From contig NZ_RCHV01000002.1 of NCBI RefSeq assembly GCF_003665095.1, positions 2,974,001-3,038,000 on the forward strand: a stretch of 64,000 nt of DNA, given 5' to 3'. The translations under genes were made by a program, and so were the position numbers. Each line of letters starts with the position of its first letter. Position 1 is the stretch's first letter. The DNA comes from Streptomyces sp. Z26 (GTDB lineage Bacteria; Actinomycetota; Actinomycetes; Streptomycetales; Streptomycetaceae). The notes below the pieces were generated by a model, which was given only the letters and a program-made list of their open reading frames with translations, ran no database searches and had not been told where the DNA came from. Below, one piece after another: positions 1-64,000 of this stretch.

Positions 1-24
1 TCACAAGGAGCGCATAACGAACTC

Positions 25-44
25 TCCATCCCGAACGGGATGGA
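25..44. repeat. Perfect inverted repeat
   Basis: Two 9-nt arms, TCCATCCCG and CGGGATGGA, flank a 2-nt AA centre. It lies in the 234-nt stretch upstream of the first gene, in which I see no coding sequence. It could be an operator or a hairpin of a gene lying left of the window. Confidence 0.5.
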
Positions 45-234
45 AGGAACCCCTCCGGACTCCTTGTCCTATTTTGACACGAGGGGTGTCTCTGGGCGCA
101 AGACCCTGAAACGTGCTATCCATCACGCTTGGGTCATTGGCCCGGTTCGAGAAGAACGTCCCCACTGCCCGGACCACCCGGCCCAGTTGGCGACCGGCCG
201 GGCCACGAGGACCCGACCGGCGGCCGGACGGCGC

Positions 235-1143
235 TCAGTTGGCGAACTGCAGCTCGCGTACGGCACGCCAGCGGTCCGTCAGCCGCTCGTACGCCGTGCC
301 GGCCCGCTCACCGTCCCCGTCCCGCAGGGCCGCGATGCCCTCGGCGGCGTCCGCGGCGGAGTGGTCCTCCGCGAGCTGGTCCTCCGGAATCACGTGAGCG
401 AGGCCGCCGTAATCCAGTTCGACGAGTGAGCGCGGATGGAACTCCTCCAGCCACCGCCCCACGTCGATCAGACCGTCGACGAGCGGCCCCTCCTCCAGCT
501 CCTCGCGGAGCACCCGCAGACCACGCGCGACACGGCGTCGCGCCTGGACCATGGGCGTCCGATACCGGAGGACGGACTGCTGGTCGCTCTCCTCACCCGT
601 TTCCGGCTTCGCAAACTCCCTTTCCGCGTCCGCGAAGAGGACGAACCAGCGCACCGGCACGTGCCACAGCGCCGTACGGATCCAGGGCCGCGCGTCCGGG
701 TTGCGCTCGCGCCACGCCTCGTAGTCGGCGACGGCCTGGCGCCGTACGACCGGGGGCAGCGCCGCGTCGAGCACCGTGCGCGGCATGTCCAGCTCGGGGA
801 CGCCGTGGCTGTTCGCGGCGACGCCGCCGCTGCCCGCCGCCGCGGACGAGAGGGCCGCCAGCGCCTGCCAGCCGCGCAGCCGCGTGCGCCACGGGCACAC
901 GCACGTCACGCCGTCCACCTCCGCGACGAACGCGTCCGCGCTCTCCCGCACCGGCACCACCACCGGCGGCACCGGCAGCAGGTCCGCGAGCGCGCGCCGC
1001 AGCTCCTCCTGCGCGGTGGGCGCCCGGCCGCCCTTGGCGTACCGCACCCAGTGCGAGCGCTCCGGCTCGGGGAACGCCGCCAGCGGCTCGTAGACCCGCA
1101 GGTACGCCGCATACGGGATCGCTGCCGTCGGCCTCTGCCCCAC
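235..1143 (-). CDS. Conserved hypothetical protein next to valine dehydrogenase
   Basis: A 302-residue soluble protein with no signal peptide or membrane segment. It is rich in Trp, Arg and charged residues, for example CPWRTRLRGW and a C-terminal ERLTDRWRAVRELQFAN. I do not recognise a catalytic motif. I chose the GTG at 1143 because a GGAG lies just upstream and the sequence only becomes protein-like from GQRPTAAIPYAAYLRVYEP onward; the reading frame stays open to 1353, but that part is low-complexity. It is divergent from vdh, and the 211-nt gap must hold both promoters. From memory, a protein of this kind sits beside vdh and bldC in other Streptomyces. bldC itself is not in the window. 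Confidence 0.75.
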   Translation of the reverse strand: MGQRPTAAIPYAAYLRVYEPLAAFPEPERSHWVRYAKGGRAPTAQEELRRALADLLPVPPVVVPVRESADAFVAEVDGVTCVCPWRTRLRGWQALAALSSAAAGSGGVAANSHGVPELDMPRTVLDAALPPVVRRQAVADYEAWRERNPDARPWIRTALWHVPVRWFVLFADAEREFAKPETGEESDQQSVLRYRTPMVQARRRVARGLRVLREELEEGPLVDGLIDVGRWLEEFHPRSLVELDYGGLAHVIPEDQLAEDHSAADAAEGIAALRDGDGERAGTAYERLTDRWRAVRELQFAN

Positions 1144-1354
1144 ACCCACTCCACTCGCCCGTGCCGCCCGTGCCGCCTTCCCCCGGTCTGCTCCGGGGGC
1201 CGCACGGGACGCGGAAATCCGCCTGCCCCGATCGTGACACTCCGACGATCCCCGCGGTACGTCTCCTCTACGCTCGGAACACCAGGCCCTTCCGCCGCCA
1301 CCTGCCACAAGCGGCCCGGCGGGGGCGTCCACCGCGACTACAGGAGTCACCACC

Positions 1355-2491
1355 GTGACTGACGTACGTCACCCCGCCGTCAGCGCCGACGGCGTGCCCG
1401 CGCACCCCGGGAGCAGCGCGCTCCACACCCTCTTCGCCTCCGAGCAGGGCGGCCACGAGCAGGTCGTGCTCTGCCAGGACCGGGAGAGCGGCCTCAAGGC
1501 CGTCATCGCCGTCCACTCCACCGCGCTCGGTCCCGCCCTGGGCGGCACCCGCTTCCACGCGTACGCCTCCGAGGAGGAGGCCGTGCTCGACGCGCTCAAC
1601 CTGGCGCGCGGCATGTCGTACAAGAACGCCCTCGCCGGGCTCGACCACGGCGGCGGCAAGGCCGTGATCATCGGTGACCCGGAGACCCTCAAGTCCGAGG
1701 AACTGCTGCTGGCGTACGGCCGGTTCGTGGCCTCCCTCGGCGGGCGCTACGTCACCGCCTGCGACGTCGGCACGTACGTACGGGACATGGACGTCGTCGC
1801 GCGCACCTGCCAGTGGGCGACCGGGCGTTCGCCGGAGCGGGGCGGCGCGGGCGACTCGTCCGTGCTGACCGCGTTCGGCGTCTACCAGGGCATGCGGGCC
1901 AGCGCCCGGCACCTGTGGGGCGAACCGTCACTGCGCGGCCGTACCGTCGGCGTCGCGGGCGTCGGCAAGGTCGGGCACCACCTGGTGGCGCACCTCCTGG
2001 AGGACGGCGCGCGGGTCGTGGTCACGGACGTGCGGGCCGAGTCCGTCGACCGGGTGCGGGCGGCGCACCCGGAGGTGGCCGTGGCCGCCGACACGGACGC
2101 GCTGATCCGTACGGAGGGCCTGGACGTGTACGCGCCCTGCGCCCTGGGCGGGGCGCTGAACGACGCCACCGTGCCCGCGCTCACCGCGCGCGTGGTCTGC
2201 GGCGCCGCCAACAACCAGCTGGCGCACCCGGGGGTCGAGAAGGACCTCGCGGACCGCGGGGTGCTCTACGCGCCGGACTACGTGGTGAACGCGGGCGGCG
2301 TCATCCAGGTCGCGGACGAGCTGCACGGCTTCGACTTCGCGCGAGCGAAGGCAAAGGCCGAGAAGATCTTCGACACGACGCTCGCGATCTTCGCCCGCGC
2401 CGAGACCGACGGCGTACCCCCCGCGGTCGCCGCGGACCGCATCGCGCAGCAGCGGATGGCCGAGGCGCGCCGGGCGGAACCGAGCGTCTAG
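1355..2491 (+). CDS. vdh: Valine (branched-chain amino acid) dehydrogenase
   Basis: NAD-dependent oxidative deamination of valine, leucine and isoleucine to 2-oxo acids. In Streptomyces this feeds branched-chain fatty acids and polyketide precursors. The 378-residue protein has the Glu/Leu/Val dehydrogenase fold. [19 protein letters not shown] carries the two conserved lysines (Lys90 and Lys102) of the substrate pocket, and GVAGVGKVG (199-207) is the NAD-binding loop. It is slightly longer than the roughly 364 residues usual for the family because of a short N-terminal extension. The GTG start is preceded by CAGGAG at a suitable distance. It is transcribed alone and followed by a hairpin terminator. 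A 12-bp palindrome, TGACGTACGTCA, overlaps codons 2-6 and could be a coincidence of the GTAC-rich genome. Confidence 0.93.
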
Positions 2492-2803
2492 AACGGGCGG
2501 CGGACCGGGTCCCGGCCCGGTCCGCGTGGCGGGCCCGGGTGCGGGAGAGGCACGTCACCCACCCCCGGGCGGGTCCCGGATGTACGGACGGTAAAATCGC
2601 GGGTGACCAGCGAGAAACTGGTCGCGGAAGACTGCGGCGACCTGCCGTGTCGTGCGGGCGACGTACCGCCCGGCGGCTGGAGCAGGTACCGTTGAGGACC
2701 TACGGACCGGTTTCCCCTGTCGGGAGCCGCTCGTCCGGTCGGAAACATGAACGCGTGTCAAGACTCTGGGGCCGTCGAGCCCCGTCGTTGAGGGGGTCGA
2801 GCC
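2492..2803. other. Intergenic region between vdh and the DUF3073 gene
   Basis: These 312 nt hold the vdh terminator at their left end (2500-2525) and otherwise no convincing coding sequence. A TAAAAT hexamer at 2592 could be a -10 box, but no matching -35 is visible. A short inverted repeat, GACCAG/CTGGTC, lies around 2605-2622. Confidence 0.4.
2500..2525 (+). terminator. Hairpin terminator of vdh
   Basis: A 10-bp perfect stem (GCGGACCGGG / CCCGGTCCGC) with a 6-nt loop, 8 nt after the vdh stop codon. It has no U-tract, as is usual for Streptomyces terminators. Confidence 0.7.
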
Positions 2804-3064
2804 ATGGGGCGCGGCCGGGCCAAGGCCAAGCAGACGAAGGTCGCCCGCCAGCTGAAGTACAACAGCGGCGGGACAGATCTGTCGCGCCTGGCCGAAGAGC
2901 TGGGTGCATCGCCGTCGAACGAGCCGCCGCCGAGCGAGCCGGTCGACAGCGAGGAGCTGGACGACAATCCGTACGCACAGTATGCGGAGAGGTACAACGA
3001 CGACGAGGACGAGGACGACGACCCGTCGTCCGAGTCACCGTCGCCGTATCGACGTCGCGCTTGA
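2804..3064 (+). CDS. DUF3073 family protein
   Basis: A small 86-residue protein with a basic N-terminus (MGRGRAKAKQTKVARQLKYN) followed by a very acidic tail (DDEDEDDDPSSE). This layout is typical of the DUF3073 family of actinobacteria, whose function is unknown. The basic start and acidic end suggest a nucleic-acid or protein partner, but this is inference. The ATG is preceded only by a weak GAGGGGG-type ribosome binding site. A perfect 11-bp hairpin follows the stop codon and also faces the end of the oppositely oriented purM. Confidence 0.85.
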   Translation: MGRGRAKAKQTKVARQLKYNSGGTDLSRLAEELGASPSNEPPPSEPVDSEELDDNPYAQYAERYNDDEDEDDDPSSESPSPYRRRA

Positions 3065-3085
3065 CGTGACGCCTGAGCACACGGG

Positions 3086-3111
3086 CCCGGTACGGCACGC
3101 GCCGTACCGGG
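3086..3111. terminator. Bidirectional terminator between DUF3073 and purM
   Basis: An 11-bp perfect stem, CCCGGTACGGC / GCCGTACCGGG, with a 4-nt loop (ACGC). It lies between two convergent genes. Confidence 0.75.
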
Positions 3112-3160
3112 TTCTGCGCTGCACCGCCGGGCGGTGCGGCGCTTCCGGCGCCCTCCCGGG

Positions 3161-4276
3161 TCAGCGCGCATGGTCCCCGGTGAGCGTGACCGCCTCCGCG
3201 CGGTCACCGCGTTCGGTGATCCCGCCCGCCACCCAGGATTCGACGCCCCGTTCGCGCAGCGTCTCCAGCGTGGCGTCGACCGACTCCTGAGGCACGACGG
3301 CGACCATGCCGACGCCCATGTTCAGGGTCTTCTCCAGCTCCGGCCGTGCCACCTGCCCGACCTCCCCGACCAGCCCGAAGACGGGCGCGGGCGTCCAGGT
3401 CGAACGGTCCACGTGGGCGTGCAGCCCCTCGGGCACGATCCGGGCGAGGTTCCCGGCCAGCCCGCCGCCGGTGATGTGCGAGAACGCGTGCACCGTGGTC
3501 GTACGGGCCAGGGCGAGGCAGTCCAGCGAGTAGATCCGGGTGGGCTCCAGCAGTTCCTCGCCGAGCGTCCGGCCGAACTCCTCGACCCGCCGCTCCAGGC
3601 TCCAGCCGGCCCGCTCCAGGAACACGTGCCGGACCAGTGAGTACCCGTTCGAGTGAAGTCCGGAGGACGCCATGGCGATCACCGCGTCCCCCGTACGGAT
3701 ACGGTCCGCGCCGAGCACGGCGTCCGCCTCGACCACGCCGGTACCGGCGCCCGCGACGTCGTACTCGTCCGGGCCGAGCAGGCCCGGGTGCTCGGCGGTC
3801 TCGCCGCCGACCAGGGCGCAGCCCGCGAGGACGCAGCCCTCCGCGATGCCCTTGACGATCTGCGCGACCTGCTTCGGGCGGACCTTGCCGACGCAGATGT
3901 AGTCGGTCATGAACAGCGGTTCCGCGCCGCACACCACCAGGTCGTCGACGACCATCGCGACCAGGTCGTGCCCGATCGAGTCGTGGATGTCGAGCTGCTG
4001 CGCGACGGCCACCTTGGTGCCGACGCCGTCGGTCGCGGACGCGAGCAGCGGGCGCTTGTAGCGGGTGAGCGCGGACGCGTCGAAGAGTCCGGCGAAGCCG
4101 CCGATGCCGCCCAGCGACTCGGGGCGCTGCGCCTTCGCCACCCACTCCTTCATCAGCTCGACGGCGCGGTCGCCCGCCTCGATGTCGACTCCGGCGGCGG
4201 CGTAGCTGGCACCGGCGGAGGGCGCTCCGGCGGACGGGTCGGACGCGGGGTCCGGCACGGGTGCGGGGTCGGTCAT
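3161..4276 (-). CDS. purM: Phosphoribosylformylglycinamidine cyclo-ligase (AIR synthetase)
   Basis: Fifth step of IMP synthesis: ATP-dependent ring closure of FGAM to AIR, in the cytosol. The 371-residue protein has the PurM/ThiL fold. ASYAAAGVDIEAGDRAVELMK is the N-terminal signature. SATDGVGTKV, the Asp-rich MVVDDLVVCGAEPLFMTDY and ALVGGETAEHPG supply the nucleotide-binding surface. The ATG at 4276 follows AGGAGAG; the open frame continues upstream to 4717 but is antisense-type low-complexity sequence. purF lies 113 nt upstream on the same strand, so the two may be co-transcribed. The first 25 residues (Pro/Ala/Ser-rich) are extra compared with enteric PurM. Confidence 0.96.
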   Translation of the reverse strand: MTDPAPVPDPASDPSAGAPSAGASYAAAGVDIEAGDRAVELMKEWVAKAQRPESLGGIGGFAGLFDASALTRYKRPLLASATDGVGTKVAVAQQLDIHDSIGHDLVAMVVDDLVVCGAEPLFMTDYICVGKVRPKQVAQIVKGIAEGCVLAGCALVGGETAEHPGLLGPDEYDVAGAGTGVVEADAVLGADRIRTGDAVIAMASSGLHSNGYSLVRHVFLERAGWSLERRVEEFGRTLGEELLEPTRIYSLDCLALARTTTVHAFSHITGGGLAGNLARIVPEGLHAHVDRSTWTPAPVFGLVGEVGQVARPELEKTLNMGVGMVAVVPQESVDATLETLRERGVESWVAGGITERGDRAEAVTLTGDHAR

Positions 4277-4389
4277 CGCGAGGTCTCTCCTGGTCGGGAA
4301 GGCGTCGGGGACAGCGGTGCGCGGCGGGACGGCGGCGGAAGGGGACGCGCGCCACGGCGAGCGCGGGAACGTACGGGCCGCCGCCCGCG

Positions 4390-6009
4390 CTACGGCCGCC
4401 TCAGCGCGTCCGCGCCACCGGGACCGGCGGCCAGCGTCGGCACACCGTCCACGTCGGTCTGGGCGGCCTCCGCCGCCTGGGGCTCCAGCAGGTGCTTGCC
4501 GAGCAGCTCCGGGTCGGGCAGCTCCATCGGGTACTCCCCGTCGAAGCAGGCGCGGCACAGGTCGGGCTTGGCGATGGTGGTCGCCTCGATCATGCTCTCC
4601 GTGGAGATGTACGCGAGCGAGTCCGCGCCGAGCGACGTGCCGATCTCCTCGACCGACAGGCCGTTGGCGATGAGCTCGGCGCGGTTCGCGAAGTCGATGC
4701 CGAAGAAGCAGGGCCACTTGATCGGCGGCGAGCTGATCCGTACGTGGACCTCGGCGGCGCCCGCCTCGCGCAGCATGCGGACCAGGGCCCGCTGGGTGTT
4801 GCCGCGCACGATCGAGTCGTCCACGACGACGAGGCGCTTGCCCGCGATGACTTCCTTCAGCGGGTTCAGCTTGAGGCGGATGCCGAGCTGCCGGATGGTC
4901 TGCGACGGCTGGATGAAGGTGCGGCCCACGTACGAGTTCTTGACCAGGCCGCTGCCGTACGGGATGCCGCTGGCCTCGGCGTAGCCGATGGCGGCCGGGG
5001 TGCCGGACTCCGGCGTGGCTATGACGAGGTCGGCGTCGGCGGGGGCCTCGGCGGCGAGCTTGCGGCCCATCTCGACGCGGGAGAGGTAGACGTTGCGCCC
5101 GGCGATGGTGGTGTCGGGGCGCGCGAGGTACACGTACTCGAAGACACAGCCCTTCGGCTTCGCTTCCGCGAAGCGTGTGGAGCGGAGTCCGTCCTCGTCG
5201 ATCGCGACCATCTCGCCCGGTTCGATCTCCCGGATGTACGAGGCGCCGCAGATGTCGAGCGCCGCCGTCTCCGAGGCGACCACCCAGCCGCGTTCCAGCC
5301 GGCCGAGCACCAGCGGGCGGATGCCCTGCGGGTCGCGGGCGGCGTAGAGGGTGTGCTCGTCCATGAAGACGAGCGAGAACGCGCCCTTCACCGCGGGCAG
5401 CACGAGCGGCGCGGCCTGCTCGACGCCGAGCGGCTTGCCGTCCTCGTCGGTCTGGCCCGCGAGCAGGGCGGTCACCAGGTCGGTGTCGTTGGTCGCGGCG
5501 AGGCGGGGCGCGCGGCGGGCCGGCCCGTTGCGCTTCCCGTCGCCGCCGCGCGAGCGGCCCTCGGCGTCCGCCCGGTCGCGCGGGTCCGCGAGACCGGCGA
5601 CGAGCCGGGTCAGCTCGACGGTGTTGACCAGGTTCCCGTTGTGGCCCAGCGCGATCGAACCGTGCGCGGTCGCGCGGAACGTCGGCTGGGCGTTCTCCCA
5701 GACGGAGGAGCCGGTCGTCGAGTAGCGGGCGTGCCCGACGGCGATGTGGCCGCGCAGGGAGCCCAGGGAGGTCTCGTCGAAGACCTGCGAGACCAGGCCC
5801 ATGTCCTTGAAGACGAGGATCTGCGAGCCGTTGCTCACCGCGATGCCCGCGGACTCCTGGCCGCGGTGCTGCAACGCGTACAGACCGAAGTAGGTGAGTT
5901 TCGCGACCGCTTCTCCCGGAGCCCAGACACCGAAGACGCCGCAGGCGTCCTGGGGACCCTTCTCGCCGGGGAGCAGGTCGTGGTTGAGTAGTCCATCGCC
6001 ACGTGGCAC
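4390..6009 (-). CDS. purF: Amidophosphoribosyltransferase
   Basis: First committed step of purine synthesis: PRPP plus glutamine gives phosphoribosylamine. The 539-residue protein starts MPRGDGLLNHDLLPGEKGPQDACGVFG. The Cys after a 22-residue leader is the N-terminal nucleophile, exposed by propeptide removal in this family. The class II glutaminase domain (to about residue 280) is followed by a phosphoribosyltransferase domain with the PRPP loop VVVDDSIVRGNT. An arginine-rich insert near residues 146-168 (DPRDRADAEGRSRGGDGKRN) is a surface loop. The start is GTG. The 112-nt gap to the gene upstream should hold the promoter. Confidence 0.97.
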   Translation of the reverse strand: MPRGDGLLNHDLLPGEKGPQDACGVFGVWAPGEAVAKLTYFGLYALQHRGQESAGIAVSNGSQILVFKDMGLVSQVFDETSLGSLRGHIAVGHARYSTTGSSVWENAQPTFRATAHGSIALGHNGNLVNTVELTRLVAGLADPRDRADAEGRSRGGDGKRNGPARRAPRLAATNDTDLVTALLAGQTDEDGKPLGVEQAAPLVLPAVKGAFSLVFMDEHTLYAARDPQGIRPLVLGRLERGWVVASETAALDICGASYIREIEPGEMVAIDEDGLRSTRFAEAKPKGCVFEYVYLARPDTTIAGRNVYLSRVEMGRKLAAEAPADADLVIATPESGTPAAIGYAEASGIPYGSGLVKNSYVGRTFIQPSQTIRQLGIRLKLNPLKEVIAGKRLVVVDDSIVRGNTQRALVRMLREAGAAEVHVRISSPPIKWPCFFGIDFANRAELIANGLSVEEIGTSLGADSLAYISTESMIEATTIAKPDLCRACFDGEYPMELPDPELLGKHLLEPQAAEAAQTDVDGVPTLAAGPGGADALRRP

Positions 6010-6121
6010 GTTTCCGAGTCTAAGCGCAGCCGCCGCGTTGCTCCGAACCGGGTACGTGTGCGGTACCCCTCACCTGCGGCGGGGCGCCGCTCGCGGGGCG
6101 GTCGCCCCGGCGGGTACGGGC

Positions 6122-6928
6122 TCAGCCCAGGACCGGCAGGTACGGCCCGAGGTCCGCGCGCGTGCCACCCGCCGAGACGCTGCCGTCGGCGAGCGCCGCG
6201 TCCCACGCCGTACGGCCCGTGGCCAGCCGCAGCCAGGTCAGCGGGTCGGTCTCCACCACGTGCGGCGGGGTGCCCCGCGTGTGCCGTGGGCCGTCGACGC
6301 ACTGGGTGACGGCGAACGGCGGGACGCGCACCTCCACCGTGTGGCCGGGCGCCTTCGCCGCGAGGGCGTCCGCGAGGACCCGTACGGTCGCCGCCAGCGC
6401 CTGCCGGTCGAGGGTGACGGGGGTGTCCACGGCACGCGACAGGTCGTCGGTGTGCACGACCAGTTCGACGAGCCGGGTGACCGTGAAGTCCAGCGCGCGC
6501 ATCGCGCCGAACCGGTGGGGCAGCAGCAGGTCGGGGCGTACGGCCGCCTCCAGCACCGGCTCCAGCTGCTCGACCGCGGCGTCGATACGGGCCGCCGCGT
6601 CCGTCGCCTCCACGGCGTCGGCGCGGGTGTCCTCGTCGAGGACGGCCGCCCAGTCCGCCGTGGAACGCACCCACGCGGAGAGGTCGACCGACGGGGCGGT
6701 GGCGTCCGGTTCGGGCATGGCGAGGAGCAGGGGGACGGCGTCGATCTGGCGGGCGATGTGCACCAGGAGGTGGTGCACGTCCCAGCCGGGCAGTCCGGAG
6801 GGCAGCGCGCGCTGCGCGCCGGTGAGTGCGTGCGCCGCCGCGGCGAGGGCCTCCACCTGGGCGGTGAGCGCCTTCCGGACCCGTACGGGCTCATAGGTGC
6901 GGGATCTGGTGCGGTTCGCGGGCGGCAT
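6122..6928 (-). CDS. Maleylpyruvate isomerase/DinB-type protein with SCP2-like C-terminus
   Basis: A 268-residue protein. The N-terminal half has the DinB-like four-helix pattern of the mycothiol-dependent maleylpyruvate isomerase family, with LPGWDVHHLLVHIARQID carrying a metal-ligand-type His and VTRLVELVVHTDDLSRAV a later His. The C-terminal part (TPPHVVETDPLTWLRLATGR) matches the SCP2/sterol-carrier-like domain usually fused to it. Such proteins are thought to use mycothiol or bind metal, but the substrate is unknown. It is encoded upstream of purF on the same strand. The start is the ATG preceding PPANRTRSRTYEPVRV. Confidence 0.8.
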   Translation of the reverse strand: MPPANRTRSRTYEPVRVRKALTAQVEALAAAAHALTGAQRALPSGLPGWDVHHLLVHIARQIDAVPLLLAMPEPDATAPSVDLSAWVRSTADWAAVLDEDTRADAVEATDAAARIDAAVEQLEPVLEAAVRPDLLLPHRFGAMRALDFTVTRLVELVVHTDDLSRAVDTPVTLDRQALAATVRVLADALAAKAPGHTVEVRVPPFAVTQCVDGPRHTRGTPPHVVETDPLTWLRLATGRTAWDAALADGSVSAGGTRADLGPYLPVLG

Positions 6929-7027
6929 GGCGCCGAGCTTACGGCCTCACCCCGGGCCGTACGCCGTCGCTCGGGGGCGTACGGCGCCACGCGCGCGGGA
7001 GCCCGTACGCGGGACCGCAGGTGGCGG

Positions 7028-8065
7028 TCACCCCGCCGTGGGCAGGGTGCTGCTCTCCCGCCGGACCAGCCGGTGCGTCGCGTGCCGCGTCGTGTGCGGC
7101 GCGTCCGGGTCGCCCGCGATCCGGCCGAGCAGCGCCTGTACGGCGAGCCGCGCGAGCTGCGGCTTGTCGGGCGCGACGGTGCTGAGGGAGGGGACGCAGA
7201 AACGCGTCTCCTCGATGTCGTCGAAGCCGACGACCGCCAGGTCCTGCGGTACGCGCAGGCCGTGGTCGTACGCGGCGCGCAGCACGCCGGAGGCGAGCAG
7301 GTCGGAGAAGCAGAACACCGCGTCGGGCGGCTCGGGCAGCGCCAGCAGGGCGCGCATGGCGGCGGCGCCCTCCGTACGGCTGAAGTCACCGACCGGCGGG
7401 GTCAGTTCCGGGTCGTACGGGACGGCGGCGGCGTGCAGCGCCTCGTGGTAGCCGCGGGCGCGCTGCTGGGAGGTGGCGTGCGGCGGGTTGTTCTGGAAGC
7501 CGATGGCGGCGACGCGGCGGCGGCCCAGCGCCAGCAGGTGCGCGGTGGCCTCGCGGGCGGCGGCGACGCTGTCGACGAGGACGTGGTCGGCGGGCACCTC
7601 GTAGTCGCGTTCACCGAGGAGGACGAGGGGGACGCGGCGTTCGCGGCGGGCGAGCGCGTTCTGGTCGAGGTGCTGCGGGGAGAGCAGGACGCCGTCGATG
7701 AGGGGGTCGGACAGGCCGCAGGCGGCGCTGAGTTCGGCGGCCGGGTCGCCGCCGGTGTCCTCGATCAGGACGGAGACGCCGCTCTCCGCGGCGGCGGCGA
7801 TGACGGCGGCGGCCAGCTCCGCGAAGTACGGCTGGACCAGCTCCGGCACGGCCAGCGCGATGACGCCGCTGCGTCCGGTGCGCAGGTGGCGGGCGGAGGC
7901 GTGCGGGCGGTAGTCCAGCTCGTCGATGGCGCGCAGGACGCGCTGCCGGGTGGGCTCCGCGACGCGCACCTGGCCGCGTACGACGTTGGAGACGGTCTTG
8001 ATCGACACGTCCGCGCGCGCGGCGACGTCCTTGAGCCGGGCGCCCTTCGACGGCCGCTGGGCCAT
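7028..8065 (-). CDS. LacI-family transcriptional repressor
   Basis: A 345-residue regulator. The N-terminal helix-turn-helix and hinge (RLKDVAARADVSIKTVSNVV, then LDYRPHASARHLRTGRSG) are typical of the LacI/GalR family. A periplasmic-binding-protein-like effector domain fills the rest. The ATG at 8065 follows GGAGGGGAAC; the frame is open to 8134 but the upstream part is not conserved-looking. It is divergent from a sugar ABC importer operon, and the intergenic region carries two CAACGTTG-centred palindromes. It should therefore repress that operon and perhaps itself. The inducer is unknown. Confidence 0.92.
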   Translation of the reverse strand: MAQRPSKGARLKDVAARADVSIKTVSNVVRGQVRVAEPTRQRVLRAIDELDYRPHASARHLRTGRSGVIALAVPELVQPYFAELAAAVIAAAAESGVSVLIEDTGGDPAAELSAACGLSDPLIDGVLLSPQHLDQNALARRERRVPLVLLGERDYEVPADHVLVDSVAAAREATAHLLALGRRRVAAIGFQNNPPHATSQQRARGYHEALHAAAVPYDPELTPPVGDFSRTEGAAAMRALLALPEPPDAVFCFSDLLASGVLRAAYDHGLRVPQDLAVVGFDDIEETRFCVPSLSTVAPDKPQLARLAVQALLGRIAGDPDAPHTTRHATHRLVRRESSTLPTAG

Positions 8066-8137
8066 GCCGTTCCCCTCCGCCCGGCTGTCGCGGCGGTCCG
8101 AGCCGTTGCGCGTGCCGAGAAAGCTTGGTGCCATGTG

Positions 8138-8166
8138 TTGACGTCAGCTTACGCGGTGGCTACAAC
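8138..8166 (+). promoter_or_regulatory. Promoter of the sugar ABC importer operon
   Basis: TTGACG (8138-8143) and TACAAC (8161-8166) are separated by 17 nt. The -10 box is also the left edge of the first LacI operator, so a bound repressor would block it directly. Confidence 0.65.
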
Positions 8167-8172
8167 GTTGAA
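8161..8172. promoter_or_regulatory. LacI-type operator 1
   Basis: TACAACGTTGAA contains the perfect core palindrome CAACGTTG (8163-8170). It overlaps the predicted -10 box of the importer operon. Its centre is 56 bp from that of operator 2. Confidence 0.7.
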
Positions 8173-8216
8173 ATACACCTCGAAGGCATATGCAGGGGTA
8201 TCGCAGGCCGCTTTCT

Positions 8217-8228
8217 TACAACGTTGTA
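8217..8228. promoter_or_regulatory. LacI-type operator 2
   Basis: TACAACGTTGTA is a perfect 12-bp palindrome sharing its core with operator 1. It lies in the 5' leader, 12 nt upstream of the ribosome binding site of the solute-binding protein gene. Two phased sites suggest looping or roadblock repression. Confidence 0.75.
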
Positions 8229-8250
8229 GACCGTTCTTGTGGAGGCCCCG

Positions 8251-9645
8251 ATGCGCGACCGTCCGCCCCCGCCCGGGACACCCCCGGGCCCGCCCCCGGC
8301 AGCCCCGCGTACGGCACCCACCCGGCGCGCGCTGCTGCGCGCCGCGGGCGCCCTCGGCGCGACGGCCGCCACGGGCGGCCTCCTCACCGGCTGCGGCACC
8401 GCCATCGGGCAGGGCTTCACGGGCGGCGCCGGACCGGCGTCGAAGCTCGACTTCTGGAACCCCTTCACCGGCGGCGACGGCGCCCGCATGGTCGAGATGG
8501 AGCGCGCCTACCGCGAGCGGCACCCCGGGATCGACCTCAACGCCACCACGTTCGTCTGGGGCGACCCGTACTACACCAAGCTCACCCTGGCCACGCTCGG
8601 CGACCGGCCGCCGCAGGTCGCGATCACCCACCTGTCCAAGATCCCCACCCTCGCGGGCGCCGGACTGCTGCGGGAGATCGGCGACGACGAACTGGCCGCC
8701 CAGGGCATGACCGCCGACCGGTTCGACGAACGCGCCTGGCAGAAGGCCCACCACGACGGGGCGCTGCGGGCGATCCCGCTCGACACCCACCCGTTCGTGC
8801 TCTACGTGCGCACCGACATCGCGAAGAAGGCCGGGCTGCTCGGCCCCGGGGGCGCGCTGCCGGACGTGGACGGGCCGGAGGAGTTCCTCGACGCGCTGCG
8901 CGCCGCGAAGGAGGTGACCGGCGCCTGGGGCTGCTCGATCGCGTCCACCAAGGACCCGTCGACCTGCTTCCGGCTGTTCTGGTCCCTCTACCGGCAGCTC
9001 GGCGGCCAACTCGTGGCCGACGAGGGCCAGCGGGTCGTCATCGACATGGCCGCGGCCGAGGAGGCGTTCGCGTACGTCCAGCGGCTGACCCGCGAGAAGC
9101 TCGTCCCCACGGGCGTCGACAGCCCCGGCGCGATCACCCTGCTCACCTCGGGCCGGGCGGGCTTCCTGCTGGACGGCGTGTGGCAGATCCTCGCCGTGCA
9201 GGACGCGAAGGTCCCCTTCGACATGCGGCCGTTCCCGCGGATCTTCCGCGAGGCGGCGTACGCGTGCCACGCCGACTCGCACGGGCTGGTGCTGCCGAAG
9301 TCGCCCTCCGAGAAGGCGCAGCGGGCGGACACGGCGCTGGAGTTCGTACGGTCGCTGCTGGACGCGAGCGACGCGTGGGCCGGTGGCGGGCACGTACCGG
9401 CGTGGCTGCCGACGCAGCGGTCGGCGGCCTACCGGAAGCTCGAACCGCAGTCGCACTACGCGGCCGCCGCGGACGGGGCGGCGTACGACCCCTCCGCCTG
9501 GTACTCGGGCGCGGGCAGCAGCCTGCACAACCGACTCGGCGACGTGTGCGCGTCGGTGCTGGGCGGGCGTACGGCGCCGGGGCGCGGGGCCGCGCGCATG
9601 CGGGAGGAACTTCGCGAACTGGCCGCCACGCCCTCGCCGTTGTGA
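8251..9645 (+). CDS. Sugar ABC transporter solute-binding lipoprotein
   Basis: A 464-residue extracellular family 1 binding protein. The N-terminus has a twin-arginine segment (PTRRALLRAAGALGATAATG) ending in the lipobox LLTGC, so it is probably a Tat-exported lipoprotein anchored at Cys48. The mature part shows the family pattern (LDFWNPFTGGDG near the start, SGRAGFLLDGVWQI in the second lobe). The start is the ATG at 8251 with GGAGG 5 nt upstream, not the GTG at 8239 that contains part of that site. It heads an operon with two permeases. No ATPase is encoded here, so a shared multi-sugar ATPase elsewhere (MsiK type) is likely. The substrate is unknown. Confidence 0.92.
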   Translation: MRDRPPPPGTPPGPPPAAPRTAPTRRALLRAAGALGATAATGGLLTGCGTAIGQGFTGGAGPASKLDFWNPFTGGDGARMVEMERAYRERHPGIDLNATTFVWGDPYYTKLTLATLGDRPPQVAITHLSKIPTLAGAGLLREIGDDELAAQGMTADRFDERAWQKAHHDGALRAIPLDTHPFVLYVRTDIAKKAGLLGPGGALPDVDGPEEFLDALRAAKEVTGAWGCSIASTKDPSTCFRLFWSLYRQLGGQLVADEGQRVVIDMAAAEEAFAYVQRLTREKLVPTGVDSPGAITLLTSGRAGFLLDGVWQILAVQDAKVPFDMRPFPRIFREAAYACHADSHGLVLPKSPSEKAQRADTALEFVRSLLDASDAWAGGGHVPAWLPTQRSAAYRKLEPQSHYAAAADGAAYDPSAWYSGAGSSLHNRLGDVCASVLGGRTAPGRGAARMREELRELAATPSPL

Positions 9646-9652
9646 CCGCGAG

Positions 9653-9680
9653 TGGTGGGTACGAGCCGGATTCGAACCGA
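9653..9680 (-). other. tRNA 3'-end-like sequence
   Basis: Read on the minus strand this is a T-arm-like GGTTCGAATCC followed by a putative acceptor strand ending ACCCACCA. No matching 5' acceptor strand or anticodon arm is found upstream, so it is not an intact tRNA. It lies in the 138-nt gap between the lipoprotein gene and the first permease gene. Confidence 0.35.
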
Positions 9681-9783
9681 GCGTGACGAAACGGCCCGCC
9701 CGTTGTCCAACTTCCAGGACCGCATCAGCAGCGCGCTCAGCAGCACGTCAAGCACCGCACACCCTCGGACGAAAGGCCGCGCC

Positions 9784-10755
9784 GTGGCCACCACCGCACC
9801 CACGAGCACCGCAGCGCCACCCGGGCCCGCACGGCCGGGCGGGCGCGGCGGCAAGGGACGCCCGCCGGGCGGCTCCGGACCGCGCGCGGACCGCCGGGTC
9901 GGGCCCGGGATGCTCGCCCCGTTCGGCTTCTTCTACCTGGTCTTCCTGATCGGTCCGCTGCTGTATCTGCTGGTCGCCGGGTTCTTCAACACCAGCCTGG
10001 TCAAGGGCGGTCTGGGCGAGTGGGTCGGCCTGGAGAACTACCGGCGTGCGATGAGCACGGAGGAGTTCTGGACGAGCCTGTGGCACAGCATGTGGTTCAC
10101 GGTGCTGACGACCGTGCCACTGGTGCTGCTCGCGCTCGTGCTGGCGCTGCTCACCGACCGCTTCTCGCAGGGGCGGTGGTTCTTCCGGCTCGCGTTCTTC
10201 GCACCCTTCGTGCTGCCGTCGTCGGTGATCTCGCTGATGTTCATGTGGATCTTCGCGGACCAGATCGGGCTCGCGCAGAGCTGGGCGAAGTCCCTCGGCA
10301 GCGAGACACCACCGTCCTGGCTGGGCGATCCGGACTGGGCGATGCTCTCCATCGCGGCCGCCACCGTGTGGTGGACCATCGGCTTCAACTTCGTGATCTA
10401 CCTGGCGGCGCTCCAGGAGATACCGCGCGACGTGCACGAGGCCGCCGCGCTCGACGGCGCCGGACCCTGGCAGCGGATACGGCACGTCGTCGTGCCGATG
10501 CTGGGCCGCGCGACCACGCTGGTGACCGTGCTCCAACTGGTCGCCTCGCTCAAGGTCTTCGACCAGATCTACATGATGACGGGCGGCGGCCCGGACCGAG
10601 CGACCGAGCCCGCGCTGCTGTACGTCTACAACACCGGCTTCACGGAGGGCCGGGTGGGCTACGCCTCGACGGTCTCCCTGGTGCTGTTCGTGGTGATCCT
10701 GCTGATCTCGCTGGTCTGGTTCGCCCTGCTGCGCCGCACCGAGAAGGAGGGCTGA
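9784..10755 (+). CDS. Sugar ABC transporter permease (MalF/UgpA type)
   Basis: A 323-residue inner-membrane protein with about six transmembrane segments, the first being APFGFFYLVFLIGPLLYLLV. The EAA loop that contacts the ATPase reads DVHEAAALDGAGPWQRIRHV, followed by VVPML. About 40 Pro/Gly/Arg-rich cytosolic residues precede the first helix. The GTG at 9784 follows GAAAGG. It is the second gene of the LacI-controlled operon and lies 3 nt before the next permease gene. Confidence 0.93.
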   Translation: MATTAPTSTAAPPGPARPGGRGGKGRPPGGSGPRADRRVGPGMLAPFGFFYLVFLIGPLLYLLVAGFFNTSLVKGGLGEWVGLENYRRAMSTEEFWTSLWHSMWFTVLTTVPLVLLALVLALLTDRFSQGRWFFRLAFFAPFVLPSSVISLMFMWIFADQIGLAQSWAKSLGSETPPSWLGDPDWAMLSIAAATVWWTIGFNFVIYLAALQEIPRDVHEAAALDGAGPWQRIRHVVVPMLGRATTLVTVLQLVASLKVFDQIYMMTGGGPDRATEPALLYVYNTGFTEGRVGYASTVSLVLFVVILLISLVWFALLRRTEKEG

Positions 10756-10758
10756 CCG

Positions 10759-11772
10759 ATGGCAGCGAGCACGAGCGCGAGCGCCGACACGGGTACGGGC
10801 ACGGGCACCGGCGCGACCACCGGCCCCGTCGGCCGGCCGGGCGTACGGGGCCTCGGCGGCGGTCGCGGCCCCAAGGGCCTCCGGGGCGGCGGCCCGTGGC
10901 GCCGGTCCCGGGAGCCCGAGGGCGCGCCCCTCTCCGGCGCGATGCGCGCGGTCGGCGCGGAACGCCTGTTCAACCGCGTCGCGTTGGGCGTCCTGATCGC
11001 CCTCGCCGTCCTCTGGCTGGTCCCGCTGGCCTGGGCGTTCGCGACGTCCGTCCGGTCCTCCGACGAGATCGCCACCGACCCGACGGCGTGGTGGTCGGGC
11101 AGCCCGACCTTCGCGGCGTACGGGGACCTGCTGACCGGCGGCAAGCTGCCGTACTGGTACGCGAACAGCTTCATCACCTCCGCGCTCACCACCGTGCTCA
11201 CGGTGCTGACGGCGTCGCTCGCGGCGTTCGCGCTGTCGCGGCTGCGCTTCCGCTACCGCAGACCGGCGTTCCTGCTGCTGCTCGCCGGGCTGATGGTGCC
11301 GCCGCAGGTGCTGATGATCCCGCAGTTCCTGGCGTTGCAGGAGACCGGGCTGCTGAACACGTACTGGGCCGTGGTGCTGCCCCAGGTGCCGAACGTGGTC
11401 GCCGTCTTCGTCTTCAAGCAGTTCTTCGACGGCATCCCGGAGGAGTTGACGGAGGCGGCCCGCGCGGACGGGGCCGGGTGGCTGCGTACGTACTGGCAGA
11501 TCGTGATGCCGCTGTCCAAGCCCGCCATCTCGGCCGTGACGATCTTCGTGTTCGTCTGGGCGTGGAACAACTTCCTGTGGCCGCTCCTCGTGGTGACCGA
11601 CCCGGAGATGATGACGCTGCCCGTCGGACTCACGTCCGTGCAGGACGCGTTCGGCATACCGCAGGCGCAGCTGATGGCGTCCGCCGTGCTGGGCGGGGTG
11701 CCGCTGCTCACGGTGTTCCTGCTGTTCCAGCGCCGGATCGTGGAGGGCATCGCGGGCACCGGCCTGAAGTGA
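10759..11772 (+). CDS. Sugar ABC transporter permease (MalG/UgpE type)
   Basis: A 337-residue membrane protein with six predicted helices and the EAA loop EELTEAARADGAGWLRTYWQ. A long cytosolic N-terminus of Thr/Gly/Arg low complexity (residues 1-60) precedes the first helix (VALGVLIALAVLWLVPLAWAF). Its ribosome binding site (GAAGGAGG) lies in the end of the preceding permease gene, so translation is coupled. It is the last gene of the operon, and a 16-bp hairpin follows 51 nt later. Confidence 0.93.
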   Translation: MAASTSASADTGTGTGTGATTGPVGRPGVRGLGGGRGPKGLRGGGPWRRSREPEGAPLSGAMRAVGAERLFNRVALGVLIALAVLWLVPLAWAFATSVRSSDEIATDPTAWWSGSPTFAAYGDLLTGGKLPYWYANSFITSALTTVLTVLTASLAAFALSRLRFRYRRPAFLLLLAGLMVPPQVLMIPQFLALQETGLLNTYWAVVLPQVPNVVAVFVFKQFFDGIPEELTEAARADGAGWLRTYWQIVMPLSKPAISAVTIFVFVWAWNNFLWPLLVVTDPEMMTLPVGLTSVQDAFGIPQAQLMASAVLGGVPLLTVFLLFQRRIVEGIAGTGLK

Positions 11773-11823
11773 GGCGGCGCCGTAGGCGCGCGGGACACGG
11801 AACGGCGGGACACGGAACGGAAG

Positions 11824-11860
11824 GGTCCCCCTCCACGGCGGCGAGCCGTGGAGGGGGACC
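11824..11860. terminator. Strong bidirectional terminator
   Basis: A 16-bp perfect stem (GGTCCCCCTCCACGGC and its complement) around a 5-nt loop, between the convergent sugar importer operon and purL. Confidence 0.85.
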
Positions 11861-11943
11861 TTCGGGGTACGGCGTCCCGGGCACGCGACCCGCGCCCGTA
11901 CGCACGCCTACCGCGTCCGTACGTGCGCCACCGCGTCCGTGGC

Positions 11944-14223
11944 CTACGCCAGCAGCTCCGGGATCGTCCGCTCGTGCGTCCGGCGCAGCTCCGCCAGCGG
12001 GATCGTGAACTGGCCCTGGACCTCGACCGCGTCCCCGTCCACCACGCCGATACGCGTCGCCGGGAGTCCCCGGGCGCCGCACATGTCGTTGAACCGGACC
12101 TCCTCGCTCCGCGGGATCGCCACCAGCGCGCGCCCCTGCGACTCCGAGAACAGGAAGACGAACGGGTCCATGCCGTCCGGCACCACGATCCGCGCCCCGC
12201 GCCCGCCCTTCAGGCAGGACTCGGTGAGCGCCTGGATCAGCCCGCCGTCGCTCAGGTCGTGCGCCGCGTCGGCCATCCCGTCCCGGGAGGCGGCGACGAG
12301 GACCTCACCGAGCAGCCGCTCCCGTTCCAGGTCGACGGCCGGCGGACGCCCGCCCAGGTGCCCGTGCGCCACCTGCGACCAGGCGGAGCCGCCCAGTTCC
12401 TCGCGGGTGTCGCCCAGCAGGTAGACGAGGTGGCCCTCGTCCGCGAAGGCCATGGGCGTACGCCGCGCCACGTCGTCGATGACGCCGAGCACCCCGACGA
12501 CGGGCGTGGGGTGGACGGCGACGTCGCCGGTCTGGTTGTAGAGGGAGACGTTCCCGCCGGTGACCGGCGTGCCCAGCGTCCGGCACGCGTCCGCGAGCCC
12601 CCGGCACGCCTCCGCGAACTGCCACATGGCGGCCGGGTCCTCCGGCGAACCGAAGTTGAGGCAGTCGGTCACGGCGAGCGGCCGGGCACCCGTGGTGGCG
12701 ACGTTGCGGTACGACTCGGCGAGCGCCAACTGCGCGCCCGCGTACGGGTCGAGCTTGGCGTAACGCCCGTTGCCGTCCGTGGCGAGGGCGACGCCGAGGC
12801 CGGTCTCCGCGTCGATGCGGATCATCCCGCCGTCCTCGGGCTGGGCCAGGACGGTGTCACCGAGGACGTAACGGTCGTACTGGTCGGTGATCCACGACTT
12901 GTCGGCCTGGTTCGGGGAGCCGACCAACGCCAGTACGGCGGCGCGCAGTTCGTCCCCGTCCGCCGGGCGGGGCAGCCGCGCCGGGTCGTCGGCCTGGAGC
13001 GCGTCCTGCCAGTCGGGGCGCGCGTACGGGCGCTGGAGCACCGGCCCGTCGTGCGCGACGGTGCGCGGGGGCACGTCCACGATCTGCTCGCCGTGCCAGA
13101 AGATGCCCAGCCGGTCGCCGTCGGTCACCTCACCGATGACGGTGGCGGTGACGTCCCACTTCTCGCAGATCGCGAGGAAGCGTTCCACCTTCTCCGGCTC
13201 CACGACGGCGCACATGCGCTCCTGCGACTCGCTCATCAGGATCTCCTCGGGGGAGAGCGACGAGTCGCGCAGCGGTACGGAGTCCAGCTCGACGCGCATG
13301 CCGCCGGAGCCGTTGGACGCCAACTCCGAGGTGGCGCAGGACAGTCCGGCCGCGCCGAGGTCCTGGATGCCGACGACGAGCCGCTCCTGGAACGCCTCCA
13401 GGGTGCACTCGATGAGGAGCTTCTCCTGGAACGGGTCCCCGACCTGGACCGCCGGGCGCTTGCTCGGCTTCGTGTCGTCGAACGTCTCGGAGGCGAGGAT
13501 CGACGCGCCGCCGATGCCGTCGCCGCCGGTGCGGGCGCCGTACAGCACCACCTTGTTGCCGGTGCCGGACGCCTTCGCGAGGTGGATGTCCTCGTGCCGC
13601 ATGACGCCCACGCAGAGGGCGTTGACCAGCGGGTTGCCCTGGTAGCAGGAGTCGAAGACGACCTCGCCGCCGATGTTGGGCAGGCCGAGGCAGTTGCCGT
13701 AGCCGCCGATGCCGGAGACGACGCCGGGCAGCACCCGGCGGGTGTCGGGGTGGTCGGCCGCGCCGAAGCGGAGCGGGTCCATCACGGCGACCGGCCGGGC
13801 GCCCATCGCGATGATGTCGCGCACGATGCCGCCGATGCCGGTGGCGGCGCCCTGGTGGGGCTCCACGTACGAGGGGTGGTTGTGCGACTCGACCTTGAAG
13901 GTGACGGCGTAGCCCTGGCCGACGTCCACGACGCCCGCCTGCTCGCCGATGCCGACGAGCATCGCGTCGGACTGCGGGGCCTTCTCGCTGAACTGCTTGA
14001 GGTGCACCTTGCTCGACTTGTACGAGCAGTGCTCCGACCACATCACCGAGTACATGGCCAGCTCGGCGCCGGTGGGACGGCGGCCGAGGATCTCGCGGAT
14101 GCGGCCGTACTCGTCCTCCTTCAGGCCGAGTTCGGCCCACGGCAGCTGCGTGTCGGGGGTCTGCTCCGCGTGCTTGACGGTGTCCAGGCTGTGCATGACG
14201 GTTCGTTCGCTCCGCTCGCTCAC
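11944..14223 (-). CDS. purL: Phosphoribosylformylglycinamidine synthase, large subunit
   Basis: ATP-dependent conversion of FGAR to FGAM, using ammonia supplied by PurQ with PurS as bridging subunit. The 759-residue protein is the short (PurL of PurSQL) form. [20 protein letters not shown] is the N-terminal signature and [19 protein letters not shown] the first ATP/Mg site. The second PurM-like half includes [12 protein letters not shown] and [12 protein letters not shown]. The GTG at 14223 overlaps the purQ stop by 4 nt. An ATG at 14196 ([15 protein letters not shown]) is closer to the usual PurL start and is an equally good candidate. It is the last gene of the purS-purQ-purL operon. Confidence 0.96.
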
Positions 14224-14951
14224 GACGCGGCGACCAGGGACTTGAGCGCCGAGGTGAAGAAGCCGAGGCCCTCGGTGGTCGGGCCGGTCAGCGCCTCGAC
14301 GGCGTGTTCGGGGTGGGGCATGAGGCCGACGACGTTCCCGGCCTCATTGGTGATTCCGGCGATGTCACGGCGGGAGCCGTTCGGGTTCCGGCCGACGTAT
14401 CGGAGAACGACCCGGCCTTCGGCCTCCAGCGCGTCGAGCGTGTGCTCCGACGCGACAAATCCGCCCTCGTTGTTCTTGAGCGGGACGGTGATCTCCTGAC
14501 CCTCCGTGTAATCCCCGGTCCAGGCCGTGTTCGCGTTCTCGATACGGAGTCGCTGATCGCGGCAGACGAAGTGGAGATGGTCGTTACGGGTCAGCGCCCC
14601 GGGCAGCAAGTGGGATTCGCAGAGCACCTGGAAACCGTTGCAGATCCCGAGCACCGGCATTCCCAGCCGGGCCTGCTCGACGACCGTCCCCATCACCGGC
14701 GAGAAACGGGCGATGGCGCCGCAGCGCAGATAGTCGCCGTACGAGAATCCGCCGGGCAGGACGACCGCGTCGACCTGCCGGATGTCCTTGTCGCGGTGCC
14801 AGAGGGCGACCGGCTCGCCGCCCGCGAGGCGGATCGCGCGCTGGGCGTCCCGGTCGTCGAGGGAGCCGGGGAAGGTGACGACGCCGATGCGGCCGAGGCC
14901 GGAGCCGCCGCCCGTACCCGCGTCGCCGCCCGCGCCCGTACCGACGCTCAC
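14220..14951 (-). CDS. purQ: Phosphoribosylformylglycinamidine synthase, glutaminase subunit
   Basis: Class I glutamine amidotransferase that supplies ammonia to PurL. The nucleophile elbow is [10 protein letters not shown] (catalytic Cys). The His/Glu pair is in [13 protein letters not shown] near the C-terminus. The 243-residue protein has a Gly/Thr-rich extension of about 18 residues before the conserved [21 protein letters not shown] later GTG could be the true start, but the GTG at 14951 overlaps the purS stop by 4 nt and fits coupled translation. Confidence 0.95.
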
Positions 14952-15226
14952 GCCACGGCTCCCGCGTCCGGCGCCGGGTCGGGCTCGGCTGCGCGGACGG
15001 TGAAGTCCTCGATCACGGTGTTGGCGAGGAAGGTCTCGGCCATCTCTCGGACTCGGGCGAGGACCGCGTCGTCGACGGGGCCCTCCACTTCCAGTTCGAA
15101 GCGCTTGCCCTGACGGACGTCGGTGATTCCCTCGAAGCCCAGCCGGGGCAGCGCACGCTGGACGGCCTGTCCCTGGGGGTCGAGGATCTCCGGCTTCAGC
15201 ATGACGTCGACTACGACGCGAGGCAC
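14948..15226 (-). CDS. purS: Phosphoribosylformylglycinamidine synthase subunit PurS
   Basis: A 92-residue bridging subunit that joins PurL and PurQ and opens the ammonia channel. It shows the family pattern [20 protein letters not shown], then [18 protein letters not shown]. The GTG at 15226 has GGGAG upstream. It is the first gene of purSQL. The tail ([12 protein letters not shown]) is variable. Confidence 0.93.
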
Positions 15227-15529
15227 GGGTACTCCCGGTGAGGTGGGTGCAGCTTGGTACGGGCAGCGTACCCGGCGGCAGGATCTACGCGGGTAGATAT
15301 CCGACCCCCGGCAACGTGCGACTCGCTCGCACTGGGAAAACGGCGAAGGAAAAAGTAGGGTCACTGGTACGGCATGACACGCGAGCGGAATTCTCCCCGC
15401 CCGCAAAGGAATGCCCGCCACTCGTACAAGAATAGGCATTGATCCCAATCAACCGGATCGCCGACTTCCCGCACGTCATCGGACGGCCGGAAGACTTCTC
15501 CGGCGATCCATACCGAAGGGCCGATATCC
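15227..15529. promoter_or_regulatory. Divergent promoter region of purSQL and lsr2
   Basis: These 303 nt separate two divergent genes and are visibly AT-richer than the surroundings, especially around 15340-15360 and 15420-15450. A short dyad (CTACGCGGGTAG near 15285) is present. I see no open reading frame with a ribosome binding site and cannot assign -35/-10 boxes with confidence. Confidence 0.5.
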
Positions 15530-15847
15530 GTGGCGCAGCGCGTAGTGGTCACACTCTCGGACGACGTCGACGGCGGCGAGGCGGCGGAGACGGTGGCATT
15601 CGGCATCGACGGGAAGTCGTACGAGATCGACCTCAGCGCCGCGAACGCGGAGAAACTGCGGGGCGCGCTCGAACCCTTCGTGGAAGCGGGCCGCAAGCGG
15701 TCCAAGTCGGGCAAGACGTACCACCGCACCTCCGTCGCCCCCGACCCCCGCGCCGTACGCGCCTGGGCGGAGTCGAACGGCTTCAAGGTGCCGCCGCGGG
15801 GGCGCATCCCGAAGAAGGTCTACGAGGCGTTCGGCGAAGCCGGCTGA
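15530..15847 (+). CDS. lsr2: Lsr2-like nucleoid-associated protein
   Basis: A 105-residue H-NS-like xenogeneic silencer. The N-terminal beta-sheet dimerisation region (MAQRVVVTLSDDVDGGEAAE) is followed by the C-terminal DNA-binding helix pair with the AT-hook-like loop RAWAESNGFKVPPRGRIP. Lsr2 proteins bind AT-rich minor groove and silence specialised metabolite clusters in Streptomyces. The start is GTG at 15530. Two tRNA-Gly genes follow. Streptomyces usually has two Lsr2 paralogues, and I cannot tell from this window which one this is. Confidence 0.93.
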   Translation: MAQRVVVTLSDDVDGGEAAETVAFGIDGKSYEIDLSAANAEKLRGALEPFVEAGRKRSKSGKTYHRTSVAPDPRAVRAWAESNGFKVPPRGRIPKKVYEAFGEAG

Positions 15848-15925
15848 GTCAACTTGCCAGCACCCCGGGGTGGTCCGCTAGAGTTCAGCACACGCCGCGA
15901 GGGAAGCGAAAAACCTCCGGAGCGC

Positions 15926-15997
15926 GCGGGTGTAGCTCAGTAGTAGAGCGCCCCCTTTCCAAGGGGGAGGCGCAGTGTGCGATCCCTGTCACCCGCT
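15926..15997 (+). tRNA. tRNA-Gly (anticodon TCC), non-canonical
   Basis: The acceptor arms GCGGGTG/CACCCGC pair perfectly. The D stem GCTC/GAGC and the anticodon stem CCCCC/GGGGG are intact, and the loop TTTCCAA gives anticodon TCC. The D loop (AGTAGTA) lacks the GG doublet. The T arm lacks TTC and reads GTGC instead, with a poorly paired stem. No CCA is encoded. This is the pattern of glycine tRNAs dedicated to peptidoglycan synthesis in staphylococci. Confidence 0.85.
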
Positions 15998-16006
15998 CTC
16001 CACTCG

Positions 16007-16047
16007 TCCGATCCCTGGGATCGGATAGAGTGGCAGCCGCGCCACTC
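16007..16047 (+). repeat. Two hairpins between the tRNA-Gly genes
   Basis: TCCGATCC/GGATCGGA (16007-16025, 3-nt loop) and GAGTGGC/GCCACTC (16028-16047, 6-nt loop) stand side by side in the 72-nt spacer. They may be processing signals or a terminator separating the two tRNAs. Confidence 0.5.
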
Positions 16048-16069
16048 GGTGAAAGCCGGGTGGAGGCGT

Positions 16070-16142
16070 GCGGACGTAGCTCAGCTGGTAGAGCGCAACC
16101 TTGCCAAGGTTGAGGTCGCGAGTTCGAACCTCGTCGTCCGCT
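16070..16142 (+). tRNA. tRNA-Gly (anticodon GCC)
   Basis: A canonical cloverleaf: acceptor GCGGACG/CGTCCGC, D loop with GG, anticodon loop TTGCCAA, T arm with GTTCGAA. No CCA is encoded. A 14-bp terminator follows 9 nt downstream. Confidence 0.96.
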
Positions 16143-16150
16143 CAGCGAAG

Positions 16151-16182
16151 GAAGGGCCCGGTCGGGAACGACCGGGCCCTTC
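16151..16182 (+). terminator. Terminator of the tRNA-Gly genes
   Basis: A 14-bp perfect stem (GAAGGGCCCGGTCG and its complement) closed by a GGAA tetraloop, just after the second tRNA. Confidence 0.9.
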
Positions 16183-16319
16183 TCGTGCGTTCACCTTCCG
16201 TACGCCCTTCTCCGCCTCTCTCCCCCGTGGCCGGACGCCCCCGGCCGCATGACGTTTGTCATCCGCGCTCGTGACACGGCGCACTGCCACCCCGGCGCCC
16301 CGCCCCCGAGTCTGGACGC

Positions 16320-17300
16320 ATGGACGTGATCGAGGCCGTGGACGTGCGCCGGCGGTACGGGACGGGGTGCGAGGCCGTGCGCGGCGTCTCGTTCGCCGTG
16401 CGCGAAGGGGAGGTGTACGCGCTGCTCGGCGCGCACGGCGCGGGCAAGACGTCCACCGTCGAGCTGCTGGAGGGGCTCGCCAGACCGAGCGGCGGCCGGG
16501 TGCGGGTGCTCGGCCTGGACCCGCGCGCCGAGCGGGCGCGCGTCCGGCCGCGTACGGGCGTGCTGCTCCAGGACGGCGGCCTCGCCGCGGAGTTGACCGT
16601 GGCCGAGACGCTGCGGATGGGCGCGGGCTGCGTGAGCAGACCCCGCGCGACGGACGAGCTGCTGGAGCGCGTCGGGCTGGCCGGGCCCCGGGCGGACGTC
16701 CGGGTGAAGCTGCTCTCCGGCGCCGAACGGCGGCGGTTGGAGCTGGCGTTGGCGCTCGTCGGGCGGCCGGAGGTGCTGTTCCTGGACGAGCCGACGGCCG
16801 GTACGGACGCGGAGGGGCGGCGCGAGATCTGGCGGCTGGTGCGGGAGTCGCGCGCGGCGGGCACGACGGTGCTGCTCACGACGCACCACCTGGCGGAGGC
16901 CGAGGAGCTGGCCGACCGCCTCGCGATCATGCGCGGCGGTCGGATCGCCGCCGCCGGTACGCCGGAGGAGGTCACGGCAGCCCGCCCGTCCCGTATCCGC
17001 TTCACGCTGCCGGACGGGGTGGCACCGGCCCATCTGCCGCTGTCCGTACCGGCCGCCGTGGACGGGCGGCGGGTCGAGATCCGTACGGAGCGGATGCAGG
17101 AGGCGTTGACGGAGATCCTGCTGTGGGCCCGCGCGTTGGACGTCACGCTGGACGGACTGGACGCGCGGGCGGCCTCGTTGGAGGAGGCGTTCCTGGACCT
17201 GGTGTACGCGGGGGCGGCGGACGATCGCGACGGCGAGGGGTGGCCGGGACGTACGGGGTACGGCGGCGGGCACGGGAACGGGCCGGGGGTGTCGGCGTGA
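16320..17300 (+). CDS. ABC exporter ATP-binding protein
   Basis: A 326-residue ATPase of the DrrA/CcmA-type exporter group. Walker A is GAHGAGKTST (His where Asn is usual), the signature is LLSGAERRR (LSGA instead of LSGG), and Walker B is VLFLDEP. The switch His is in LLTTHHLAEAEELADRL. The Gly-rich tail after residue 300 is variable. Its stop overlaps the GTG of the permease gene by 4 nt. A two-component pair follows, an arrangement often linked to sensing and exporting cell-envelope-active compounds. The ATG at 16320 has a weak ribosome binding site. Confidence 0.9.
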   Translation: MDVIEAVDVRRRYGTGCEAVRGVSFAVREGEVYALLGAHGAGKTSTVELLEGLARPSGGRVRVLGLDPRAERARVRPRTGVLLQDGGLAAELTVAETLRMGAGCVSRPRATDELLERVGLAGPRADVRVKLLSGAERRRLELALALVGRPEVLFLDEPTAGTDAEGRREIWRLVRESRAAGTTVLLTTHHLAEAEELADRLAIMRGGRIAAAGTPEEVTAARPSRIRFTLPDGVAPAHLPLSVPAAVDGRRVEIRTERMQEALTEILLWARALDVTLDGLDARAASLEEAFLDLVYAGAADDRDGEGWPGRTGYGGGHGNGPGVSA

Positions 17301-18136
17301 GGCCCGTCGCAGCGGGGGCCGACGGGGACGCGGCGGCCGGGTTCGCGGCGGGCGGTACGGGCCGGGGCCGCGCCGCCGCGGTCACGGACCGGACGCTGTC
17401 GCTCGCCCGCGCCGAACTGACCCTGCTCCTGCGGAACCGCACCGCCCTCTTCCTCACCTTCGCGGTCCCCGGCCTCTTCACCGTGGCCGCCCGGGGCGCC
17501 GTCGCGGATCTGGACCTGTCGGGCACGGGGCTGTCCACCGGGACGGTGCTGGTGCCCGCGTCGTTCGGCTTCGTGCTGCTGCTCGCCGTGTACGCGACGC
17601 TGGTCCTCACCTACACCGCGCGCCGCGAGGAGCGGGTCCTCCAGCGGTTGCGCGCCGGGGAGCCGGGCGCCGCCGAGATCCTGCTCGGCGCCGCCCTGCC
17701 CGCGCTCGCCCTCGCGGTGGCGCAGACGGCGCTGCTGGCCGTGGCCGGGACGGCCGCGTTCCACCTGGCCGCGCCCGCCGCGCCCGTACTCCTCGCCGCC
17801 GGGCTGCTGTCCGGCCTGGCACTGACGGCGGTCGCCGCGGCCGTCACCTCGACGGTGACCCGCTCGGCGGAGTCGGCGCAGGTGACGGCGTTGCCGCTGG
17901 TGCTGGTGTCGTTCGTGGGCTCGGAGGTGTTCGTACCGCTCGACGGCTGGTCGGCCACCGCGCGCGAGGTGTGCGCGTGGCTGCCGATGAGCCCGGTCAT
18001 GGAGCTGCTGCGCGGCGGTTGGACGGGCGACCTCGGCGCGGGCGGCGCGGTACGGGCGCTGGCCGTGGCCTGGGCCTGGACGGCGCTGGCGGCGTGGACC
18101 GTACGGGCGGGCTTCCGGTGGGAGCCGCGGCGGTGA
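17297..18136 (+). CDS. ABC-2 type transporter permease
   Basis: A 279-residue membrane protein with about six helices: FLTFAVPGLFTVAARGAV, the stretch FVLLLAVYATLVLTY, and later Ala/Leu-rich segments. It carries a Ser/Thr cluster (TSTVTRSAESAQVTALPLVL) typical of ABC-2 permeases. The GTG at 17297 overlaps the ATPase stop. It forms an exporter with the upstream ATPase; the substrate is unknown. The 175-nt gap to the kinase gene is filled by GC repeats around CGGGCGGGCGTACG. Confidence 0.87.
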   Translation: MRPVAAGADGDAAAGFAAGGTGRGRAAAVTDRTLSLARAELTLLLRNRTALFLTFAVPGLFTVAARGAVADLDLSGTGLSTGTVLVPASFGFVLLLAVYATLVLTYTARREERVLQRLRAGEPGAAEILLGAALPALALAVAQTALLAVAGTAAFHLAAPAAPVLLAAGLLSGLALTAVAAAVTSTVTRSAESAQVTALPLVLVSFVGSEVFVPLDGWSATAREVCAWLPMSPVMELLRGGWTGDLGAGGAVRALAVAWAWTALAAWTVRAGFRWEPRR

Positions 18137-18311
18137 GGCGTACGGCGGGCGGACCCGTGGCGGGCGGGCGTACGGCCGTCGGACCTGGAGCGGGCGGGCG
18201 TACGACGCCGGGGCGCGGAGCGGGCGGGCGCGCCCCCGGCGGGCGTACGGTCGCCGCGCGGGGCGGTCGCGCGGCGGGGCGGGACGGACGGCACGGGAAG
18301 GGAGCGCGCGC

Positions 18312-19820
18312 ATGATCGACTGGGCGCAGGCGAAACAGCGGGGCTGGCAGGCGCGCAGCAGTCACGCGCAGGTCGAGAAGACCATCTGGTGGTCGCTGGG
18401 CGGACTGCCCTGGATCATGTACGTCGCGGGGACGCCGCAGCTGCTGCCGCGGATCGCCGCGGAGCCGCTGCCCCGGGTGCTGGCCTGGTCGCTCGTGGCG
18501 CTGACGGCGGTGACGTGCGCGGTCGGCGTACGCGCGCTGCGGCAGGCGCTGGAGTGCTACCTCGGCGCCGCGCCCTTCCCGCGCACCAGCGTCCTCGTGC
18601 TGACCGCGGGCACGACGGTGACGGTCGCGCTGCTCACGGCCCTCGTCGCCGTCGACGGGATCACCAACATGGGCGCGGTCGCCGCCATGTCGTTCGTCAC
18701 GGTGACGCCCCTCCTCGGACCGCTGGCGCTGCTGCTCCCGCCGCGCCGGGCCGTACTCGGCTCCGTGGCGCTCTCGGTGGTGCTGCTGGGCCTGTTCGGC
18801 GCGGTCGGCACACCCTGGAGGGCGCTGCTGGTGACCGCGGCGCTGCTGACGTTCAGCGGCGTCGTCGTCCTGAGCACGGCACGCATGTCCGGCTGGCACC
18901 TGACCGTGATGCGGGAACTGGACGAGGCCCGCGACGTGCAGGCCCGGCTCGCCGTCGCCGAGGAGCGCCTCCGCTTCGGCCGCGACCTGCACGACGTGAT
19001 GGGCCGCAACATGTCGGTGATCGCGCTCAAGAGCGAGCTGGCCGTACGCCTCGCGCGGCGCGGCGCCGACTCCGCCGCCGACCAGATGGTCGAGGTGCAG
19101 CGGATCGCGCGCGACTCGCAGCGCGAGATCCAGGACGTGGTGCGCGGCTACCGCGAGGCCGACCTCTTCACCGAACTCGCGGGCGCCCGCAGCATCCTGC
19201 GCGCGGCGGGCATCGACTGCCGTACGGAGGTGGGGCGTACGGGCGCCGGAGGCGTCGGCAGCGGCGGCCGCCGTACGGGCGTCGGGGCGCGGGACGGCGG
19301 CGTGGCCGGGGCGGAGGAGCTGCCCGCGCCGGTGCGTTCGGCGCTGGGCTGGGTCGTCCGCGAGGGCACGACGAACGTGCTCCGGCACGCGAACGCGTCC
19401 CACTGCGTGGTCCGGCTGCGGCTGACCGGGGAGGGGGCCGGTACGGCGGTGCTGACCATGGAGAACGACGGCGTCGGTGACGACCGTACGGGCGGGAGCG
19501 GTGCGGGCGGGGTCGGCGCGGGCGGTGCGGTGCCCGGCGGGTCCGGGCTGGCGGGGCTGCGCGAACGCCTCGCGGAGCTGGGCGGCACGCTGAGCACGGA
19601 GCGGGTGGGTGACGGTAACGCCTACCGGCTGACGGCGTGCGTACCGCTGGCGGGGCCGGGCGGTGCGGTGGGTACGGCGGACGGTGCGGCGGTCGCGGGC
19701 GGTGCGGTCGGAACGGGCAGGGGTACGGCGCCGGGGGACGACGCCTCGTACGACAGCGGCGGCCACGACGGAGGAACGAGCGGCGGCGGCCGACCGTTCC
19801 AGCGAGGAGAGGCACGATGA
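18312..19820 (+). CDS. Membrane sensor histidine kinase (DesK/NarL-partner type)
   Basis: A 502-residue kinase. The N-terminal half has five or six membrane helices and no large extracytoplasmic domain. The dimerisation/phosphoacceptor box RFGRDLHDVMGRNMSVIALK carries His227. A HATPase domain follows, with LGWVVREGTTNVLRHANASH (N box) and GGSGLAGLRERLAELGG (G box). Low-complexity Gly/Thr inserts lie between and after the ATPase motifs. It ends with ATGA overlap into the response regulator gene. The upstream ABC exporter is the likely target or co-sensor, as in BceAB- and DesKR-like modules. Confidence 0.92.
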   Translation: MIDWAQAKQRGWQARSSHAQVEKTIWWSLGGLPWIMYVAGTPQLLPRIAAEPLPRVLAWSLVALTAVTCAVGVRALRQALECYLGAAPFPRTSVLVLTAGTTVTVALLTALVAVDGITNMGAVAAMSFVTVTPLLGPLALLLPPRRAVLGSVALSVVLLGLFGAVGTPWRALLVTAALLTFSGVVVLSTARMSGWHLTVMRELDEARDVQARLAVAEERLRFGRDLHDVMGRNMSVIALKSELAVRLARRGADSAADQMVEVQRIARDSQREIQDVVRGYREADLFTELAGARSILRAAGIDCRTEVGRTGAGGVGSGGRRTGVGARDGGVAGAEELPAPVRSALGWVVREGTTNVLRHANASHCVVRLRLTGEGAGTAVLTMENDGVGDDRTGGSGAGGVGAGGAVPGGSGLAGLRERLAELGGTLSTERVGDGNAYRLTACVPLAGPGGAVGTADGAAVAGGAVGTGRGTAPGDDASYDSGGHDGGTSGGGRPFQRGEAR

Positions 19821-20506
19821 CGCAGCACCACGGGAGCGGACACACGGAGCCGGCCACGGCCGACGGGCACGGCGCGGCGGGCGACGGCACCCCGGCGCCC
19901 CCCATCCGCGTGCTGCTCGCCGACGACGAGCACCTGATCCGGGGCGCGCTCGCCGCCCTGCTGGCCCTGGAGGACGACCTCGCCGTCGTCACCGAGGCCG
20001 CCTCCGGCCCGGAGGCGTTGGCCATGGCGCGGGCGCACGAGCCGGACGTCGCGGTCCTCGACCTCCAGATGCCGGGCGCCGACGGGGTGGCCGTCGCGAC
20101 CGCGCTCCGCGGCGAACTGCCGGGCTGCGCCGTCATGATCGTCACCGGCCACGGCCGCCCCGGCCACCTCAAGCGCGCGCTGGAGGCGGGCGTGCGGGGC
20201 TTCGTACCGAAGACGGCGTCCGCGCAGCGCCTGGCGGAGATCATCCGTACGGTGCACGCGGGCGGCCGCCACATCGACCCGGAACTCGCCGCCGACGCCA
20301 TCAGCTCCGGCGACTCGCCGCTCACCGCCCGCGAGGCGGAACTGCTCGAACTGGCCGCGGACGGCGCCCCGGTGGCGGAGATCGCGGAACGGGCGTCGCT
20401 CGCCCCGGGGACCGTACGGAACTACCTCTCCTCCGCCGCCGCGAAGCTCAACGCGGAGAACCGGCACGCCGCCGTACGGCTGGCCCGCGAACGCGGCTGG
20501 CTGTGA
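19817..20506 (+). CDS. Response regulator, NarL/LuxR (DesR-like) family
   Basis: A 229-residue regulator. The receiver domain (about 30-150) has the acidic pair in LLADDEHL, phosphoacceptor Asp82 (DVAVLDLQMPG) and Lys132 (GFVPKTAS). The C-terminal LuxR-type helix-turn-helix is LTAREAELLELAADGAPVAE followed by LAPGTVRNYLSSAAAKL. The ATG overlaps the kinase stop and has GAGGAGAGG upstream, so the frame upstream of 19817 is not used. It is the partner of the preceding kinase. Confidence 0.94.
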   Translation: MTQHHGSGHTEPATADGHGAAGDGTPAPPIRVLLADDEHLIRGALAALLALEDDLAVVTEAASGPEALAMARAHEPDVAVLDLQMPGADGVAVATALRGELPGCAVMIVTGHGRPGHLKRALEAGVRGFVPKTASAQRLAEIIRTVHAGGRHIDPELAADAISSGDSPLTAREAELLELAADGAPVAEIAERASLAPGTVRNYLSSAAAKLNAENRHAAVRLARERGWL

Positions 20507-20570
20507 GGGCGGGGCCGGCGGGCGTGACGTCCGGGGCGGCGGCCACGGGCACGCCCGTTAGGCTGCTCCC

Positions 20571-21911
20571 GTGAAGGTCCTCGTCATCGGCGGCGGCGCC
20601 CGCGAACACGCCCTGTGCCGCTCCCTCTCCCTCGACCCCGACGTCACCGCGCTCCACTGCGCCCCCGGCAACGCCGGGATCGCGGAGGTCGCGACGCTCC
20701 ACCAGGTCGACGTGCTGGACGGGGACGCCGTCGCCGCGCTGGCCGCCGAGGTCGGCGCCGGACTCGTGGTCGTCGGCCCCGAGGCACCGCTGGTCGCCGG
20801 GGTGGCGGACACCGTACGCGCGCACGGCGTCGCCGTCTTCGGGCCGTCCGCGGAGGCGGCGCGGCTGGAAGGCTCCAAGGCGTTCGCCAAGGAGGTCATG
20901 GCCGCCGCCGGTGTGCCCACGGCCCGTTCCTACGTCTGCGTGGACGACGCCGAGGTCGACGCCGCCCTCGACGCCTTCGGCCCCCCGTACGTGGTGAAGG
21001 ACGACGGCCTCGCCGCGGGCAAGGGCGTCGTCGTGACCGACGACGTCGAGGCGGCCCGCGCGCACGCGCGGCAGTGCGCGAGCGTGGTGATCGAGGAGTT
21101 CCTCGACGGGCCGGAGGTGTCGCTGTTCGCGGTGACCGACGGCGAGCACGTCGTACCGCTCCAGCCCGCCCAGGACTTCAAGCGCGCCCACGACGGCGAC
21201 GAGGGGCCGAACACCGGCGGCATGGGCGCGTACTCGCCGCTGCCCTGGGCCGACCCCAAGCTGGTCGACGAGATCGAGCAGACGGTCCTCCAGCCGACGG
21301 TCGACGAACTGCGGCGCCGTGGCACCCCGTTCTCCGGCCTGCTGTACGCGGGGCTGGCGATCACGTCGCGCGGGGTGCGGGTGATCGAGTTCAACGCGCG
21401 CTTCGGCGACCCGGAGACCCAGGCCGTACTGGCGCGGCTGCGCACCCCCCTCGGCGGCCTGCTGCACGCGTCGGCCACCGGCACGCTGGCCGGATTCCCA
21501 CCCCTGCGGTGGCACGACGGCGCCGCGGTGACGGTGGTCGTCGCCGCGCACGCCTACCCCGGAACGCCCCGTACCGGCGACCCCGTCGAGGGGTTGGACG
21601 AGGTGCTGGCGGAGGACGGGCCGAAGGCGTACGTCCTGCACGCGGGCACGCGGCGGGACGCGGACGGCCGTACGGTCAGCGCGGGCGGGCGCGTGCTGTC
21701 GGTGACCGCGACCGGCGCCGACCTGGCGAAGGCGCGGGCGCGGGCGTACGCGGCGGTGGCGCGCGTACGGCTGGACGGGTCGCACCACCGGACGGACATC
21801 GCGGAGTGGGCGGCGGCCGACGCGGCGGAACGGGCCGCGGCGGAGCCGGACTCCGGCACGGGCGGTCCGGCGGGGACGGGCCCCGGGGTGGGGACCGCGC
21901 CGCTGCGGTGA
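20571..21911 (+). CDS. purD: Phosphoribosylamine-glycine ligase (GARS)
   Basis: Second step of purine synthesis: phosphoribosylamine plus glycine plus ATP gives GAR. The 446-residue protein has the ATP-grasp layout: an N-terminal Rossmann part ([15 protein letters not shown]), the signature [13 protein letters not shown], and [11 protein letters not shown] in the metal site. The tail after residue 425 ([16 protein letters not shown]) is a low-complexity extension. The GTG has no Shine-Dalgarno sequence, but TTAGGCT ends 6 nt upstream, so a leaderless transcript is likely. It does not overlap the response regulator gene and appears to be a separate unit. Confidence 0.96.
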
Positions 21912-22326
21912 CGGGCGGCGCGCGTACGCGGGCGTACGGGCGGGCCCGTCGGTACGGCGGGGCGCGGGCGTACGGGCGGGCCGCGCGTGGGGCGGTCGCC
22001 CTAACAGGTACGGGGTTCAGTCGGCACGGTTTTCGGTCAGGCACGCGGGGTGGACATACCCCCGCACAAGGGGCACTCGCACCAACCCCCTCTGACGCAA
22101 CATCTCTCCCCAAAGCCATTCCATCGAGTGACGGCTGACGGACCGGCTGACTGCCGTGCGAGGCCCAACTATGGTTCCCCGCAAGCCTTGAGCAGCCGAT
22201 CCGGCCCGTCAACCGACTGGCCCTCCGCACATTGCGCTGTCGGTCCGTGATGCCACAGTGGGGAACGTCGCGGTAATCGACAGACCGTTCCCATGTCTCC
22301 CACGTCGCTCCGGGGGTGAGCAGTTC
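21912..22326. other. Intergenic region after purD
   Basis: Of these 415 nt the first 110 are GC-rich with repeated CGTACGGGCGG-type units. The remainder (22010-22320) is AT-richer and more likely regulatory. It contains an inverted repeat GGGAACG/CGTTCCC (22261-22292, 18-nt spacer) just upstream of the next gene. I see no convincing small gene. Confidence 0.4.
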
Positions 22327-24471
22327 GTGCCAGGGCAGCAGGAGAACACCCCCACGGCGCGCGGCCACGCGCTCGCCGTGCTGCGCGTCCGCGGCACGGT
22401 GCTCGGCATCGCGCTGCTGCCGGCCGCGTTCGCCGTCATCCTTCTCGCGGGCGGCTCCACCGGGCAGTTGGGCGGCGCGTGGGACGGGCTCCGCTGGGCG
22501 GTCTGCGCCGTCGCGGTGGTGACGCTCGCGGTCGCCGCCGGTGTCGCCACCGTCATCGCGCGGGCCCGGCCCGCGGTCACGCCCACGGTGCCGGTCGCGC
22601 AGTCGGCGGCGCCCGAGCTGTACGCGCTGGTGCGCGACCTCGCGCGGCGCCTCGACGTGCCCGCGCCGTCGGCGATCGCGCTGACACCGGACTGCGACAG
22701 CTGGCTGGAGGACCGTACGCACCGGGCGCACGCCGGGGCGGACGGGCGCGGCGGCGTGAGCCGGAGCGGTACGGACACGGACGCCGGTGGCACGGGCCCC
22801 GGCGGCACCGGCCCCGGCGGTCGGCTGGCCGACCGCGTGCGCCGACGCGTACGCCGTGGGGCGGCCGAGCCCGAGGCGCCCGTACTGGTCATCGGCTCAC
22901 CGTTCCTGTGGTGGATGCGGGTCGCGGAACTGCGCGCGCTGCTGGCCCCCGTGGTCGCGGGCACGGGACCCTCCGCGCACCCCGACATAGCGGCGGCCCG
23001 GCGCTGCGTCCGCAGCCTCGACGCCGCGGTGGCCGCCGCCGACCACGCGCGCGCGACGGCCGGCCGACCGGACGGCGGACCGGGCACGGTGCGCGGCGCG
23101 GTGCTCCGGTTCGCGGGCTGGATCGCGCGGCAGATGCTCCGTTCCTGCGGACCGCACACGGCCGAGATGGAACGGGGCGTGGCCGCCGCCGCGGCGGACC
23201 GCGCGAAGAGCACCGACAGGAGACTGCGGACGACCGCGCAGGAGCAGGTCGGGCTCGCGTACGCGGGCTGGGACCGGCTGTTGACCCGGGTGGCGCTGCC
23301 CGCCTGGCGCACCGGCCGCTGGCCCTCGCGGCTGGACGCCGGTGTGGTCTCGGCGCTGACCGAGCTGTCCCGGCGCGACCGCCTCGCCGAGGACTTCTCG
23401 GCCCGCCTGGGCGAGCGTCCCGCGTGTGACCTGCTGGAGGAGCCCGGCAGCATGGACGAGTCGATCTCGCTCCTCGCCGCGCGGCTGTTCCACGGGGAGC
23501 CACGGAGCCACGGCGCGGAGGGGGGCGGCTGGGCGCCGGTGGACTGGGCGCAGTATCCGGAGGAGGTCGTCGACCGCGTGTGGCGGACCGAGGCGTCCCG
23601 GCTGTTCGACGCCCTGGACGCCTACGAGGCGTCCGACGCGGACGACGCCACCGGCAGCACGGCTGGCACGGGCAGCACGGGCAACACGGGCAACACGGGC
23701 CTCGGCGCCACCACGGGGGCCGACAGTTCCGACGGTCCCGGGGGCAGCACCGGCATCGGCGCCGTGAGCACCACGGGCACCAATGGCGGTTCCCGCGCGT
23801 CGGGTTCCCCGCGTGCGGACGGCGCGTACGCCCCGGGCGGGCGGATACGCGGCGCGGAAGCGCCCCCGTACGGCGCGACGCTCGCCCGGGTCATGGACCG
23901 GCTCACGCGCCCCGGCGCGGACGGCTGCGGGGACGCGGGCGGCCCCGGCACGCACGGACCGGACGGCGTCGGCGGTGCGGGGGACGGCGCGTTCACCCCG
24001 GACGGCACGGACGAGCCGGACGACTCGTACGAGCCGGACGACTCGTACGACGACGGCGACACCGGCCTCGGCGGCCCCGGCGAGGCGCTCGCCGCGCGGG
24101 TCGGCGCGGCGGCCGCGCGCGAGGAGCTGGCGCGCGGCGCGGTGCCGGGCGCGGGAAGCGCGGCCGACCCGGCGCAGCCCCTCGACGGCCTGCCGCAGCC
24201 CATGGGTCTCCCGCTCCAACCGCCACGCAGCGGCCGCGAGTTGCTCGTCGAGCACGTCACCGCGGCGGTGTGCTGCGCCGCCGTCGACAACGCCGGCGCG
24301 GCTCCCGGCCTGGACTGGCTGGACGGGCCCGTGCTGCTCGTCGGCGACGAGCGGGCGGCGGATCTCACCCGGCCGGTTCTCGCCCTCGTCGAGGACGGCG
24401 ATCCGCGCCCCCTGCGGGGCTGGCTCGCCAGCGCGGGCGTGCGACCCGACAAGCCCGTACGCCTGGTCTGA
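22327..24471 (+). CDS. Large membrane-anchored protein, possibly derived from an M48-type peptidase
   Basis: A 714-residue protein with two N-terminal membrane helices (VLGIALLPAAFAVILLAGG; LRWAVCAVAVVTLAVAAGV). A cytosolic region follows that resembles the layout of M48 peptidases (WWMRVAELRALLAPVVAGTG), but without the HExxH zinc motif. Two low-complexity regions rich in Gly/Thr/Asp break the protein (residues about 140-170 and 440-600). The end (QPPRSGRELLVEHVTAAVCC) looks conserved. I chose the GTG at 22327; the frame opens at 22258. The function is unknown and the peptidase link is inference. Confidence 0.75.
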   Translation: MPGQQENTPTARGHALAVLRVRGTVLGIALLPAAFAVILLAGGSTGQLGGAWDGLRWAVCAVAVVTLAVAAGVATVIARARPAVTPTVPVAQSAAPELYALVRDLARRLDVPAPSAIALTPDCDSWLEDRTHRAHAGADGRGGVSRSGTDTDAGGTGPGGTGPGGRLADRVRRRVRRGAAEPEAPVLVIGSPFLWWMRVAELRALLAPVVAGTGPSAHPDIAAARRCVRSLDAAVAAADHARATAGRPDGGPGTVRGAVLRFAGWIARQMLRSCGPHTAEMERGVAAAAADRAKSTDRRLRTTAQEQVGLAYAGWDRLLTRVALPAWRTGRWPSRLDAGVVSALTELSRRDRLAEDFSARLGERPACDLLEEPGSMDESISLLAARLFHGEPRSHGAEGGGWAPVDWAQYPEEVVDRVWRTEASRLFDALDAYEASDADDATGSTAGTGSTGNTGNTGLGATTGADSSDGPGGSTGIGAVSTTGTNGGSRASGSPRADGAYAPGGRIRGAEAPPYGATLARVMDRLTRPGADGCGDAGGPGTHGPDGVGGAGDGAFTPDGTDEPDDSYEPDDSYDDGDTGLGGPGEALAARVGAAAAREELARGAVPGAGSAADPAQPLDGLPQPMGLPLQPPRSGRELLVEHVTAAVCCAAVDNAGAAPGLDWLDGPVLLVGDERAADLTRPVLALVEDGDPRPLRGWLASAGVRPDKPVRLV

Positions 24472-24768
24472 CCGCCCGCGCGCACCGGCCCGCGCGGCGG
24501 CCGTACGGACCGTTCCCGGCCAGCTCGGACGGCTCCCGGCCGCGCCCCGTACGCGCCCGTACGCGTGCGCCGTCCCCCTTCCCCGGCCCGGCGCGGGGCA
24601 CCCCGGCGGCGCCGGGCCGATGCCGTACGCGCCCAACTGCCGTACGCGCGAGGGCCACTCGGCACAGGGCGGGCACTCCAGCCATTTTCGCGACGAACGG
24701 TGACGGACCGCTCGCTTTATGTGATGTGCTGGTTCCGTGAACACGGGGGATCCGGAGGGGAGCTGGAC

Positions 24769-26367
24769 GTGGGGACGCAGCAGAGCGGCCGTTGGGAGTC
24801 CGGCGCACTCGCGCACGCCGTCACCGATCCGTTCGGGCAGGGCCCGGTGCCCTGGCTGCGCGGCAGCGAGCACTACTTCGAGGACGGCCGCGTCGTCCCC
24901 TGGTACGTCGACCTGGCCTCCGGCCACCCCGTCGCCACCGGCCACGCCGCTCCCCCGGGGACCACTTCGGGCGGCACGCACCTCCGAGGCCTCGACGGCG
25001 CCCCCGCACCCGGCCCGCGCGAGGCGCACGCCCCCGACGGCGCGCGCCTCGTCCCGGCCCAGCGCGCCGTACGCGGCGGCCCCCGCACCTCCGACGACGT
25101 GCACTGCCAGATCAAGGGCTTCGCGTCCGCCGACGGCGGGGTCCTGCCGGGCGGCTCCATCGACTTCCGGGTGACGGTGAACCCGCCCCAGCCGTTCAGC
25201 GTCGACGTGTACCGCATCGGCCACTACGGCGGCGAGGGCGCCACCAAGATCACCACCAGCCCGCGCCTCTCCGGCATCGTGCAACCGGAGCCGCTGGCCG
25301 CCGAACGCACCGTCTCCTGCCACCACTGGTGGCTGTCGTGGCGGCTCCAGATCCCGGACTACTGGTCGACGGGCGCGCACGTCGCGGTGCTGACGACGGC
25401 GGACGGACACCGTTCCCACGTACCGTTCACCGTTCGCGACCGCGATCCGGCCGATCTGCTCCTGCTGCTGCCGGACATCACCTGGCAGGCATACAACCTC
25501 TTCCCGGAGGACGGCCGTACGGGCGCCAGCCTCTACCACGCGTGGGACGGCGAGGGCCGCCTCCTCGGCGAGGAGGACGCCGCCGTCACCGTCTCGTTCG
25601 ACCGCCCGTACGCGGGCGCGGGACTCCCGTTGCACGTCGGGCACGCGTACGACTTCATCCGCTGGGCCGAGCGCTACGGCTACGACCTCGCGTACGCCGA
25701 CACCCGCGACCTGCACGCCGGTCGCGTCGACCCCTCCCGCTACCGCGGTCTGGTCTTCCCCGGGCACGACGAGTACTGGTCGGCGTCGATGCGCACGGCC
25801 GTGGAGAAGGCGCGGGACGGCGGTACGGCGCTGGTGTTCCTCTCCGCGAACACCATGTACTGGCAGGTGGAGTTGGGCCCACTGGCCAACGGCGCCCCCG
25901 ACCGCCTGCTCAGCTGCCGCAAGCGGCGCGGCGGCGGCCGGTCGGCGCTCTGGCGCGACCAGGGCGAGCCGGAGCAGCAGTTGCTGGGCATCCAGTACAC
26001 GGGCCAGGTGCCGGAGCCGCACCCGCTCGTCGTGCGGAACGCGGACCACTGGCTGTGGGACGCGACCGGCGCGGCCGAGGGCGACGAGCTGCCGGGGCTG
26101 GTGGCGGGCGAGGCGGACCGGTACTTCCCGCGTACGCCGTTGCCGCCGCACACGGATCGCATCCTGCTCGCCCACTCCCCGTACCGCACCCACGCGGGCA
26201 CCCGGCGACACCAGGAGACGTCGCTGTACCGCGCGGCGAGCGGCGCCCTCGTCTTCGCCTCCGGCACCTTCGCCTGGTCGCCGGCGCTGGACCGGCCGGG
26301 GCACACGGACGCCCGGGTGCAGCGGGCCACGGCGAACCTGCTGGACCGCATCTGCAAACGTGACTGA
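24769..26367 (+). CDS. N,N-dimethylformamidase beta-subunit-like protein
   Basis: A 532-residue protein. From residue about 100 it matches the N,N-dimethylformamidase large-subunit-like family: VDVYRIGHYGGEGATKI, LLPDITWQAYNLFPEDGRTG, GLVFPGHDEYWSASMR and HQETSLYRAASGALVFASG. The last third has a glutamine-amidotransferase-like flavour. No small subunit gene is adjacent, so dimethylformamide is unlikely to be the substrate and the role is unknown. No signal peptide is visible. I chose the GTG at 24769 because GGAGGGGAG precedes it; the frame extends back to 24565. It stands alone between the large membrane protein gene and purC. Confidence 0.82.
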   Translation: MGTQQSGRWESGALAHAVTDPFGQGPVPWLRGSEHYFEDGRVVPWYVDLASGHPVATGHAAPPGTTSGGTHLRGLDGAPAPGPREAHAPDGARLVPAQRAVRGGPRTSDDVHCQIKGFASADGGVLPGGSIDFRVTVNPPQPFSVDVYRIGHYGGEGATKITTSPRLSGIVQPEPLAAERTVSCHHWWLSWRLQIPDYWSTGAHVAVLTTADGHRSHVPFTVRDRDPADLLLLLPDITWQAYNLFPEDGRTGASLYHAWDGEGRLLGEEDAAVTVSFDRPYAGAGLPLHVGHAYDFIRWAERYGYDLAYADTRDLHAGRVDPSRYRGLVFPGHDEYWSASMRTAVEKARDGGTALVFLSANTMYWQVELGPLANGAPDRLLSCRKRRGGGRSALWRDQGEPEQQLLGIQYTGQVPEPHPLVVRNADHWLWDATGAAEGDELPGLVAGEADRYFPRTPLPPHTDRILLAHSPYRTHAGTRRHQETSLYRAASGALVFASGTFAWSPALDRPGHTDARVQRATANLLDRICKRD

Positions 26368-26567
26368 GCGGGCGGTGGGCCCCCACGGGCACGTCACAGG
26401 CGTGCGCGGGGCGCGTACGGACCGTACGGCGGCCGCTCCGCGCACCCTGGCGCGCTCGCCCCGTACGCATCAAGGACAATGCAGGTGTCCGCGTGCAGGA
26501 GTCCGCGGCAGGGCCGCCGGGCGGACGTCCGCGCGCGGGGCCCGCGTGCAGCCGATGGGAGAGCGCC

Positions 26568-27527
26568 GTGTCCGGATTCGTCGACAAGCCCGAGCCCGTA
26601 CAGGTGCCCGGCCTGGTGCACGTGCACACCGGCAAGGTGCGCGACCTGTACCGGAACGAGGCGGGCGAGCTGGTCATGGTCGCCAGCGACCGGATCTCCG
26701 CGTACGACTGGGTGCTCCCCACCGTCATCCCCGACAAGGGCCGCATCCTGACGCAGCTGTCGCAGTGGTGGTTCGAGCAGCTGGCCGACCTGGTGCCGCA
26801 CCACGTGCTCTCCACCGAGCCGCCGCCCGGCGCGCCCGCCGACTGGGCGGGCCGTACGGTCGTCTGCCGCCCGCTGCGGATGCTCCCCGTCGAGTGCGTG
26901 GCGCGCGGCTACCTGACCGGTTCCGGGCTGGCGGAGTACGAGCAGACGCGCACGGTCTGCGGGCTCGCGCTCCCCGAGGGCCTGGTGGACGGGTCCGAGC
27001 TGCCCGCGCCGATCTTCACCCCGGCCACGAAGGCGGAGGTCGGGGAGCACGACGAGAACGTCGCGTACGAGCATGTCGCCCGGCAGGTCGGTGCCGAAGT
27101 CGCCGCCCGGCTGCGGCAGTTGACGCTCGACGTCTACGATCGGGGCCGGGTCCTCGCCCGCGACCGCGGGATCATCCTGGCCGACACGAAGTTCGAGTTC
27201 GGCTTCGCGGCGGCGGGCGGGAGCACGGACGCGACGGCGGAGGGGCTCGCGGACGGGACCGCGGACGGCGGCGGGCAGCTGGTCCTCGGCGACGAGGTCC
27301 TGACACCCGACTCGTCCCGCTTCTGGCTCGTGGACGACTGGGAACCGGGCCGCGCGCAGGCGTCGTTCGACAAGCAGTACGTACGCGACTGGCTGTCGGG
27401 GCCCGAGTCCGGCTGGGACCGCCGTTCCGAGCAGCCGCCGCCGGAGCTGCCCGCGCACGTCGTCGAGCGGACCCGGCAGAAGTACACGGAGGCGTACCGG
27501 CTGCTGATCGGTACCCCCTTCGAGTGA
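26568..27527 (+). CDS. purC: Phosphoribosylaminoimidazole-succinocarboxamide synthase
   Basis: SAICAR synthetase, joining aspartate to CAIR with ATP. The 319-residue protein carries HTGKVRDLYRNEAG, VASDRISAYDWVLPTVIPDKG and LLPVECVARGYLTGSG, and a C-terminal SSRFWLVDDWEPG. It is of the longer type, with a Gly/Ala insert (FAAAGGSTDATAEGLADGT) between the two halves of the active site. The GTG at 26568 follows GGGAGAG. It stands apart from the other pur genes in the window. Confidence 0.96.
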   Translation: MSGFVDKPEPVQVPGLVHVHTGKVRDLYRNEAGELVMVASDRISAYDWVLPTVIPDKGRILTQLSQWWFEQLADLVPHHVLSTEPPPGAPADWAGRTVVCRPLRMLPVECVARGYLTGSGLAEYEQTRTVCGLALPEGLVDGSELPAPIFTPATKAEVGEHDENVAYEHVARQVGAEVAARLRQLTLDVYDRGRVLARDRGIILADTKFEFGFAAAGGSTDATAEGLADGTADGGGQLVLGDEVLTPDSSRFWLVDDWEPGRAQASFDKQYVRDWLSGPESGWDRRSEQPPPELPAHVVERTRQKYTEAYRLLIGTPFE

Positions 27528-27644
27528 GGGTTCCGGAACACCGGAACCACGGTCAGCGCCCCGCAGGGGGCGGAAATCACGTACCGTGCCTTCGCCGCCC
27601 CGGGCTGCTGGCGGTAAAACGTACGGGCGCGACGGAGGGCGTAC

Positions 27645-28727
27645 GTGCGCGACGAGGCAGCGCGGCAGGCACCCGCGGAAGCGGTGCGGCAGACGCCGAC
27701 GGACACGGCCGGAGCGGGGGACGCGGGCACCGCGTCCGGTGCGACCGGCGCGCGGGCCGCGGCGGGCGGGACGAAGGGGGCGCCGGGCACCGCGGGAGCG
27801 GTGGACGGCGCGGACGGCGCGGCTGCCACGGGCGGCGCGCGGGCGACAAGCGCGACGGGTGCCGCGGAAGCGGCGACGGGTGCGGCGAAGGGGGCGGCGG
27901 CCGGGTCCGGAGGACCGACCGTACGGCCGGAGGCAGGAAGTACGGCCGGTGGCCGGAAGTGGAGTTGGCGGGTGAGTCAGCCGGAGATGCGGCCCGAGGA
28001 GACCGCACGACAGAGTGCGGTGAAGCGTGACAGGCGGCGGGGTGACCTGCTGGGCAGGGCCTTCCCGGGTGGGGACTGGGAGGAACCGGCGGAGCGCCTC
28101 GACGAGTTGTACCAGTGGGTCGAGCAGGGCGCGCTCGGCGTCGTCGACTGGTACTTGGCGGATCGGCGCTGGAAGCGCCGGGCGGCGCGCACGCTGCGCT
28201 TCGGTACGGCGGTCGGGCTGACGGCGGGGGCGACGCTGCCGCTGCTGGAGCTGACGGACACGTTCGGCAACGACCTCGCCCCGTGGGGCTTCGTGGCGCT
28301 GCTGGGCGCGGCCGCGTGCGCCGGGTGCGACCGCTGGTTCGGGCTGACCTCGGGCTGGATGCGGTCGGTGGCGACGGCGCAGGCGGTGCAACGGCGCCTG
28401 GAGACCCTCCAGTACGACTGGGCCACGGAGAGCATCCGCGAGGTGCTCGGCCCGACCGAGGGCACCGCGAGCGAGGCCGCCGAGCGCTGCCTCGGGGTGC
28501 TGCGGCGCTTCGCGGAGGACGTCACGGAGATCGTGCGGGCCGAGACCGTGGACTGGATAGTGGAGTTCCGTACGTCCCCGGCGGCGCTGCGGGCGCCGTC
28601 CGGTGGGAGCGGCAGCGGCGGGGCCGGCGGCCGTACGGACGGCGGGCCGATCACCCGCTTCCCGCTGCTGCCCGGGACGAACCGGCCGAACATGCCGCGT
28701 CAGCGGCCGCCGGACGGGTCGCGGTGA
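27645..28727 (+). CDS. SLATT-like two-transmembrane protein
   Basis: A 360-residue reading frame. Residues 1-109 are an Ala/Gly/Thr-rich low-complexity stretch. The conserved part starts around WSWRVSQPEMRPEE. It has the SLATT pattern: an amphipathic region (LYQWVEQGALGVVDWYLADR), basic RRWKRRAARTLR, two adjacent hydrophobic helices (FGTAVGLTAGATLPLLEL; WGFVALLGAAACAGCDRWFG), then a helical QRRLETLQYDWATE. SLATT proteins are proposed pore-forming effectors in nucleotide-sensing conflict systems, but stand-alone copies occur in actinobacteria. Two starts are possible: GTG 27645 (GGAGGG upstream) and GTG 27972 (GGAG upstream), the latter giving a 251-residue protein without the low-complexity part. 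Confidence 0.75.
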   Translation: MRDEAARQAPAEAVRQTPTDTAGAGDAGTASGATGARAAAGGTKGAPGTAGAVDGADGAAATGGARATSATGAAEAATGAAKGAAAGSGGPTVRPEAGSTAGGRKWSWRVSQPEMRPEETARQSAVKRDRRRGDLLGRAFPGGDWEEPAERLDELYQWVEQGALGVVDWYLADRRWKRRAARTLRFGTAVGLTAGATLPLLELTDTFGNDLAPWGFVALLGAAACAGCDRWFGLTSGWMRSVATAQAVQRRLETLQYDWATESIREVLGPTEGTASEAAERCLGVLRRFAEDVTEIVRAETVDWIVEFRTSPAALRAPSGGSGSGGAGGRTDGGPITRFPLLPGTNRPNMPRQRPPDGSR

Positions 28728-28801
28728 CGGCGTAGGTCCGGGCTCGGCGGGCCTGTGGGGCACGTCGGGCATCGGGCACACGTCGGGCGGGAGCGGGAAC
28801 G

Positions 28802-29344
28802 GTGCGCGAGGGCATGCGGGAGCGGGGCCGGGAGCAGGTACGGGCGGCAGTCGAGGGCGAGTTGCGGCTGCTCGATCCGGCGGTCCGCGCCTCCGCACGG
28901 CTGGTACGGGAGCTGCTGGACCCGGAGTTCACGGAGTTCGGCGCGTCCGGGCGGTGCTGGGACCGCGACTCGGTGACGGCGGCCCTCGCGCTGGAGTCGT
29001 CCGGGGAGGCCGGGCCCGGTGGCGGGCCCGGCGATGAGGCCGGGCCCGGCGGTCCGGCGGGGCCGATCACCGCGACGGAGCTGGTGGGCACCCTGCTCGC
29101 CCCCGACATCGTCCACCTGACCTACGTCTCGGAACGGAACGGCCGCCGCGTACGCCGCAGTTCCCTCTGGCGGCACCGTACGGGCGCGGGCTGGCGGCTG
29201 TACTTCCACCAGGGCACGCCCACCGACCCGGCGGACCCGGGCCCGGCACGCCCGGCGGCGGCCCCCGCCACGGCCGCTGGGGCCGCCGCGGGCCCGCCCA
29301 CGGCGGACGGGACGCGGGGCACGGCGGACGGGACCACCCCGTAG
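28802..29344 (+). CDS. DUF4440/NTF2-like protein
   Basis: A 180-residue protein. The first 130 residues fit the NTF2-like cone fold (ELRLLDPAVRASARLVRELL, EFTEFGASGRCWDRDSV, LVGTLLAPDIVHLTYVSER, SLWRHRTGAGWRLYFHQGTP). These stand-alone domains often bind small ligands, but the role here is unknown. A Pro/Ala/Gly-rich tail of about 35 residues and an internal Gly insert are not part of the fold. The GTG at 28802 is 74 nt after the SLATT-like gene, with which it may be co-transcribed. Confidence 0.75.
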   Translation: MREGMRERGREQVRAAVEGELRLLDPAVRASARLVRELLDPEFTEFGASGRCWDRDSVTAALALESSGEAGPGGGPGDEAGPGGPAGPITATELVGTLLAPDIVHLTYVSERNGRRVRRSSLWRHRTGAGWRLYFHQGTPTDPADPGPARPAAAPATAAGAAAGPPTADGTRGTADGTTP

Positions 29345-29355
29345 CGCGCCGGGAC

Positions 29356-29386
29356 TTGCCTTGGAGCGCACTCCAGTACCTAGCGT
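29356..29386 (+). promoter_or_regulatory. MerR-type promoter of the SDR gene
   Basis: TTGCCT (29356-29361) and TAGCGT (29381-29386) are 19 bp apart. The long spacer holds the dyad TGGAG-N4-CTCCA. An over-long spacer with a central dyad is the hallmark of promoters activated by MerR-family regulators. The start codon ATG is only 7 nt after the -10 box, so the message is probably leaderless. Confidence 0.65.
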
Positions 29387-29393
29387 GCCGCCC

Positions 29394-30107
29394 ATGACCG
29401 CACCCCATGTCACTCTGATCACCGGCGGCTCCGGCGGGATCGGTGCCGCGACCGCGCGGCAGCTGCTCCGGCAGGGCCGCAAGGTCGCCGTCACCGGGCG
29501 GGACGGCGACCGGCTGAAGGCGTTCGCGCAGAGCGTCGCCGGTGAACTCGGCAGCGAGCACGACCTGTTGACCCTCGTGGGCCACGCGGCCGACGAGGAC
29601 GCGGTGGAGTCCGCCGTGGCCACCACCGTCGAGTGGTTCGGACGGCTGGACGCCGTCGTCGCCAACGCGGGCTTCGCCGACCCGGACAACCTCGGCGGCG
29701 ACGACACGTCGGGCTGGCGCGAGATGGTGCTGACGAACGTGCTCGGGCCAGCGCTGCTCATCAGGGCCGCACTGCCCGCGTTGAAGCGCACGGGCGGGCG
29801 GATCGTGCTCGTGGGCAGCGTCGCGGGCCTCGTCCACACGCCGGGCAACCTCTACGGCGCCACCAAGTGGGCCGTGACCGGGATCGCCGAGAACACCCGG
29901 CTGATGGTCACGGGCGACGGCGTCGGCGTCACGCTCGTCGCCCCCGGCCGGACGGACACCGGTTTCTGGGACGTCGTCGGCCAGGCGCCGGAGGGGCGGT
30001 TGTTGACGGCGGATCAGGTCGCGGACTCCTTGACCTGGGCCGTCAACCAGCCCAGCGGCGTCGACGTGAACACCGTCGTGATCCGCCCCCTCGGCCAGCC
30101 GGTCTGA
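29394..30107 (+). CDS. Short-chain dehydrogenase/reductase
   Basis: A 237-residue classical SDR enzyme. The cofactor motif is TGGSGGIGAATARQL, preceded by VTLI, with a downstream Arg suggesting NADP(H). NAG is in VVANAGFADPDN. The catalytic Ser is in VLVGSVAGLV and the YxxxK is YGATK. APGRTDTGFW follows as usual. The substrate cannot be named. The ATG at 29394 is the first codon of an apparently leaderless transcript. Regulation by a MerR-type activator suggests a redox or drug stress response, but the regulator gene is not adjacent. Confidence 0.9.
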   Translation: MTAPHVTLITGGSGGIGAATARQLLRQGRKVAVTGRDGDRLKAFAQSVAGELGSEHDLLTLVGHAADEDAVESAVATTVEWFGRLDAVVANAGFADPDNLGGDDTSGWREMVLTNVLGPALLIRAALPALKRTGGRIVLVGSVAGLVHTPGNLYGATKWAVTGIAENTRLMVTGDGVGVTLVAPGRTDTGFWDVVGQAPEGRLLTADQVADSLTWAVNQPSGVDVNTVVIRPLGQPV

Positions 30108-30273
30108 GCAACGCACGGCGCCCGACCCGGCGGGGGCCCACGTCCCGTACCCCCGCGCGCCGCTCGGTACGACCATGCGGGGTGCGCGCGAGGTACGGGC
30201 GCGGGGGTGCGGGCGTGGAGTGCGATGCGGCGTGCGGTACGTCGTGAACGGCACGGACCGCACCCGCCCCGAC

Positions 30274-30297
30274 GGTCCTCGCCGGGGCGAGGACCGG
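30274..30297. terminator. Bidirectional terminator between the SDR gene and the next gene
   Basis: A 10-bp perfect stem, CGGTCCTCGC / GCGAGGACCG, with loop CGGG, between convergent genes. Confidence 0.75.
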
Positions 30298-30336
30298 GCG
30301 GCACCCACGTATGGGCGGTGTCCGGGCGGACAGCGC

Positions 30337-30987
30337 CTAGCTGAAGATGATCATCGAGCCCTGTGCCAGGCTGCGCGTCGCGGCGGCGTGCAGGCCGAGC
30401 CACACGTGCCGTTCACGGGCGAACAGGCTGTCGCCGTACGCGATCGGCGCCGCGGGTTCCTCCAGCTCCGTGGGTCGCGACGGCGGCTCCGGCGGAGGCG
30501 GCGGGTTGGCCGGGTCGATCCCCAGGAAGGGCGCGACGGCGTGGAGTTCCCGCAGGAGTCCCTGCGCGGAGCCCAACGGGCCGCCGCCTTCCAGAAGTTC
30601 GTCGTTGGACAGGGGGGCGGCGAAGTCGATGGGCACGTACGCCCCCGCGTGGTCGTAGTGCCAGACCAGATGTGACTGCTGCGCGGTCGACTCGAACATC
30701 TCCAGCAGCTGCTCGTAGTCGCCGCCCAGGGCGTCCACCGGCGTGACCTCCAGACCGCACAGCTGGAGCAGGTGTGCGCGGCGCAGCAGGTGCAGCGCGT
30801 CGTAGTCGAAGCCCGCGACCGGGGCCACGTCGCCGGAGAGCCCGGCGACGTAGCCGTAGACCGGCACCGGGGGGAGGCCCGCCTCGGCCAGCGCGCGGTC
30901 GTAGCTCGCGATCTCCTCAGCGAACGGGTTGTCAGGGCTGTGGCACAGCACGTCGACCAGGGGGACCAGCCAGAGATCACAGGCCAA
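30337..30987 (-). CDS. Conserved hypothetical actinomycete protein
   Basis: A 216-residue soluble protein starting ACDLWLVPLVDVLCHSPDNP. It has conserved-looking blocks (GLSGDVAPVAGFDYDALHLL, VDALGGDYEQLLEMFESTAQ, SHLVWHYDHAGAYVPIDF) and a short proline run (ANPPPPPEPPSRP). I do not recognise a domain. The TTG at 30987 was chosen because GGAGC lies upstream and the sequence before it is not protein-like. It is transcribed alone. Confidence 0.75.
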   Translation of the reverse strand: MACDLWLVPLVDVLCHSPDNPFAEEIASYDRALAEAGLPPVPVYGYVAGLSGDVAPVAGFDYDALHLLRRAHLLQLCGLEVTPVDALGGDYEQLLEMFESTAQQSHLVWHYDHAGAYVPIDFAAPLSNDELLEGGGPLGSAQGLLRELHAVAPFLGIDPANPPPPPEPPSRPTELEEPAAPIAYGDSLFARERHVWLGLHAAATRSLAQGSMIIFS

Positions 30988-31183
30988 GGGGTGCTCCAAT
31001 GCACGACGGTCGTCGGCGCAGCCTAGTGCTGCACACAGGACAGTTGCAGTCTGCATGCGGTCACATACGGACTGGAACAGCTTGTTCACCCAGGTTCGCA
31101 GACACGCAGGAGTGTCCTACGGACAGCGACGACCGGGAACGGGCCGGACACGACCAGAACGAATCAGATCACGCCAGATCCGT

Positions 31184-31852
31184 TCAAGAGCGTTCCGTGA
31201 GCTTCTGGACGAGCGTCACCGAGTGCGCGTTGTACTCGGCGACGATCCGCTCCGCGTTCGCCTTGTCGTGCCGTTCGACCGCGACCAGCAACTCCCGGTG
31301 CCCCGACCACAGCTGTCCGGCCAGTCGCTCCTCGCGGCGCAGGTACGGCACGGCGAACGCCCAGCACTGGACGCGTATGCGGTCCAGGAAATCGGTGATG
31401 TAGCGGTTCCCGACGATGCCTCCCAACTCCCGCCAGTACCTCAGGTCGTAGCCGATCAGCACGTCCAGCTCACCGGCCAACGCGGCCCGTTCCGCCGCCT
31501 CCGCGCGACGCCGCACGGAGGCGAGTGCCGCGGCGTCCGGCGCGCGCGGGCGGCCCTGCCGTCCGGCGGCCCGCCGCAGCACGCCGTCCACCACCAGCGT
31601 GCGCGCCTCGACCATCGACCGGAAGTCGTCCAACGTGAACTCGTGCACGCGGAAGCCCCGATGCTGCTCCACCTCCAGCAGCCCCTGCGCGGCGAGATCG
31701 ACGAGCGCCTCGCGTACGGGCGTCGCGGACACGCCGTACTGCTCGGCGATCTCCTTGACCGTGAAGTCGCGGCCGGTCGGCAGCCGCCCGGCCAGGATCT
31801 CGTCACGCAGTGCGACGGCGATCTGCGCGCGCAGGGTGCTGCGCCGGATCAC
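31184..31852 (-). CDS. GntR-family regulator (FadR/FCD type)
   Basis: A 222-residue regulator. The N-terminal winged helix is LRAQIAVALRDEILAGRLPT followed by VKEIAEQYGVSATPVREAL. The C-terminal helical domain fits the FCD ligand-binding fold (VEARTLVVDGVLRRA, FLDRIRVQCWAF, SGHRELLVAVERHD with metal-ligand-type His). The GTG overlaps the aminotransferase stop by 4 nt, so it is the second gene of that operon and probably an autoregulator. Two GACAG-N4-CTGTC dyads in the operon promoter are its likely operators. Confidence 0.9.
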   Translation of the reverse strand: MIRRSTLRAQIAVALRDEILAGRLPTGRDFTVKEIAEQYGVSATPVREALVDLAAQGLLEVEQHRGFRVHEFTLDDFRSMVEARTLVVDGVLRRAAGRQGRPRAPDAAALASVRRRAEAAERAALAGELDVLIGYDLRYWRELGGIVGNRYITDFLDRIRVQCWAFAVPYLRREERLAGQLWSGHRELLVAVERHDKANAERIVAEYNAHSVTLVQKLTERS

Positions 31853-33297
31853 AGCACGCGCCCCGCTGCCCCGGCCGCACCGGCCGTCGTGTGGGCGTCG
31901 GCGGCGTTCAGCGCCTCGTCGAGGGCGGCCAGGCCGTCCTTCGCCTCGGCCTCGGTGACGGTGCAGGCCGGGACGACGTGCGTACGGTTCATGTTGACGA
32001 ACGGCCACAGCCCCTGCTTCTTGCAGGCCGCCGCGAACTCGGCCATGGGCTGGTTGTCCGCGCCCGTGGCGTTGTAGGGGACGAGCGGCTCGCGCGTCTC
32101 CCGGTCGCGGACCAGGTCCAGCGCCCAGAACACACCGGCGCCCCGCACCTCACCGATCGACGGGTGACGCTCGGCCAACTCCCGCAGCCCCGGGCCGAGG
32201 ACGTCCGCACCGATACGGGCGGCGTTCTCGACGATGCCCTCCTCCGCCATGGTGTTGATCGTGGCGACGGCGGACGCGCAGGCGAGCGGGTGCCCGGAGT
32301 ACGTGAGACCGCCCGGGTACGGGCGCTGGTCGAAGGTCGCGGCGATGGCACCGGAGATGGCGACGCCGCCCAGCGGCACGTAACCGGAGTTGACGCCCTT
32401 GGCGAAGGTCAGCAGGTCCGGCGTGACGTCGAACAGGTCGGCGGCGAACCACGTGCCCGTACGCCCGAATCCCGCCATCACCTCGTCGAGGACGAAGACG
32501 ATGCCGTACCGGTCGCAGATCGCGCGGACGCCCGCGAGATAACCGGCCGGGGGCATCAGCACACCGGCCGTGCCGACGATCGTCTCCAGGATGATCGCGG
32601 CGATCGACTGCGGCCCCTCGAAGAGGATCGTCTCCTCCAGGTGCGCGAGCGCGCGCTCGCACTCCTCCGCCTCCGTGGTCGCGTGGAAGTGCGAGCGGTA
32701 GAGGAACGGGCCCCAGAACCGCACGACTCCGGCGGTGCCGGTGTCGGACGCCCAACGGCGCGGGTCACCGGTGAGGTTGATCGCGGCGGCGGTGGCGCCA
32801 TGGTACGAGCGGTAGGCCGACATGACCTTCGGGCGCCCCGTGTGCACCCGGGCCATCCGCACGGCGTGCTCGACGGCCTCGGCCCCGGCGTTGGTGAAGA
32901 AGATCTTGTCGAGGTCACCGGGGGTGCGCTCGGCGATCAGCCGGGCGGCCTCGGCGCGCACGTCGACGGCGAAGCCCGGCGCGAGCGTGCACAGGCGGCC
33001 CGCCTGCTCCTGGATCGCGGCGACGACCTTGGGGTGCTGGTGGCCGATGTTGGTGTTGACGAGCTGGGAGGAGAAGTCCAGGAAGCGGTTGCCGTCGTAG
33101 TCCCAGAAGTACGAACCCTCGGCACCGGCGATCGGCAGCGGGTCGATCAGGCCCTGCGCCGACCAGGAGTGGAAGACGTGCGCGCGGTCCGCGGCGTGCA
33201 CCGCCGCCTTGGCGGCCGGGTCCGGCTGGAACTGCGCGAACCGCTGGCCCGGCGCGGCTGCCGACCCGGACTGCGACGGGGTGTTGTTGCTGGTCAT
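31849..33297 (-). CDS. Class III (omega-type) aminotransferase
   Basis: A 482-residue PLP enzyme of the aspartate aminotransferase fold class III group. Landmarks are FFTNAGAEAVEHAVRMAR, YHGATAAAINLTGD, VLDEVMAGFGRTG (Asp binding the PLP nitrogen) and LLTFAKGVNSGYVPLGG with the PLP lysine. The family includes taurine-pyruvate and other omega-amino-acid:pyruvate enzymes; the substrate cannot be read from the sequence. The ATG at 33297 (MTSNNTPSQ) was chosen over an ATG 9 nt earlier because GATGAGAG then falls at ribosome-binding distance. It is first in an operon with the GntR regulator. Confidence 0.9.
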   Translation of the reverse strand: MTSNNTPSQSGSAAAPGQRFAQFQPDPAAKAAVHAADRAHVFHSWSAQGLIDPLPIAGAEGSYFWDYDGNRFLDFSSQLVNTNIGHQHPKVVAAIQEQAGRLCTLAPGFAVDVRAEAARLIAERTPGDLDKIFFTNAGAEAVEHAVRMARVHTGRPKVMSAYRSYHGATAAAINLTGDPRRWASDTGTAGVVRFWGPFLYRSHFHATTEAEECERALAHLEETILFEGPQSIAAIILETIVGTAGVLMPPAGYLAGVRAICDRYGIVFVLDEVMAGFGRTGTWFAADLFDVTPDLLTFAKGVNSGYVPLGGVAISGAIAATFDQRPYPGGLTYSGHPLACASAVATINTMAEEGIVENAARIGADVLGPGLRELAERHPSIGEVRGAGVFWALDLVRDRETREPLVPYNATGADNQPMAEFAAACKKQGLWPFVNMNRTHVVPACTVTEAEAKDGLAALDEALNAADAHTTAGAAGAAGRVL

Positions 33298-33429
33298 GGC
33301 TCTCATCTCTTCATTCGAACCGCGCCCCCGGAACGGTGGACGCCGACACCCCAGCCTAGAGAGCGGCCCGTGCGCACGTCTGCGCCGTGGGCCCAGGTGT
33401 GGGGATTGCATGGATCACCATAGACCATT

Positions 33430-33443
33430 GACAGCAGGCTGTC
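33430..33443. promoter_or_regulatory. Operator 1, GACAG-N4-CTGTC
   Basis: A perfect dyad placed between the -10 and -35 boxes of the minus-strand promoter and overlapping the -35. It is well placed for repression by the GntR protein of the operon. Confidence 0.65.
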
Positions 33444-33448
33444 CAATT

Positions 33449-33462
33449 GACAGAATGCTGTC
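33449..33462. promoter_or_regulatory. Operator 2, GACAG-N4-CTGTC
   Basis: The same dyad as operator 1, shifted by exactly 19 bp and also preceded by TT. Both form a direct repeat of TTGACAG-N4-CTGTC. Confidence 0.65.
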
Positions 33463-33678
33463 GTAGGGTCCAGAATCGGCAGGGCGGCACGCGAAACCCG
33501 GTCGCGAGGGCGACGCGGCGGGGTCGGAGCGGACGAAGAGGGTCGCGACGGCACAGGGCAGGGCGGCCCGGGAAGCGAGTACGGGGACGGGAGCGCGGCA
33601 TGGACCGGTGGAGCGGGTGACGGGCGAGACCAGCCACGGAAGGAAGGAGAGCGGGTTGACGGACGAGGTGGTGACGGC

Positions 33679-34215
33679 GTGAGCGACGAGGCGGACGGGG
33701 CCGTGGCCGCGACGCCCCTGGAGCAGGCGTTGCAGCGGTTGCTCAGCGACTCGGCACTGACGGCTTTCCGGCTCAACGGCCAGTACCTGTCGGCGACCGA
33801 ACGGCTGGCGCGGCCGGCGGGGCTGACGGCCGCCTGGTGGCAGGTGCTGGGCGCGGTGCTGGCGGAGCCGCTGCCGGTCGCCGGGGTGGCGCGCGCGCTG
33901 GGCACCACACGGCAGAGCGTGCAGCGGATCGCGGACCTGCTCGTGGAACGCGGCCTGGCGACGTACGAGCCCAACCCCGCCCACCGCAGGGCCAAGCTCG
34001 TCACACCGACCGCGGCGGGCCGGGAGGCGATCGCCCGGATCACCCCCGGGTACACCGAGTTCGCGGCCCGGCTCGCGGACGAGCTGGGCGGGGAGGCGGA
34101 GTTCGCGGAGGTGCTGGCGGCACAGGAACGACTGACGGCGGCGCTGGAGGCACTGGAGAGAAGGGAGGCAGCCGGAGAGGAGGACGTGGAGACTGCCATC
34201 GGGCGTGGCGGATAA
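33679..34215 (+). CDS. MarR-family transcriptional regulator
   Basis: A 178-residue winged-helix regulator. The recognition region is VAGVARALGTTRQSVQRIAD and the wing ATYEPNPAHRRAKLVTPTAAG. Flanking helices form the dimerisation domain. It is divergent from the aminotransferase operon and upstream of the kinase pair. The targets are unknown. The GTG at 33679 is used; a TTGACGGACGAGGTGGTGACG stretch just before it offers earlier starts but no better ribosome binding site. Confidence 0.87.
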   Translation: MSDEADGAVAATPLEQALQRLLSDSALTAFRLNGQYLSATERLARPAGLTAAWWQVLGAVLAEPLPVAGVARALGTTRQSVQRIADLLVERGLATYEPNPAHRRAKLVTPTAAGREAIARITPGYTEFAARLADELGGEAEFAEVLAAQERLTAALEALERREAAGEEDVETAIGRGG

Positions 34216-34287
34216 CGGATCAGCGACGGACTGTCCGACCCCCCTCACGAGCACATACGCTCCGTGTCGGGGAAGGGGACGAACTGT

Positions 34288-36351
34288 ATGGAAAAGCTTG
34301 AGGCCAAGGACCCGCGGCGGATCGGCGGTTACCGGCTGATCGGGAGACTCGGCGCGGGCGGTATGGGCCAGGTCTATCTCGCCCGCAGCGACCGGGGCCG
34401 CACGGTCGCGGTGAAGCTGGTGCGGGACGAGCTGACCCAACAGGAGGAGTTCCGGGCCCGTTTCCGGCAGGAGGTGCGGGCCGCACGGCAGGTGGGGGGT
34501 GCGTGGACCGCCCCGGTGCTGGACGCCGACACGGAGGCCGAGACTCCGTGGGTGGCGACCGGGTACATCGCGGGCCCCTCTCTCCAGAGGGTCGTCGGTG
34601 ACAGCAAGAGGCCCCTGCCCGAACGGTCCGTCAGGCTACTGGCGACCGGTCTCATCCGCGCGCTCCAGGCCGTACACGCGGCGGGGATCGTGCACCGTGA
34701 CCTCAAGCCCTCCAACGTCCTGATCACCATCGACGGCCCCCGCGTCATCGACTTCGGCATAGCGCGCGCACTGGAGGCGACCGCTGCGGACGGCGGTCTC
34801 ACCCAGACCGGTTCGATCGTGGGCACGCCAGGGTTCCTCTCCCCCGAGCAGGTCCGCGGCGAACGGATCACACCCGCCAGCGACATCTTCAGCCTCGGGT
34901 CGGTGCTGGCGTACGCGGCGACGGCGCATCTCCCGTTCGGGGGCGCGAACAGCGGCGTGCACGCCATCCTCTACCGGGTCGCCCAGGAGGAAGCGGACCT
35001 GGAGGGGCTGCCGGACGGGCTGCGCGAGCTGGTCACCGGCTGCCTCGCGAAGGACCCGGCCGAACGCCCCACGCTGGAGCAGCTGTTGGAGCGCATGGAG
35101 GACCCGGAGGTCGCGCCAGACGCCTTGGACGGGCCCGACGAACCGTGGCTGCCCGGCTGGCTCATCGCCCAACTCGGGCGGCACGCGACCGAGTTGCTGG
35201 AGGCGGAGTCGCCGAGCGGTGACACGGACGGCCGCGGCGCGCAGCTCGCCCTGCCGCCCGCACCCGCGGGTGCGGGCACCGGCGCGGGCGCGTCGGCGCC
35301 ACCCGGCGGTGCGAGCGCGGGGGCCGACGGCGCGGGAGCGCCGTCCGGCGAGCGGCCCGCAGCGGGCGCTGTCGCTGGCGCGGCCGGTGCGTCTGGCGGT
35401 GCGGGAGCCGCGGGCAGCGCGCCCGACGCCGCCCCGCCGCCTGCGGGCGCGCCCGCAGGCGGGACCCCGGCCGGATCGGCGGCCGTACCGGCGGGGGTGC
35501 AGGACCCGAACGACCCGCCGACCCTGCACGGCATGCCGACCACGGTGAGCGGGCGCAGTCCCGTACCACCGCCGCCACCCGTTCAGACGCCCCGACCCGG
35601 CCACTCGTCCCCCTCAGCGCACCCGTCCCACTCGGCACAGCCCTCCGGCTCCGGGCATCCGTCCTCCTCCCCCCACCTCTCCTCCCACCAGTCCCACCCC
35701 TCCCACTCCCACCCCTCCCACCTCGCCGTGACGCCGCCGCCAGGGGCCTATCCGTCGGCGGGTTACGGCGCGTACCAGCCGCCGTACGGTTCGCCGCAGG
35801 GGTCCGCGCGGGGGCGTTCCGGTACGTCGGTGGCGATCGGCGTCCTCGTCGCGCTGCTGCTGGTGGTGAGCGGGGTGGCGGCCTACTCGATGTTCGGCGG
35901 TTCCGACGACAAGAACGACAGCGCGCAGAACGGTTCGGGGAGGCGGGGTGACGACAACTCGTCGAAGGCGGACACCGACGTCGACGACTCGTCCGACCCG
36001 GCCGATTCGCAGACCGGCGACAGGATCCCGTCCGAGATGGTCGGGATGTGGCGGCGTTCGTTCGGGACCGGCGAGGCCAACGTCTTCCGACTGCGGCTCC
36101 AGCAGGGGAAACCGGGGGAGACGGTGGTGACGATCACGGGTGACGGGCCCACGTACAGCTGCGAGTTCCAGGCGGACCTCACCTCGTACGGTCCGCCCGT
36201 GCGGCTGGGCCCCTCGCGCGTCACCCACAAGTCGGCGGAGGAGGACTGTGCGGAGGGCCCCAGCACCGAGTTGGAGCTGACCGAGGACGGCATGCTGCGC
36301 CGGACGTTCGCGGACGGACGCGAGCCGCAGATCTTCGCACCAGCCGGATAG
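34288..36351 (+). CDS. Receptor-type Ser/Thr protein kinase (PknB-like)
   Basis: A 687-residue kinase. The kinase domain (about 14-270) has the P-loop LGAGGMGQV, Lys43, HRDLKPSN (Asp138) and DFG (Asp155). A long Ala/Gly/Pro/Ser/His-rich linker (about 320-505, with HPSHSHPSHL-type repeats) leads to one transmembrane helix (VAIGVLVALLLVVSGVAAY). An extracellular domain of about 150 residues follows, containing two Cys (TYSCEF and EEDCAEG) and no PASTA repeats. It probably senses an envelope signal. The ATG at 34288 has a GGAAGGGGA upstream. The next gene is a paralogue. Confidence 0.93.
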   Translation: MEKLEAKDPRRIGGYRLIGRLGAGGMGQVYLARSDRGRTVAVKLVRDELTQQEEFRARFRQEVRAARQVGGAWTAPVLDADTEAETPWVATGYIAGPSLQRVVGDSKRPLPERSVRLLATGLIRALQAVHAAGIVHRDLKPSNVLITIDGPRVIDFGIARALEATAADGGLTQTGSIVGTPGFLSPEQVRGERITPASDIFSLGSVLAYAATAHLPFGGANSGVHAILYRVAQEEADLEGLPDGLRELVTGCLAKDPAERPTLEQLLERMEDPEVAPDALDGPDEPWLPGWLIAQLGRHATELLEAESPSGDTDGRGAQLALPPAPAGAGTGAGASAPPGGASAGADGAGAPSGERPAAGAVAGAAGASGGAGAAGSAPDAAPPPAGAPAGGTPAGSAAVPAGVQDPNDPPTLHGMPTTVSGRSPVPPPPPVQTPRPGHSSPSAHPSHSAQPSGSGHPSSSPHLSSHQSHPSHSHPSHLAVTPPPGAYPSAGYGAYQPPYGSPQGSARGRSGTSVAIGVLVALLLVVSGVAAYSMFGGSDDKNDSAQNGSGRRGDDNSSKADTDVDDSSDPADSQTGDRIPSEMVGMWRRSFGTGEANVFRLRLQQGKPGETVVTITGDGPTYSCEFQADLTSYGPPVRLGPSRVTHKSAEEDCAEGPSTELELTEDGMLRRTFADGREPQIFAPAG

Positions 36352-36601
36352 CCGCACCGACCGGGACGCCGACGCGAGCCGACAGAACGGCGGACGAGCG
36401 GGACGGCAGAAGAGAGGCACGGCGGTCGGGCGGGAGGACGGGCAAGCGGGGCGACGGGCGTGCGGGACATGGCCGTGACGGCGGCCCGGCGGCAGGCAAA
36501 GCGGCTGGTAACGGAACCGAATCGGGATGACGGTCCGTCCCTTCGGAGGACGGGACGCACCTATCCTCGTCCCAGCGGCACACGGGGGAAGGGCAACGCA
36601 G

Positions 36602-38500
36602 ATGGAGCGGCTGGAGACCGGAGATCCGCGCTGGATCGGCGGTTACCGCCTGCTGGGCAGGCTGGGCGAGGGCGGCATGGGCCGCGTCTATCTGGCGCGC
36701 AGCGAGCGCGGCCGTACGGTCGCGGTCAAGGCCGTCCGTAGCGAGCTGGCCCGACAGCCGGACTTCCGCCGCCGTTTCGCGCAGGAGATCACCGCGGCCC
36801 AGCGTGTCGGCGCGACCTGGACCGCCCCCGTGCTGGACGCCGACACGGAGGCCACCGAGCCGTGGGTCGCCACGGGTTACATCGCGGGCCCCTCCCTCAC
36901 CGAGGTCGTCGACCGGGACTACGGCCCGCTGCCGGACCACTCCGTACGGGCCCTGGCGACCGGCCTGGTCAAGGCGTTGACGGCGATCCACGCCGCGGGC
37001 CTGGTCCACCGCGACCTGAAGCCGTCCAACGTGCTGATCACCATCGACGGCCCCCGCGTCATCGACTTCGGCATCGCCCGCGCGCTGGACGCCACCGTGC
37101 AGTCGTCCGGCGGCCTCACCCGCACCGGGGCGGTCATCGGTTCGCCGGGCTTCATGTCGCCGGAGCAGGTGCGTGGCGAGACGGTGACGACGGCGGCCGA
37201 CGTGTTCTGCCTGGGCGCGGTGTTGGCGTACGCGGCGACGGGGCGCATGCCGTTCGGTACGGCCGACAGCGGGGTGCACGCGCTGCTGTTCCGTATCGCG
37301 GAGGAGGAGCCGGACCTGGGTGGCCTGTCCGGCCCTCTGTACGAGCTGATCACCGCGTGCCTCGCCAAGTCCCCTGCGCAGCGGCCGACGTTGGAACAGC
37401 TGACGGCGCGTACGGACGGGCAGATAACCGGCACCTGGCTGCCCGGCGAGGTGCTGGCGCAGTTGGGACGTCATGCCGTGCAGCTGCTCGACAGCGAGGA
37501 CCCGGAGGCGCAGGCCGCGACCGCGGCGGGCCCGCTCGGGTTCCCGGGCGGCACGGGGAACGGCGACGGCAACGCGAACGGAAGCGGAAGCGGAACGGGA
37601 AGCGGCGCGGGGAACGGTACCGGCGGCGCGCCCGCCACCCCGCCGCCCTCCTCCCCGTACCACTCGGCGTACCACTCCCCGCCCCCGCCCTCGCACGGCG
37701 TGCCCGCGACGCCGTCCTCCTACCAGCCGGGCCCCTACGGCTATCCGCAGCGGCCCTGGCCGGGCCAATCCGGCGTCGCCCCGACCGGCTACCAGCCGGT
37801 CAACGCCTACGGCGGCCGACCCGGCGCGGGCGGCCCCCGCGTCCAGTCCCCGCGTTCGTTGGCGACGCCCACCTGGGCGCTGCTGGCGGTGACGCTGGTC
37901 TGGATGGTGGCCCACTTCTTCTACGTGGCCCACATCGACAGCACCCTCGACGACCTCCCCACCACGTACTCCCCCAGGGACCACTCGGACTTCAGCGGCA
38001 TGCGGAACGTCAGCCAGCTGCTGGACGCGCTCGGCCTGGTGATCATCCTGCCGACGGCGCTGCTGTGGGTGCTGTGGTTCGGGCGGCTGCGGACGAACGC
38101 GGAGGCGTTCGCGCCGGGGCGGCTGCGTTACGAGCCGGGGCTGGCGTACGGCGTCTGGTTCATCCCCGTCTGCAACTTCTTCATGCCGAAGCAGATCGCC
38201 AACGACATCTGGAGCGCGTCCCGGCCGGTACCGCCGGGCGCCTGGTACGGCGGCGGGAAGGCACCGGCGCAGCGCGGGCTGCTCAACGGCTGGTGGTGCA
38301 CGTGGGTGGGGTGGTTCTTCCTGTCGTTCCTGGGGTCGTGGGAGAACTGGTACGACGACCCCACCGTCGAGGGCGCGGGCGAGACGCTGTCCGTCGCGAT
38401 CCTCGGTGACCTCCTCGGCATCGCCTGCGGCATCCTCGCGATCCTGCTGGTGCTGCGGCTCACGAGGTTGCAGGACGACCGCATCGCCGGTCGCGTCTGA
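36602..38500 (+). CDS. Ser/Thr protein kinase fused to a DUF4328 membrane domain
   Basis: A 632-residue protein. Residues 1-275 are a kinase domain very similar to that of the preceding gene (LGEGGMGRV, Lys43, HRDLKPSN, DFG, and the same LITIDGPRVIDFGIARAL). After a Gly/Ser/Pro/Tyr linker (315-415) comes a multi-helix C-terminus (ATPTWALLAVTLVWMVAHFF, LGLVIILPTALLWVLWF, RLRTNAEAF, YGVWFIPVCNFFMPKQIANDIW). This matches DUF4328, a membrane domain of unknown function. The kinase pair arose by tandem duplication of the catalytic half, with different sensor ends. The ATG at 36602 has GGGGAAGGG upstream. Confidence 0.92.
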   Translation: MERLETGDPRWIGGYRLLGRLGEGGMGRVYLARSERGRTVAVKAVRSELARQPDFRRRFAQEITAAQRVGATWTAPVLDADTEATEPWVATGYIAGPSLTEVVDRDYGPLPDHSVRALATGLVKALTAIHAAGLVHRDLKPSNVLITIDGPRVIDFGIARALDATVQSSGGLTRTGAVIGSPGFMSPEQVRGETVTTAADVFCLGAVLAYAATGRMPFGTADSGVHALLFRIAEEEPDLGGLSGPLYELITACLAKSPAQRPTLEQLTARTDGQITGTWLPGEVLAQLGRHAVQLLDSEDPEAQAATAAGPLGFPGGTGNGDGNANGSGSGTGSGAGNGTGGAPATPPPSSPYHSAYHSPPPPSHGVPATPSSYQPGPYGYPQRPWPGQSGVAPTGYQPVNAYGGRPGAGGPRVQSPRSLATPTWALLAVTLVWMVAHFFYVAHIDSTLDDLPTTYSPRDHSDFSGMRNVSQLLDALGLVIILPTALLWVLWFGRLRTNAEAFAPGRLRYEPGLAYGVWFIPVCNFFMPKQIANDIWSASRPVPPGAWYGGGKAPAQRGLLNGWWCTWVGWFFLSFLGSWENWYDDPTVEGAGETLSVAILGDLLGIACGILAILLVLRLTRLQDDRIAGRV

Positions 38501-38624
38501 CGGCCGCCGCCCCCACCGCGTATCCCCACAGCCGTACCACCGCACGCCCGCCCCACCACGGCACCCCGGTCGTATCGTGAGACGTGGCTTCTCGGCATGC
38601 GGGACGGGCGCCTAGCCTGCCCGT

Positions 38625-39497
38625 ATGCCCGACGACGACTCCGCCCACCCCGAGAGCGCCCACCTCGGCTCCGACCGTCACGACACCGCCGTCTACACGC
38701 ACGGCCACCACGACTCGGTCCTCCGCTCGCACCGCTGGCGTACGGCGGCGAACTCCGCCGCGTACCTGCTGCCGGAGCTGCGCCCCGGCCGGTCCGTGCT
38801 CGACGCGGGCTGCGGCCCCGGCACCCTGACGGCGGACCTGGCGGCCGCCGTCGCGCCCGGCGGCCGGGTCACCGGCGTCGACGCGGCCGCCGGAGTCCTC
38901 GACTCGGCACGTGCCCTGGCCGCCGAACGCGGCCTGGACAACGTCCGGTTCGCGACCGCCGACGTGCACGCCCTGGACCTCCCGGACGGCGCGTACGACG
39001 TCGTGCACGCGCACCAGCTGCTCCAGCACGTCGGCGACCCGGTCGGCGCGCTGCGCGAACTGCGCCGGGTGTGCGCGCCGGGCGGTGTCGTGGCCGTACG
39101 GGACGCGGACTACGCGGGCATGACGTGGTACCCGCGGGTGCCCGCGCTGGACGACTGGCTCGACCTGTACCGCCGCGTCGCCCGCGCCAACGGCGGCGAG
39201 CCCGACGCGGGCCGCCGCCTGCACGTGTGGGCCCGCCGCGCGGGCTTCGCCCCGGAGGACGTCACGGCGACCTCCGGCACCTGGTGCTTCCGTTCCGCCG
39301 CCGACCGCGCCTGGTGGAGCGGCCTGTGGGCGGAACGCACCGTCGCCTCCGACTACGCCCGGCTCGCCGTCGCGGGCGGCCACGCCGACGAGGCGGAGTT
39401 GCGGCGTATCGCGGACGGCTGGCGGGAGTGGGGCGCGGACGGCGACGGCTGGTTCTCGGTGCTGCACGGCGAGGTGGTGTGCCGGGTACGGCCGTGA
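38625..39497 (+). CDS. Class I SAM-dependent methyltransferase
   Basis: A 290-residue methyltransferase. Motif I is VLDAGCGPGTLTADLAA, motif II VTGVDAAAGVLDSAR, the middle motif FATADVHALDLPDGAYDVVH, and the post-motif LRRVCAPGGVVAVRD. The substrate is unknown; this UbiE-like group methylates small molecules. No Shine-Dalgarno sequence is seen. TAGCCT lies 8 nt upstream of the ATG, so a leaderless transcript is likely. It is monocistronic, between the kinase gene and a GTAC-rich gap. Confidence 0.88.
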   Translation: MPDDDSAHPESAHLGSDRHDTAVYTHGHHDSVLRSHRWRTAANSAAYLLPELRPGRSVLDAGCGPGTLTADLAAAVAPGGRVTGVDAAAGVLDSARALAAERGLDNVRFATADVHALDLPDGAYDVVHAHQLLQHVGDPVGALRELRRVCAPGGVVAVRDADYAGMTWYPRVPALDDWLDLYRRVARANGGEPDAGRRLHVWARRAGFAPEDVTATSGTWCFRSAADRAWWSGLWAERTVASDYARLAVAGGHADEAELRRIADGWREWGADGDGWFSVLHGEVVCRVRP

Positions 39498-39593
39498 GCA
39501 CCGGCTCCGTACGGCGCGCCCGTACGGCGTGACGCGTACGCCGTGACTCGTACGGTGTGCCGCCCGCGCGGGCGTACGGCGTACCGGGTGCGG

Positions 39594-40361
39594 CTACGGG
39601 TCGGCGAGCACCATGTGGGCGGACACGACGATGCCCAGCCGCGCGGGCTCGCCCTTCTCCGCCGGGGCCGCCTCGGCGACGAGTCGGAGCTGCGGGTCGG
39701 CGGTGGGGCCGTAGACGCGCTTGTCGGGGTAGCGGACCTGGGCGTAGCGCTCGACGCGGTCGGCCTCGAAGTGGACCGTACGGCCGTCCGCGCGCACCAC
39801 CTCGATCCGCGCGCCCGGCCGCAGGTCCTCCAGCCCGTCGAGCGCGGCGCCCTTCCCGCCGCGCTTCCCGTCGCCCTTCCCGTCGGCGTCCTCCGCGCCC
39901 TTCGCCTCCTTGGCTTCCTTCGCCTCCCCGCGTGCCGTGCCGTCGAGCCGCCCGACGAGCAGCGCCGGGCCGCGTTCGCCCGGCGCGGGACCGCTGCGGG
40001 CCCAGGCGACGCGCGCCGCCCGCGCCTTGGACGGCACCGGCGGCCCGCCGTCGACGGCGGTGTCGGCCGTGAACACGGCGGCGTCCGTACCCGTACCCGG
40101 GATCCGCAGCCGCTCCGGCGCGGAACGCGGCAGCGCCAGGACCCCGTGACCGCCTTCCGGGTCGGCGCCGGACCCGTCGTCGCCGGGCCGCGAGTCCACG
40201 TCGGAGGACGCGCCCGCCGTGCCCGTGCGGTCGTCGGCGGCGTCGGCGACGCCCGCCGGTACGAGTCGGCCGAGCCCGACCGTCAGCAGTACGGCCCCGA
40301 CGACGGCCGCCACCTCCAGCCGTCGGCACCAGGTGGCACGCCGTTCGTGCCGGGTGGTCAC
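39594..40361 (-). CDS. Class F sortase-like protein lacking catalytic residues
   Basis: A 255-residue protein with one N-terminal membrane helix (LEVAAVVGAVLLTVGLGRLV) and an extracellular domain. That domain follows the class F sortase pattern (RLRIPGTGTDAAVF, DLRPGARIEVVRADGRTVHF, RVERYAQVRYPDKRVYGPTA, DPQLRLV). The catalytic His of GHVD is replaced (VGRLDG), and the TCGG active-site Cys segment is replaced by LVAEAAPAEKGEP. A Lys/Glu/Ala repeat (GEAKEAKEAKGAEDADGKGD) interrupts the middle. It is therefore probably not an active transpeptidase. Its GTG overlaps the stop of the upstream partner by 4 nt. Confidence 0.8.
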   Translation of the reverse strand: MTTRHERRATWCRRLEVAAVVGAVLLTVGLGRLVPAGVADAADDRTGTAGASSDVDSRPGDDGSGADPEGGHGVLALPRSAPERLRIPGTGTDAAVFTADTAVDGGPPVPSKARAARVAWARSGPAPGERGPALLVGRLDGTARGEAKEAKEAKGAEDADGKGDGKRGGKGAALDGLEDLRPGARIEVVRADGRTVHFEADRVERYAQVRYPDKRVYGPTADPQLRLVAEAAPAEKGEPARLGIVVSAHMVLADP

Positions 40362-41173
40362 GGCTCGCCCCCGTCGGCGGTGGCGGGGCGGCGGTCGCCG
40401 TGTGCGCCGCGGCGCATGGTGAGGACGTAGCCCGCGAGACCGGCGGTGGTGAGGCCGCCGCCCATGGCGAGGGCGGCGTTGCCGACGCTGCCCCGCTCGT
40501 AGTGGCCGGACGCGGTCCCGTGCCGGTCCGGCGCCGCCGTGCCGACGGCCGGGCCCCGGCCGTCGGTGGGTGGCTTCCCGTCCGCCGGGGCCGTTCCGCC
40601 GGGGATGCCGGTGCCGGTGCCCGTACCGCTCGCGGGGGTGCGGTGCGCGGGGCCGCCGGTGTGGAGGAAGGAGGAGGTCAGGGGGGTGTCGGCGGCGCAG
40701 GTGGCGACGACGACGTAGCGTCTGCCCGGTTCCAGGCCGGACTTGACGACGGCGTGCGCGACGCCGCCCGTACGCTCCCCGGCTGCCGGACCGTCGCCCG
40801 TACGCGCGTCCGCGTCCGCCTCCGCGCCGGTACGGGAAGCCGTAGCCGCGCCCACCTCCGTACCCGCGCCCGTCGTCCCCGTGCCCGGCATCGGGCCGTG
40901 GGCCGTGCCGCGGGTCGTCGGCGCCGCCGGGTGGAGCGTGGCCGCCGACGTGAAGGCGGGCGAGAGGACGGTGCCGCCGTCACCGGCGCAGTCGGCGCGG
41001 ATGTCCACGCGCGTACCGGCCGGTGCCGACGCGGGATCGATCCGCAGCCCCTCGCCGGTGGCGGCGCCGTCGCCCGCCGCCGACGCCGGACCGGCCGGGC
41101 CGAACACGAGTGCCGCGGTCGCGGCGGCCAGAGAGCAGGCGCGGAGAGTGCCCGCACGCGGGGTCGGAGTCAT
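40358..41173 (-). CDS. Membrane-anchored secreted protein paired with the sortase-like gene
   Basis: A 271-residue protein. The signal peptide (ACSLAAATAALVFGPAGPASA) is followed by an Ig-like extracytoplasmic region (LRIDPASAPAGTRVDIRADC, and later VVATCAADTPLTS, giving a possible disulfide). A long Gly/Thr/Pro-rich stalk and a C-terminal helix with a basic tail (NAALAMGGGLTTAGLAGYVL, then TMRRGAHGDRR) complete it. No clean LPXTG is visible. It is the first gene of a two-gene operon with the degenerate sortase. In related loci this partner is usually annotated only as hypothetical. Confidence 0.75.
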   Translation of the reverse strand: MTPTPRAGTLRACSLAAATAALVFGPAGPASAAGDGAATGEGLRIDPASAPAGTRVDIRADCAGDGGTVLSPAFTSAATLHPAAPTTRGTAHGPMPGTGTTGAGTEVGAATASRTGAEADADARTGDGPAAGERTGGVAHAVVKSGLEPGRRYVVVATCAADTPLTSSFLHTGGPAHRTPASGTGTGTGIPGGTAPADGKPPTDGRGPAVGTAAPDRHGTASGHYERGSVGNAALAMGGGLTTAGLAGYVLTMRRGAHGDRRPATADGGEP

Positions 41174-41321
41174 GGGCCCATGCGATCAGCACGTCCCGGA
41201 CCCCGCACCCGCAACGCCGCCCAACGGGTGGCCGGTTGCGCCACCCGTGCCCGTACGACCCGAACGGCCCCGACCCGCCACCGGACGCCGACCCCGCGCC
41301 TCCGCCCCGGGCCCCCGCCCG

Positions 41322-42989
41322 CTACTTCGTGTCCAGGTCCCGGCGGCGGAAGCCCGCCAGGCCGAACGCCACCAGCGCCGCCGCCAGCGCGGTCAGGGCG
41401 ACCACCGGCGTCCAGCGCATCTCCTCGGCGGGGAGCCGCGGCACGTACCCGAACGGGGAGAGGTCGCCCGTCCAGTCGGGGAAGCCGAGGACGGTGCCGA
41501 GGTAGCCGACGACGAACGCGTACACCGGCAGCGCCCACGCCGCCGCCGTCGCCCGCGGCAGCCAGCCGAACAGCACGGCCGTGACGCCGACGGTCACCCA
41601 CAGCGCGGGGGCGTACGCGAGCGGCGCGAGCAGCAGGTCCAGGAAGAGGCCGCCGTCGCCGGTGGCCGCCGCGCCCGCCGCGCCGAAGCCGAGGCCGGAC
41701 AGGGCGAGCAGCGCCGTGCCGCCCGCCATGGCGACGGCCAGGTGCGTGCCCGCCCAGCGGGTCCGGGACAGGCCGGTGGCCAGCAGGGGTTCCGCGCGCC
41801 CCGACGTCTCCTCGCTCTGCGGGCGCAGCGCCGCCATCACCACGTACACGGCGGCGACGACCGCGAGCACGATCATCACGGTCGACGCGAACGACTCGGT
41901 GACGCTCGCGCCGCCGATCTCCCGCAGGGCGTCCCGGAGTTCGGGGATGTCCTCGACCATGTCCGCCGCGTCGCCGAGGATCGACCCGTACATCATGCCG
42001 AGGAGCAGCAGCCCGGCGCCGAAGCCGGTGGCGGTGCCGCGGTGCAGCCGTACGGCGAAGCCCAGCGGGTGGGTGAGCGCGCGCGACGCCGCGGGGCGGC
42101 CGGGGCGGGTCGCGCGGAGGCCGGCGCCGACGTCGCGGCGGGTGCTGAGCCGGTACGCGACGGCGGTCGCGGCGGCGGCCAGCGCGAGGGCGGGCAGGAG
42201 GGGCCACCAGCGGTCGTCGACGTAGACGTACGTGCGTTGGGCCCAGCCGATCGGGGACAGCCAGCTCAGGGTGGCGTTCCCGACGTCGCCCGCGGCGCGC
42301 AGCGCGTACGCGGCGCCGATCGCGGCGAGCGCCATCCCCGACGCGCCCCGCGAGAACTGGCTGACCTGCGCGGTGATCCCGGCGACCGCCGCGAAGACGA
42401 GGCCGACGGCGGTGTGCGCGGCGCCGTACAGCAGCGAGCCGCCCCACGTCACGCCCTCCGCGCCGGACGCGCCGAGGCCGACGGCGAGGAGAAGGCCCAG
42501 CGCCGCGTTCGCGAGGGCGGCGGCGCAGAGGGCGGCGGTCAGCTGGGCGTGGCGGCCGACGGCGGCGGCGCGTACGAGTTCGGCGCGGCCGGTCTCCTCC
42601 TCGGTGCGGGTGTGGCGGGTGACCGTCAGCACGCTCATCAGGCCGACCATGACGAGGACGAAGCCGAGCATCTGGTGGCCCATCATGGCGCCGTGGCCGT
42701 AGTCGTCCAGGTAGTGGCCGGGGCCGGTCATGGCGAGTCCGGCGGGGCTGTCCATCGTCCCGGCGGCGGCCCGCCGGTCGGCGGCGTCCGGGTACTGCGT
42801 GGTGAAGCTGGACAGGGTGCCCACGGTGGTGAGCGTCAGGGCGCCGATCCACACGGGGAGCCGTACGCGGTCGCGCCGCAGGGCGAACCGGAGCAGCGGG
42901 TACGTGCCCGCCAGCGGGTGCCCGCCGCGCCGCGCCTGCCGCCCGGACGCGGGCGCGGGGCGCGGGGCGGCGGCGGTCGCGGCGCTCAT
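41322..42989 (-). CDS. ABC-2 type exporter permease (TetAB-type, 12 helices)
   Basis: A 555-residue membrane protein made of two halves of about six helices, as in actinobacterial exporters of polyketide antibiotics. Typical pieces are [20 protein letters not shown] near the first half and [20 protein letters not shown] in the second, the repeated intracellular E-E-T-G/S-R-A-E element. Its ATG overlaps the ATPase stop by 4 nt. With the ATPase upstream and the divergent regulator it forms a drug-efflux-like module. Confidence 0.9.
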
Positions 42990-43960
42990 CGCGGGGTCCC
43001 GGAGGCGGGGGTGGTGCCGGTACCGCCGACGACGTCACCGTCATCCACGGTCACGCCTCCGGCGTCGAGCACGTCGCCGTAGTGCCGGAGCATCAGCTCC
43101 TCCAGCGTCGGCGGGTGGCTGACGAGGCCGCGGACGCCGCTGTCGAGGAGAAGCCGCAGCGCGCGGTCCAGCTGCGGGCCGTCGACGGCGAAGTGCACGC
43201 GCCCGTCCGTACGGCGTACGTGGTGCACGCCGTCGATCTCCTCCAGCCCGGTGACGGGCCGGTCGGTCTCGGCCTCGACGGTCGTACGCGTCAGGTGGCG
43301 CAGTTCGCCGAGCGTCCCGGACTGCACGACGCGGCCGAGCCGCACGATGCTGACGCGGTCGCAGAGCTTCTCCACCTGGGCCAGGATGTGGCTGGACAGC
43401 AGGACGGTCCGGCCCGCGTCCTTGGCCTGCTGGATCACGTCCTGGAAGACGACCTCCATGAGCGGGTCGAGTCCGGCGGTGGGCTCGTCGAGGAGCAGGA
43501 GTTCGGCGTCGGAGGCGAGGGCGGCGACGATGGCGACCTTCTGCCGGTTGCCCTTGGAGTAGGTGCGGCCCTTCTTGGTGGGGTCGAGGTCGAAGCGTTC
43601 GAGGAGTTCGGCGCGGCGTCGGCGGTCGAGGCCGCCGCGCAGCCGGGCGAGCAGGTCGATGGCCTCGCCGCCGGTGAGGTTGGGCCAGAGTTCGACGTCG
43701 CCGGGTACGTACGCGAGGCGGCGGTGGAGCGCGACCGCGTCGTGCCACGGGTCGCCGCCGAGGAGCGTGGCCGTGCCGGAGTCGGCGCGCAGGAGTCCGA
43801 GCAGGACGCGCAGGGTGGTGGACTTCCCGGCCCCGTTGGGGCCGAGGAAGCCGTGCACCTCGCCGGTGGCGACGCTCAGGTCGAGTCCGTCGAGGGCGCG
43901 GGTGCGGCCGAAGGACTTGGTCAGTCCGGATACCGAGAGGGCGGTGGTGGCCTTCGTCAT
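42986..43960 (-). CDS. ABC exporter ATP-binding protein
   Basis: A 324-residue ATPase. Walker A is GPNGAGKST, the signature is the modified [16 protein letters not shown] (YSKGN, common in this export group), Walker B is [13 protein letters not shown], and the switch is [16 protein letters not shown]-terminal regulatory part of about 100 residues follows. It is the first gene of the exporter operon. The promoter region upstream contains the dyad ACTTCA-N8-TGAAGT. Confidence 0.94.
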
Positions 43961-43978
43961 GGCTCCGAAGCTACGCTT

Positions 43979-43998
43979 ACTTCAGAAATTTGTGAAGT
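43979..43998. promoter_or_regulatory. Dyad operator ACTTCA-N8-TGAAGT
   Basis: The perfect 6-bp arms extend to CTTA...TAAG with one unpaired base. It is centred in the 92-nt gap between the exporter ATPase and the divergent regulator, in an unusually AT-rich pocket. Confidence 0.7.
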
Positions 43999-44052
43999 TA
44001 AGGAAGCGTTAGGATCGTCCGTGTACGCGTGAACTGGGGAGATGCTGGAACG

Positions 44053-44592
44053 ATGACCGCGCAGCACCACCCGGAGCGCCGACCGGAGGACTACGACGCG
44101 CGCGTCTCCCCCTTCGTCGAACGCTTCGCCGCGGACCTGACCGAGGCGGGCATGCAGCGCATGGCCGCCCGCGTCTTCGCCTGTCTGCTCGCCTCCGAAC
44201 AGGGCGCGCTCAGCTCCGCCGAACTGTCCGAACGGCTCCGGTGCAGCCCGGCCGCCGTCTCCGGCGCCGTCCGCTACCTCTCGCAGGTGCACATGATCAG
44301 CCGCGAGCGCGAGCCGGGCTCACGGCGCGAGCGCTACCGGCTGCACCAGGACATCTGGTACGAGACGTTCACCAACCGCGACGCGTTCCTGGACCGTTGG
44401 ACGGCGACGCTGCGGTCGGGCAGCGAGGCGCTGGGGCCGGACACCGAGGCGGGGCGGCGCGTACGGGAGACCACCGAGTTCTTCGACTACCTCAAGGGCG
44501 AACTCGGCGGCCTGCTCGAACGGTGGCGCGCGCAGCGCGACGCCACCGGCGGCGGGCCCGGCGGCGCGGAGCCGCCCCGCGCCCGCGACTGA
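44053..44592 (+). CDS. GbsR/MarR-type transcriptional regulator
   Basis: A 179-residue winged-helix protein: FVERFAADLTEAGMQRMAAR, VFACLLASEQGALSSAELSE, LRCSPAAVSGAVRYLSQVHM and the wing SREREPGSRRERYRL. This is the GbsR/MarR pattern seen next to actinobacterial exporters. It is divergent from the ABC exporter operon and very likely represses it through the intergenic dyad. The ATG at 44053 was chosen; the frame opens 24 nt earlier without a better signal. Confidence 0.87.
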   Translation: MTAQHHPERRPEDYDARVSPFVERFAADLTEAGMQRMAARVFACLLASEQGALSSAELSERLRCSPAAVSGAVRYLSQVHMISREREPGSRRERYRLHQDIWYETFTNRDAFLDRWTATLRSGSEALGPDTEAGRRVRETTEFFDYLKGELGGLLERWRAQRDATGGGPGGAEPPRARD

Positions 44593-44698
44593 CCGGGCCG
44601 TACGCCGGGCGCGCACCGGCACCTCGTACGCCCGCACGCCGTACGCCCCGCCCCGGCACCCGCCCGCGCCGTACGCCCCGCCCCGCCCCGCACGCCCG

Positions 44699-45778
44699 CT
44701 ACGGCGCCGGGGCCGCCGGGAGCGTCAGCCGCCACGCGCCCGCCAGCGCCCGCCAGGTGCGGACCCGGACCGGGCCGCCCACCAGCGCGTCCGCGCGGTA
44801 GCGGAAGTCCGGCCCGGAGACGGTGACGGTGTGCGCGCGCGCCCGTACCGGCGTGTCCGACGCCCGCCGCCGTACGACGACCTCCGCCAGGCCGTCGCTG
44901 CCCGGCGCCAACGACACCTGCGCCACCGGCCGGTCCAGGTCCGCGAGGAGCGTCCCGTCGGCCTCCACCCGGAGGCGCTGCGGGCCCCAGTCACCGCCCG
45001 CGCCTCCGTCGCCCTCGTGGCCCTCGTCGCCCTCGCGCGCGCCCGGTCCGACGAGCGACGCGAGCAGCGGCAGCGGCCGGGCCAGGGTCCGCGCCAGCGA
45101 GCGGTAGCCGCGGAGCGGCTGCGCCCGCGCCCACTTCGCCGCGTCCGCCCCGGCACCCGCGCCCGCGGCGCCGCCCGCGCCACCGCCGTACGCCGCACCC
45201 GTCCCGTACGCCTCGCCACCGCCGTACGCCCCACCCGCGCCGCCCGTCCCGCCCGGGGGCACGCACCCGCGCGCGCCGTCGCCGCACGCCCCGTCGCCGT
45301 CCCGTCCGCCGTCCGGCGAGCCGCGCGCGCCCTCGTACGGGCCGGGCGCGGGCGGCACCCGGAGGGTGCCGAGCACCACCCCGCCGCTGTCGTCGACGAG
45401 CAGGTCCAGCGGGTGCTCCGTCCCGTGCAGCACCGCGCGCGAGGCGGCGACGGCCGTCGTCGGCACGCCCAGCGCGGCGGCCAGCGCGATCCCCGCGGGC
45501 GGTCCCACCGGGACCATCGCCAGCGCGCAGGCGGCCAGGTCACGGTCGCGGTGCAGGAGGCGGACCGCACGCAGCAGCGCGCGGTCGTCGCCCACCACCA
45601 CCGGGCACCTGCTGCCGCGACGCGCGAGCGCGCGGGCCACCTCCTCGGGGCGTTCCGGCAGGCACACCTTGGTGCCCGGGGCTCCCGCGCACAGCACGTC
45701 CCGGGCGATCCGTACGGACTCGGGGTCCGTCAGCCGCGCCCCCGGGTCGATGACCACCAGCAGGTTTGGAGCCGTCAC
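44699..45778 (-). CDS. Diacylglycerol-kinase-like protein with degenerate nucleotide motifs
   Basis: A 359-residue protein. The N-terminal half follows the DAGK/LCB5 layout (LLVVIDPGARLTDPESVRIA, PVVVGDDRALLRAVRLLH, MVPVGPPAGIALAAALGVPT). However, the GGDGT loop is reduced to GDD and the later GTxNDFA-type motif is absent. The C-terminal half is the usual beta-sandwich (LRVEADGTLLADLDRPVAQV). A Gly/Ala/Tyr insert (AYGGGEAYGTGAAYGGGAGG, near residues 180-215) is low complexity. Lipid kinase activity is doubtful. The GTG at 45778 follows GAGAGG. It is divergent from purA. Confidence 0.7.
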   Translation of the reverse strand: MTAPNLLVVIDPGARLTDPESVRIARDVLCAGAPGTKVCLPERPEEVARALARRGSRCPVVVGDDRALLRAVRLLHRDRDLAACALAMVPVGPPAGIALAAALGVPTTAVAASRAVLHGTEHPLDLLVDDSGGVVLGTLRVPPAPGPYEGARGSPDGGRDGDGACGDGARGCVPPGGTGGAGGAYGGGEAYGTGAAYGGGAGGAAGAGAGADAAKWARAQPLRGYRSLARTLARPLPLLASLVGPGAREGDEGHEGDGGAGGDWGPQRLRVEADGTLLADLDRPVAQVSLAPGSDGLAEVVVRRRASDTPVRARAHTVTVSGPDFRYRADALVGGPVRVRTWRALAGAWRLTLPAAPAP

Positions 45779-45922
45779 CTTGTTCCTCTCTCGGGCGCTC
45801 CGCGCACACGGACCGCGCGCACGGACCGCCGGACCGAGCCGGAGCCGCGCACCCGCCGCGTGGCGGGCCGGGGTTCTCCTGTTCGCACCCCGGGAAACAG
45901 TTCCGGTAATCTCTCGGTGCAA

Positions 45923-45952
45923 GAGCCCCTGCCGCTGTTGCGTCAGGGGCTT
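45923..45952 (+). promoter_or_regulatory. Hairpin in the purA leader
   Basis: An 8-9-bp stem, AGCCCCTG/CAGGGGCT, with a 12-nt loop, about 90 nt before the purA start. It could be an attenuator-like element or a terminator of an upstream transcript. I see no known riboswitch core. Confidence 0.4.
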
Positions 45953-46041
45953 GATCTATCTGGGGCACCGGTTCACGGCTCTCGCGATGGCGAAAGCGCC
46001 ACGCACGTGGGACATGCCCCGCCCGGAAGGGGTGTACGCCT

Positions 46042-47325
46042 GTGCCCGCACTTGTGCTGCTCGGTGCTCAGTGGGGTGACGAGGGCAAGGGAAAGGCCAC
46101 CGACCTGCTCGGCGGCTCGGTCGACTACGTGGTGCGCTACCAGGGCGGCAACAACGCCGGTCACACCGTCGTCGTCGGCGACGAGACGTACGCGCTGCAC
46201 CTGCTGCCCTCCGGCATCCTCTCGCCGGGCTGCACCCCGGTGATCGGCAACGGCGTCGTCGTCGACCCGGCGGTCCTGCTCTCCGAGCTGAGCGGACTCG
46301 AAGCCCGTGGCGTGGACACCTCCAAGCTGCTGCTCAGCGGTAACGCGCACCTGATCACGTCGTACCACGAGACCCTCGACAAGGTGGCGGAACGCTTCCT
46401 CGGCAAGCGGAAGATCGGCACCACGGGGCGCGGCATCGGGCCGACGTACGCCGACAAGATCAACCGCGTGGGCGTCCGGGTCCAGGACCTCTTCGACGAG
46501 TCGATCCTCTTCCAGAAGGTCGAGGCGGCGCTCGACCACAAGAACCAGATGCTGGCGAAGCTCTACAACCGCCGCGCCATCGCCACCGAGCAGGTCGTCG
46601 AGGAACTCCTCGGCTACGCCGACCAGTTGCGCGGCTACGTCGTCGACACCACGCTCGTCCTGAACGACGCGGTGGACGCGGGCAAGGTCGTCCTCTTCGA
46701 GGGCGGGCAGGGCACCCTGCTGGACGTCGACCACGGCACGTACCCCTTCGTCACCTCCTCCAACCCGACGGCGGGCGGCGCCTGTACGGGGTCGGGGGTC
46801 GGGCCGACGAAGATCAGCCGGGTCATCGGCATCCTCAAGGCGTACACCACGCGTGTCGGCGCGGGCCCGTTCCCGACCGAACTGCTCGACGCGGACGGCG
46901 AGGCGCTGCGCCGCATCGGCGGCGAGCGGGGCGTGACGACCGGGCGCGACCGGCGCTGCGGCTGGTTCGACGCGGTGATCGCGCGCTACGCGACGCGCGT
47001 CAACGGGCTCACCGACTTCTTCCTCACGAAGCTCGACGTGCTCACCGGCTGGGAGAGCATCCCGGTCTGCGTCGCGTACGAGGTGGACGGCCGACGCGTC
47101 GAGGAACTGCCGTACAGCCAGAGCGACTTCCACCACGCGAAGCCGGTCTACGAGTACCTGCCGGGCTGGACCGAGGACATCAGCGGCGCGAAGACCCTCG
47201 GTGACCTGCCGAAGAACGCGCAGGCGTACGTGAAGGCGCTGGAGGAGATGTCGGGCGCCCCCATCTCGGCGATCGGCGTGGGGCCGGGCCGGGACGAGAC
47301 GATCGAGGTCAACTCCTTCCTGTGA
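46042..47325 (+). CDS. purA: Adenylosuccinate synthetase
   Basis: IMP plus aspartate plus GTP gives adenylosuccinate, the first AMP-specific step. The 427-residue protein has the P-loop-like [38 protein letters not shown] and [14 protein letters not shown], and full family length. The GTG at 46042 (protein MPALVLLG) has GGAAGGGG upstream at an extended distance. It is monocistronic, with a 19-bp terminator after it. Confidence 0.97.
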
Positions 47326-47695
47326 CCGGGTGACCCGGCGCCTCACCGGCACGCGAACGGCCGGGTCCGCTCCCCACCACGGGGCGCGGGCCCGGCCGTT
47401 CGCGTGCCCGGCCGTACGCGTCGCCGCCGCCGTACGGCCCGTTTCACTGGTCGGACCAGGGAAAGCCGGGTCCGTTTCGCGGCCCCCTGCGGCAATCGCC
47501 ACGGCCGTTTCCTTCACGGGCGCGAGAAAACGGTGCGGGTTGGCGTCGTGGGGTTGTTGCGCCGGTCACGCGGTGCCTTACTGGGTACGCGCTCGGCAGC
47601 TACGCGCGTCACACCGCGGACCACGTGTCCCCGGGCCGCGCGCGCTTCCCGCGTACTTCCGACGCACCACCGAACGGCAAACGGAAGGAAGCCGG
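47326..47695. other. Intergenic region between purA and the M23 peptidase gene
   Basis: These 370 nt hold the purA terminator (47352-47404). The rest is a long leader or promoter region for the secreted peptidase gene. A short dyad, TGGTC/GACCA, lies near 47450. I looked for a ydaO-type (c-di-AMP) riboswitch, often found before Streptomyces cell-wall hydrolase genes, but could not recognise its core. Confidence 0.4.
47352..47404 (+). terminator. purA terminator
   Basis: A 19-bp stem with a single G-T wobble (arms start CGCGAACGGCCGGG and end CCCGGCCGTTCGCG) and a 15-nt loop. It starts 27 nt after the purA stop. Confidence 0.85.
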
Positions 47696-48208
47696 ATGAC
47701 CCGCACCCCCCACACCACGGGCCGCACGCTTCGTCTCCTCGCCCTCGCCGCCGCCGGCGGCGCACTCGTCGCGACCGCCGCCGCGGCACCCGCCACGGCC
47801 GCGCCCACCGCCGCGTACCAGGGCTCCTGCCCGACCGACGCCCGGATCAGCCAGGGCTACAGCGACAGCCATGACGGCGTCGACCTCGCCAACGCCCTGG
47901 GCACGCCGATCTTCGCGGCCGGCCCCGGCACCGTCACCGAGTCCGGCCCGGCCAGCGGCTACGGCCAGTGGGTCCGGATCCGGCACGACGACGGGTCCGT
48001 GACCGAGTACGGGCACATGTACGAGCGTTTCGTCGCCGTCGGGGACACCGTGACCGGCGGGCAGAAGATCGCCTCGATGGGCAACGAGGGCCAGTCGACC
48101 GGACCGCATCTGCACTTCGAGGTGCATCTCGACGGCGGATTCGGTTTCGGGGACGACCCGTTGGCCTATATGTCCGAACGAGGCGTGCAACTTCCCTGCG
48201 TGCCGTAA
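47696..48208 (+). CDS. Secreted M23 family metallopeptidase
   Basis: A 170-residue exported peptidoglycan endopeptidase (LytM/lysostaphin type). The signal peptide (TLRLLALAAAGGALVATAAA, then APATAAPTA) is followed directly by the catalytic domain. Zinc ligands are the His and Asp of DSHDGVDLAN and the last His of PHLHFEVH. The ATG at 47696 follows GGAAGGAAG. It is a minimal single-domain form without a cell-wall-binding module. An amidase gene follows on the same strand, so both probably act on the wall during growth or sporulation. Confidence 0.92.
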   Translation: MTRTPHTTGRTLRLLALAAAGGALVATAAAAPATAAPTAAYQGSCPTDARISQGYSDSHDGVDLANALGTPIFAAGPGTVTESGPASGYGQWVRIRHDDGSVTEYGHMYERFVAVGDTVTGGQKIASMGNEGQSTGPHLHFEVHLDGGFGFGDDPLAYMSERGVQLPCVP

Positions 48209-48449
48209 CCGACCGGCCCGTCGCCGTACGGCCGTGGCAGAACAGCCCGTCACCGTACGGCCCGGCGCCGTCCGGCGTCGCCGCCCCCACACGGCGGTCG
48301 CCGCCCGGCGCCCCACGCGGCGTCCCGCTCGACGCCGCACACGACCCCGGTGCCCCGCACCGACCCCGTCCCACCGGACGGGCTTTCCCGGCACCACGGG
48401 CGCACCCCCACGGGCGCCCGCTCCCCCCACTGCCGAAGGAGAGCACGAC

Positions 48450-49628
48450 ATGGCAGCCAACAGGAACGACAGAGACCACGCACACGGCCCGGCCGAACAG
48501 CCGGGCGCCCGGTCGCCACGGCCGCTCCCGTCCGCGTTCGACCGGCGCGCGGTGCTGCGCGGCGGTCTGGGCGCGACGGCGGCCGTCGGCGCGCTCGCGC
48601 TGGGCAGCACGGGCACCGCGCACGCAACCCCCACGGCGTACGCGGACCGGCTGTCCAGCGCGACGAGCGCGCGGCGGGGCGCACGCGCCGCCGCCGAGCC
48701 GCGGATCTACACCACCGCCGAGTGGAACGCGCGACCGCCGAGCGACGACATCGTCGTCCTCGACCGGAAGCCGACGTACATCGTGGTGCACCACACGGCG
48801 GAGCCGGGCAACAGCACGGACTACTCGCTGGCGCACGCCAAGCAGATCTGCCGCGACATCCAGAACTTCCACATGGACGGCAACGGCTGGTCCGACACCG
48901 GCCAGCAGTTCACCAACAGCCGCGGCGGCTTCGTACTGGAGGGGCGGCACAAGAGCCTCGACGTCGTACGCGGCGGTGTCCAGCACGTGCAGGGCGCCAA
49001 CGTCGGGGACCACAACAGCGAGGTCATCGGCATCGAGAACGAGGGCCTGTACACGCAGGTCGACGTGCCCGCCGCGCTGTGGACCTCCCTCGTCGGGCTG
49101 GTCGGCTGGATCGCCGCGCAGTACGGCACGGCGCCCGCGAACATCCAGGGCCACCGGGACTTCAACTCCACGGAGTGCCCCGGCGACGTGCTGTACGGGC
49201 GGCTCCAGGAGCTGCGCGACGCGGTCGGCCTCGCCCTCGGCGTACCGTCCGCGCACCCCGCCCTGTGGCCGCTGCTGCGGCCGGGCGACTCCGGGCACCG
49301 GGTGCGCGCGGCGCAGCACCTGCTGCGCGCCAAGGGCTTCGAACGCCTGCCGGTGGACGGCCTGTTCGGCCCGGCCACCCGCCGGGCGGTCGCCACGCTC
49401 GCCGAACGGAACGGTGTGAAGCAGCACACGTGCGCCGCGTCGCACCACCGTACGACGGACGAGACGGGCTATCTCGGCTCGGACATCTGGCCGCTTCTCA
49501 CTCCGCACGTTCGAGCCGGAGATAACGGGGAAGTCTCCAAAGCAGTCAGTACGCTGAAGGGCGCGACTCGCGAGGGTGTCCCCACGGACGCGCTCGGTGA
49601 GCGGGACTGGAAGCGTCTGCTCGCCTGA
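48450..49628 (+). CDS. Tat-exported N-acetylmuramoyl-L-alanine amidase (PGRP-like) with PG-binding domain
   Basis: A 392-residue protein. The Tat signal DRRAVLRGGLGATAAVGAL is followed by a peptidoglycan-recognition/amidase_2 domain with zinc ligands in YIVVHHTAEPG and IQGHRDFNSTECPGD. A peptidoglycan_binding_1 domain follows (LRPGDSGHRVRAAQHLLRAK, VDGLFGPATRRAVATL), with a second, weaker copy at the end (VRAGDNGEVSKAVSTLKGAT). It cleaves the MurNAc-L-Ala bond in this family. The ATG at 48450 follows GAAGGAGAG. A hairpin follows the gene. Confidence 0.92.
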   Translation: MAANRNDRDHAHGPAEQPGARSPRPLPSAFDRRAVLRGGLGATAAVGALALGSTGTAHATPTAYADRLSSATSARRGARAAAEPRIYTTAEWNARPPSDDIVVLDRKPTYIVVHHTAEPGNSTDYSLAHAKQICRDIQNFHMDGNGWSDTGQQFTNSRGGFVLEGRHKSLDVVRGGVQHVQGANVGDHNSEVIGIENEGLYTQVDVPAALWTSLVGLVGWIAAQYGTAPANIQGHRDFNSTECPGDVLYGRLQELRDAVGLALGVPSAHPALWPLLRPGDSGHRVRAAQHLLRAKGFERLPVDGLFGPATRRAVATLAERNGVKQHTCAASHHRTTDETGYLGSDIWPLLTPHVRAGDNGEVSKAVSTLKGATREGVPTDALGERDWKRLLA

Positions 49629-49682
49629 ACGCCGGTGGGCCCGCCCCCAGGGAGCGGGCCGACCGGCCCCCGGTCGGGCGCA

Positions 49683-49717
49683 CCGGCCGGGTGACCACGG
49701 AGGGGTCACCCGACCGG
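49683..49717. terminator. Bidirectional terminator between the amidase gene and the kynurenine operon
   Basis: CGGGTGACC/GGTCACCCG, extended by CCGG/CCGG after one mismatch, gives a stem of about 13 bp. It lies between two convergent units. Confidence 0.7.
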
Positions 49718-49767
49718 CACGCCGTCCCGGGGCGTACGGCTGGGCCCCGGCCGCTCCCGCGCGCGGG

Positions 49768-50487
49768 TCAGCGCAGCGAGTCCAGCAGCACCCCGAACGC
49801 GGGGGTGTGCGGCGTCATCGGCGCGTAGTGACCGCACGCCAGGAGATGCAGCCGCGCACCCCAGTCGTTCGCGTAGCGGCGGGACAGTTCGACCGGGACG
49901 GTCCGGTCCCCCGTGCCGTGCAGGATCTCCACCGGCACGCGCGGCATCTGCTTCATGGGGTCGGCGGCGTACAGCCGGTCCGACCAGCCGGGGGCCGTGT
50001 GCTCCAGGAAGTCCGCCACCGCGCCGTCACCGAGGCGCAGTTCGTGCGCGCGGGCCAGGTCCGCGACGGGTGACACCGCGAGGACGCGGGTCCGCGCGGC
50101 CCGTTCCCGCGCGGCGGCCGCCCACAGCGCGAGGTGGCCGCCCGCCGAGTGCCCGAGCAGCACGTGCGGCGGCTCACCGAGGTGCGTCAGCGCCGCGTCC
50201 ACGTCCTCCGCGGTCGGCGGCCAGCCGCCGCCACCACCCGTACGGCGGTACTCGACCAGCTCCACCACGTACCCGTTCGCGGCCAACCCGGCGGCCAGCG
50301 GCGACAGATGGGTACGGTCGAACTTCTCCCGCCAGAAACCGCCGTGCAGCACGGTGATCCGCGGGCCGCCGCCCGCCGCCCCGTACACGTCCACGACCTG
50401 CGACGGATGCGGTCCGTACCGCTCCGTACGGTCCGGCGCCACCGGCGCGAGCCCGAGCAGCGCGTCCTGTTCCCCCGCGTCGTTCAA
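49768..50487 (-). CDS. Kynurenine formamidase-like alpha/beta hydrolase
   Basis: A 239-residue alpha/beta hydrolase. It has the oxyanion element ITVLHGGFWREKFDRTHLSP, the nucleophile elbow LLGHSAGGHLAL, the acid EILHGTGDRTVPV and a C-terminal His (LLACGHYAPM), as in eukaryote-type arylformamidases. It is translated from a TTG overlapping the kynureninase stop (TTGA) and is third in the operon kynA-kynU-hydrolase. It most likely hydrolyses N-formylkynurenine, although the metal-dependent KynB is the commoner bacterial solution. Confidence 0.87.
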   Translation of the reverse strand: MNDAGEQDALLGLAPVAPDRTERYGPHPSQVVDVYGAAGGGPRITVLHGGFWREKFDRTHLSPLAAGLAANGYVVELVEYRRTGGGGGWPPTAEDVDAALTHLGEPPHVLLGHSAGGHLALWAAAARERAARTRVLAVSPVADLARAHELRLGDGAVADFLEHTAPGWSDRLYAADPMKQMPRVPVEILHGTGDRTVPVELSRRYANDWGARLHLLACGHYAPMTPHTPAFGVLLDSLR

Positions 50488-51788
50488 CCGACGACCTCCC
50501 CCAGCGCACGCGCGGCGCGCTCCGCGTCCGCGAACGAAGTGTAGAGCGGGGTGAAGCCGAAGCGCAGCACGTCGGGCGGCCGGAAGTCCCCGACCACACC
50601 GCGCTGCGCCAGCGCGGCCATCACGCCCTCCGCGTCGGCGCAGCGCAGCGAGACCTGGCTGCCGCGCCGCCGCCGGAGCGCCGGGGTGAGGCTGTGGACG
50701 CGGCCGCCGCGCACGTACGCGCCGACGCAGCGCAGGAAGAAGTCCGTCAGCGCGAGGCTCTTGGCGCGTACGTCCGCGAGGTCGACGCCGTCCCACACCG
50801 TCAGCGCCTCCTCCAGCGCGAGCAGCGACAGGATCTCCGGGGTGCCGACGCGGCCGCGCGCGGCGCCGTCGGCGGGCACGTAGCCGGGGGACATCGCGAA
50901 GGGCTCGGCGTGCGAGTTCCAGCCGGGCAGCGGGGAGTCGAAGCGGTCCTGGAGGTCGCGGCGCACGTGCAGGTACGCGGGGGAGCCGGGGCCGCCGTTG
51001 AGGTACTTGTACGTGCAGCCGACCGCGAAGTCCACCCGCTCCGCGTCGAGTTCGACGGGGAGCGCACCCGCGCTGTGGCACAGGTCCCAGACGACGCGGG
51101 CGCCCGCGCGGTGGGCGGACGCGGTGATGCCGGACAGGTCGCCCAGCTGGCCCGTGCGGTAGTCGACGTGGTTGACGAGGGCGACCGCCGTGTACGGGCC
51201 GAACGCCTCCGCCAGCTCCGCCGCGGGCAGCGGGCGGAGCGTGGCGCCGGTGAGCCGGGCGGCGGACGCCGCGAGGTAGCCGTCGGTGGGGAACGTCGCC
51301 TCGTCGACCAGCACCTCGTGCCGTCCGGGCGCGTCCTCGCGCGCCATCCGTACGGCGGCGACGACCGCCTTGAACACGTTGACGCTGGTCGAGTCCCCGA
51401 CCACCAACTGGCCCGGCGCGGCGCCGACGAGCGGCGCGATCCGGTCCCCGACCCGTTCCGGCGCGGTCCACCAGTCGGACTCGGACCAGGAGCGGATGCG
51501 CAGCTCGCCCCACTCGCGGGTCACGACGTCCGCGAGGCGGGCGGCGACGGCGCGGGGGAGGGCGCCGAGGGAGTTGCCGTCGAGGTAGACGGTGCCGTCG
51601 TCGACGGCGAACTCGCCGCGCTTGGCGGCGAGTCCGTCGGCGGCGTCCAGCGCGGCGGCCTCGGCGACGAGGTCGGCGGGGGTGCCGACCGGCGGGTCCA
51701 CGGGCGGGGCGGGGGGCTCGTGGGGGCGCGGGGGCACGGGGGTCCCGTGGGGCTGCGGGGGGTCGTGGGGCTGCGGGGTCTCAGACAT
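50484..51788 (-). CDS. kynU: Kynureninase
   Basis: PLP-dependent cleavage of kynurenine to anthranilate and alanine. The 434-residue protein has GTVYLDGNSLGALPRAV, the PLP site GCTYKYLNGGPGSPAYL, and HVDYRTGQLGDLSG. The first 38 residues are a Pro/His-rich extension (PPRPHEPPAPPVDPPVGTP) encoded by a repetitive GGGG-rich stretch and are not part of the fold. The ATG lies inside the end of kynA (8-nt overlap). It is the second gene of the tryptophan catabolic operon. Confidence 0.95.
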   Translation of the reverse strand: MSETPQPHDPPQPHGTPVPPRPHEPPAPPVDPPVGTPADLVAEAAALDAADGLAAKRGEFAVDDGTVYLDGNSLGALPRAVAARLADVVTREWGELRIRSWSESDWWTAPERVGDRIAPLVGAAPGQLVVGDSTSVNVFKAVVAAVRMAREDAPGRHEVLVDEATFPTDGYLAASAARLTGATLRPLPAAELAEAFGPYTAVALVNHVDYRTGQLGDLSGITASAHRAGARVVWDLCHSAGALPVELDAERVDFAVGCTYKYLNGGPGSPAYLHVRRDLQDRFDSPLPGWNSHAEPFAMSPGYVPADGAARGRVGTPEILSLLALEEALTVWDGVDLADVRAKSLALTDFFLRCVGAYVRGGRVHSLTPALRRRRGSQVSLRCADAEGVMAALAQRGVVGDFRPPDVLRFGFTPLYTSFADAERAARALGEVVG

Positions 51789-52623
51789 GGCTGCGCGCCG
51801 TCCACAGCTCGGGGAACACGTTCTTCGTGGCCCGCTTCTCCAGCCAGGCCACCCCCGCCGAGCCGCCCGTACCCGTCTTGCTGCCCATCGCGCGGCGGGT
51901 CGCCACCAGGTGGTCGTTGCGCCAGCGCCACACCAGCTCGGCCACCTCGGTCAGCGCCTCCCCGAGCCGTACGACGTCGCTGCCCGGGTCGCCCGCGTAC
52001 GCCCGCACCCACACCGCCTCCACGGCCGGGTGCGGGTCGTGGCGGCGGGTCAGGTCGCGCGCCAGCACGTCGTCCGGCACGTCCTCGCCGCGCCGCGCGA
52101 GGTAGCGCAGCACCTCGTCGTACAGGCCCGGTTCGTGCAGCGCCTTCGCCAACTCGTCGTGCACACGCGGCGCGCCGCGGTGCGGCACCAGCATCGACGC
52201 CGACTTCTCACCGAGCAGGAACTCCATCCGCCGGTACATCGCGGACTGGAAGCCGGAGCCCTCCCCGAGGGCCGAGCGATACGCGTTGAACTGCCCCGGG
52301 GTGAGGTGCGCGAGCGGCTCCCAGGACGCGTTCAGCGACTGGAGCTCGTACGTCGACCGCTTCAGCGCGGCGAGCGCCACGGGCAGGTCGTCCCGGCGGA
52401 GCGCCTCGGCGGCGGTCTCCCACTCGTGCACGATGACCGTGAACCACAACTCCATGACCTGCGTGGTCACCAGGAACACCATCTCGCCCGGGTCGTCGGA
52501 CAGCGGGTGCTGGAGATGGGTGAGGACGTCCGCCTGGACGTAGTCCTCGTACGGGGTGGTGCCGGCGAAGTCGAGCGCGGGGGTCTCCACCGCGTCGTCG
52601 GGGGCATCGGAAACGTGGGACAT
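51781..52623 (-). CDS. kynA: Tryptophan 2,3-dioxygenase
   Basis: Heme enzyme opening the indole ring of tryptophan to N-formylkynurenine. The 280-residue protein carries TPYEDYVQADVLTHLQHPL, the signature QVMELWFTVIVHEW, and the substrate region FNAYRSALGEGSGFQS. The ATG at 52623 (MSHVSDAP) follows GGAGGAGAC; an ATG 15 nt earlier is contained in that site. It heads the operon. A 42-bp imperfect palindrome lies 138 nt upstream. Confidence 0.95.
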   Translation of the reverse strand: MSHVSDAPDDAVETPALDFAGTTPYEDYVQADVLTHLQHPLSDDPGEMVFLVTTQVMELWFTVIVHEWETAAEALRRDDLPVALAALKRSTYELQSLNASWEPLAHLTPGQFNAYRSALGEGSGFQSAMYRRMEFLLGEKSASMLVPHRGAPRVHDELAKALHEPGLYDEVLRYLARRGEDVPDDVLARDLTRRHDPHPAVEAVWVRAYAGDPGSDVVRLGEALTEVAELVWRWRNDHLVATRRAMGSKTGTGGSAGVAWLEKRATKNVFPELWTARSHV

Positions 52624-52760
52624 CGCTGTCTCCTCCATGAGCCTTCCGGGTAGCGGTCCGCTCCTTCCTGGAGGTGGTGGAGCCCCGGTCCCCTGGGCCG
52701 CGCCGTACGGACGGGGCCCACGAAGCATCATCAGCGAGGCGAGGGCCGGGGGCAAGGCCA

Positions 52761-52802
52761 CCCCTGTGAGGCCATGGGCATATGCCCTCGGTCTCACGGG
52801 GG
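52761..52802. promoter_or_regulatory. Long imperfect palindrome upstream of kynA
   Basis: The arms CCCC-GTGAG-CC-GGGCAT and ATGCCC-GG-CTCAC-GGGG are symmetric about GCATATGC, with the perfect core GGGCATATGCCC. It lies between DUF3151 (upstream, same strand) and kynA. It may be the DUF3151 terminator, an operator of the kyn operon, or both. Confidence 0.55.
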
Positions 52803-52839
52803 TGGCGGCCCCTCGGTCACGGCCCTGGGGCCGACCGCC

Positions 52840-53253
52840 CTACGACAGGGTCTCCGCCGCCGTCGGGGAGCTGTCCTTCAGGAACGTGGCGCAGCGCTCG
52901 TACTCCTCCTGCTCCCCGATCTCCTTCGCCGCGCGCGCGAGCGCGTGCAGGGCGCGGAGGAAACCGCGGTTCGGCTCGTGCTCGAAGGGCACCGGGCCGT
53001 GGCCCTTCCAGCCGCTGCGGCGGAGGGCGTCGAGCCCGCGGTGGTAGCCCGTACGGGCGTAGGCGTACGACTCGACGACACGACCGGCCTCGAAGGCGTC
53101 GTCGGCGAGCTGCGCCCAGGCCAGCGAGGAGGACGGGTACTGCGCGGCCACCTCGGCGGGCGCGGTCCCGGCGGCGAGCAGCTCGCGCGGCCCGGGGTCG
53201 TCGGGCAGATGCGTCGGGGGCGGACCCCCGAGGAGGTTCTCGTGAATGGGCAT
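52840..53253 (-). CDS. DUF3151 family protein
   Basis: A 137-residue soluble helical protein: ENLLGGPPPTHLPDD at the start, SSLAWAQLADDAFEAGRVVE, AYARTGYHRGLDALRRSGWK, NRGFLRALHALARAAKEIGE. This matches DUF3151, which is conserved next to fba in actinobacteria. The TPR-like helix spacing suggests a protein-binding role, but the function is unknown. It lies 70 nt downstream of fba on the same strand and may be co-transcribed with it. Confidence 0.88.
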   Translation of the reverse strand: MPIHENLLGGPPPTHLPDDPGPRELLAAGTAPAEVAAQYPSSSLAWAQLADDAFEAGRVVESYAYARTGYHRGLDALRRSGWKGHGPVPFEHEPNRGFLRALHALARAAKEIGEQEEYERCATFLKDSSPTAAETLS

Positions 53254-53323
53254 GGTCCCAGTCTGCCCCGCCCCGACGTGCCGCTGCCGCCGGGGGCGGG
53301 GCCTGGGACCGGCCCGGACCGCG

Positions 53324-54346
53324 TTACTTCAGCTTCGTACCGGTCGAACGGAGGTGGCCGCAGGCCAGCTGCACGCGCTCGGCCATGCCCTTCTCGGCGG
53401 CCTTGCCCCAGCTGCGCGGGTCGTAGACCTTCTTGTTGCCGACCTCGCCGTCGACCTTCAGCACGCCGTCGTAGTTGCGGAACAGGTGCTCCACGACGGG
53501 GCGCGTGAACGCGTACTGCGTGTCCGTGTCGAGGTTCATCTTCACGACGCCGTTCTCCAGCGCGGTGGCGATCTCCTCCTCCGTGGAGCCGGAGCCGCCG
53601 TGGAAGACGAAGTCGAACGGGGACTGCTTGCCGTACTTCTCGGCCACGCCCGCCTGGAGGTCCTTCAGCAGCTCGGGACGGAGCACGACGTTGCCCGGCT
53701 TGTAGACGCCGTGCACGTTGCCGAAGGAGGCGGCCAGCAGGTAGCGGCCCTTCTCGCCCAGGCCCAGGGCCTCGGCGGTGCGCAGCGCGTCGTCGACGGT
53801 CGTGTACAGCTCGTCGTTGATCTCGTGCGTGACGCCGTCCTCCTCGCCACCGGTCGGCGTGATCTCGACCTCGAGGATGATCCGGGCGGCGGTCGCGGCG
53901 GCCAGCAGCTCCTCGCCGATCGCCAGGTTGTCCTTCAGCGTCTCGGCCGAACCGTCCCACATGTGGGACTGGAACAGCGGGTTCTGCCCCGCGTCCACGC
54001 GCTCCTTGGAAATGGCGATCAGCGGACGCACGTAGCCGTCCAGCTTGTCCTTGGGGCAGTGGTCGGTGTGCAGGGCGATGTTGACCGGGTACTTCTTCGC
54101 GACGATGTGGGCGAACTCGGCCAGCGCCACGGAGCCGCTGACCATGTCCTTGCTGTACTGCCCGCCCAGGAACTCCGCGCCACCCGTGGAGATCTGGATG
54201 ATGCCGTCACTCTCGGCGTCGGCGAAGCCGCGCAGCGCGGCGTGCAGCGTCTGCGTCGAGGTGACATTGATCGCCGGGTAGGCGAACTTGTCCGCCTTCG
54301 CCCGGTCCAGCATCTCGTTGTAGATCTCAGGGGTTGCGATGGGCAT
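53324..54346 (-). CDS. fba: Fructose-bisphosphate aldolase, class II
   Basis: Reversible cleavage of fructose 1,6-bisphosphate in glycolysis and gluconeogenesis; zinc-dependent. The 340-residue protein carries PVNIALHTDHCPKD (zinc His), ITPTGGEEDGV and FGNVHGVYKPGNVVL (second zinc His), VFHGGSGSTEEEI (third His and phosphate site) and VKMNLDTDTQYAF. It is the class IIA type (about 340-360 residues). The ATG at 54346 has AAGGAGCGG upstream. The upstream gap contains a perfect parS site. Confidence 0.97.
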   Translation of the reverse strand: MPIATPEIYNEMLDRAKADKFAYPAINVTSTQTLHAALRGFADAESDGIIQISTGGAEFLGGQYSKDMVSGSVALAEFAHIVAKKYPVNIALHTDHCPKDKLDGYVRPLIAISKERVDAGQNPLFQSHMWDGSAETLKDNLAIGEELLAAATAARIILEVEITPTGGEEDGVTHEINDELYTTVDDALRTAEALGLGEKGRYLLAASFGNVHGVYKPGNVVLRPELLKDLQAGVAEKYGKQSPFDFVFHGGSGSTEEEIATALENGVVKMNLDTDTQYAFTRPVVEHLFRNYDGVLKVDGEVGNKKVYDPRSWGKAAEKGMAERVQLACGHLRSTGTKLK

Positions 54347-54457
54347 CTGTCCGCTCCTTGTGATGTCCGATATGCGTGGGCCCTGACCTGGGTGCCGAGT
54401 GACGTCACCGTCGGCCCCATCTTTCCAGACACCCTCACGGACTCCACCCCGGCGGGA

Positions 54458-54471
54458 GTTTCACGTGAAAC
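54458..54471. promoter_or_regulatory. parS: parS centromere site
   Basis: GTTTCACGTGAAAC, a perfect 14-bp palindrome identical to the ParB-binding site of Streptomyces. It lies in the fba-pyrE intergenic gap. Such sites cluster around oriC and direct ParB loading during sporulation. I saw no second copy in this window by eye. Confidence 0.92.
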
Positions 54472-54550
54472 CCCCGGTGGTAGGGCCCGGCGGCGGGGCC
54501 CGCCCACGGTGGGGGCGCAGCGGGTCAACCCCCGCCCGGAGCGCGGTCGT

Positions 54551-55144
54551 TCACCCCAGCCCGAGATCGCTCAGGTCGTACGGGTAGAGGTACGGCAGAC
54601 CCGCCTCGCGCATCGCCCCGGCCGCGCCGCGCTCCACGATCGACGCCACCGCGACGACCTCCGCGCCCGCCTCGCGCGCCGCCTCGACGGCGGTGAGCGG
54701 CGAGTTCCCCGTGGTGGTGGTGTCCTCGACGATCAGCACTCGACGGCCCGCGATGCTCGGCCCCTCGATGCGCTGCTGGAGCCCGTGCGCCTTCCCCGCC
54801 TTCCGTACGACGAACGCGTCCAGCGAACGCCCGCGCGCGGCGGCGGCGTGCAGCATGGACGTGGCGACCGGGTCGGCGCCGAGGGTCAGCCCGCCCACGG
54901 CGTCGTACTCCAGGTCCGCGGTCACGTCGAGCATCACCTGTCCGGCGAGCGGCGCGGCCGTGCCGTCGAGGGTGATGCGGCGCAGGTCGATGTAGAAGTC
55001 GGCCTCGATGCCGGAGGAGAGGGTCACCCGGCCGTGCACGACGGCCTTGTCCCGGATCTGCCGCAGCAGTTCGGCCCGTACGCCCGTCGGGTCGTCGCCG
55101 TCGCTCACGTCACTCACACCACTCACGTCGTTCACGTCGCTCAT
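54551..55144 (-). CDS. pyrE: Orotate phosphoribosyltransferase
   Basis: Orotate plus PRPP gives OMP in UMP synthesis. The 197-residue protein has the PRPP motif VLIVEDTTTTGNSPL, KAVVHGRVTLSSGIEADFYI at the N-terminal hood, and VGGLTLGADPVATSM. The first 17 residues (SDVNDVSGVSDVSDGDD) are a repetitive acidic extension encoded by near repeats. The ATG at 55144 is used. The aldose-epimerase-like gene ends 10 nt upstream on the same strand, so the two are probably one transcript. Confidence 0.95.
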   Translation of the reverse strand: MSDVNDVSGVSDVSDGDDPTGVRAELLRQIRDKAVVHGRVTLSSGIEADFYIDLRRITLDGTAAPLAGQVMLDVTADLEYDAVGGLTLGADPVATSMLHAAAARGRSLDAFVVRKAGKAHGLQQRIEGPSIAGRRVLIVEDTTTTGNSPLTAVEAAREAGAEVVAVASIVERGAAGAMREAGLPYLYPYDLSDLGLG

Positions 55145-55154
55145 GGCGTCGAGC

Positions 55155-55970
55155 CTATGACAGGTGCCGCCAGCTCCAGGTGGTGGCGATCTCCAGCGGC
55201 TCGATGGGGGTGACGAAGCGGGGCAGCGTGTTCAGCCCGTTGGGCGGGCCGGACTGCGGCTCGACACAGACGGCCTCCGGCTGCTCGTCGTAGACCACCA
55301 CCCACTCGTCGCGGCCGGTCAGCCGCAGCTCCAGCTCGCCGGGCCAGGTCAGCGTCACGTCGACGCCCCGCGGCATGCCGAAGCAGTCGTCCCACGGGCC
55401 GGGGCGCGGTGCGACGCGCCGCCCGTTCGGCAGGTGGTCGGGGCCGCGCTCCTCCTGCCACTCGGCGTCGAAGTCGATCCGCACGTCCTCGCCGCCCGCG
55501 CCCAGGTTCCGGAGGAACCACGGGTGCCAGCCCGCCTGCGCCGGGAACGAGTCGCCCCGCGTCTCCACACCCAGCGTCAACGTCAGCCCCGTACCGTCCT
55601 CGGCCAGCTCGACGAGCTGCGTGACCCGGCCCTCCCAGGGCCAGGGCTCGGTCAGGTCGACGGTGAACGCGGCGGAGCGCCCGTCGGCGCGTACGGTGCG
55701 CCAGCGGGCGTTCCGTACGGTGCCGTGGAGGGCGTGCGGGTCGGCGTCGACCGGGAGTTGGAACAGGTCGGGGCCGTTGCGGAACCGGCCCCGGTCCGTA
55801 CGGCCGCACCACGGCGCCATCACGAACGAGCCGTACCGCGCGCCCTGCCGCAGCAGCTCCGTACCGCGCGTCGTGAGCGAGGTCAGGCGGCAGCCGTTCC
55901 CGGGGTCGACGCGCAACTCGGTGTCCGCGGCGCGCAGTACGACGGCCGCGTCGGGGTGGTGACGGTCCAT
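55155..55970 (-). CDS. Aldose 1-epimerase family protein
   Basis: A 271-residue beta-sandwich protein of the GalM/YeaD-like group: ARYGSFVMAPWCGRTDRGRF (with the family NGR-type region), ADPHALHGTVRNARWR with the catalytic-type His, PAQAGWHPWFLRN with a second His, and AVCVEPQSGPPNGLNTL with the catalytic-type Glu. The sugar is unknown. TTAGGGT lies a few nucleotides upstream of the ATG with no ribosome binding site, so leaderless translation is likely. pyrE follows directly. Confidence 0.85.
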   Translation of the reverse strand: MDRHHPDAAVVLRAADTELRVDPGNGCRLTSLTTRGTELLRQGARYGSFVMAPWCGRTDRGRFRNGPDLFQLPVDADPHALHGTVRNARWRTVRADGRSAAFTVDLTEPWPWEGRVTQLVELAEDGTGLTLTLGVETRGDSFPAQAGWHPWFLRNLGAGGEDVRIDFDAEWQEERGPDHLPNGRRVAPRPGPWDDCFGMPRGVDVTLTWPGELELRLTGRDEWVVVYDEQPEAVCVEPQSGPPNGLNTLPRFVTPIEPLEIATTWSWRHLS

Positions 55971-56076
55971 GGGGCCGACCCTAACCGGCCGGACCGCGCG
56001 GCGGCGGTCCGGCCGTACGGCGAGCGGCGTACGTGGCCGGCGCGCGTACGGGGCAGGGCGCGTACGGGGTGGCCGG

Positions 56077-57264
56077 TCAGCGGCGGCGGCGCAGGGCCCG
56101 GCCGAGGACCACCGCACCGGCGACGACCAGCGCGGCGGCCGGGGCCGCCCAGCGCAGGGTGGCGGTGGCGGCGGCGTCCTCCGGGGCGGGCACGGGGGCG
56201 TACCGGCCACGGGGCGGCGCGTGGTCGACCTCCTCGGCGCTGCGGCCGATCATGGTGCGCCGGGCGTGCGCCGCCTCGGCGGTCGCCTCCCCGGCGTGGT
56301 CGGCGTCGTCGTCCGTACCGGAGCCGGCGCCCGTGCCGTAGGTGTCGGCACCGGCGTCGGCGCGCGGGTCGAGGGACGGCGGCGGGATCTCGGCGTCGAA
56401 GACGCCGCCCGTGGTGGGCCCGGTGCCGGGCGCCGGGGCGTCGTCGGCGCCCTCCGGGGTGTCGGGTGCGGCGGGGGTGTCCGAGGGGGTCTCGGCGTCG
56501 GCCTCGGAGCCCGCGGGTGCCTCCGTACCCGCGTCCGCGTCCGTCCCGGCGGGCGGCTCCCCGGACGTACGGTCGCCGTCCCGCTCCGTCGTACCGTCGG
56601 CGCCGTCCCTCCCGGCGCGGTCCGCGTCGCCCTTCTCGGGCCCGGGGATGCCGGGGATCGCGCGGTCGTTGTCGTCGGGTTCCCCGATGCCGCCCGTGGC
56701 GCCCGCCGCCTCCGCGGCGCCGTCGGGCCGCGGCCCGTCCCCGGCGGGAGCCTCAGCCCCCGTCGTCCCGGACCCGGACTCCGGCGTACCCGTCGTCCCC
56801 GGCTCCGTGGCGCCGTCCGGCGTCTCGGCGCGCAGGCTGTCCGCGAGGGCCTGAGCGAAACGATCCAGCAGCCGGTGCCCGGCCGCCGTCGCCACCTTGG
56901 CCTCCAGGTCGGCGAGCCGCCCGTCACCGGTCGCCTTGCCGGTGCAGACGAGCCGGGTGCCCCGGCCGTCGTCCGCGAGTCGGGGCACGACCTTCAGCCG
57001 GACCTTCACCGTGCCGCTGCCCCGTACCTCCTCGCCGGTGCCCCTGGCGGTGAACCCGTCGCCCTGCGCGGTGATCCGGAGCCTGCCCCGGTACGTGATC
57101 GTGGAGCCGCCGACGCGGACCCGCAGCCGCCCTTCGACCGCGTCACCCGCGCCCTCGGCGGCGGCGAGCTGGAGGCCCGGGACGCAGCGCGTCACGCGGG
57201 TCCGCTCAGCGAGCGCGGCCCGTACGGAGCCGACCGGGAACGGGACGTACACCTCATGCTCCAT
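56077..57264 (-). CDS. CoxG-like SRPBCC protein with long acidic linker and C-terminal anchor
   Basis: A 395-residue protein. Residues 1-150 form an SRPBCC/CO-dehydrogenase subunit G-like domain (MEHEVYVPFPVGSVRAALAE, CVPGLQLAAAEGAGDAVEGR, VRVGGSTITYRGRLRI). A 200-residue Asp/Glu/Gly/Thr/Pro linker follows, then one C-terminal helix (LRWAAPAAALVVAGAVVLG) with basic RALRRRR, which puts the domain in the cytosol at the membrane. There are no CO dehydrogenase genes nearby, so the role is unknown. The ATG at 57264 matches the start of the fold. Confidence 0.8.
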   Translation of the reverse strand: MEHEVYVPFPVGSVRAALAERTRVTRCVPGLQLAAAEGAGDAVEGRLRVRVGGSTITYRGRLRITAQGDGFTARGTGEEVRGSGTVKVRLKVVPRLADDGRGTRLVCTGKATGDGRLADLEAKVATAAGHRLLDRFAQALADSLRAETPDGATEPGTTGTPESGSGTTGAEAPAGDGPRPDGAAEAAGATGGIGEPDDNDRAIPGIPGPEKGDADRAGRDGADGTTERDGDRTSGEPPAGTDADAGTEAPAGSEADAETPSDTPAAPDTPEGADDAPAPGTGPTTGGVFDAEIPPPSLDPRADAGADTYGTGAGSGTDDDADHAGEATAEAAHARRTMIGRSAEEVDHAPPRGRYAPVPAPEDAAATATLRWAAPAAALVVAGAVVLGRALRRRR

Positions 57265-57397
57265 AGGCCGGAGCCTACCCACCGCACCCCGCGCATGTGC
57301 CCGACCGCACATCCGCCGCGCCGCGCACCGCCCGCGCCCCGGCCGTACGACGCCCGTACGTACGTCACCCGCGCCCGTACGGCGCCCGCGCGGGCCG

Positions 57398-59068
57398 TCA
57401 GAACCGCGGCCGCATCAGGGACGACGGCGGCAGCCCGCCGATCCGCGCGCGTTGCGCCCGGCTCACCGCCTCCCGCAGCCTGCCGGGCGCGAGCGCCTCG
57501 GGCCGGGGCGGGTCGCCGTCGCGGCCGGTCGCGGCGACCCGTACGGGTGGTGGCTCCCCCGTGTGGTGCCCCGACGCGAGGACGAAGCTCCAGTGCCGCC
57601 GCCCGTTCCCCTCCCTGCGGTGCCCGCGGTCCCCGTCGGAGGTGTGCGCGGGTGTCCGGCCCGGCACGGCGTACGGGGTGGTGCGCAGGCCCGCGGCGCG
57701 CATCGTCGACTCCACCGTCCAGAAGGCGCGCGAACCGAGGTCCTGCGCGCCCGCGTGGACGACCACGCGCCCGCGCGGGGCCAGGACGCGGGCGGCGAGG
57801 CCGTAGAACTCCCGCGAGTACAGCTTGGTGTTCGCCGAGATGCGCGGGTCCGGCAGCGCCGAGACGATCACGTCGTACGTGCTGCGGGTGGCGGGACCGC
57901 GGGTGCCGGGGCCGCCGGGCGCGACATGGCCGCGGTCGGCGCGCGTACGGGCCCGGTCGCGCAGCCAGTCGAAGGCGTCGGAGGTGACGACGCGTACCCG
58001 CGGGTCCGCGAAGGCGGAACGGTTCAGCCTCCGCAGCTGCTCGTCCTCGCGGGCCAACTCGACCAGCGCGGGATCGAGTTCGACGACGGTCACCGACCGC
58101 ACGTCCGGGTACGCCAGCGCCTCGCGCAGCGCGAGCCCGTCGCCGCCGCCGAGGATCAGCACGCGGGCGTGCGGGCCGCCGCTCATCGCGGGGCGCACCA
58201 GCGACTGGTGGTAGCGCTCCTCGTAGCGCGCCGCCACCCGCAGCCGCCCGTCGAGGAACAGCTCCAGCTCGCGCCGCCCGTCCCCCGTCAGGACGATCTC
58301 CTGCACGTCGGAGCGGGTGGCGACCCGTACGTCCGGCCCGTACACGGCCTCCCGCGCGGCCCGTTCGAAGGGCGCCACGAACACGGTGCCCACGAGCAGC
58401 AGCACCAGCACCACGCCGTTCACGGCGAGCAGGCTCCAGCGGCCGCGCCGCGACAGGTCCTGGCGGAACAGCCACAGCACGACGACGCCGCCCGCGACCG
58501 CGTTCACCACCCCGGTCAGCAGCGTGCCGGTCAACTGCCCGAAGAACGGCAGCAACAGGAACGGGAACATCAGCCCGCCCAGCAGCGCGCCCACGTAGTC
58601 CGCGGCGAACAGGTCCGCCAGCGCCACCCCCGGGTCCTGCGCGCGGATGCGCTGGATCAGCGTCATCAGCAGCGGCATCTCCGCGCCGATCAGCACCCCG
58701 ATCGCGAACGAGAAGCCCACCATCGGCACCCGCGCCTCGTCGAACCAGGCGAACGCGGCGTACAGCGCCATCGCCGACCCCCCGCCCACGAGCGCGAGCA
58801 GCGCCTCGATCAGGCCGAAGCCGACCGCGGCGCGGGCGTACAGCCACTTGGCGAGCAGCGAGCCGACGCCCATCGCGAAGACCATCACGGACAGCACGAC
58901 GGACGCCTGGGTGACGGAGTCGCCCACCAGGTACGCGGCCAGGGCGACGAGTTCCAGCTCGTAGACCAGCCCGCAGGCGGCGCACACGAACACCGAGACG
59001 AGCACGACACCGCGTCCGAACCCGGCCGGTACGGGCAGCCGCGCGGGATTGCTGGGCCGGTCGATCAT
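57398..59068 (-). CDS. Membrane-bound spermidine-synthase-like protein
   Basis: A 556-residue protein. Seven or so helices ([58 protein letters not shown] and others) precede a cytosolic aminopropyltransferase-like domain ([44 protein letters not shown]). The catalytic-loop position usually D-x-x-DP reads [10 protein letters not shown], that is Ala instead of the first Asp. It may therefore not make polyamines. A TAGGTT box just upstream of the ATG suggests a leaderless transcript. DUF2617 lies upstream, the usual neighbour of this family. Confidence 0.87.
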
Positions 59069-59161
59069 GTGGGGAACCTACGTCACACGAACCGCGCACA
59101 AGTCGTCCACCCGAATGTTCCGTTCACACACACGGGAACACGCGAACTCCCGGGGGCGTAC

Positions 59162-59695
59162 TCAGACCAACGCCTGTTCGGCCGCGTCGTGCGTACGTAC
59201 GCCCACCCGCGTCCGGGTGGACACCAGCCGGCCCTCCTGCGGATAGGAATGCCAGGTGCGCCACGCGACCTGTTCGCCGTGCCGTTGGACGAGCAGCGCG
59301 GTGAAAGCCGTCGGACTTCCCGGAAAGGTGCCCGCGAGGCCGTTCGGATGGTCGGCCACGAGCGCGAGCAACTCCTGCGTGCGCCCCAGGAACGAACCGG
59401 CGGACAACGTCTCGACGCGCGCCGCGAACTCGTACTCCCACGCGCCTATGCGCTTCGACACGCCGAGCGGCAGCGGCGCCGTACTGCCGGGCATGCACGC
59501 CACCGTCTCCGAGCACGAGCCGTGCTCCTCGTCGAGCAGCACCTGGTGGGAGGCGCCGAGCAGGCGCAACCGCACGCGGGCGCCGGAGAGTTCCAGGTCG
59601 AGTTCGGCGAGCGCGGGCAACGGCTCGCGCCCCAGCGCCCAAGCGAGGTCGCCCGCGCGGGTGTCGCTGTACGCGGTCTTGAGAGAAGTGAGCAT
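59162..59695 (-). CDS. DUF2617 family protein
   Basis: A 177-residue soluble protein: TAYSDTRAGDLAWALGREPL, LELSGARVRLRLLGASHQVL, WEYEFAARVETLSAGSFLGR, LAGTFPGSPTAFTALLVQRH, and a terminal VGVRTHDAAEQALV. This matches DUF2617, a companion of membrane spermidine-synthase-like proteins in actinobacteria, with unknown function. The ATG at 59695 has GGAG upstream; the frame is open to 59854 but the extra part is not conserved-looking. Confidence 0.87.
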   Translation of the reverse strand: MLTSLKTAYSDTRAGDLAWALGREPLPALAELDLELSGARVRLRLLGASHQVLLDEEHGSCSETVACMPGSTAPLPLGVSKRIGAWEYEFAARVETLSAGSFLGRTQELLALVADHPNGLAGTFPGSPTAFTALLVQRHGEQVAWRTWHSYPQEGRLVSTRTRVGVRTHDAAEQALV

Positions 59696-59947
59696 GGGTC
59701 GGCTCCGCAAGGCGCAGTTGAGGGTGGGATTCACCGAATCACGGAATGCGCCGGGACCACAGCGTTTTACCCATCTTCGCCGGGTTTCCATCCGCTTGGG
59801 GGCTCGGCTGCGCAACTGTTCAACTCGAAAGCCCACCAAGGGATTACGGCTCATCCGCGAGCAATCGTTTCAGGGAGCTCCGCGAACGGAGGCCCCGGTT
59901 TCGCGCGCCGCGGGAAAAGCAGCGCTCGCGGAGTCGTGCGCGCCCGC

Positions 59948-60124
59948 TCACGCCCGTCTGCGCCGGGAAGCGCGGGAAGCGCGCGGGGGACGGGCCGCGC
60001 CGGGGACGCGTGGATCGCCGCGGCCCCGCTGCCCGTGGGCCCCGACCGCCGCCCGCGGCGCGTCCGGTGGCCGCGGCGGGCACGTCGGCCCCGACAGCCC
60101 CACGGTGATCATCCCCGCGGCCAT
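59948..60124 (-). CDS. Possible small gene downstream of thiF
   Basis: A 58-codon frame starting MAAGMITVGLSGPTCPPRPP, with a good ribosome binding site (GAAGGGGGA, 4 nt before the ATG) and a basic Arg-rich end. It lies 79 nt after the thiF stop on the same strand, in a 508-nt gap otherwise without genes. The early GLSG followed by Thr recalls the end of the 24-residue peptide encoded on the other side of thiF. The tail is the low-complexity kind common in GC-rich noncoding sequence, so this is uncertain. Confidence 0.35.
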   Translation of the reverse strand: MAAGMITVGLSGPTCPPRPPDAPRAAVGAHGQRGRGDPRVPGAARPPRASRASRRRRA

Positions 60125-60203
60125 GGCGTCCCCCTTCGTCCGACCGGCTACCCACCACACGTCGCGCGAGTGATAAGACGGAACGTTCCCGCTGAACTCC
60201 GGT

Positions 60204-61358
60204 TCAATCCCTCCGTGTTGACACTGTGTCGCATTGCGCACCGCCGCAGGCCGGGCAGTCCGTACGGCGGCCGAAGCGGTCGACGGCGGGCTCCTCGGGC
60301 CGGACGAGGTTGAGACCGAAGCGGAATCCCGGCTCCATGGCCGGGACCCCGGTCAGCAGCGCGAGCGCCGCGTGCGCCAGCAGGCTGCCGGAGAGCCCGG
60401 CGGTGACGGCGTTGACCGGGTTCCACGGCATGCGGGGCGAGGCGGCCTCCTCCCCCTGGTCCGGGCCCAGCCGCAGGTCGCGGCGTTCGCGGTCGCCCGC
60501 GCGGTGGCACTCCCAGCAGGCGCCCCGGCCCGGCACGTGGACGCCGACGGAGACCAGCGGGCCGCGGTAACCGCCGTCCACCCACGGCGTACCGGCCGCG
60601 AGACAGGCGGTGTTGGCCCAGCCCCGTACCTCCGCCGGGTGGTCGGCGCACAGCGCCAGCAGGTCGTAGCCGGGGGCCAGCAGGGCGGCGAGGTCGTCCG
60701 GGCCGCCGACGGCGCGGCGCTCGCCGGTGACGGCCACGTCGGAGTTGAGCGCGCGCAGCGACGCGAGGGCCGCGTCGAGCTTGGGGCAGCCGATGTCGTC
60801 CTCGCGGAAGAGGAGTTGCCGGTTGAGGTTGGACAGCTCCACGACGTCCGGCTCGACGCAGTGCAGCAGGCCGACCCCGGAGGACACCAGGGCCTGCGCG
60901 GCGAAGCTCCCCGTCCCGCCGACGCCGACGAGCAGCACCCGGGACCGGCGCAGCCGCAGCTGCAACTCCCAGGCGCTGGCGCGCGGTTGGCGGTCCATCC
61001 AGCGAAGCAGCGGAACGCCCTTGGCGTAACGATTGTGCTCCCGCTCGGACAGCTCGACCGGCGGCCCCGCCCCCGCGTCCTCCAGGAAGCCCGCCGCCAG
61101 CAGCTCCCCCATCGCCTCCACCACGTCGGCGGCGGGCAGCCACGGGTGCCGCACCCGTACGGCCGCGGCGACCTCCGCCGGGGAACGGGCGCCGTCCATC
61201 GCCTCCGTGAGCGTCCAGATCCAGCCGTCGGGGTCGCTGATCTCGGCGCCGAGACCGTAGATGACGCTGCCTATGCGGATATTCCCGTCCACGGTCCGGT
61301 ACGGCCGATGCTCGGGCTTGACCCGCGGTTTTCGTATCGCGTCGATTGTCACCGCCAC
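60204..61358 (-). CDS. ThiF/MccB-type peptide adenylyltransferase with RRE-like N-terminus
   Basis: A 384-residue E1-like enzyme (numbered from the GTG at 61358). Residues about 20-95 (IRIGSVIYGLGAEISDPDGW, LTEAMDGARSPAEVAAAV, LLAAGFLEDA) resemble the PqqD-like peptide-recognition or peptide-clamp domain found before ThiF domains in RiPP pathways and in MccB. The adenylation core is complete: LLVGVGGTGSFAAQ (145-150), the Asp and Arg of PDVVELSNLNRQLLF, and Lys193. Two CxxC pairs (CWEC 281-284, CPAC 368-371) should bind zinc. It is expected to adenylate the C-terminus of a peptide. It is divergent from a 24-codon gene, its likely substrate. An ATG at 61421 is possible but has no ribosome binding site. 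Confidence 0.88.
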   Translation of the reverse strand: MAVTIDAIRKPRVKPEHRPYRTVDGNIRIGSVIYGLGAEISDPDGWIWTLTEAMDGARSPAEVAAAVRVRHPWLPAADVVEAMGELLAAGFLEDAGAGPPVELSEREHNRYAKGVPLLRWMDRQPRASAWELQLRLRRSRVLLVGVGGTGSFAAQALVSSGVGLLHCVEPDVVELSNLNRQLLFREDDIGCPKLDAALASLRALNSDVAVTGERRAVGGPDDLAALLAPGYDLLALCADHPAEVRGWANTACLAAGTPWVDGGYRGPLVSVGVHVPGRGACWECHRAGDRERRDLRLGPDQGEEAASPRMPWNPVNAVTAGLSGSLLAHAALALLTGVPAMEPGFRFGLNLVRPEEPAVDRFGRRTDCPACGGAQCDTVSTRRD

Positions 61359-61464
61359 GCGTTTTCCCCGTCCCTTCGCCCTCGCGACCGAAAGACATCT
61401 TGACACTGTGCCCAGCGCCATGGACTACTGACAAGGCTGCACCACACAAACACGCCAGCGCGGT

Positions 61465-61491
61465 CAACCGGTCCTTATCCTGGGCCGGTTG
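61465..61491. promoter_or_regulatory. Dyad upstream of the 24-codon peptide gene
   Basis: CAACCGG and CCGGTTG, perfect 7-bp arms with a 13-nt spacer that contains TATCCT (61476-61481), a possible -10 box. It ends 6 nt before the ribosome binding site. It could be an operator or a leader hairpin. Confidence 0.5.
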
Positions 61492-61509
61492 AAGTGGAAG
61501 GAGCCGGAA

Positions 61510-61584
61510 GTGGCCCAGAAGATCCAGATAAGGCCGCTCGAAAAGAAAGAGACCACCGGACTCAGCGGCACCAGTAACAGCTGA
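61510..61584 (+). CDS. 24-residue candidate precursor peptide
   Basis: GTG start with a full AAGGAG (61498-61503) at 6 nt. The peptide begins MAQKIQIRPL, continues with a charged EKKE, and ends TTGLSGTSNS before TGA. It has no Cys and no hydrophobic signal. It uses codons that are rare in this genome (ATA, AGG, AAA). It is divergent from the ThiF/MccB-type gene, and an 11-bp hairpin starts 8 nt after its stop; an M14 carboxypeptidase gene follows. The charged N-terminal part would be the leader and the Gly/Ser/Thr/Asn end the core. I cannot assign it to a known precursor family; that it is a precursor is inference from size, signals and neighbours. Confidence 0.7.
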   Translation: MAQKIQIRPLEKKETTGLSGTSNS

Positions 61585-61592
61585 CCGGCCCG

Positions 61593-61621
61593 GGGCGCCC
61601 CCGTCGTGTTCGGGGGCGTCC
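61593..61621 (+). terminator. Hairpin directly after the peptide gene
   Basis: GGGCGCCCCCG / CGGGGGCGTCC, an 11-bp stem with one G-T pair and a 7-nt loop. It can stop or attenuate transcription between the peptide gene and the carboxypeptidase gene, giving more peptide mRNA than enzyme mRNA. Confidence 0.75.
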
Positions 61622-61744
61622 ACGGACCGCCCTCGCGCCTTTCGGTCGTTTCTGCCCGACTGTTCCTCTGCTCCGCGCCACCGCCCCCCGCCCGCTGAGA
61701 AATCGCCCGCAGAGAGCCCGGCAGAGAAGTGAGGCATTCCCCCG

Positions 61745-63442
61745 TTGAGCGAAACCCTGCGCCCGCACGGTGTCCCGCCGTTCAACGACTATCCGACCGT
61801 GTCGGAACTCCACTTCCGCGCCCGCGCGTTCGCCTCCCGCCATCCCGCACGCACCGGCGTACGCCGGGTCGGCACCTCGCGCGCGGGCGAGGAACTGCTG
61901 CTGCTGTCCGTGGGTACCCCGGATACGGCCCCCGACACCCGGCACGGCCCCGGTGTCCGCGCGCGCCCCGACGGCCACCGCGACGTGCTGGTGGTCGCGG
62001 GGCCGCACGCCAACGAACGGGTCGGCGGCGCCACCGCCCTGCGGCTGGCCGAACACGTCGTGGGCGAAAGGCCGTTGCGCGGCGACGGGTCCCACGACGT
62101 CCGCTGGCACTTCCTGCTCTGCCTCGATCCGGACGGCGCCCGGGTGAACGAGCACGGGGCCACGGGAACGGATTCCGCGACGGTCGCGGGAACCAGCCGG
62201 AACACCCTGCTCGGCTACCACCGGCCGTTCTTCCGGCCCCCCGGAAAGGAGCAGCCGGAATGGGCGCCCTCCCTCACCGGAAACGACGGTGAATTACTCC
62301 CGGAAAGCCGCGCCCTGCTCACCGTCATCGACGAAATACGCCCTTTCCTGCAATGCTCCCTGCACGCGAACGACGTCGGCGGAAGCTGGGTCCAACTCAC
62401 CCGCGCGGTGCCCGGATTGCCGGAACCGTTCGCAAAGTCCGCCGCGGATCTGGGAATCCCGGTCGAGATCGGCAGCATCGACACGCTGTATTGGCCGAGT
62501 CCCGGCCCCGGGGTGTTCGTGATGCCCGAACCGGGCGTTCCCGAACGCCTCGCGAGCCTCCAGGAGGACGCGGCGCGCTCCACCTGGTACCACCCGCACC
62601 GGTACGGCGGCATGACGGCCGTCGTGGAGGCGCCGATGTGGGCGAGTCGCCTGGTGGACGACTGCACGCCCGTGCCCGACCCCGGGCCCGCCGTACGCGG
62701 CGCCGCGCTGCGGCTGCGGCGGCGCGGGCGGCGCGTCGCCGCGTTGCTCGACCGCGCGCGCCCGCTGGTGCCCGTCGAGCACGCGCCGGTGCTGCGTGGC
62801 GCGGAGGCGGCCGTGGAGGTGTGCCCGGGGCTGGCGGACGACTGGACGCGCCTGTCGCGGGCGCAGGCACAGGCCCGGGTGCCGGGCCCGGACGCGGCGC
62901 GGGTGCCCGCGCCGGGGTGGGCGGGGCTCGGGGCGGGGGCGACGGTGGTCGGCGGGGCGGCCGGTGGCGGCCGACGGCCGGGCGCGTACGGGGAGACGGG
63001 GCGCGGGGGCACGGCGTACGGGGACGTGGCCGGAGGCGTGGCGGCGCGCGGCACCCGTACGGCACCCGGCCCGCGCCCGTACGCGGGACCGGGCGGCGCG
63101 GGCGCCCGTACGGGCCGGGGCGCGGACGGTGCGGACGGCGCCGGGACGGGCGCCGGGGTGCCCGCGCCACCCGCGCTCACCGCCGGGCACCTCGCCTCCT
63201 TCGCGGGTGTCACCTGGCGCATCCCGCTGCGCGCCGCCGCGATGCTGCTCGGCGCGCTCGACGGCGTACCGGGCCGCGCCGCCGGGGAGTTGCGGGCGGA
63301 GCTGGCGGGGATCGTGTCGGCGTGGTGCGCGGCCTTCGAGTGCGAGTTCCAGACGCGCTGGGTGCCGCTCGACGACCAGGTGCGGCACCAGGCGCGTACG
63401 GTCCTCGCGGTCCTCGACCGCGTCGGCCACGGTCGTGCGTGA
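61745..63442 (+). CDS. M14 family zinc carboxypeptidase with a TTA codon
   Basis: A 565-residue protein. The catalytic domain (about 15-310) has zinc ligands His88 and Glu91 (GPHANERVGG) and His207 (LQCSLHANDVGG), and the general base Glu295 (TAVVEAPMW), so it looks active. A helical C-terminal part (320-390 and 480-560) is split by a Gly/Ala/Thr/Arg low-complexity insert (about 400-475). There is no signal peptide, so it acts in the cytosol. Codon 184 is TTA (62294-62296), the codon read by the bldA tRNA. The TTG at 61745 follows an in-frame stop. The 5' half uses more A-ending codons than its neighbours. Carboxypeptidase action on the nearby peptide is inference. Confidence 0.87.
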   Translation: MSETLRPHGVPPFNDYPTVSELHFRARAFASRHPARTGVRRVGTSRAGEELLLLSVGTPDTAPDTRHGPGVRARPDGHRDVLVVAGPHANERVGGATALRLAEHVVGERPLRGDGSHDVRWHFLLCLDPDGARVNEHGATGTDSATVAGTSRNTLLGYHRPFFRPPGKEQPEWAPSLTGNDGELLPESRALLTVIDEIRPFLQCSLHANDVGGSWVQLTRAVPGLPEPFAKSAADLGIPVEIGSIDTLYWPSPGPGVFVMPEPGVPERLASLQEDAARSTWYHPHRYGGMTAVVEAPMWASRLVDDCTPVPDPGPAVRGAALRLRRRGRRVAALLDRARPLVPVEHAPVLRGAEAAVEVCPGLADDWTRLSRAQAQARVPGPDAARVPAPGWAGLGAGATVVGGAAGGGRRPGAYGETGRGGTAYGDVAGGVAARGTRTAPGPRPYAGPGGAGARTGRGADGADGAGTGAGVPAPPALTAGHLASFAGVTWRIPLRAAAMLLGALDGVPGRAAGELRAELAGIVSAWCAAFECEFQTRWVPLDDQVRHQARTVLAVLDRVGHGRA

Positions 63443-63491
63443 GACCCGTACGCGCCGGGCCGGTCGTCGGGGCCGGTCGTCGGGCCGGTCG

Positions 63492-63863
63492 TCAGTCGGG
63501 GAGGTGGCAGACGGCCTCCACGTTGTTGCCCTCCGGGTCGCGGACGAACGCCGCGAAGTAGCACGCGTGGTACTCGGGGTGGAGCGCCGGGGCGTGCAGC
63601 GTCTCCGCGCCCGCCGCCGTCGCCGCCTCGTGGAAGGCCACGACGGCCGCCCGGTCGGCGGCGGTGAACGCGACGTGCGTCTCGCGCGGCGCGCCGTCCG
63701 CCCCGGCCGGTCCGATCCAGAACGTCGGCCGGTCCCCCACCCCGTACCCGACGACCGGCCCGAACTCCCGCACCCGGCTGCCGCCGAGCGGCGCCAGCAC
63801 CGCGTCGTAGAAGGCCCCGACGGCCCGGGGGTCCCGCACCTGGAGCGACATGTGATCGATCAT
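63492..63863 (-). CDS. VOC family (glyoxalase-like) protein
   Basis: A 123-residue protein with the vicinal-oxygen-chelate fold: MIDHMSLQVRDPRAVGAFYD, HVAFTAADRAAVVAFHEAA, YFAAFVRDPEGNNVEAVCH. Metal-ligand-type residues are the His at position 4, the His of ETHVAF and the Glu of NNVEAV. These proteins bind or convert small molecules; the substrate is unknown. The ATG at 63863 is the first codon of the fold; the frame is open 30 nt further. It is convergent with the carboxypeptidase gene. Confidence 0.87.
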   Translation of the reverse strand: MIDHMSLQVRDPRAVGAFYDAVLAPLGGSRVREFGPVVGYGVGDRPTFWIGPAGADGAPRETHVAFTAADRAAVVAFHEAATAAGAETLHAPALHPEYHACYFAAFVRDPEGNNVEAVCHLPD

Positions 63864-63957
63864 GCCGGGCAGTCTGGCAGCCGCCACCGACAATCCACGG
63901 GCGCGCGCGGCCCGAAGCGCGCCGCCCCGCGCACCCGGCCCCCGGCGCCGCGCGCCC

Positions 63958-64000
63958 TCAGCCGAAGTCCGCGGCGTGCGCCGCCGCGTACGCCGCGAAC
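63958..64000 (-). CDS. C-terminal end of a gene cut by the window edge
   Basis: Reading leftward from the edge gives FAAYAAAHAADFG and a TGA at 63960-63958. Only 13 codons are present, so the product cannot be named. Confidence 0.35.
   Translation of the reverse strand, partial: FAAYAAAHAADFG

Follow-up and report, generated by a model that had tools for sequence, protein, structure and literature searches.

Gene content of the locus

The window analyzed here is a stretch of 64,000 nucleotides from Streptomyces sp. Z26. Near its end lies a compact cassette of three genes: an E1-type adenylating enzyme, a very short peptide gene and an M14 metallocarboxypeptidase (Table 1). An earlier note, made from the sequence of the window, had proposed this composition, and it is borne out by Pfam matches, a structure match, the catalytic residues and the conservation of the peptide. 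The note had started the cassette at 59948; its boundary was moved to 60204, where the ThiF gene ends. A candidate second precursor in the open reading frame at 59948–60241 was rejected (58 residues from an internal ATG, best tblastn E-value 0.23, four related loci).

Among the 12 window genes scanned (50.5–63.9 kb), no exporter and no dedicated leader protease was found. Neighboring genes of the named loci from other genomes were also scanned (148 of 187 eligible genes, with near-copy loci left out). No widely recurring tailoring family was seen among the 25 commonest of the 166 families that they form, of which DUF6879 and TetR are the largest with eight members each. YcaO proteins, radical SAM enzymes, and E2 or JAMM partners were found neither among the 12 window genes nor among these 25 families; the same holds for PEARL enzymes, as searched without a PEARL-specific model.

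Table 1. Features of the cassette in window coordinates.
Feature	Coordinates	Strand	Details	Basis
RRE–ThiF (MccB/PaaA-like) E1-type adenylating enzyme	60204..61421	-	405 aa from ATG	Pfam PF00899, PDB search, structure match
RRE/peptide-clamp domain, ThiF N-terminus	61077..61334	-	residues ~30–115; short strands and three helices	model, structure alignment
ATP-binding GxGGxG loop of ThiF	60909..60926	-	residues 166–171	glycines invariant, 36 sequences
ThiF catalytic span	60642..60821	-	R201, Q202, K214, D260	invariant, 36 sequences
ThiF zinc-type CxxC pairs	60246..60518	-	C302/C305 and C389/C392	invariant, 36 sequences
Shine-Dalgarno AAGGAG of peptide gene	61498..61503	+		sequence
Precursor peptide	61510..61584	+	GTG start; 24 codons, VAQKIQIRPLEKKETTGLSGTSNS; stop ends at 61584	kept beside ThiF across loci
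Leader motif of precursor	61522..61557	+	IQIRPLEKKETT	conserved residues, pN/pS ~0.33
Variable tail/core	61558..61581	+	GLSGTSNS; +5 Ser (after Glu) is codon 61564–61566	tail pN/pS ~0.9
M14 metallocarboxypeptidase	61745..63442	+	TTG start as read; HxxE...H...E set	Pfam, Foldseek, residues
Gly/Ala/Thr-rich low-confidence linker within M14 protein	62930..63148	+	residues 396–468	pLDDT <50

The RRE–ThiF enzyme

The adenylating enzyme matches the Pfam ThiF family (PF00899, E=7e-41), and a sequence search of the PDB returned MccB (E=6e-25) and PaaA (E=2e-22), with the phmmer match to PaaA starting at residue 31. Its AlphaFold model (pLDDT 89) aligns to MccB chains over ~370 columns and to PaaA over 356, the N-terminal clamp included. 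The model and the full-length MccB/PaaA match place an RRE domain in fusion with the ThiF domain, in agreement with the earlier proposal that the N-terminal part resembles the peptide clamps of RiPP enzymes. The ATP loop, the catalytic Asp/Arg/Lys and the two CxxC pairs that had been read from the single sequence recur throughout an alignment of 36 ThiF sequences, in which the loop glycines (166–171), D192, R201, Q202, K214, D260 and both CxxC pairs (302/305 and 389/392) are invariant. By this comparison, the ATP site and the catalytic residues of the window enzyme are intact. Identity with a housekeeping ThiF or MoeB was ruled out by NCBIfam matches far under the curated cut-offs. Since residues 1–18 are poorly modelled and many homologues begin later, the gene may in fact begin at GTG 61358 or GTG 61352 and not at ATG 61421.

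The precursor peptide: conserved leader and variable tail

The tiny gene has the good ribosome binding site that was first ascribed to it, AAGGAG lying six bases upstream of the GTG start. Of the 119 distinct ThiF loci compared, all from Actinomycetota, 107 carry the leader consensus [IV]x[IV]RxL[DE]KxETT: 103 in the main scan (three of them Gln or Met variants recognized by eye) and four in a relaxed scan that also gives chance matches. A ThiF open reading frame was called at 133 of the 136 loci, which collapse into these 119 by distinct ThiF end; named and unnamed loci overlap, and L152, L156 and L157 were left out of the set despite precursors found there. The named loci (80 kept of at least 369 confirmed) are all from Actinomycetota and, among the matches listed, come from Streptomyces, Kitasatospora, Actinacidiphila, Nocardia, Glycomyces, Microbispora, Nonomuraea, Amycolatopsis and others. 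The peptide is thus conserved beside ThiF, and the first of the note's refuting conditions, a lack of such conservation, did not come true. The TTGLSGTSNS-like ending that had been expected to recur is not conserved: across genomes the leader is kept and the tail is not.

In the same records, the 1057 kb lying no more than 3.5 kb from ThiF hold 131 matches to the strict leader motif, versus two in the other 1280 kb. One of these two distant matches looks like a genuine precursor. In a sample of 394 genomes of one family, 59 of which carry the ThiF gene, the strict leader DNA pattern gave, as lower bounds, 32 sites in 27 genomes, with 29 sites at a ThiF locus and all 27 genomes among the 59. 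It had no match in the remaining 32 ThiF genomes, including that of the window, whose peptide was missed because its Arg codon is AGG. Among 83 distinct peptides, the leader Arg is kept in 82, the Leu in 83 and the Glu at position 0 in 81; the other two have Gln at this position, and ThiF is kept at their loci. Raw pairwise averages, computed without a tree, give a pN/pS of ~0.33 for the leader and ~0.9 for the tail (8-residue tails: leader pN 0.16 versus pS 0.49, tail 0.43 versus 0.48; 9-residue tails: leader 0.10 versus 0.26, tail 0.25 versus 0.25). Purifying selection thus appears to act on the leaders, whereas the tails have diverged, a pattern typical of a leader and its core. As in ThiF-like RiPP pathways, the ThiF gene has beside it a precursor gene whose leader is conserved and whose core varies. 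No NCBIfam model matched the six precursors scanned, and precursors are absent from the gene tables, themselves incomplete, of three plasmid records. In three genomes, extra unlinked precursors lie beside a GNAT acetyltransferase gene.

The tail has regularities of its own. Of 63 distinct tails, 48 have Ser or Cys at +5 counted from the Glu (5–30% at other tail positions), as do all 22 tails found solely at M14 loci; the other 15 of the 63 do not, and some tails contain neither residue anywhere. The Nonomuraea tails are Cys-rich. In 49 of the 63, the C-terminus is residue +10 or +11. The last residue is Asn in 16 of the 63 distinct tails and Asp in one; in the window peptide it is Ser, unlike the C-terminal Asn/Asp of microcin C precursors. 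Penultimate Gly is present in 20 of 22 M14-only tails versus 11 of 39 tails without M14, a weak lead confounded by kinship because many M14-less tails stem from other genera; the window tail is one of the two M14-only tails that lack it.

Partner peptidases

The window M14 protein matches Pfam at E=5e-12 and has the full catalytic set H88, E91, H207 and E295, which bears out its assignment as an apparently active carboxypeptidase. Its Foldseek matches are carboxypeptidases (best E-value 1e-9, but TM-scores of only ~0.3–0.6); a PDB sequence search gave no match at E≤0.1. The peptidase that accompanies ThiF differs between loci: one M14, two M14s, an M50-type metalloprotease, both types or neither. 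M14 is missing within 3 kb in 56 of 136 ThiF loci and the M50-type protein is a partner in 82 of 136, counts that may miss some M14 or M50 genes (for instance at L108) owing to the simple codon-composition script used to call open reading frames. The M50 partner extends to genera in which no M14 was seen and usually lies directly 3' of ThiF; at the named loci, 46 of 53 M50 genes are on the ThiF strand within 400 bp, and in 29 of 53 the start lies 4 bp ahead of the ThiF stop. The M50 protein owes its "RRE" label to Pfam matches under the cut-off. The window carries M14 as its sole partner peptidase, and no M50-type partner was found in its genome (94.8% complete). M50 relatives were not found in the M14-only genomes G000, G310 and G373, where the control genome G221 did match; distant M50 relatives occur elsewhere in G039, G118, G127 and G100 (double-M14 or other).

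Of the 394 genomes, 219 have M14 homologues (E≤1e-15) and 59 have ThiF (E≤1e-40); several sampled M14 copies adjoin alpha-amylase-family genes in a stretch without ThiF. In a tree of 45 chosen M14 sequences, which carries a long-branch warning, the genes at position A are polyphyletic (six label changes, at least five of them forced), which is read as repeated recruitment, and the second M14 genes of double loci group in a single clade, which is sister to their neighbors. Because relatives also occur without ThiF, M14 looks recruited and not obligatory. The proposed unit of ThiF, peptide and M14 therefore holds in its ThiF–precursor part and fails for M14 as an obligatory member; independent occurrence of ThiF and M14, which the note had named as counting against the unit, is in part what these counts show.

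Comparison with known systems

The closest described systems are MccB, PaaA, the group of GrcB, EnfB and IndF, and the pearlins. The core of pantocin A is Glu-Glu-Asn, and PaaA acts on Glu residues. PaaA (PDB 5ff5) has the RRE–ThiF architecture and its match takes in the RRE, whereas the 80 distinct cassette peptides listed have no Glu-Glu-Asn core, and 2 of 83 carry Gln in place of Glu(0). MccB of the microcin C7 pathway (PDB 3h5n, 6om4) likewise fuses an RRE to a ThiF-type E1, acts on a very short precursor and matches over the full-length fold; the cassette differs in its 24-residue precursor with conserved leader and variable C-terminal residue, and in its M14/M50 partners. GrcB, EnfB and IndF of streptococci and enterococci are leader-dependent ThiF-like enzymes (available excerpts of PMC12250964 and PMC12150305). 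The ATP-site spacing of the window enzyme is nearly identical to that of EnfB and IndF: it equals that of EnfB Arg167/Lys180/Asp225 within one residue (PMC12250964, excerpt) and that of IndF Gln167/Lys179 exactly (PMC12150305, excerpt). The leader of EnfB requires (V/I)RKA (PMC12250964, excerpt), whereas the cassette leader has (V/I)RxL. The cassette also lacks a WWIVI or NWYFI core, has M14 or M50 in place of M16, and, among the matches listed, its 80 named loci are all from Actinomycetota.

The excerpts report that IndF and EnfB activate the C-terminus (PMC12150305; PMC12250964) and that GrcB forms a thiolactone (PMC12250964). In their account, the named ThiF-like RiPP chemistries belong to enterobacteria and to streptococci and their relatives, each being different (PMC12150305; PMC12250964), and several further ThiF clusters conform to the IndF paper's criteria (its Fig. 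S1; PMC12150305, excerpt), among which the actinomycete cassette may be. No name or description of the actinomycete ThiF/peptide/peptidase unit was found in titles and abstract openings among the papers listed from an open-access library. Judged against this literature, the cassette represents a new family, one that belongs to the already known ThiF-like RiPPs.

Proposed pathway and alternatives

Sequence comparison establishes a gene unit, a division into leader and core, intact catalytic residues and a varying partner peptidase. The RRE–ThiF enzyme and its short precursor very probably form a RiPP-type unit, as the note had suggested and as the conservation of the leader across genomes supports. 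In the pathway that we favor with moderate confidence, the N-terminal RRE would grip the 24-mer by its conserved leader strand (I-x-I-R-x-L-E-K-K-E-T-T), and the ThiF domain would adenylate a carboxylate of the bound peptide, probably that of the C-terminus. In the commonest version, the +5 Ser or Cys might then attack the acyl-adenylate to give a small lactone or thiolactone; this ring is a tentative element, and given the 15 of 63 tails without +5 Ser/Cys the idea as stated cannot fit every member. M14 would act at the same end, taking off the last residue or residues before closure or releasing or editing the product, so that C-terminal trimming is plausible; at other loci an M50-type protease would do the processing. 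A peptide closed through its C-terminus would be no substrate for an ordinary carboxypeptidase, which counts against this scheme. The M14-less ThiF loci, the M14 relatives without ThiF, and the lack of an exporter or leader protease among the window genes scanned weigh on the same side.

The presence of a carboxypeptidase would be explained if ThiF instead activated the side chain of the ETT Glu, the +5 Ser/Cys closed an ester or thioester and M14 trimmed the free tail. This has precedent in GrcB, which joins Glu35 to Cys39 (PMC12250964, excerpt; the review is inconsistent as to which of the two is adenylated, the Glu side chain or the C-terminus), and 81 of 83 peptides retain the Glu; however, Gln at this position with ThiF still there speaks against activation at Glu(0), as does a tail length fixed at +10 or +11 in most tails, and we regard the reading as quite unlikely. 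It is also unlikely that M14 is an unrelated or host-maintained peptidase next to a real ThiF–peptide unit. Its wide occurrence, the copies beside alpha-amylase-family genes and the M14-less ThiF loci would fit such a view, but the tree puts M14 beside ThiF and the peptide in several separate places, the second M14 of double loci is a single clade sister to its neighbors, and all 22 M14-only tails have the +5 Ser/Cys, although kinship confounds this last point.

Another alternative borrows from the pearlins (TglG/TmoG M50; PMC10885120, excerpt), which share with the cassette an M50-processed peptide and possible C-terminal release, and from which it differs in that ThiF replaces the PEARL enzyme. 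The 24-mer would then be a reusable scaffold: its ThiF-activated C-terminus would accept an external amine or amino acid, and M14 or M50 would cut the product off. EnfB can amidate its activated C-terminus with free amines (PMC12250964, excerpt), M14 and M50 look interchangeable (no M50 relative was found in G000, G310 and G373), the tails resemble flexible linkers and the unlinked precursors beside GNAT genes would suit a carrier. Yet no tailoring family recurs widely among the neighbor genes, G039, G118, G127 and G100 do hold distant M50 relatives, and both the +5 Ser/Cys and the Cys-rich Nonomuraea tails would be left unexplained; we regard a carrier peptide as improbable, and it is likewise unlikely that the E1-charged tag is a handle for building a small molecule, unloaded by M14 or an interchangeable M50. 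An antiphage or ubiquitin-like conjugation module of the CBASS/Bil kind is extremely improbable: the E1 domain fits PADLOC E1–E2 models (best 49 bits), but the MccB/PaaA match is stronger and covers the RRE as well, the PADLOC matches are confined to the E1 domain with none for M14 or M50 (ThiF, M14 and one M50 were scanned), and the constant partner is a conserved short precursor.

Leader-bound activation with peptidase processing, the favored pathway, would be directly testable in vitro, as its smallest version consists of two enzymes and one peptide. Were the carrier reading true, an E1-activated carrier peptide would mean that the pearlin strategy had arisen a second time, with unrelated enzymes. 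The ThiF cassette family is widespread in actinomycetes, as its presence in 59 of the 394 sampled genomes of one family indicates, and likely yields modified peptides of a family not known before. Many soil actinomycetes bear this small ThiF gene set, which makes a peptide of ~24 residues that is probably activated by an MccB relative and probably trimmed by a carboxypeptidase.

The enzyme and its precursor peptide

The cassette consists of a ThiF-domain enzyme carrying an N-terminal peptide clamp (RRE), a 24-codon precursor and an M14 carboxypeptidase. By sequence, the closest solved structure to the enzyme is MccB (E=6e-25 over residues 126-308), followed by PaaA (E=2e-22), whose match spans residues 31-231 and therefore covers the clamp too. 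The predicted structure (pLDDT 89, built from 36 sequences) aligns over ~370 columns with MccB chains and over 356 with PaaA. Across 36 aligned ThiF sequences, the ATP-loop glycines, D192, R201, Q202, K214, D260 and four cysteines do not vary. Of the known relatives, EnfB has Arg167-Lys180-Asp225 at the spacing of R201-K214-D260 to within one residue (PMC12250964), and IndF has Gln167-Lys179 at a spacing identical to that of Q202-K214 (PMC12150305). Enlarged enzymes (458-612 aa as called) occur at loci L054, L055, L036 and L159, and the aligned copies of L033 and L034 have an insertion around residue 250, in the E1 domain.

Features of the window and of compared loci (L numbers, own coordinates)
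Feature	Location	Strand	Remarks
ThiF-domain protein	60204-61421	-	405 residues; Pfam E=7e-41
Precursor peptide	GTG 61510 to stop 61584		VAQKIQIRPLEKKETTGLSGTSNS; divergent from ThiF gene; AAGGAG six bases upstream
M14 gene	61745-63442		behind precursor gene; H88, E91, H207, E295 present
DUF2617 gene	59162-59854	-	downstream of ThiF
ORF	59948-60241		excluded from cassette
L104 extra precursor	9626-9823	-	tail ending MAQKIEIRPLDKKETTGDSNSQGA
L105 extra precursor	9704-9859	+	tail ending MAQKIEIRPLDKKETTGDSNSQGA
L106 extra precursor	9409-9606	+	tail ending MAQKIEIRPLDKKETTGDSNSQGA
L070 and L072 MDAT... peptides	~10390	-	candidates
L095 M14 pair	7579-10586		convergent
L096 M14 pair	7365-10069		convergent
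L074 distant ThiF setting	3484-10228
L059 distant ThiF setting	2613-11389

The precursor is recognized by the leader motif [IV]x[IV]RxL[DE]KxETT, whose Glu is numbered Glu(0). In the 136 ThiF loci studied (56 unnamed and 80 named, the sets overlapping), a strict-motif peptide lies within 3.5 kb of ThiF in 116. Merging copies among the 133 loci with a called ThiF ORF leaves 119 distinct loci, 103 of which have a leader-motif peptide, three being Gln or Met variants judged by eye; a relaxed scan, which also returned chance matches, adds four by reading (107/119). Near ThiF, 1057 kb of sequence contain the strict motif 131 times; 1280 kb elsewhere contain it twice, and one of these two looks like a genuine precursor. 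Among 394 genomes of the window's own taxonomic family, 59 have ThiF relatives at E<=1e-40. The strict leader DNA pattern has 32 sites in 27 genomes, all 27 belonging to these 59; an exact match is absent from 32 of the 59, the window genome included. Twenty-nine sites lie at ThiF loci, and three are extra precursors remote from ThiF, each adjoining a GNAT acetyltransferase gene (Pfam match for the L104 copy), a relative of which also adjoins a precursor in L051. The MDAT... peptides at two ThiF and M14 loci lack the motif and are possibly a separate precursor type.

Leader and tail

Among 83 distinct peptides, the leader keeps R in 82, L in 83, E in 81 (Q in two) and T in 80. With 8-residue tails (61 distinct DNA sequences), pN/pS is 0.16/0.49 in the leader and 0.43/0.48 in the tail; with 9-residue tails (30 distinct DNA sequences), the values are 0.10/0.26 and 0.25/0.25. 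At sequence level, this contrast is the leader/core pattern of RiPPs, with the tail as presumed core. In 63 distinct tails, position +5 after Glu(0) is Ser in 40 and Cys in eight, against Ser/Cys frequencies of 5-30% at other tail positions; the remaining 15 include several from more distant enzymes. The C-terminus falls at +10 in 35 tails and at +11 in 14, and the last residue varies (Asn 16, Ala 14; Ser, Gly and Thr nine each). Ser/Cys occupies +5 in 22/22 tails found only with M14 versus 24/39 found only without it. Loci L177, L186 and L187, from Nonomuraea and one Streptomyces plasmid, each have two or three precursors near ThiF with Cys-rich tails (GVCQDCNYA, QACPANNPGCGAG, AGCGRCES).

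Peptidase partners and other neighbours

The 136 loci carry M14 alone (20), two M14s (16), M14 and M50 (44), M50 alone (38) or neither (18), and M14 and M50 appear interchangeable. The M14 model matches carboxypeptidases in a structure search (best E 1e-9, modest TM-scores), and its sequence has no match among PDB chains at E<=0.1. M14 relatives occur in 219/394 genomes; of eight ThiF-free M14 stretches read, several adjoin alpha-amylase-family genes. Those of L095 and L096 do so, and each pair flanks a 137-aa protein that, judged by eye, seems to have a signal sequence. In a 45-sequence tree, precursor-adjacent M14s are polyphyletic (six changes, at least five forced), and in double loci the second M14s form a single clade whose sister group is the first M14s there. 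This is read from the sequences as probable repeated recruitment of M14 to the ThiF-peptide core; losses, or chance nearness of a common gene, are the alternatives.

The M50 protein has HExxH and a later Asp (unchanged in 19/19 aligned copies), gives weak M50 matches under the Pfam cut-off (likewise PqqD in one member) and weakly resembles the daptide metalloprotease model. Among 53 M50 genes of named loci, 46 lie within 400 bp of ThiF on the same strand and 29 start 4 bp ahead of its stop. In the window genome (94.8% complete) and in genomes G310 and G373, all three with M14-only loci, a search for M50 relatives found none, with G221 as positive control; four genomes sampled for double M14s (G039, G118, G127, G100) have distant relatives elsewhere. 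The window DUF2617 gene occupies the place that the M50 gene takes in other loci, in a chromosomal setting common to L079 and L107. A scan of 148 neighbour genes of named loci found no family with more than eight members; eight are DUF6879 genes, presumably of a helix-turn-helix-partner type. Oligopeptide ABC transporter genes accompany two distant ThiF genes, together with an M3 oligopeptidase in L074 and a SARP-type regulator in L059, which hints that the peptide could be a signal that the cell takes up again.

Proposed chemistry and novelty

In ThiF relatives, the RRE holds the leader and the ThiF domain activates a carboxylate by adenylation, after which a nucleophile attacks it, yielding N-P bonds (MccB), a thiolactone (GrcB), an imide (EnfB) or an indolylamide (IndF) (PMC12150305; PMC12250964). 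We infer that the actinomycete enzymes would activate the peptide C-terminus, since Glu(0), the acidic side chain that is best conserved, is replaced by Gln in two peptides with ThiF still at the locus. That Ser and Cys replace each other at the fixed +5 position suggests a nucleophilic role and, by extension, a small (thio)lactone: this residue would attack the activated end, and M14 might uncover the correct end ahead of ring closure. One residue off the +10 tails would give a five-residue ring, the size reported for staphylococcal autoinducing peptides in the ThiF-like RiPP review (PMC12250964), which is arithmetic, not evidence. The main rival reading is a pearlin-like carrier-peptide pathway, which the apparent interchangeability of the two peptidases would fit; the pearlin M50 enzymes TglG and TmoG set C-terminal products free (PMC10885120).

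Six precursors matched no NCBIfam model, and plasmid records label the enzyme merely 'ThiF family adenylyltransferase' and the M50-type protease 'site-2 protease family protein' or hypothetical. Among the matches listed in a search of open-access literature, the cassette is not described, and the main text of the review has no mention of Streptomyces, actinobacteria, actinomycetes, carboxypeptidase, M50 or M14 (PMC12250964). The cassette is filed here as a new family inside the already known ThiF-like RiPP pathways.
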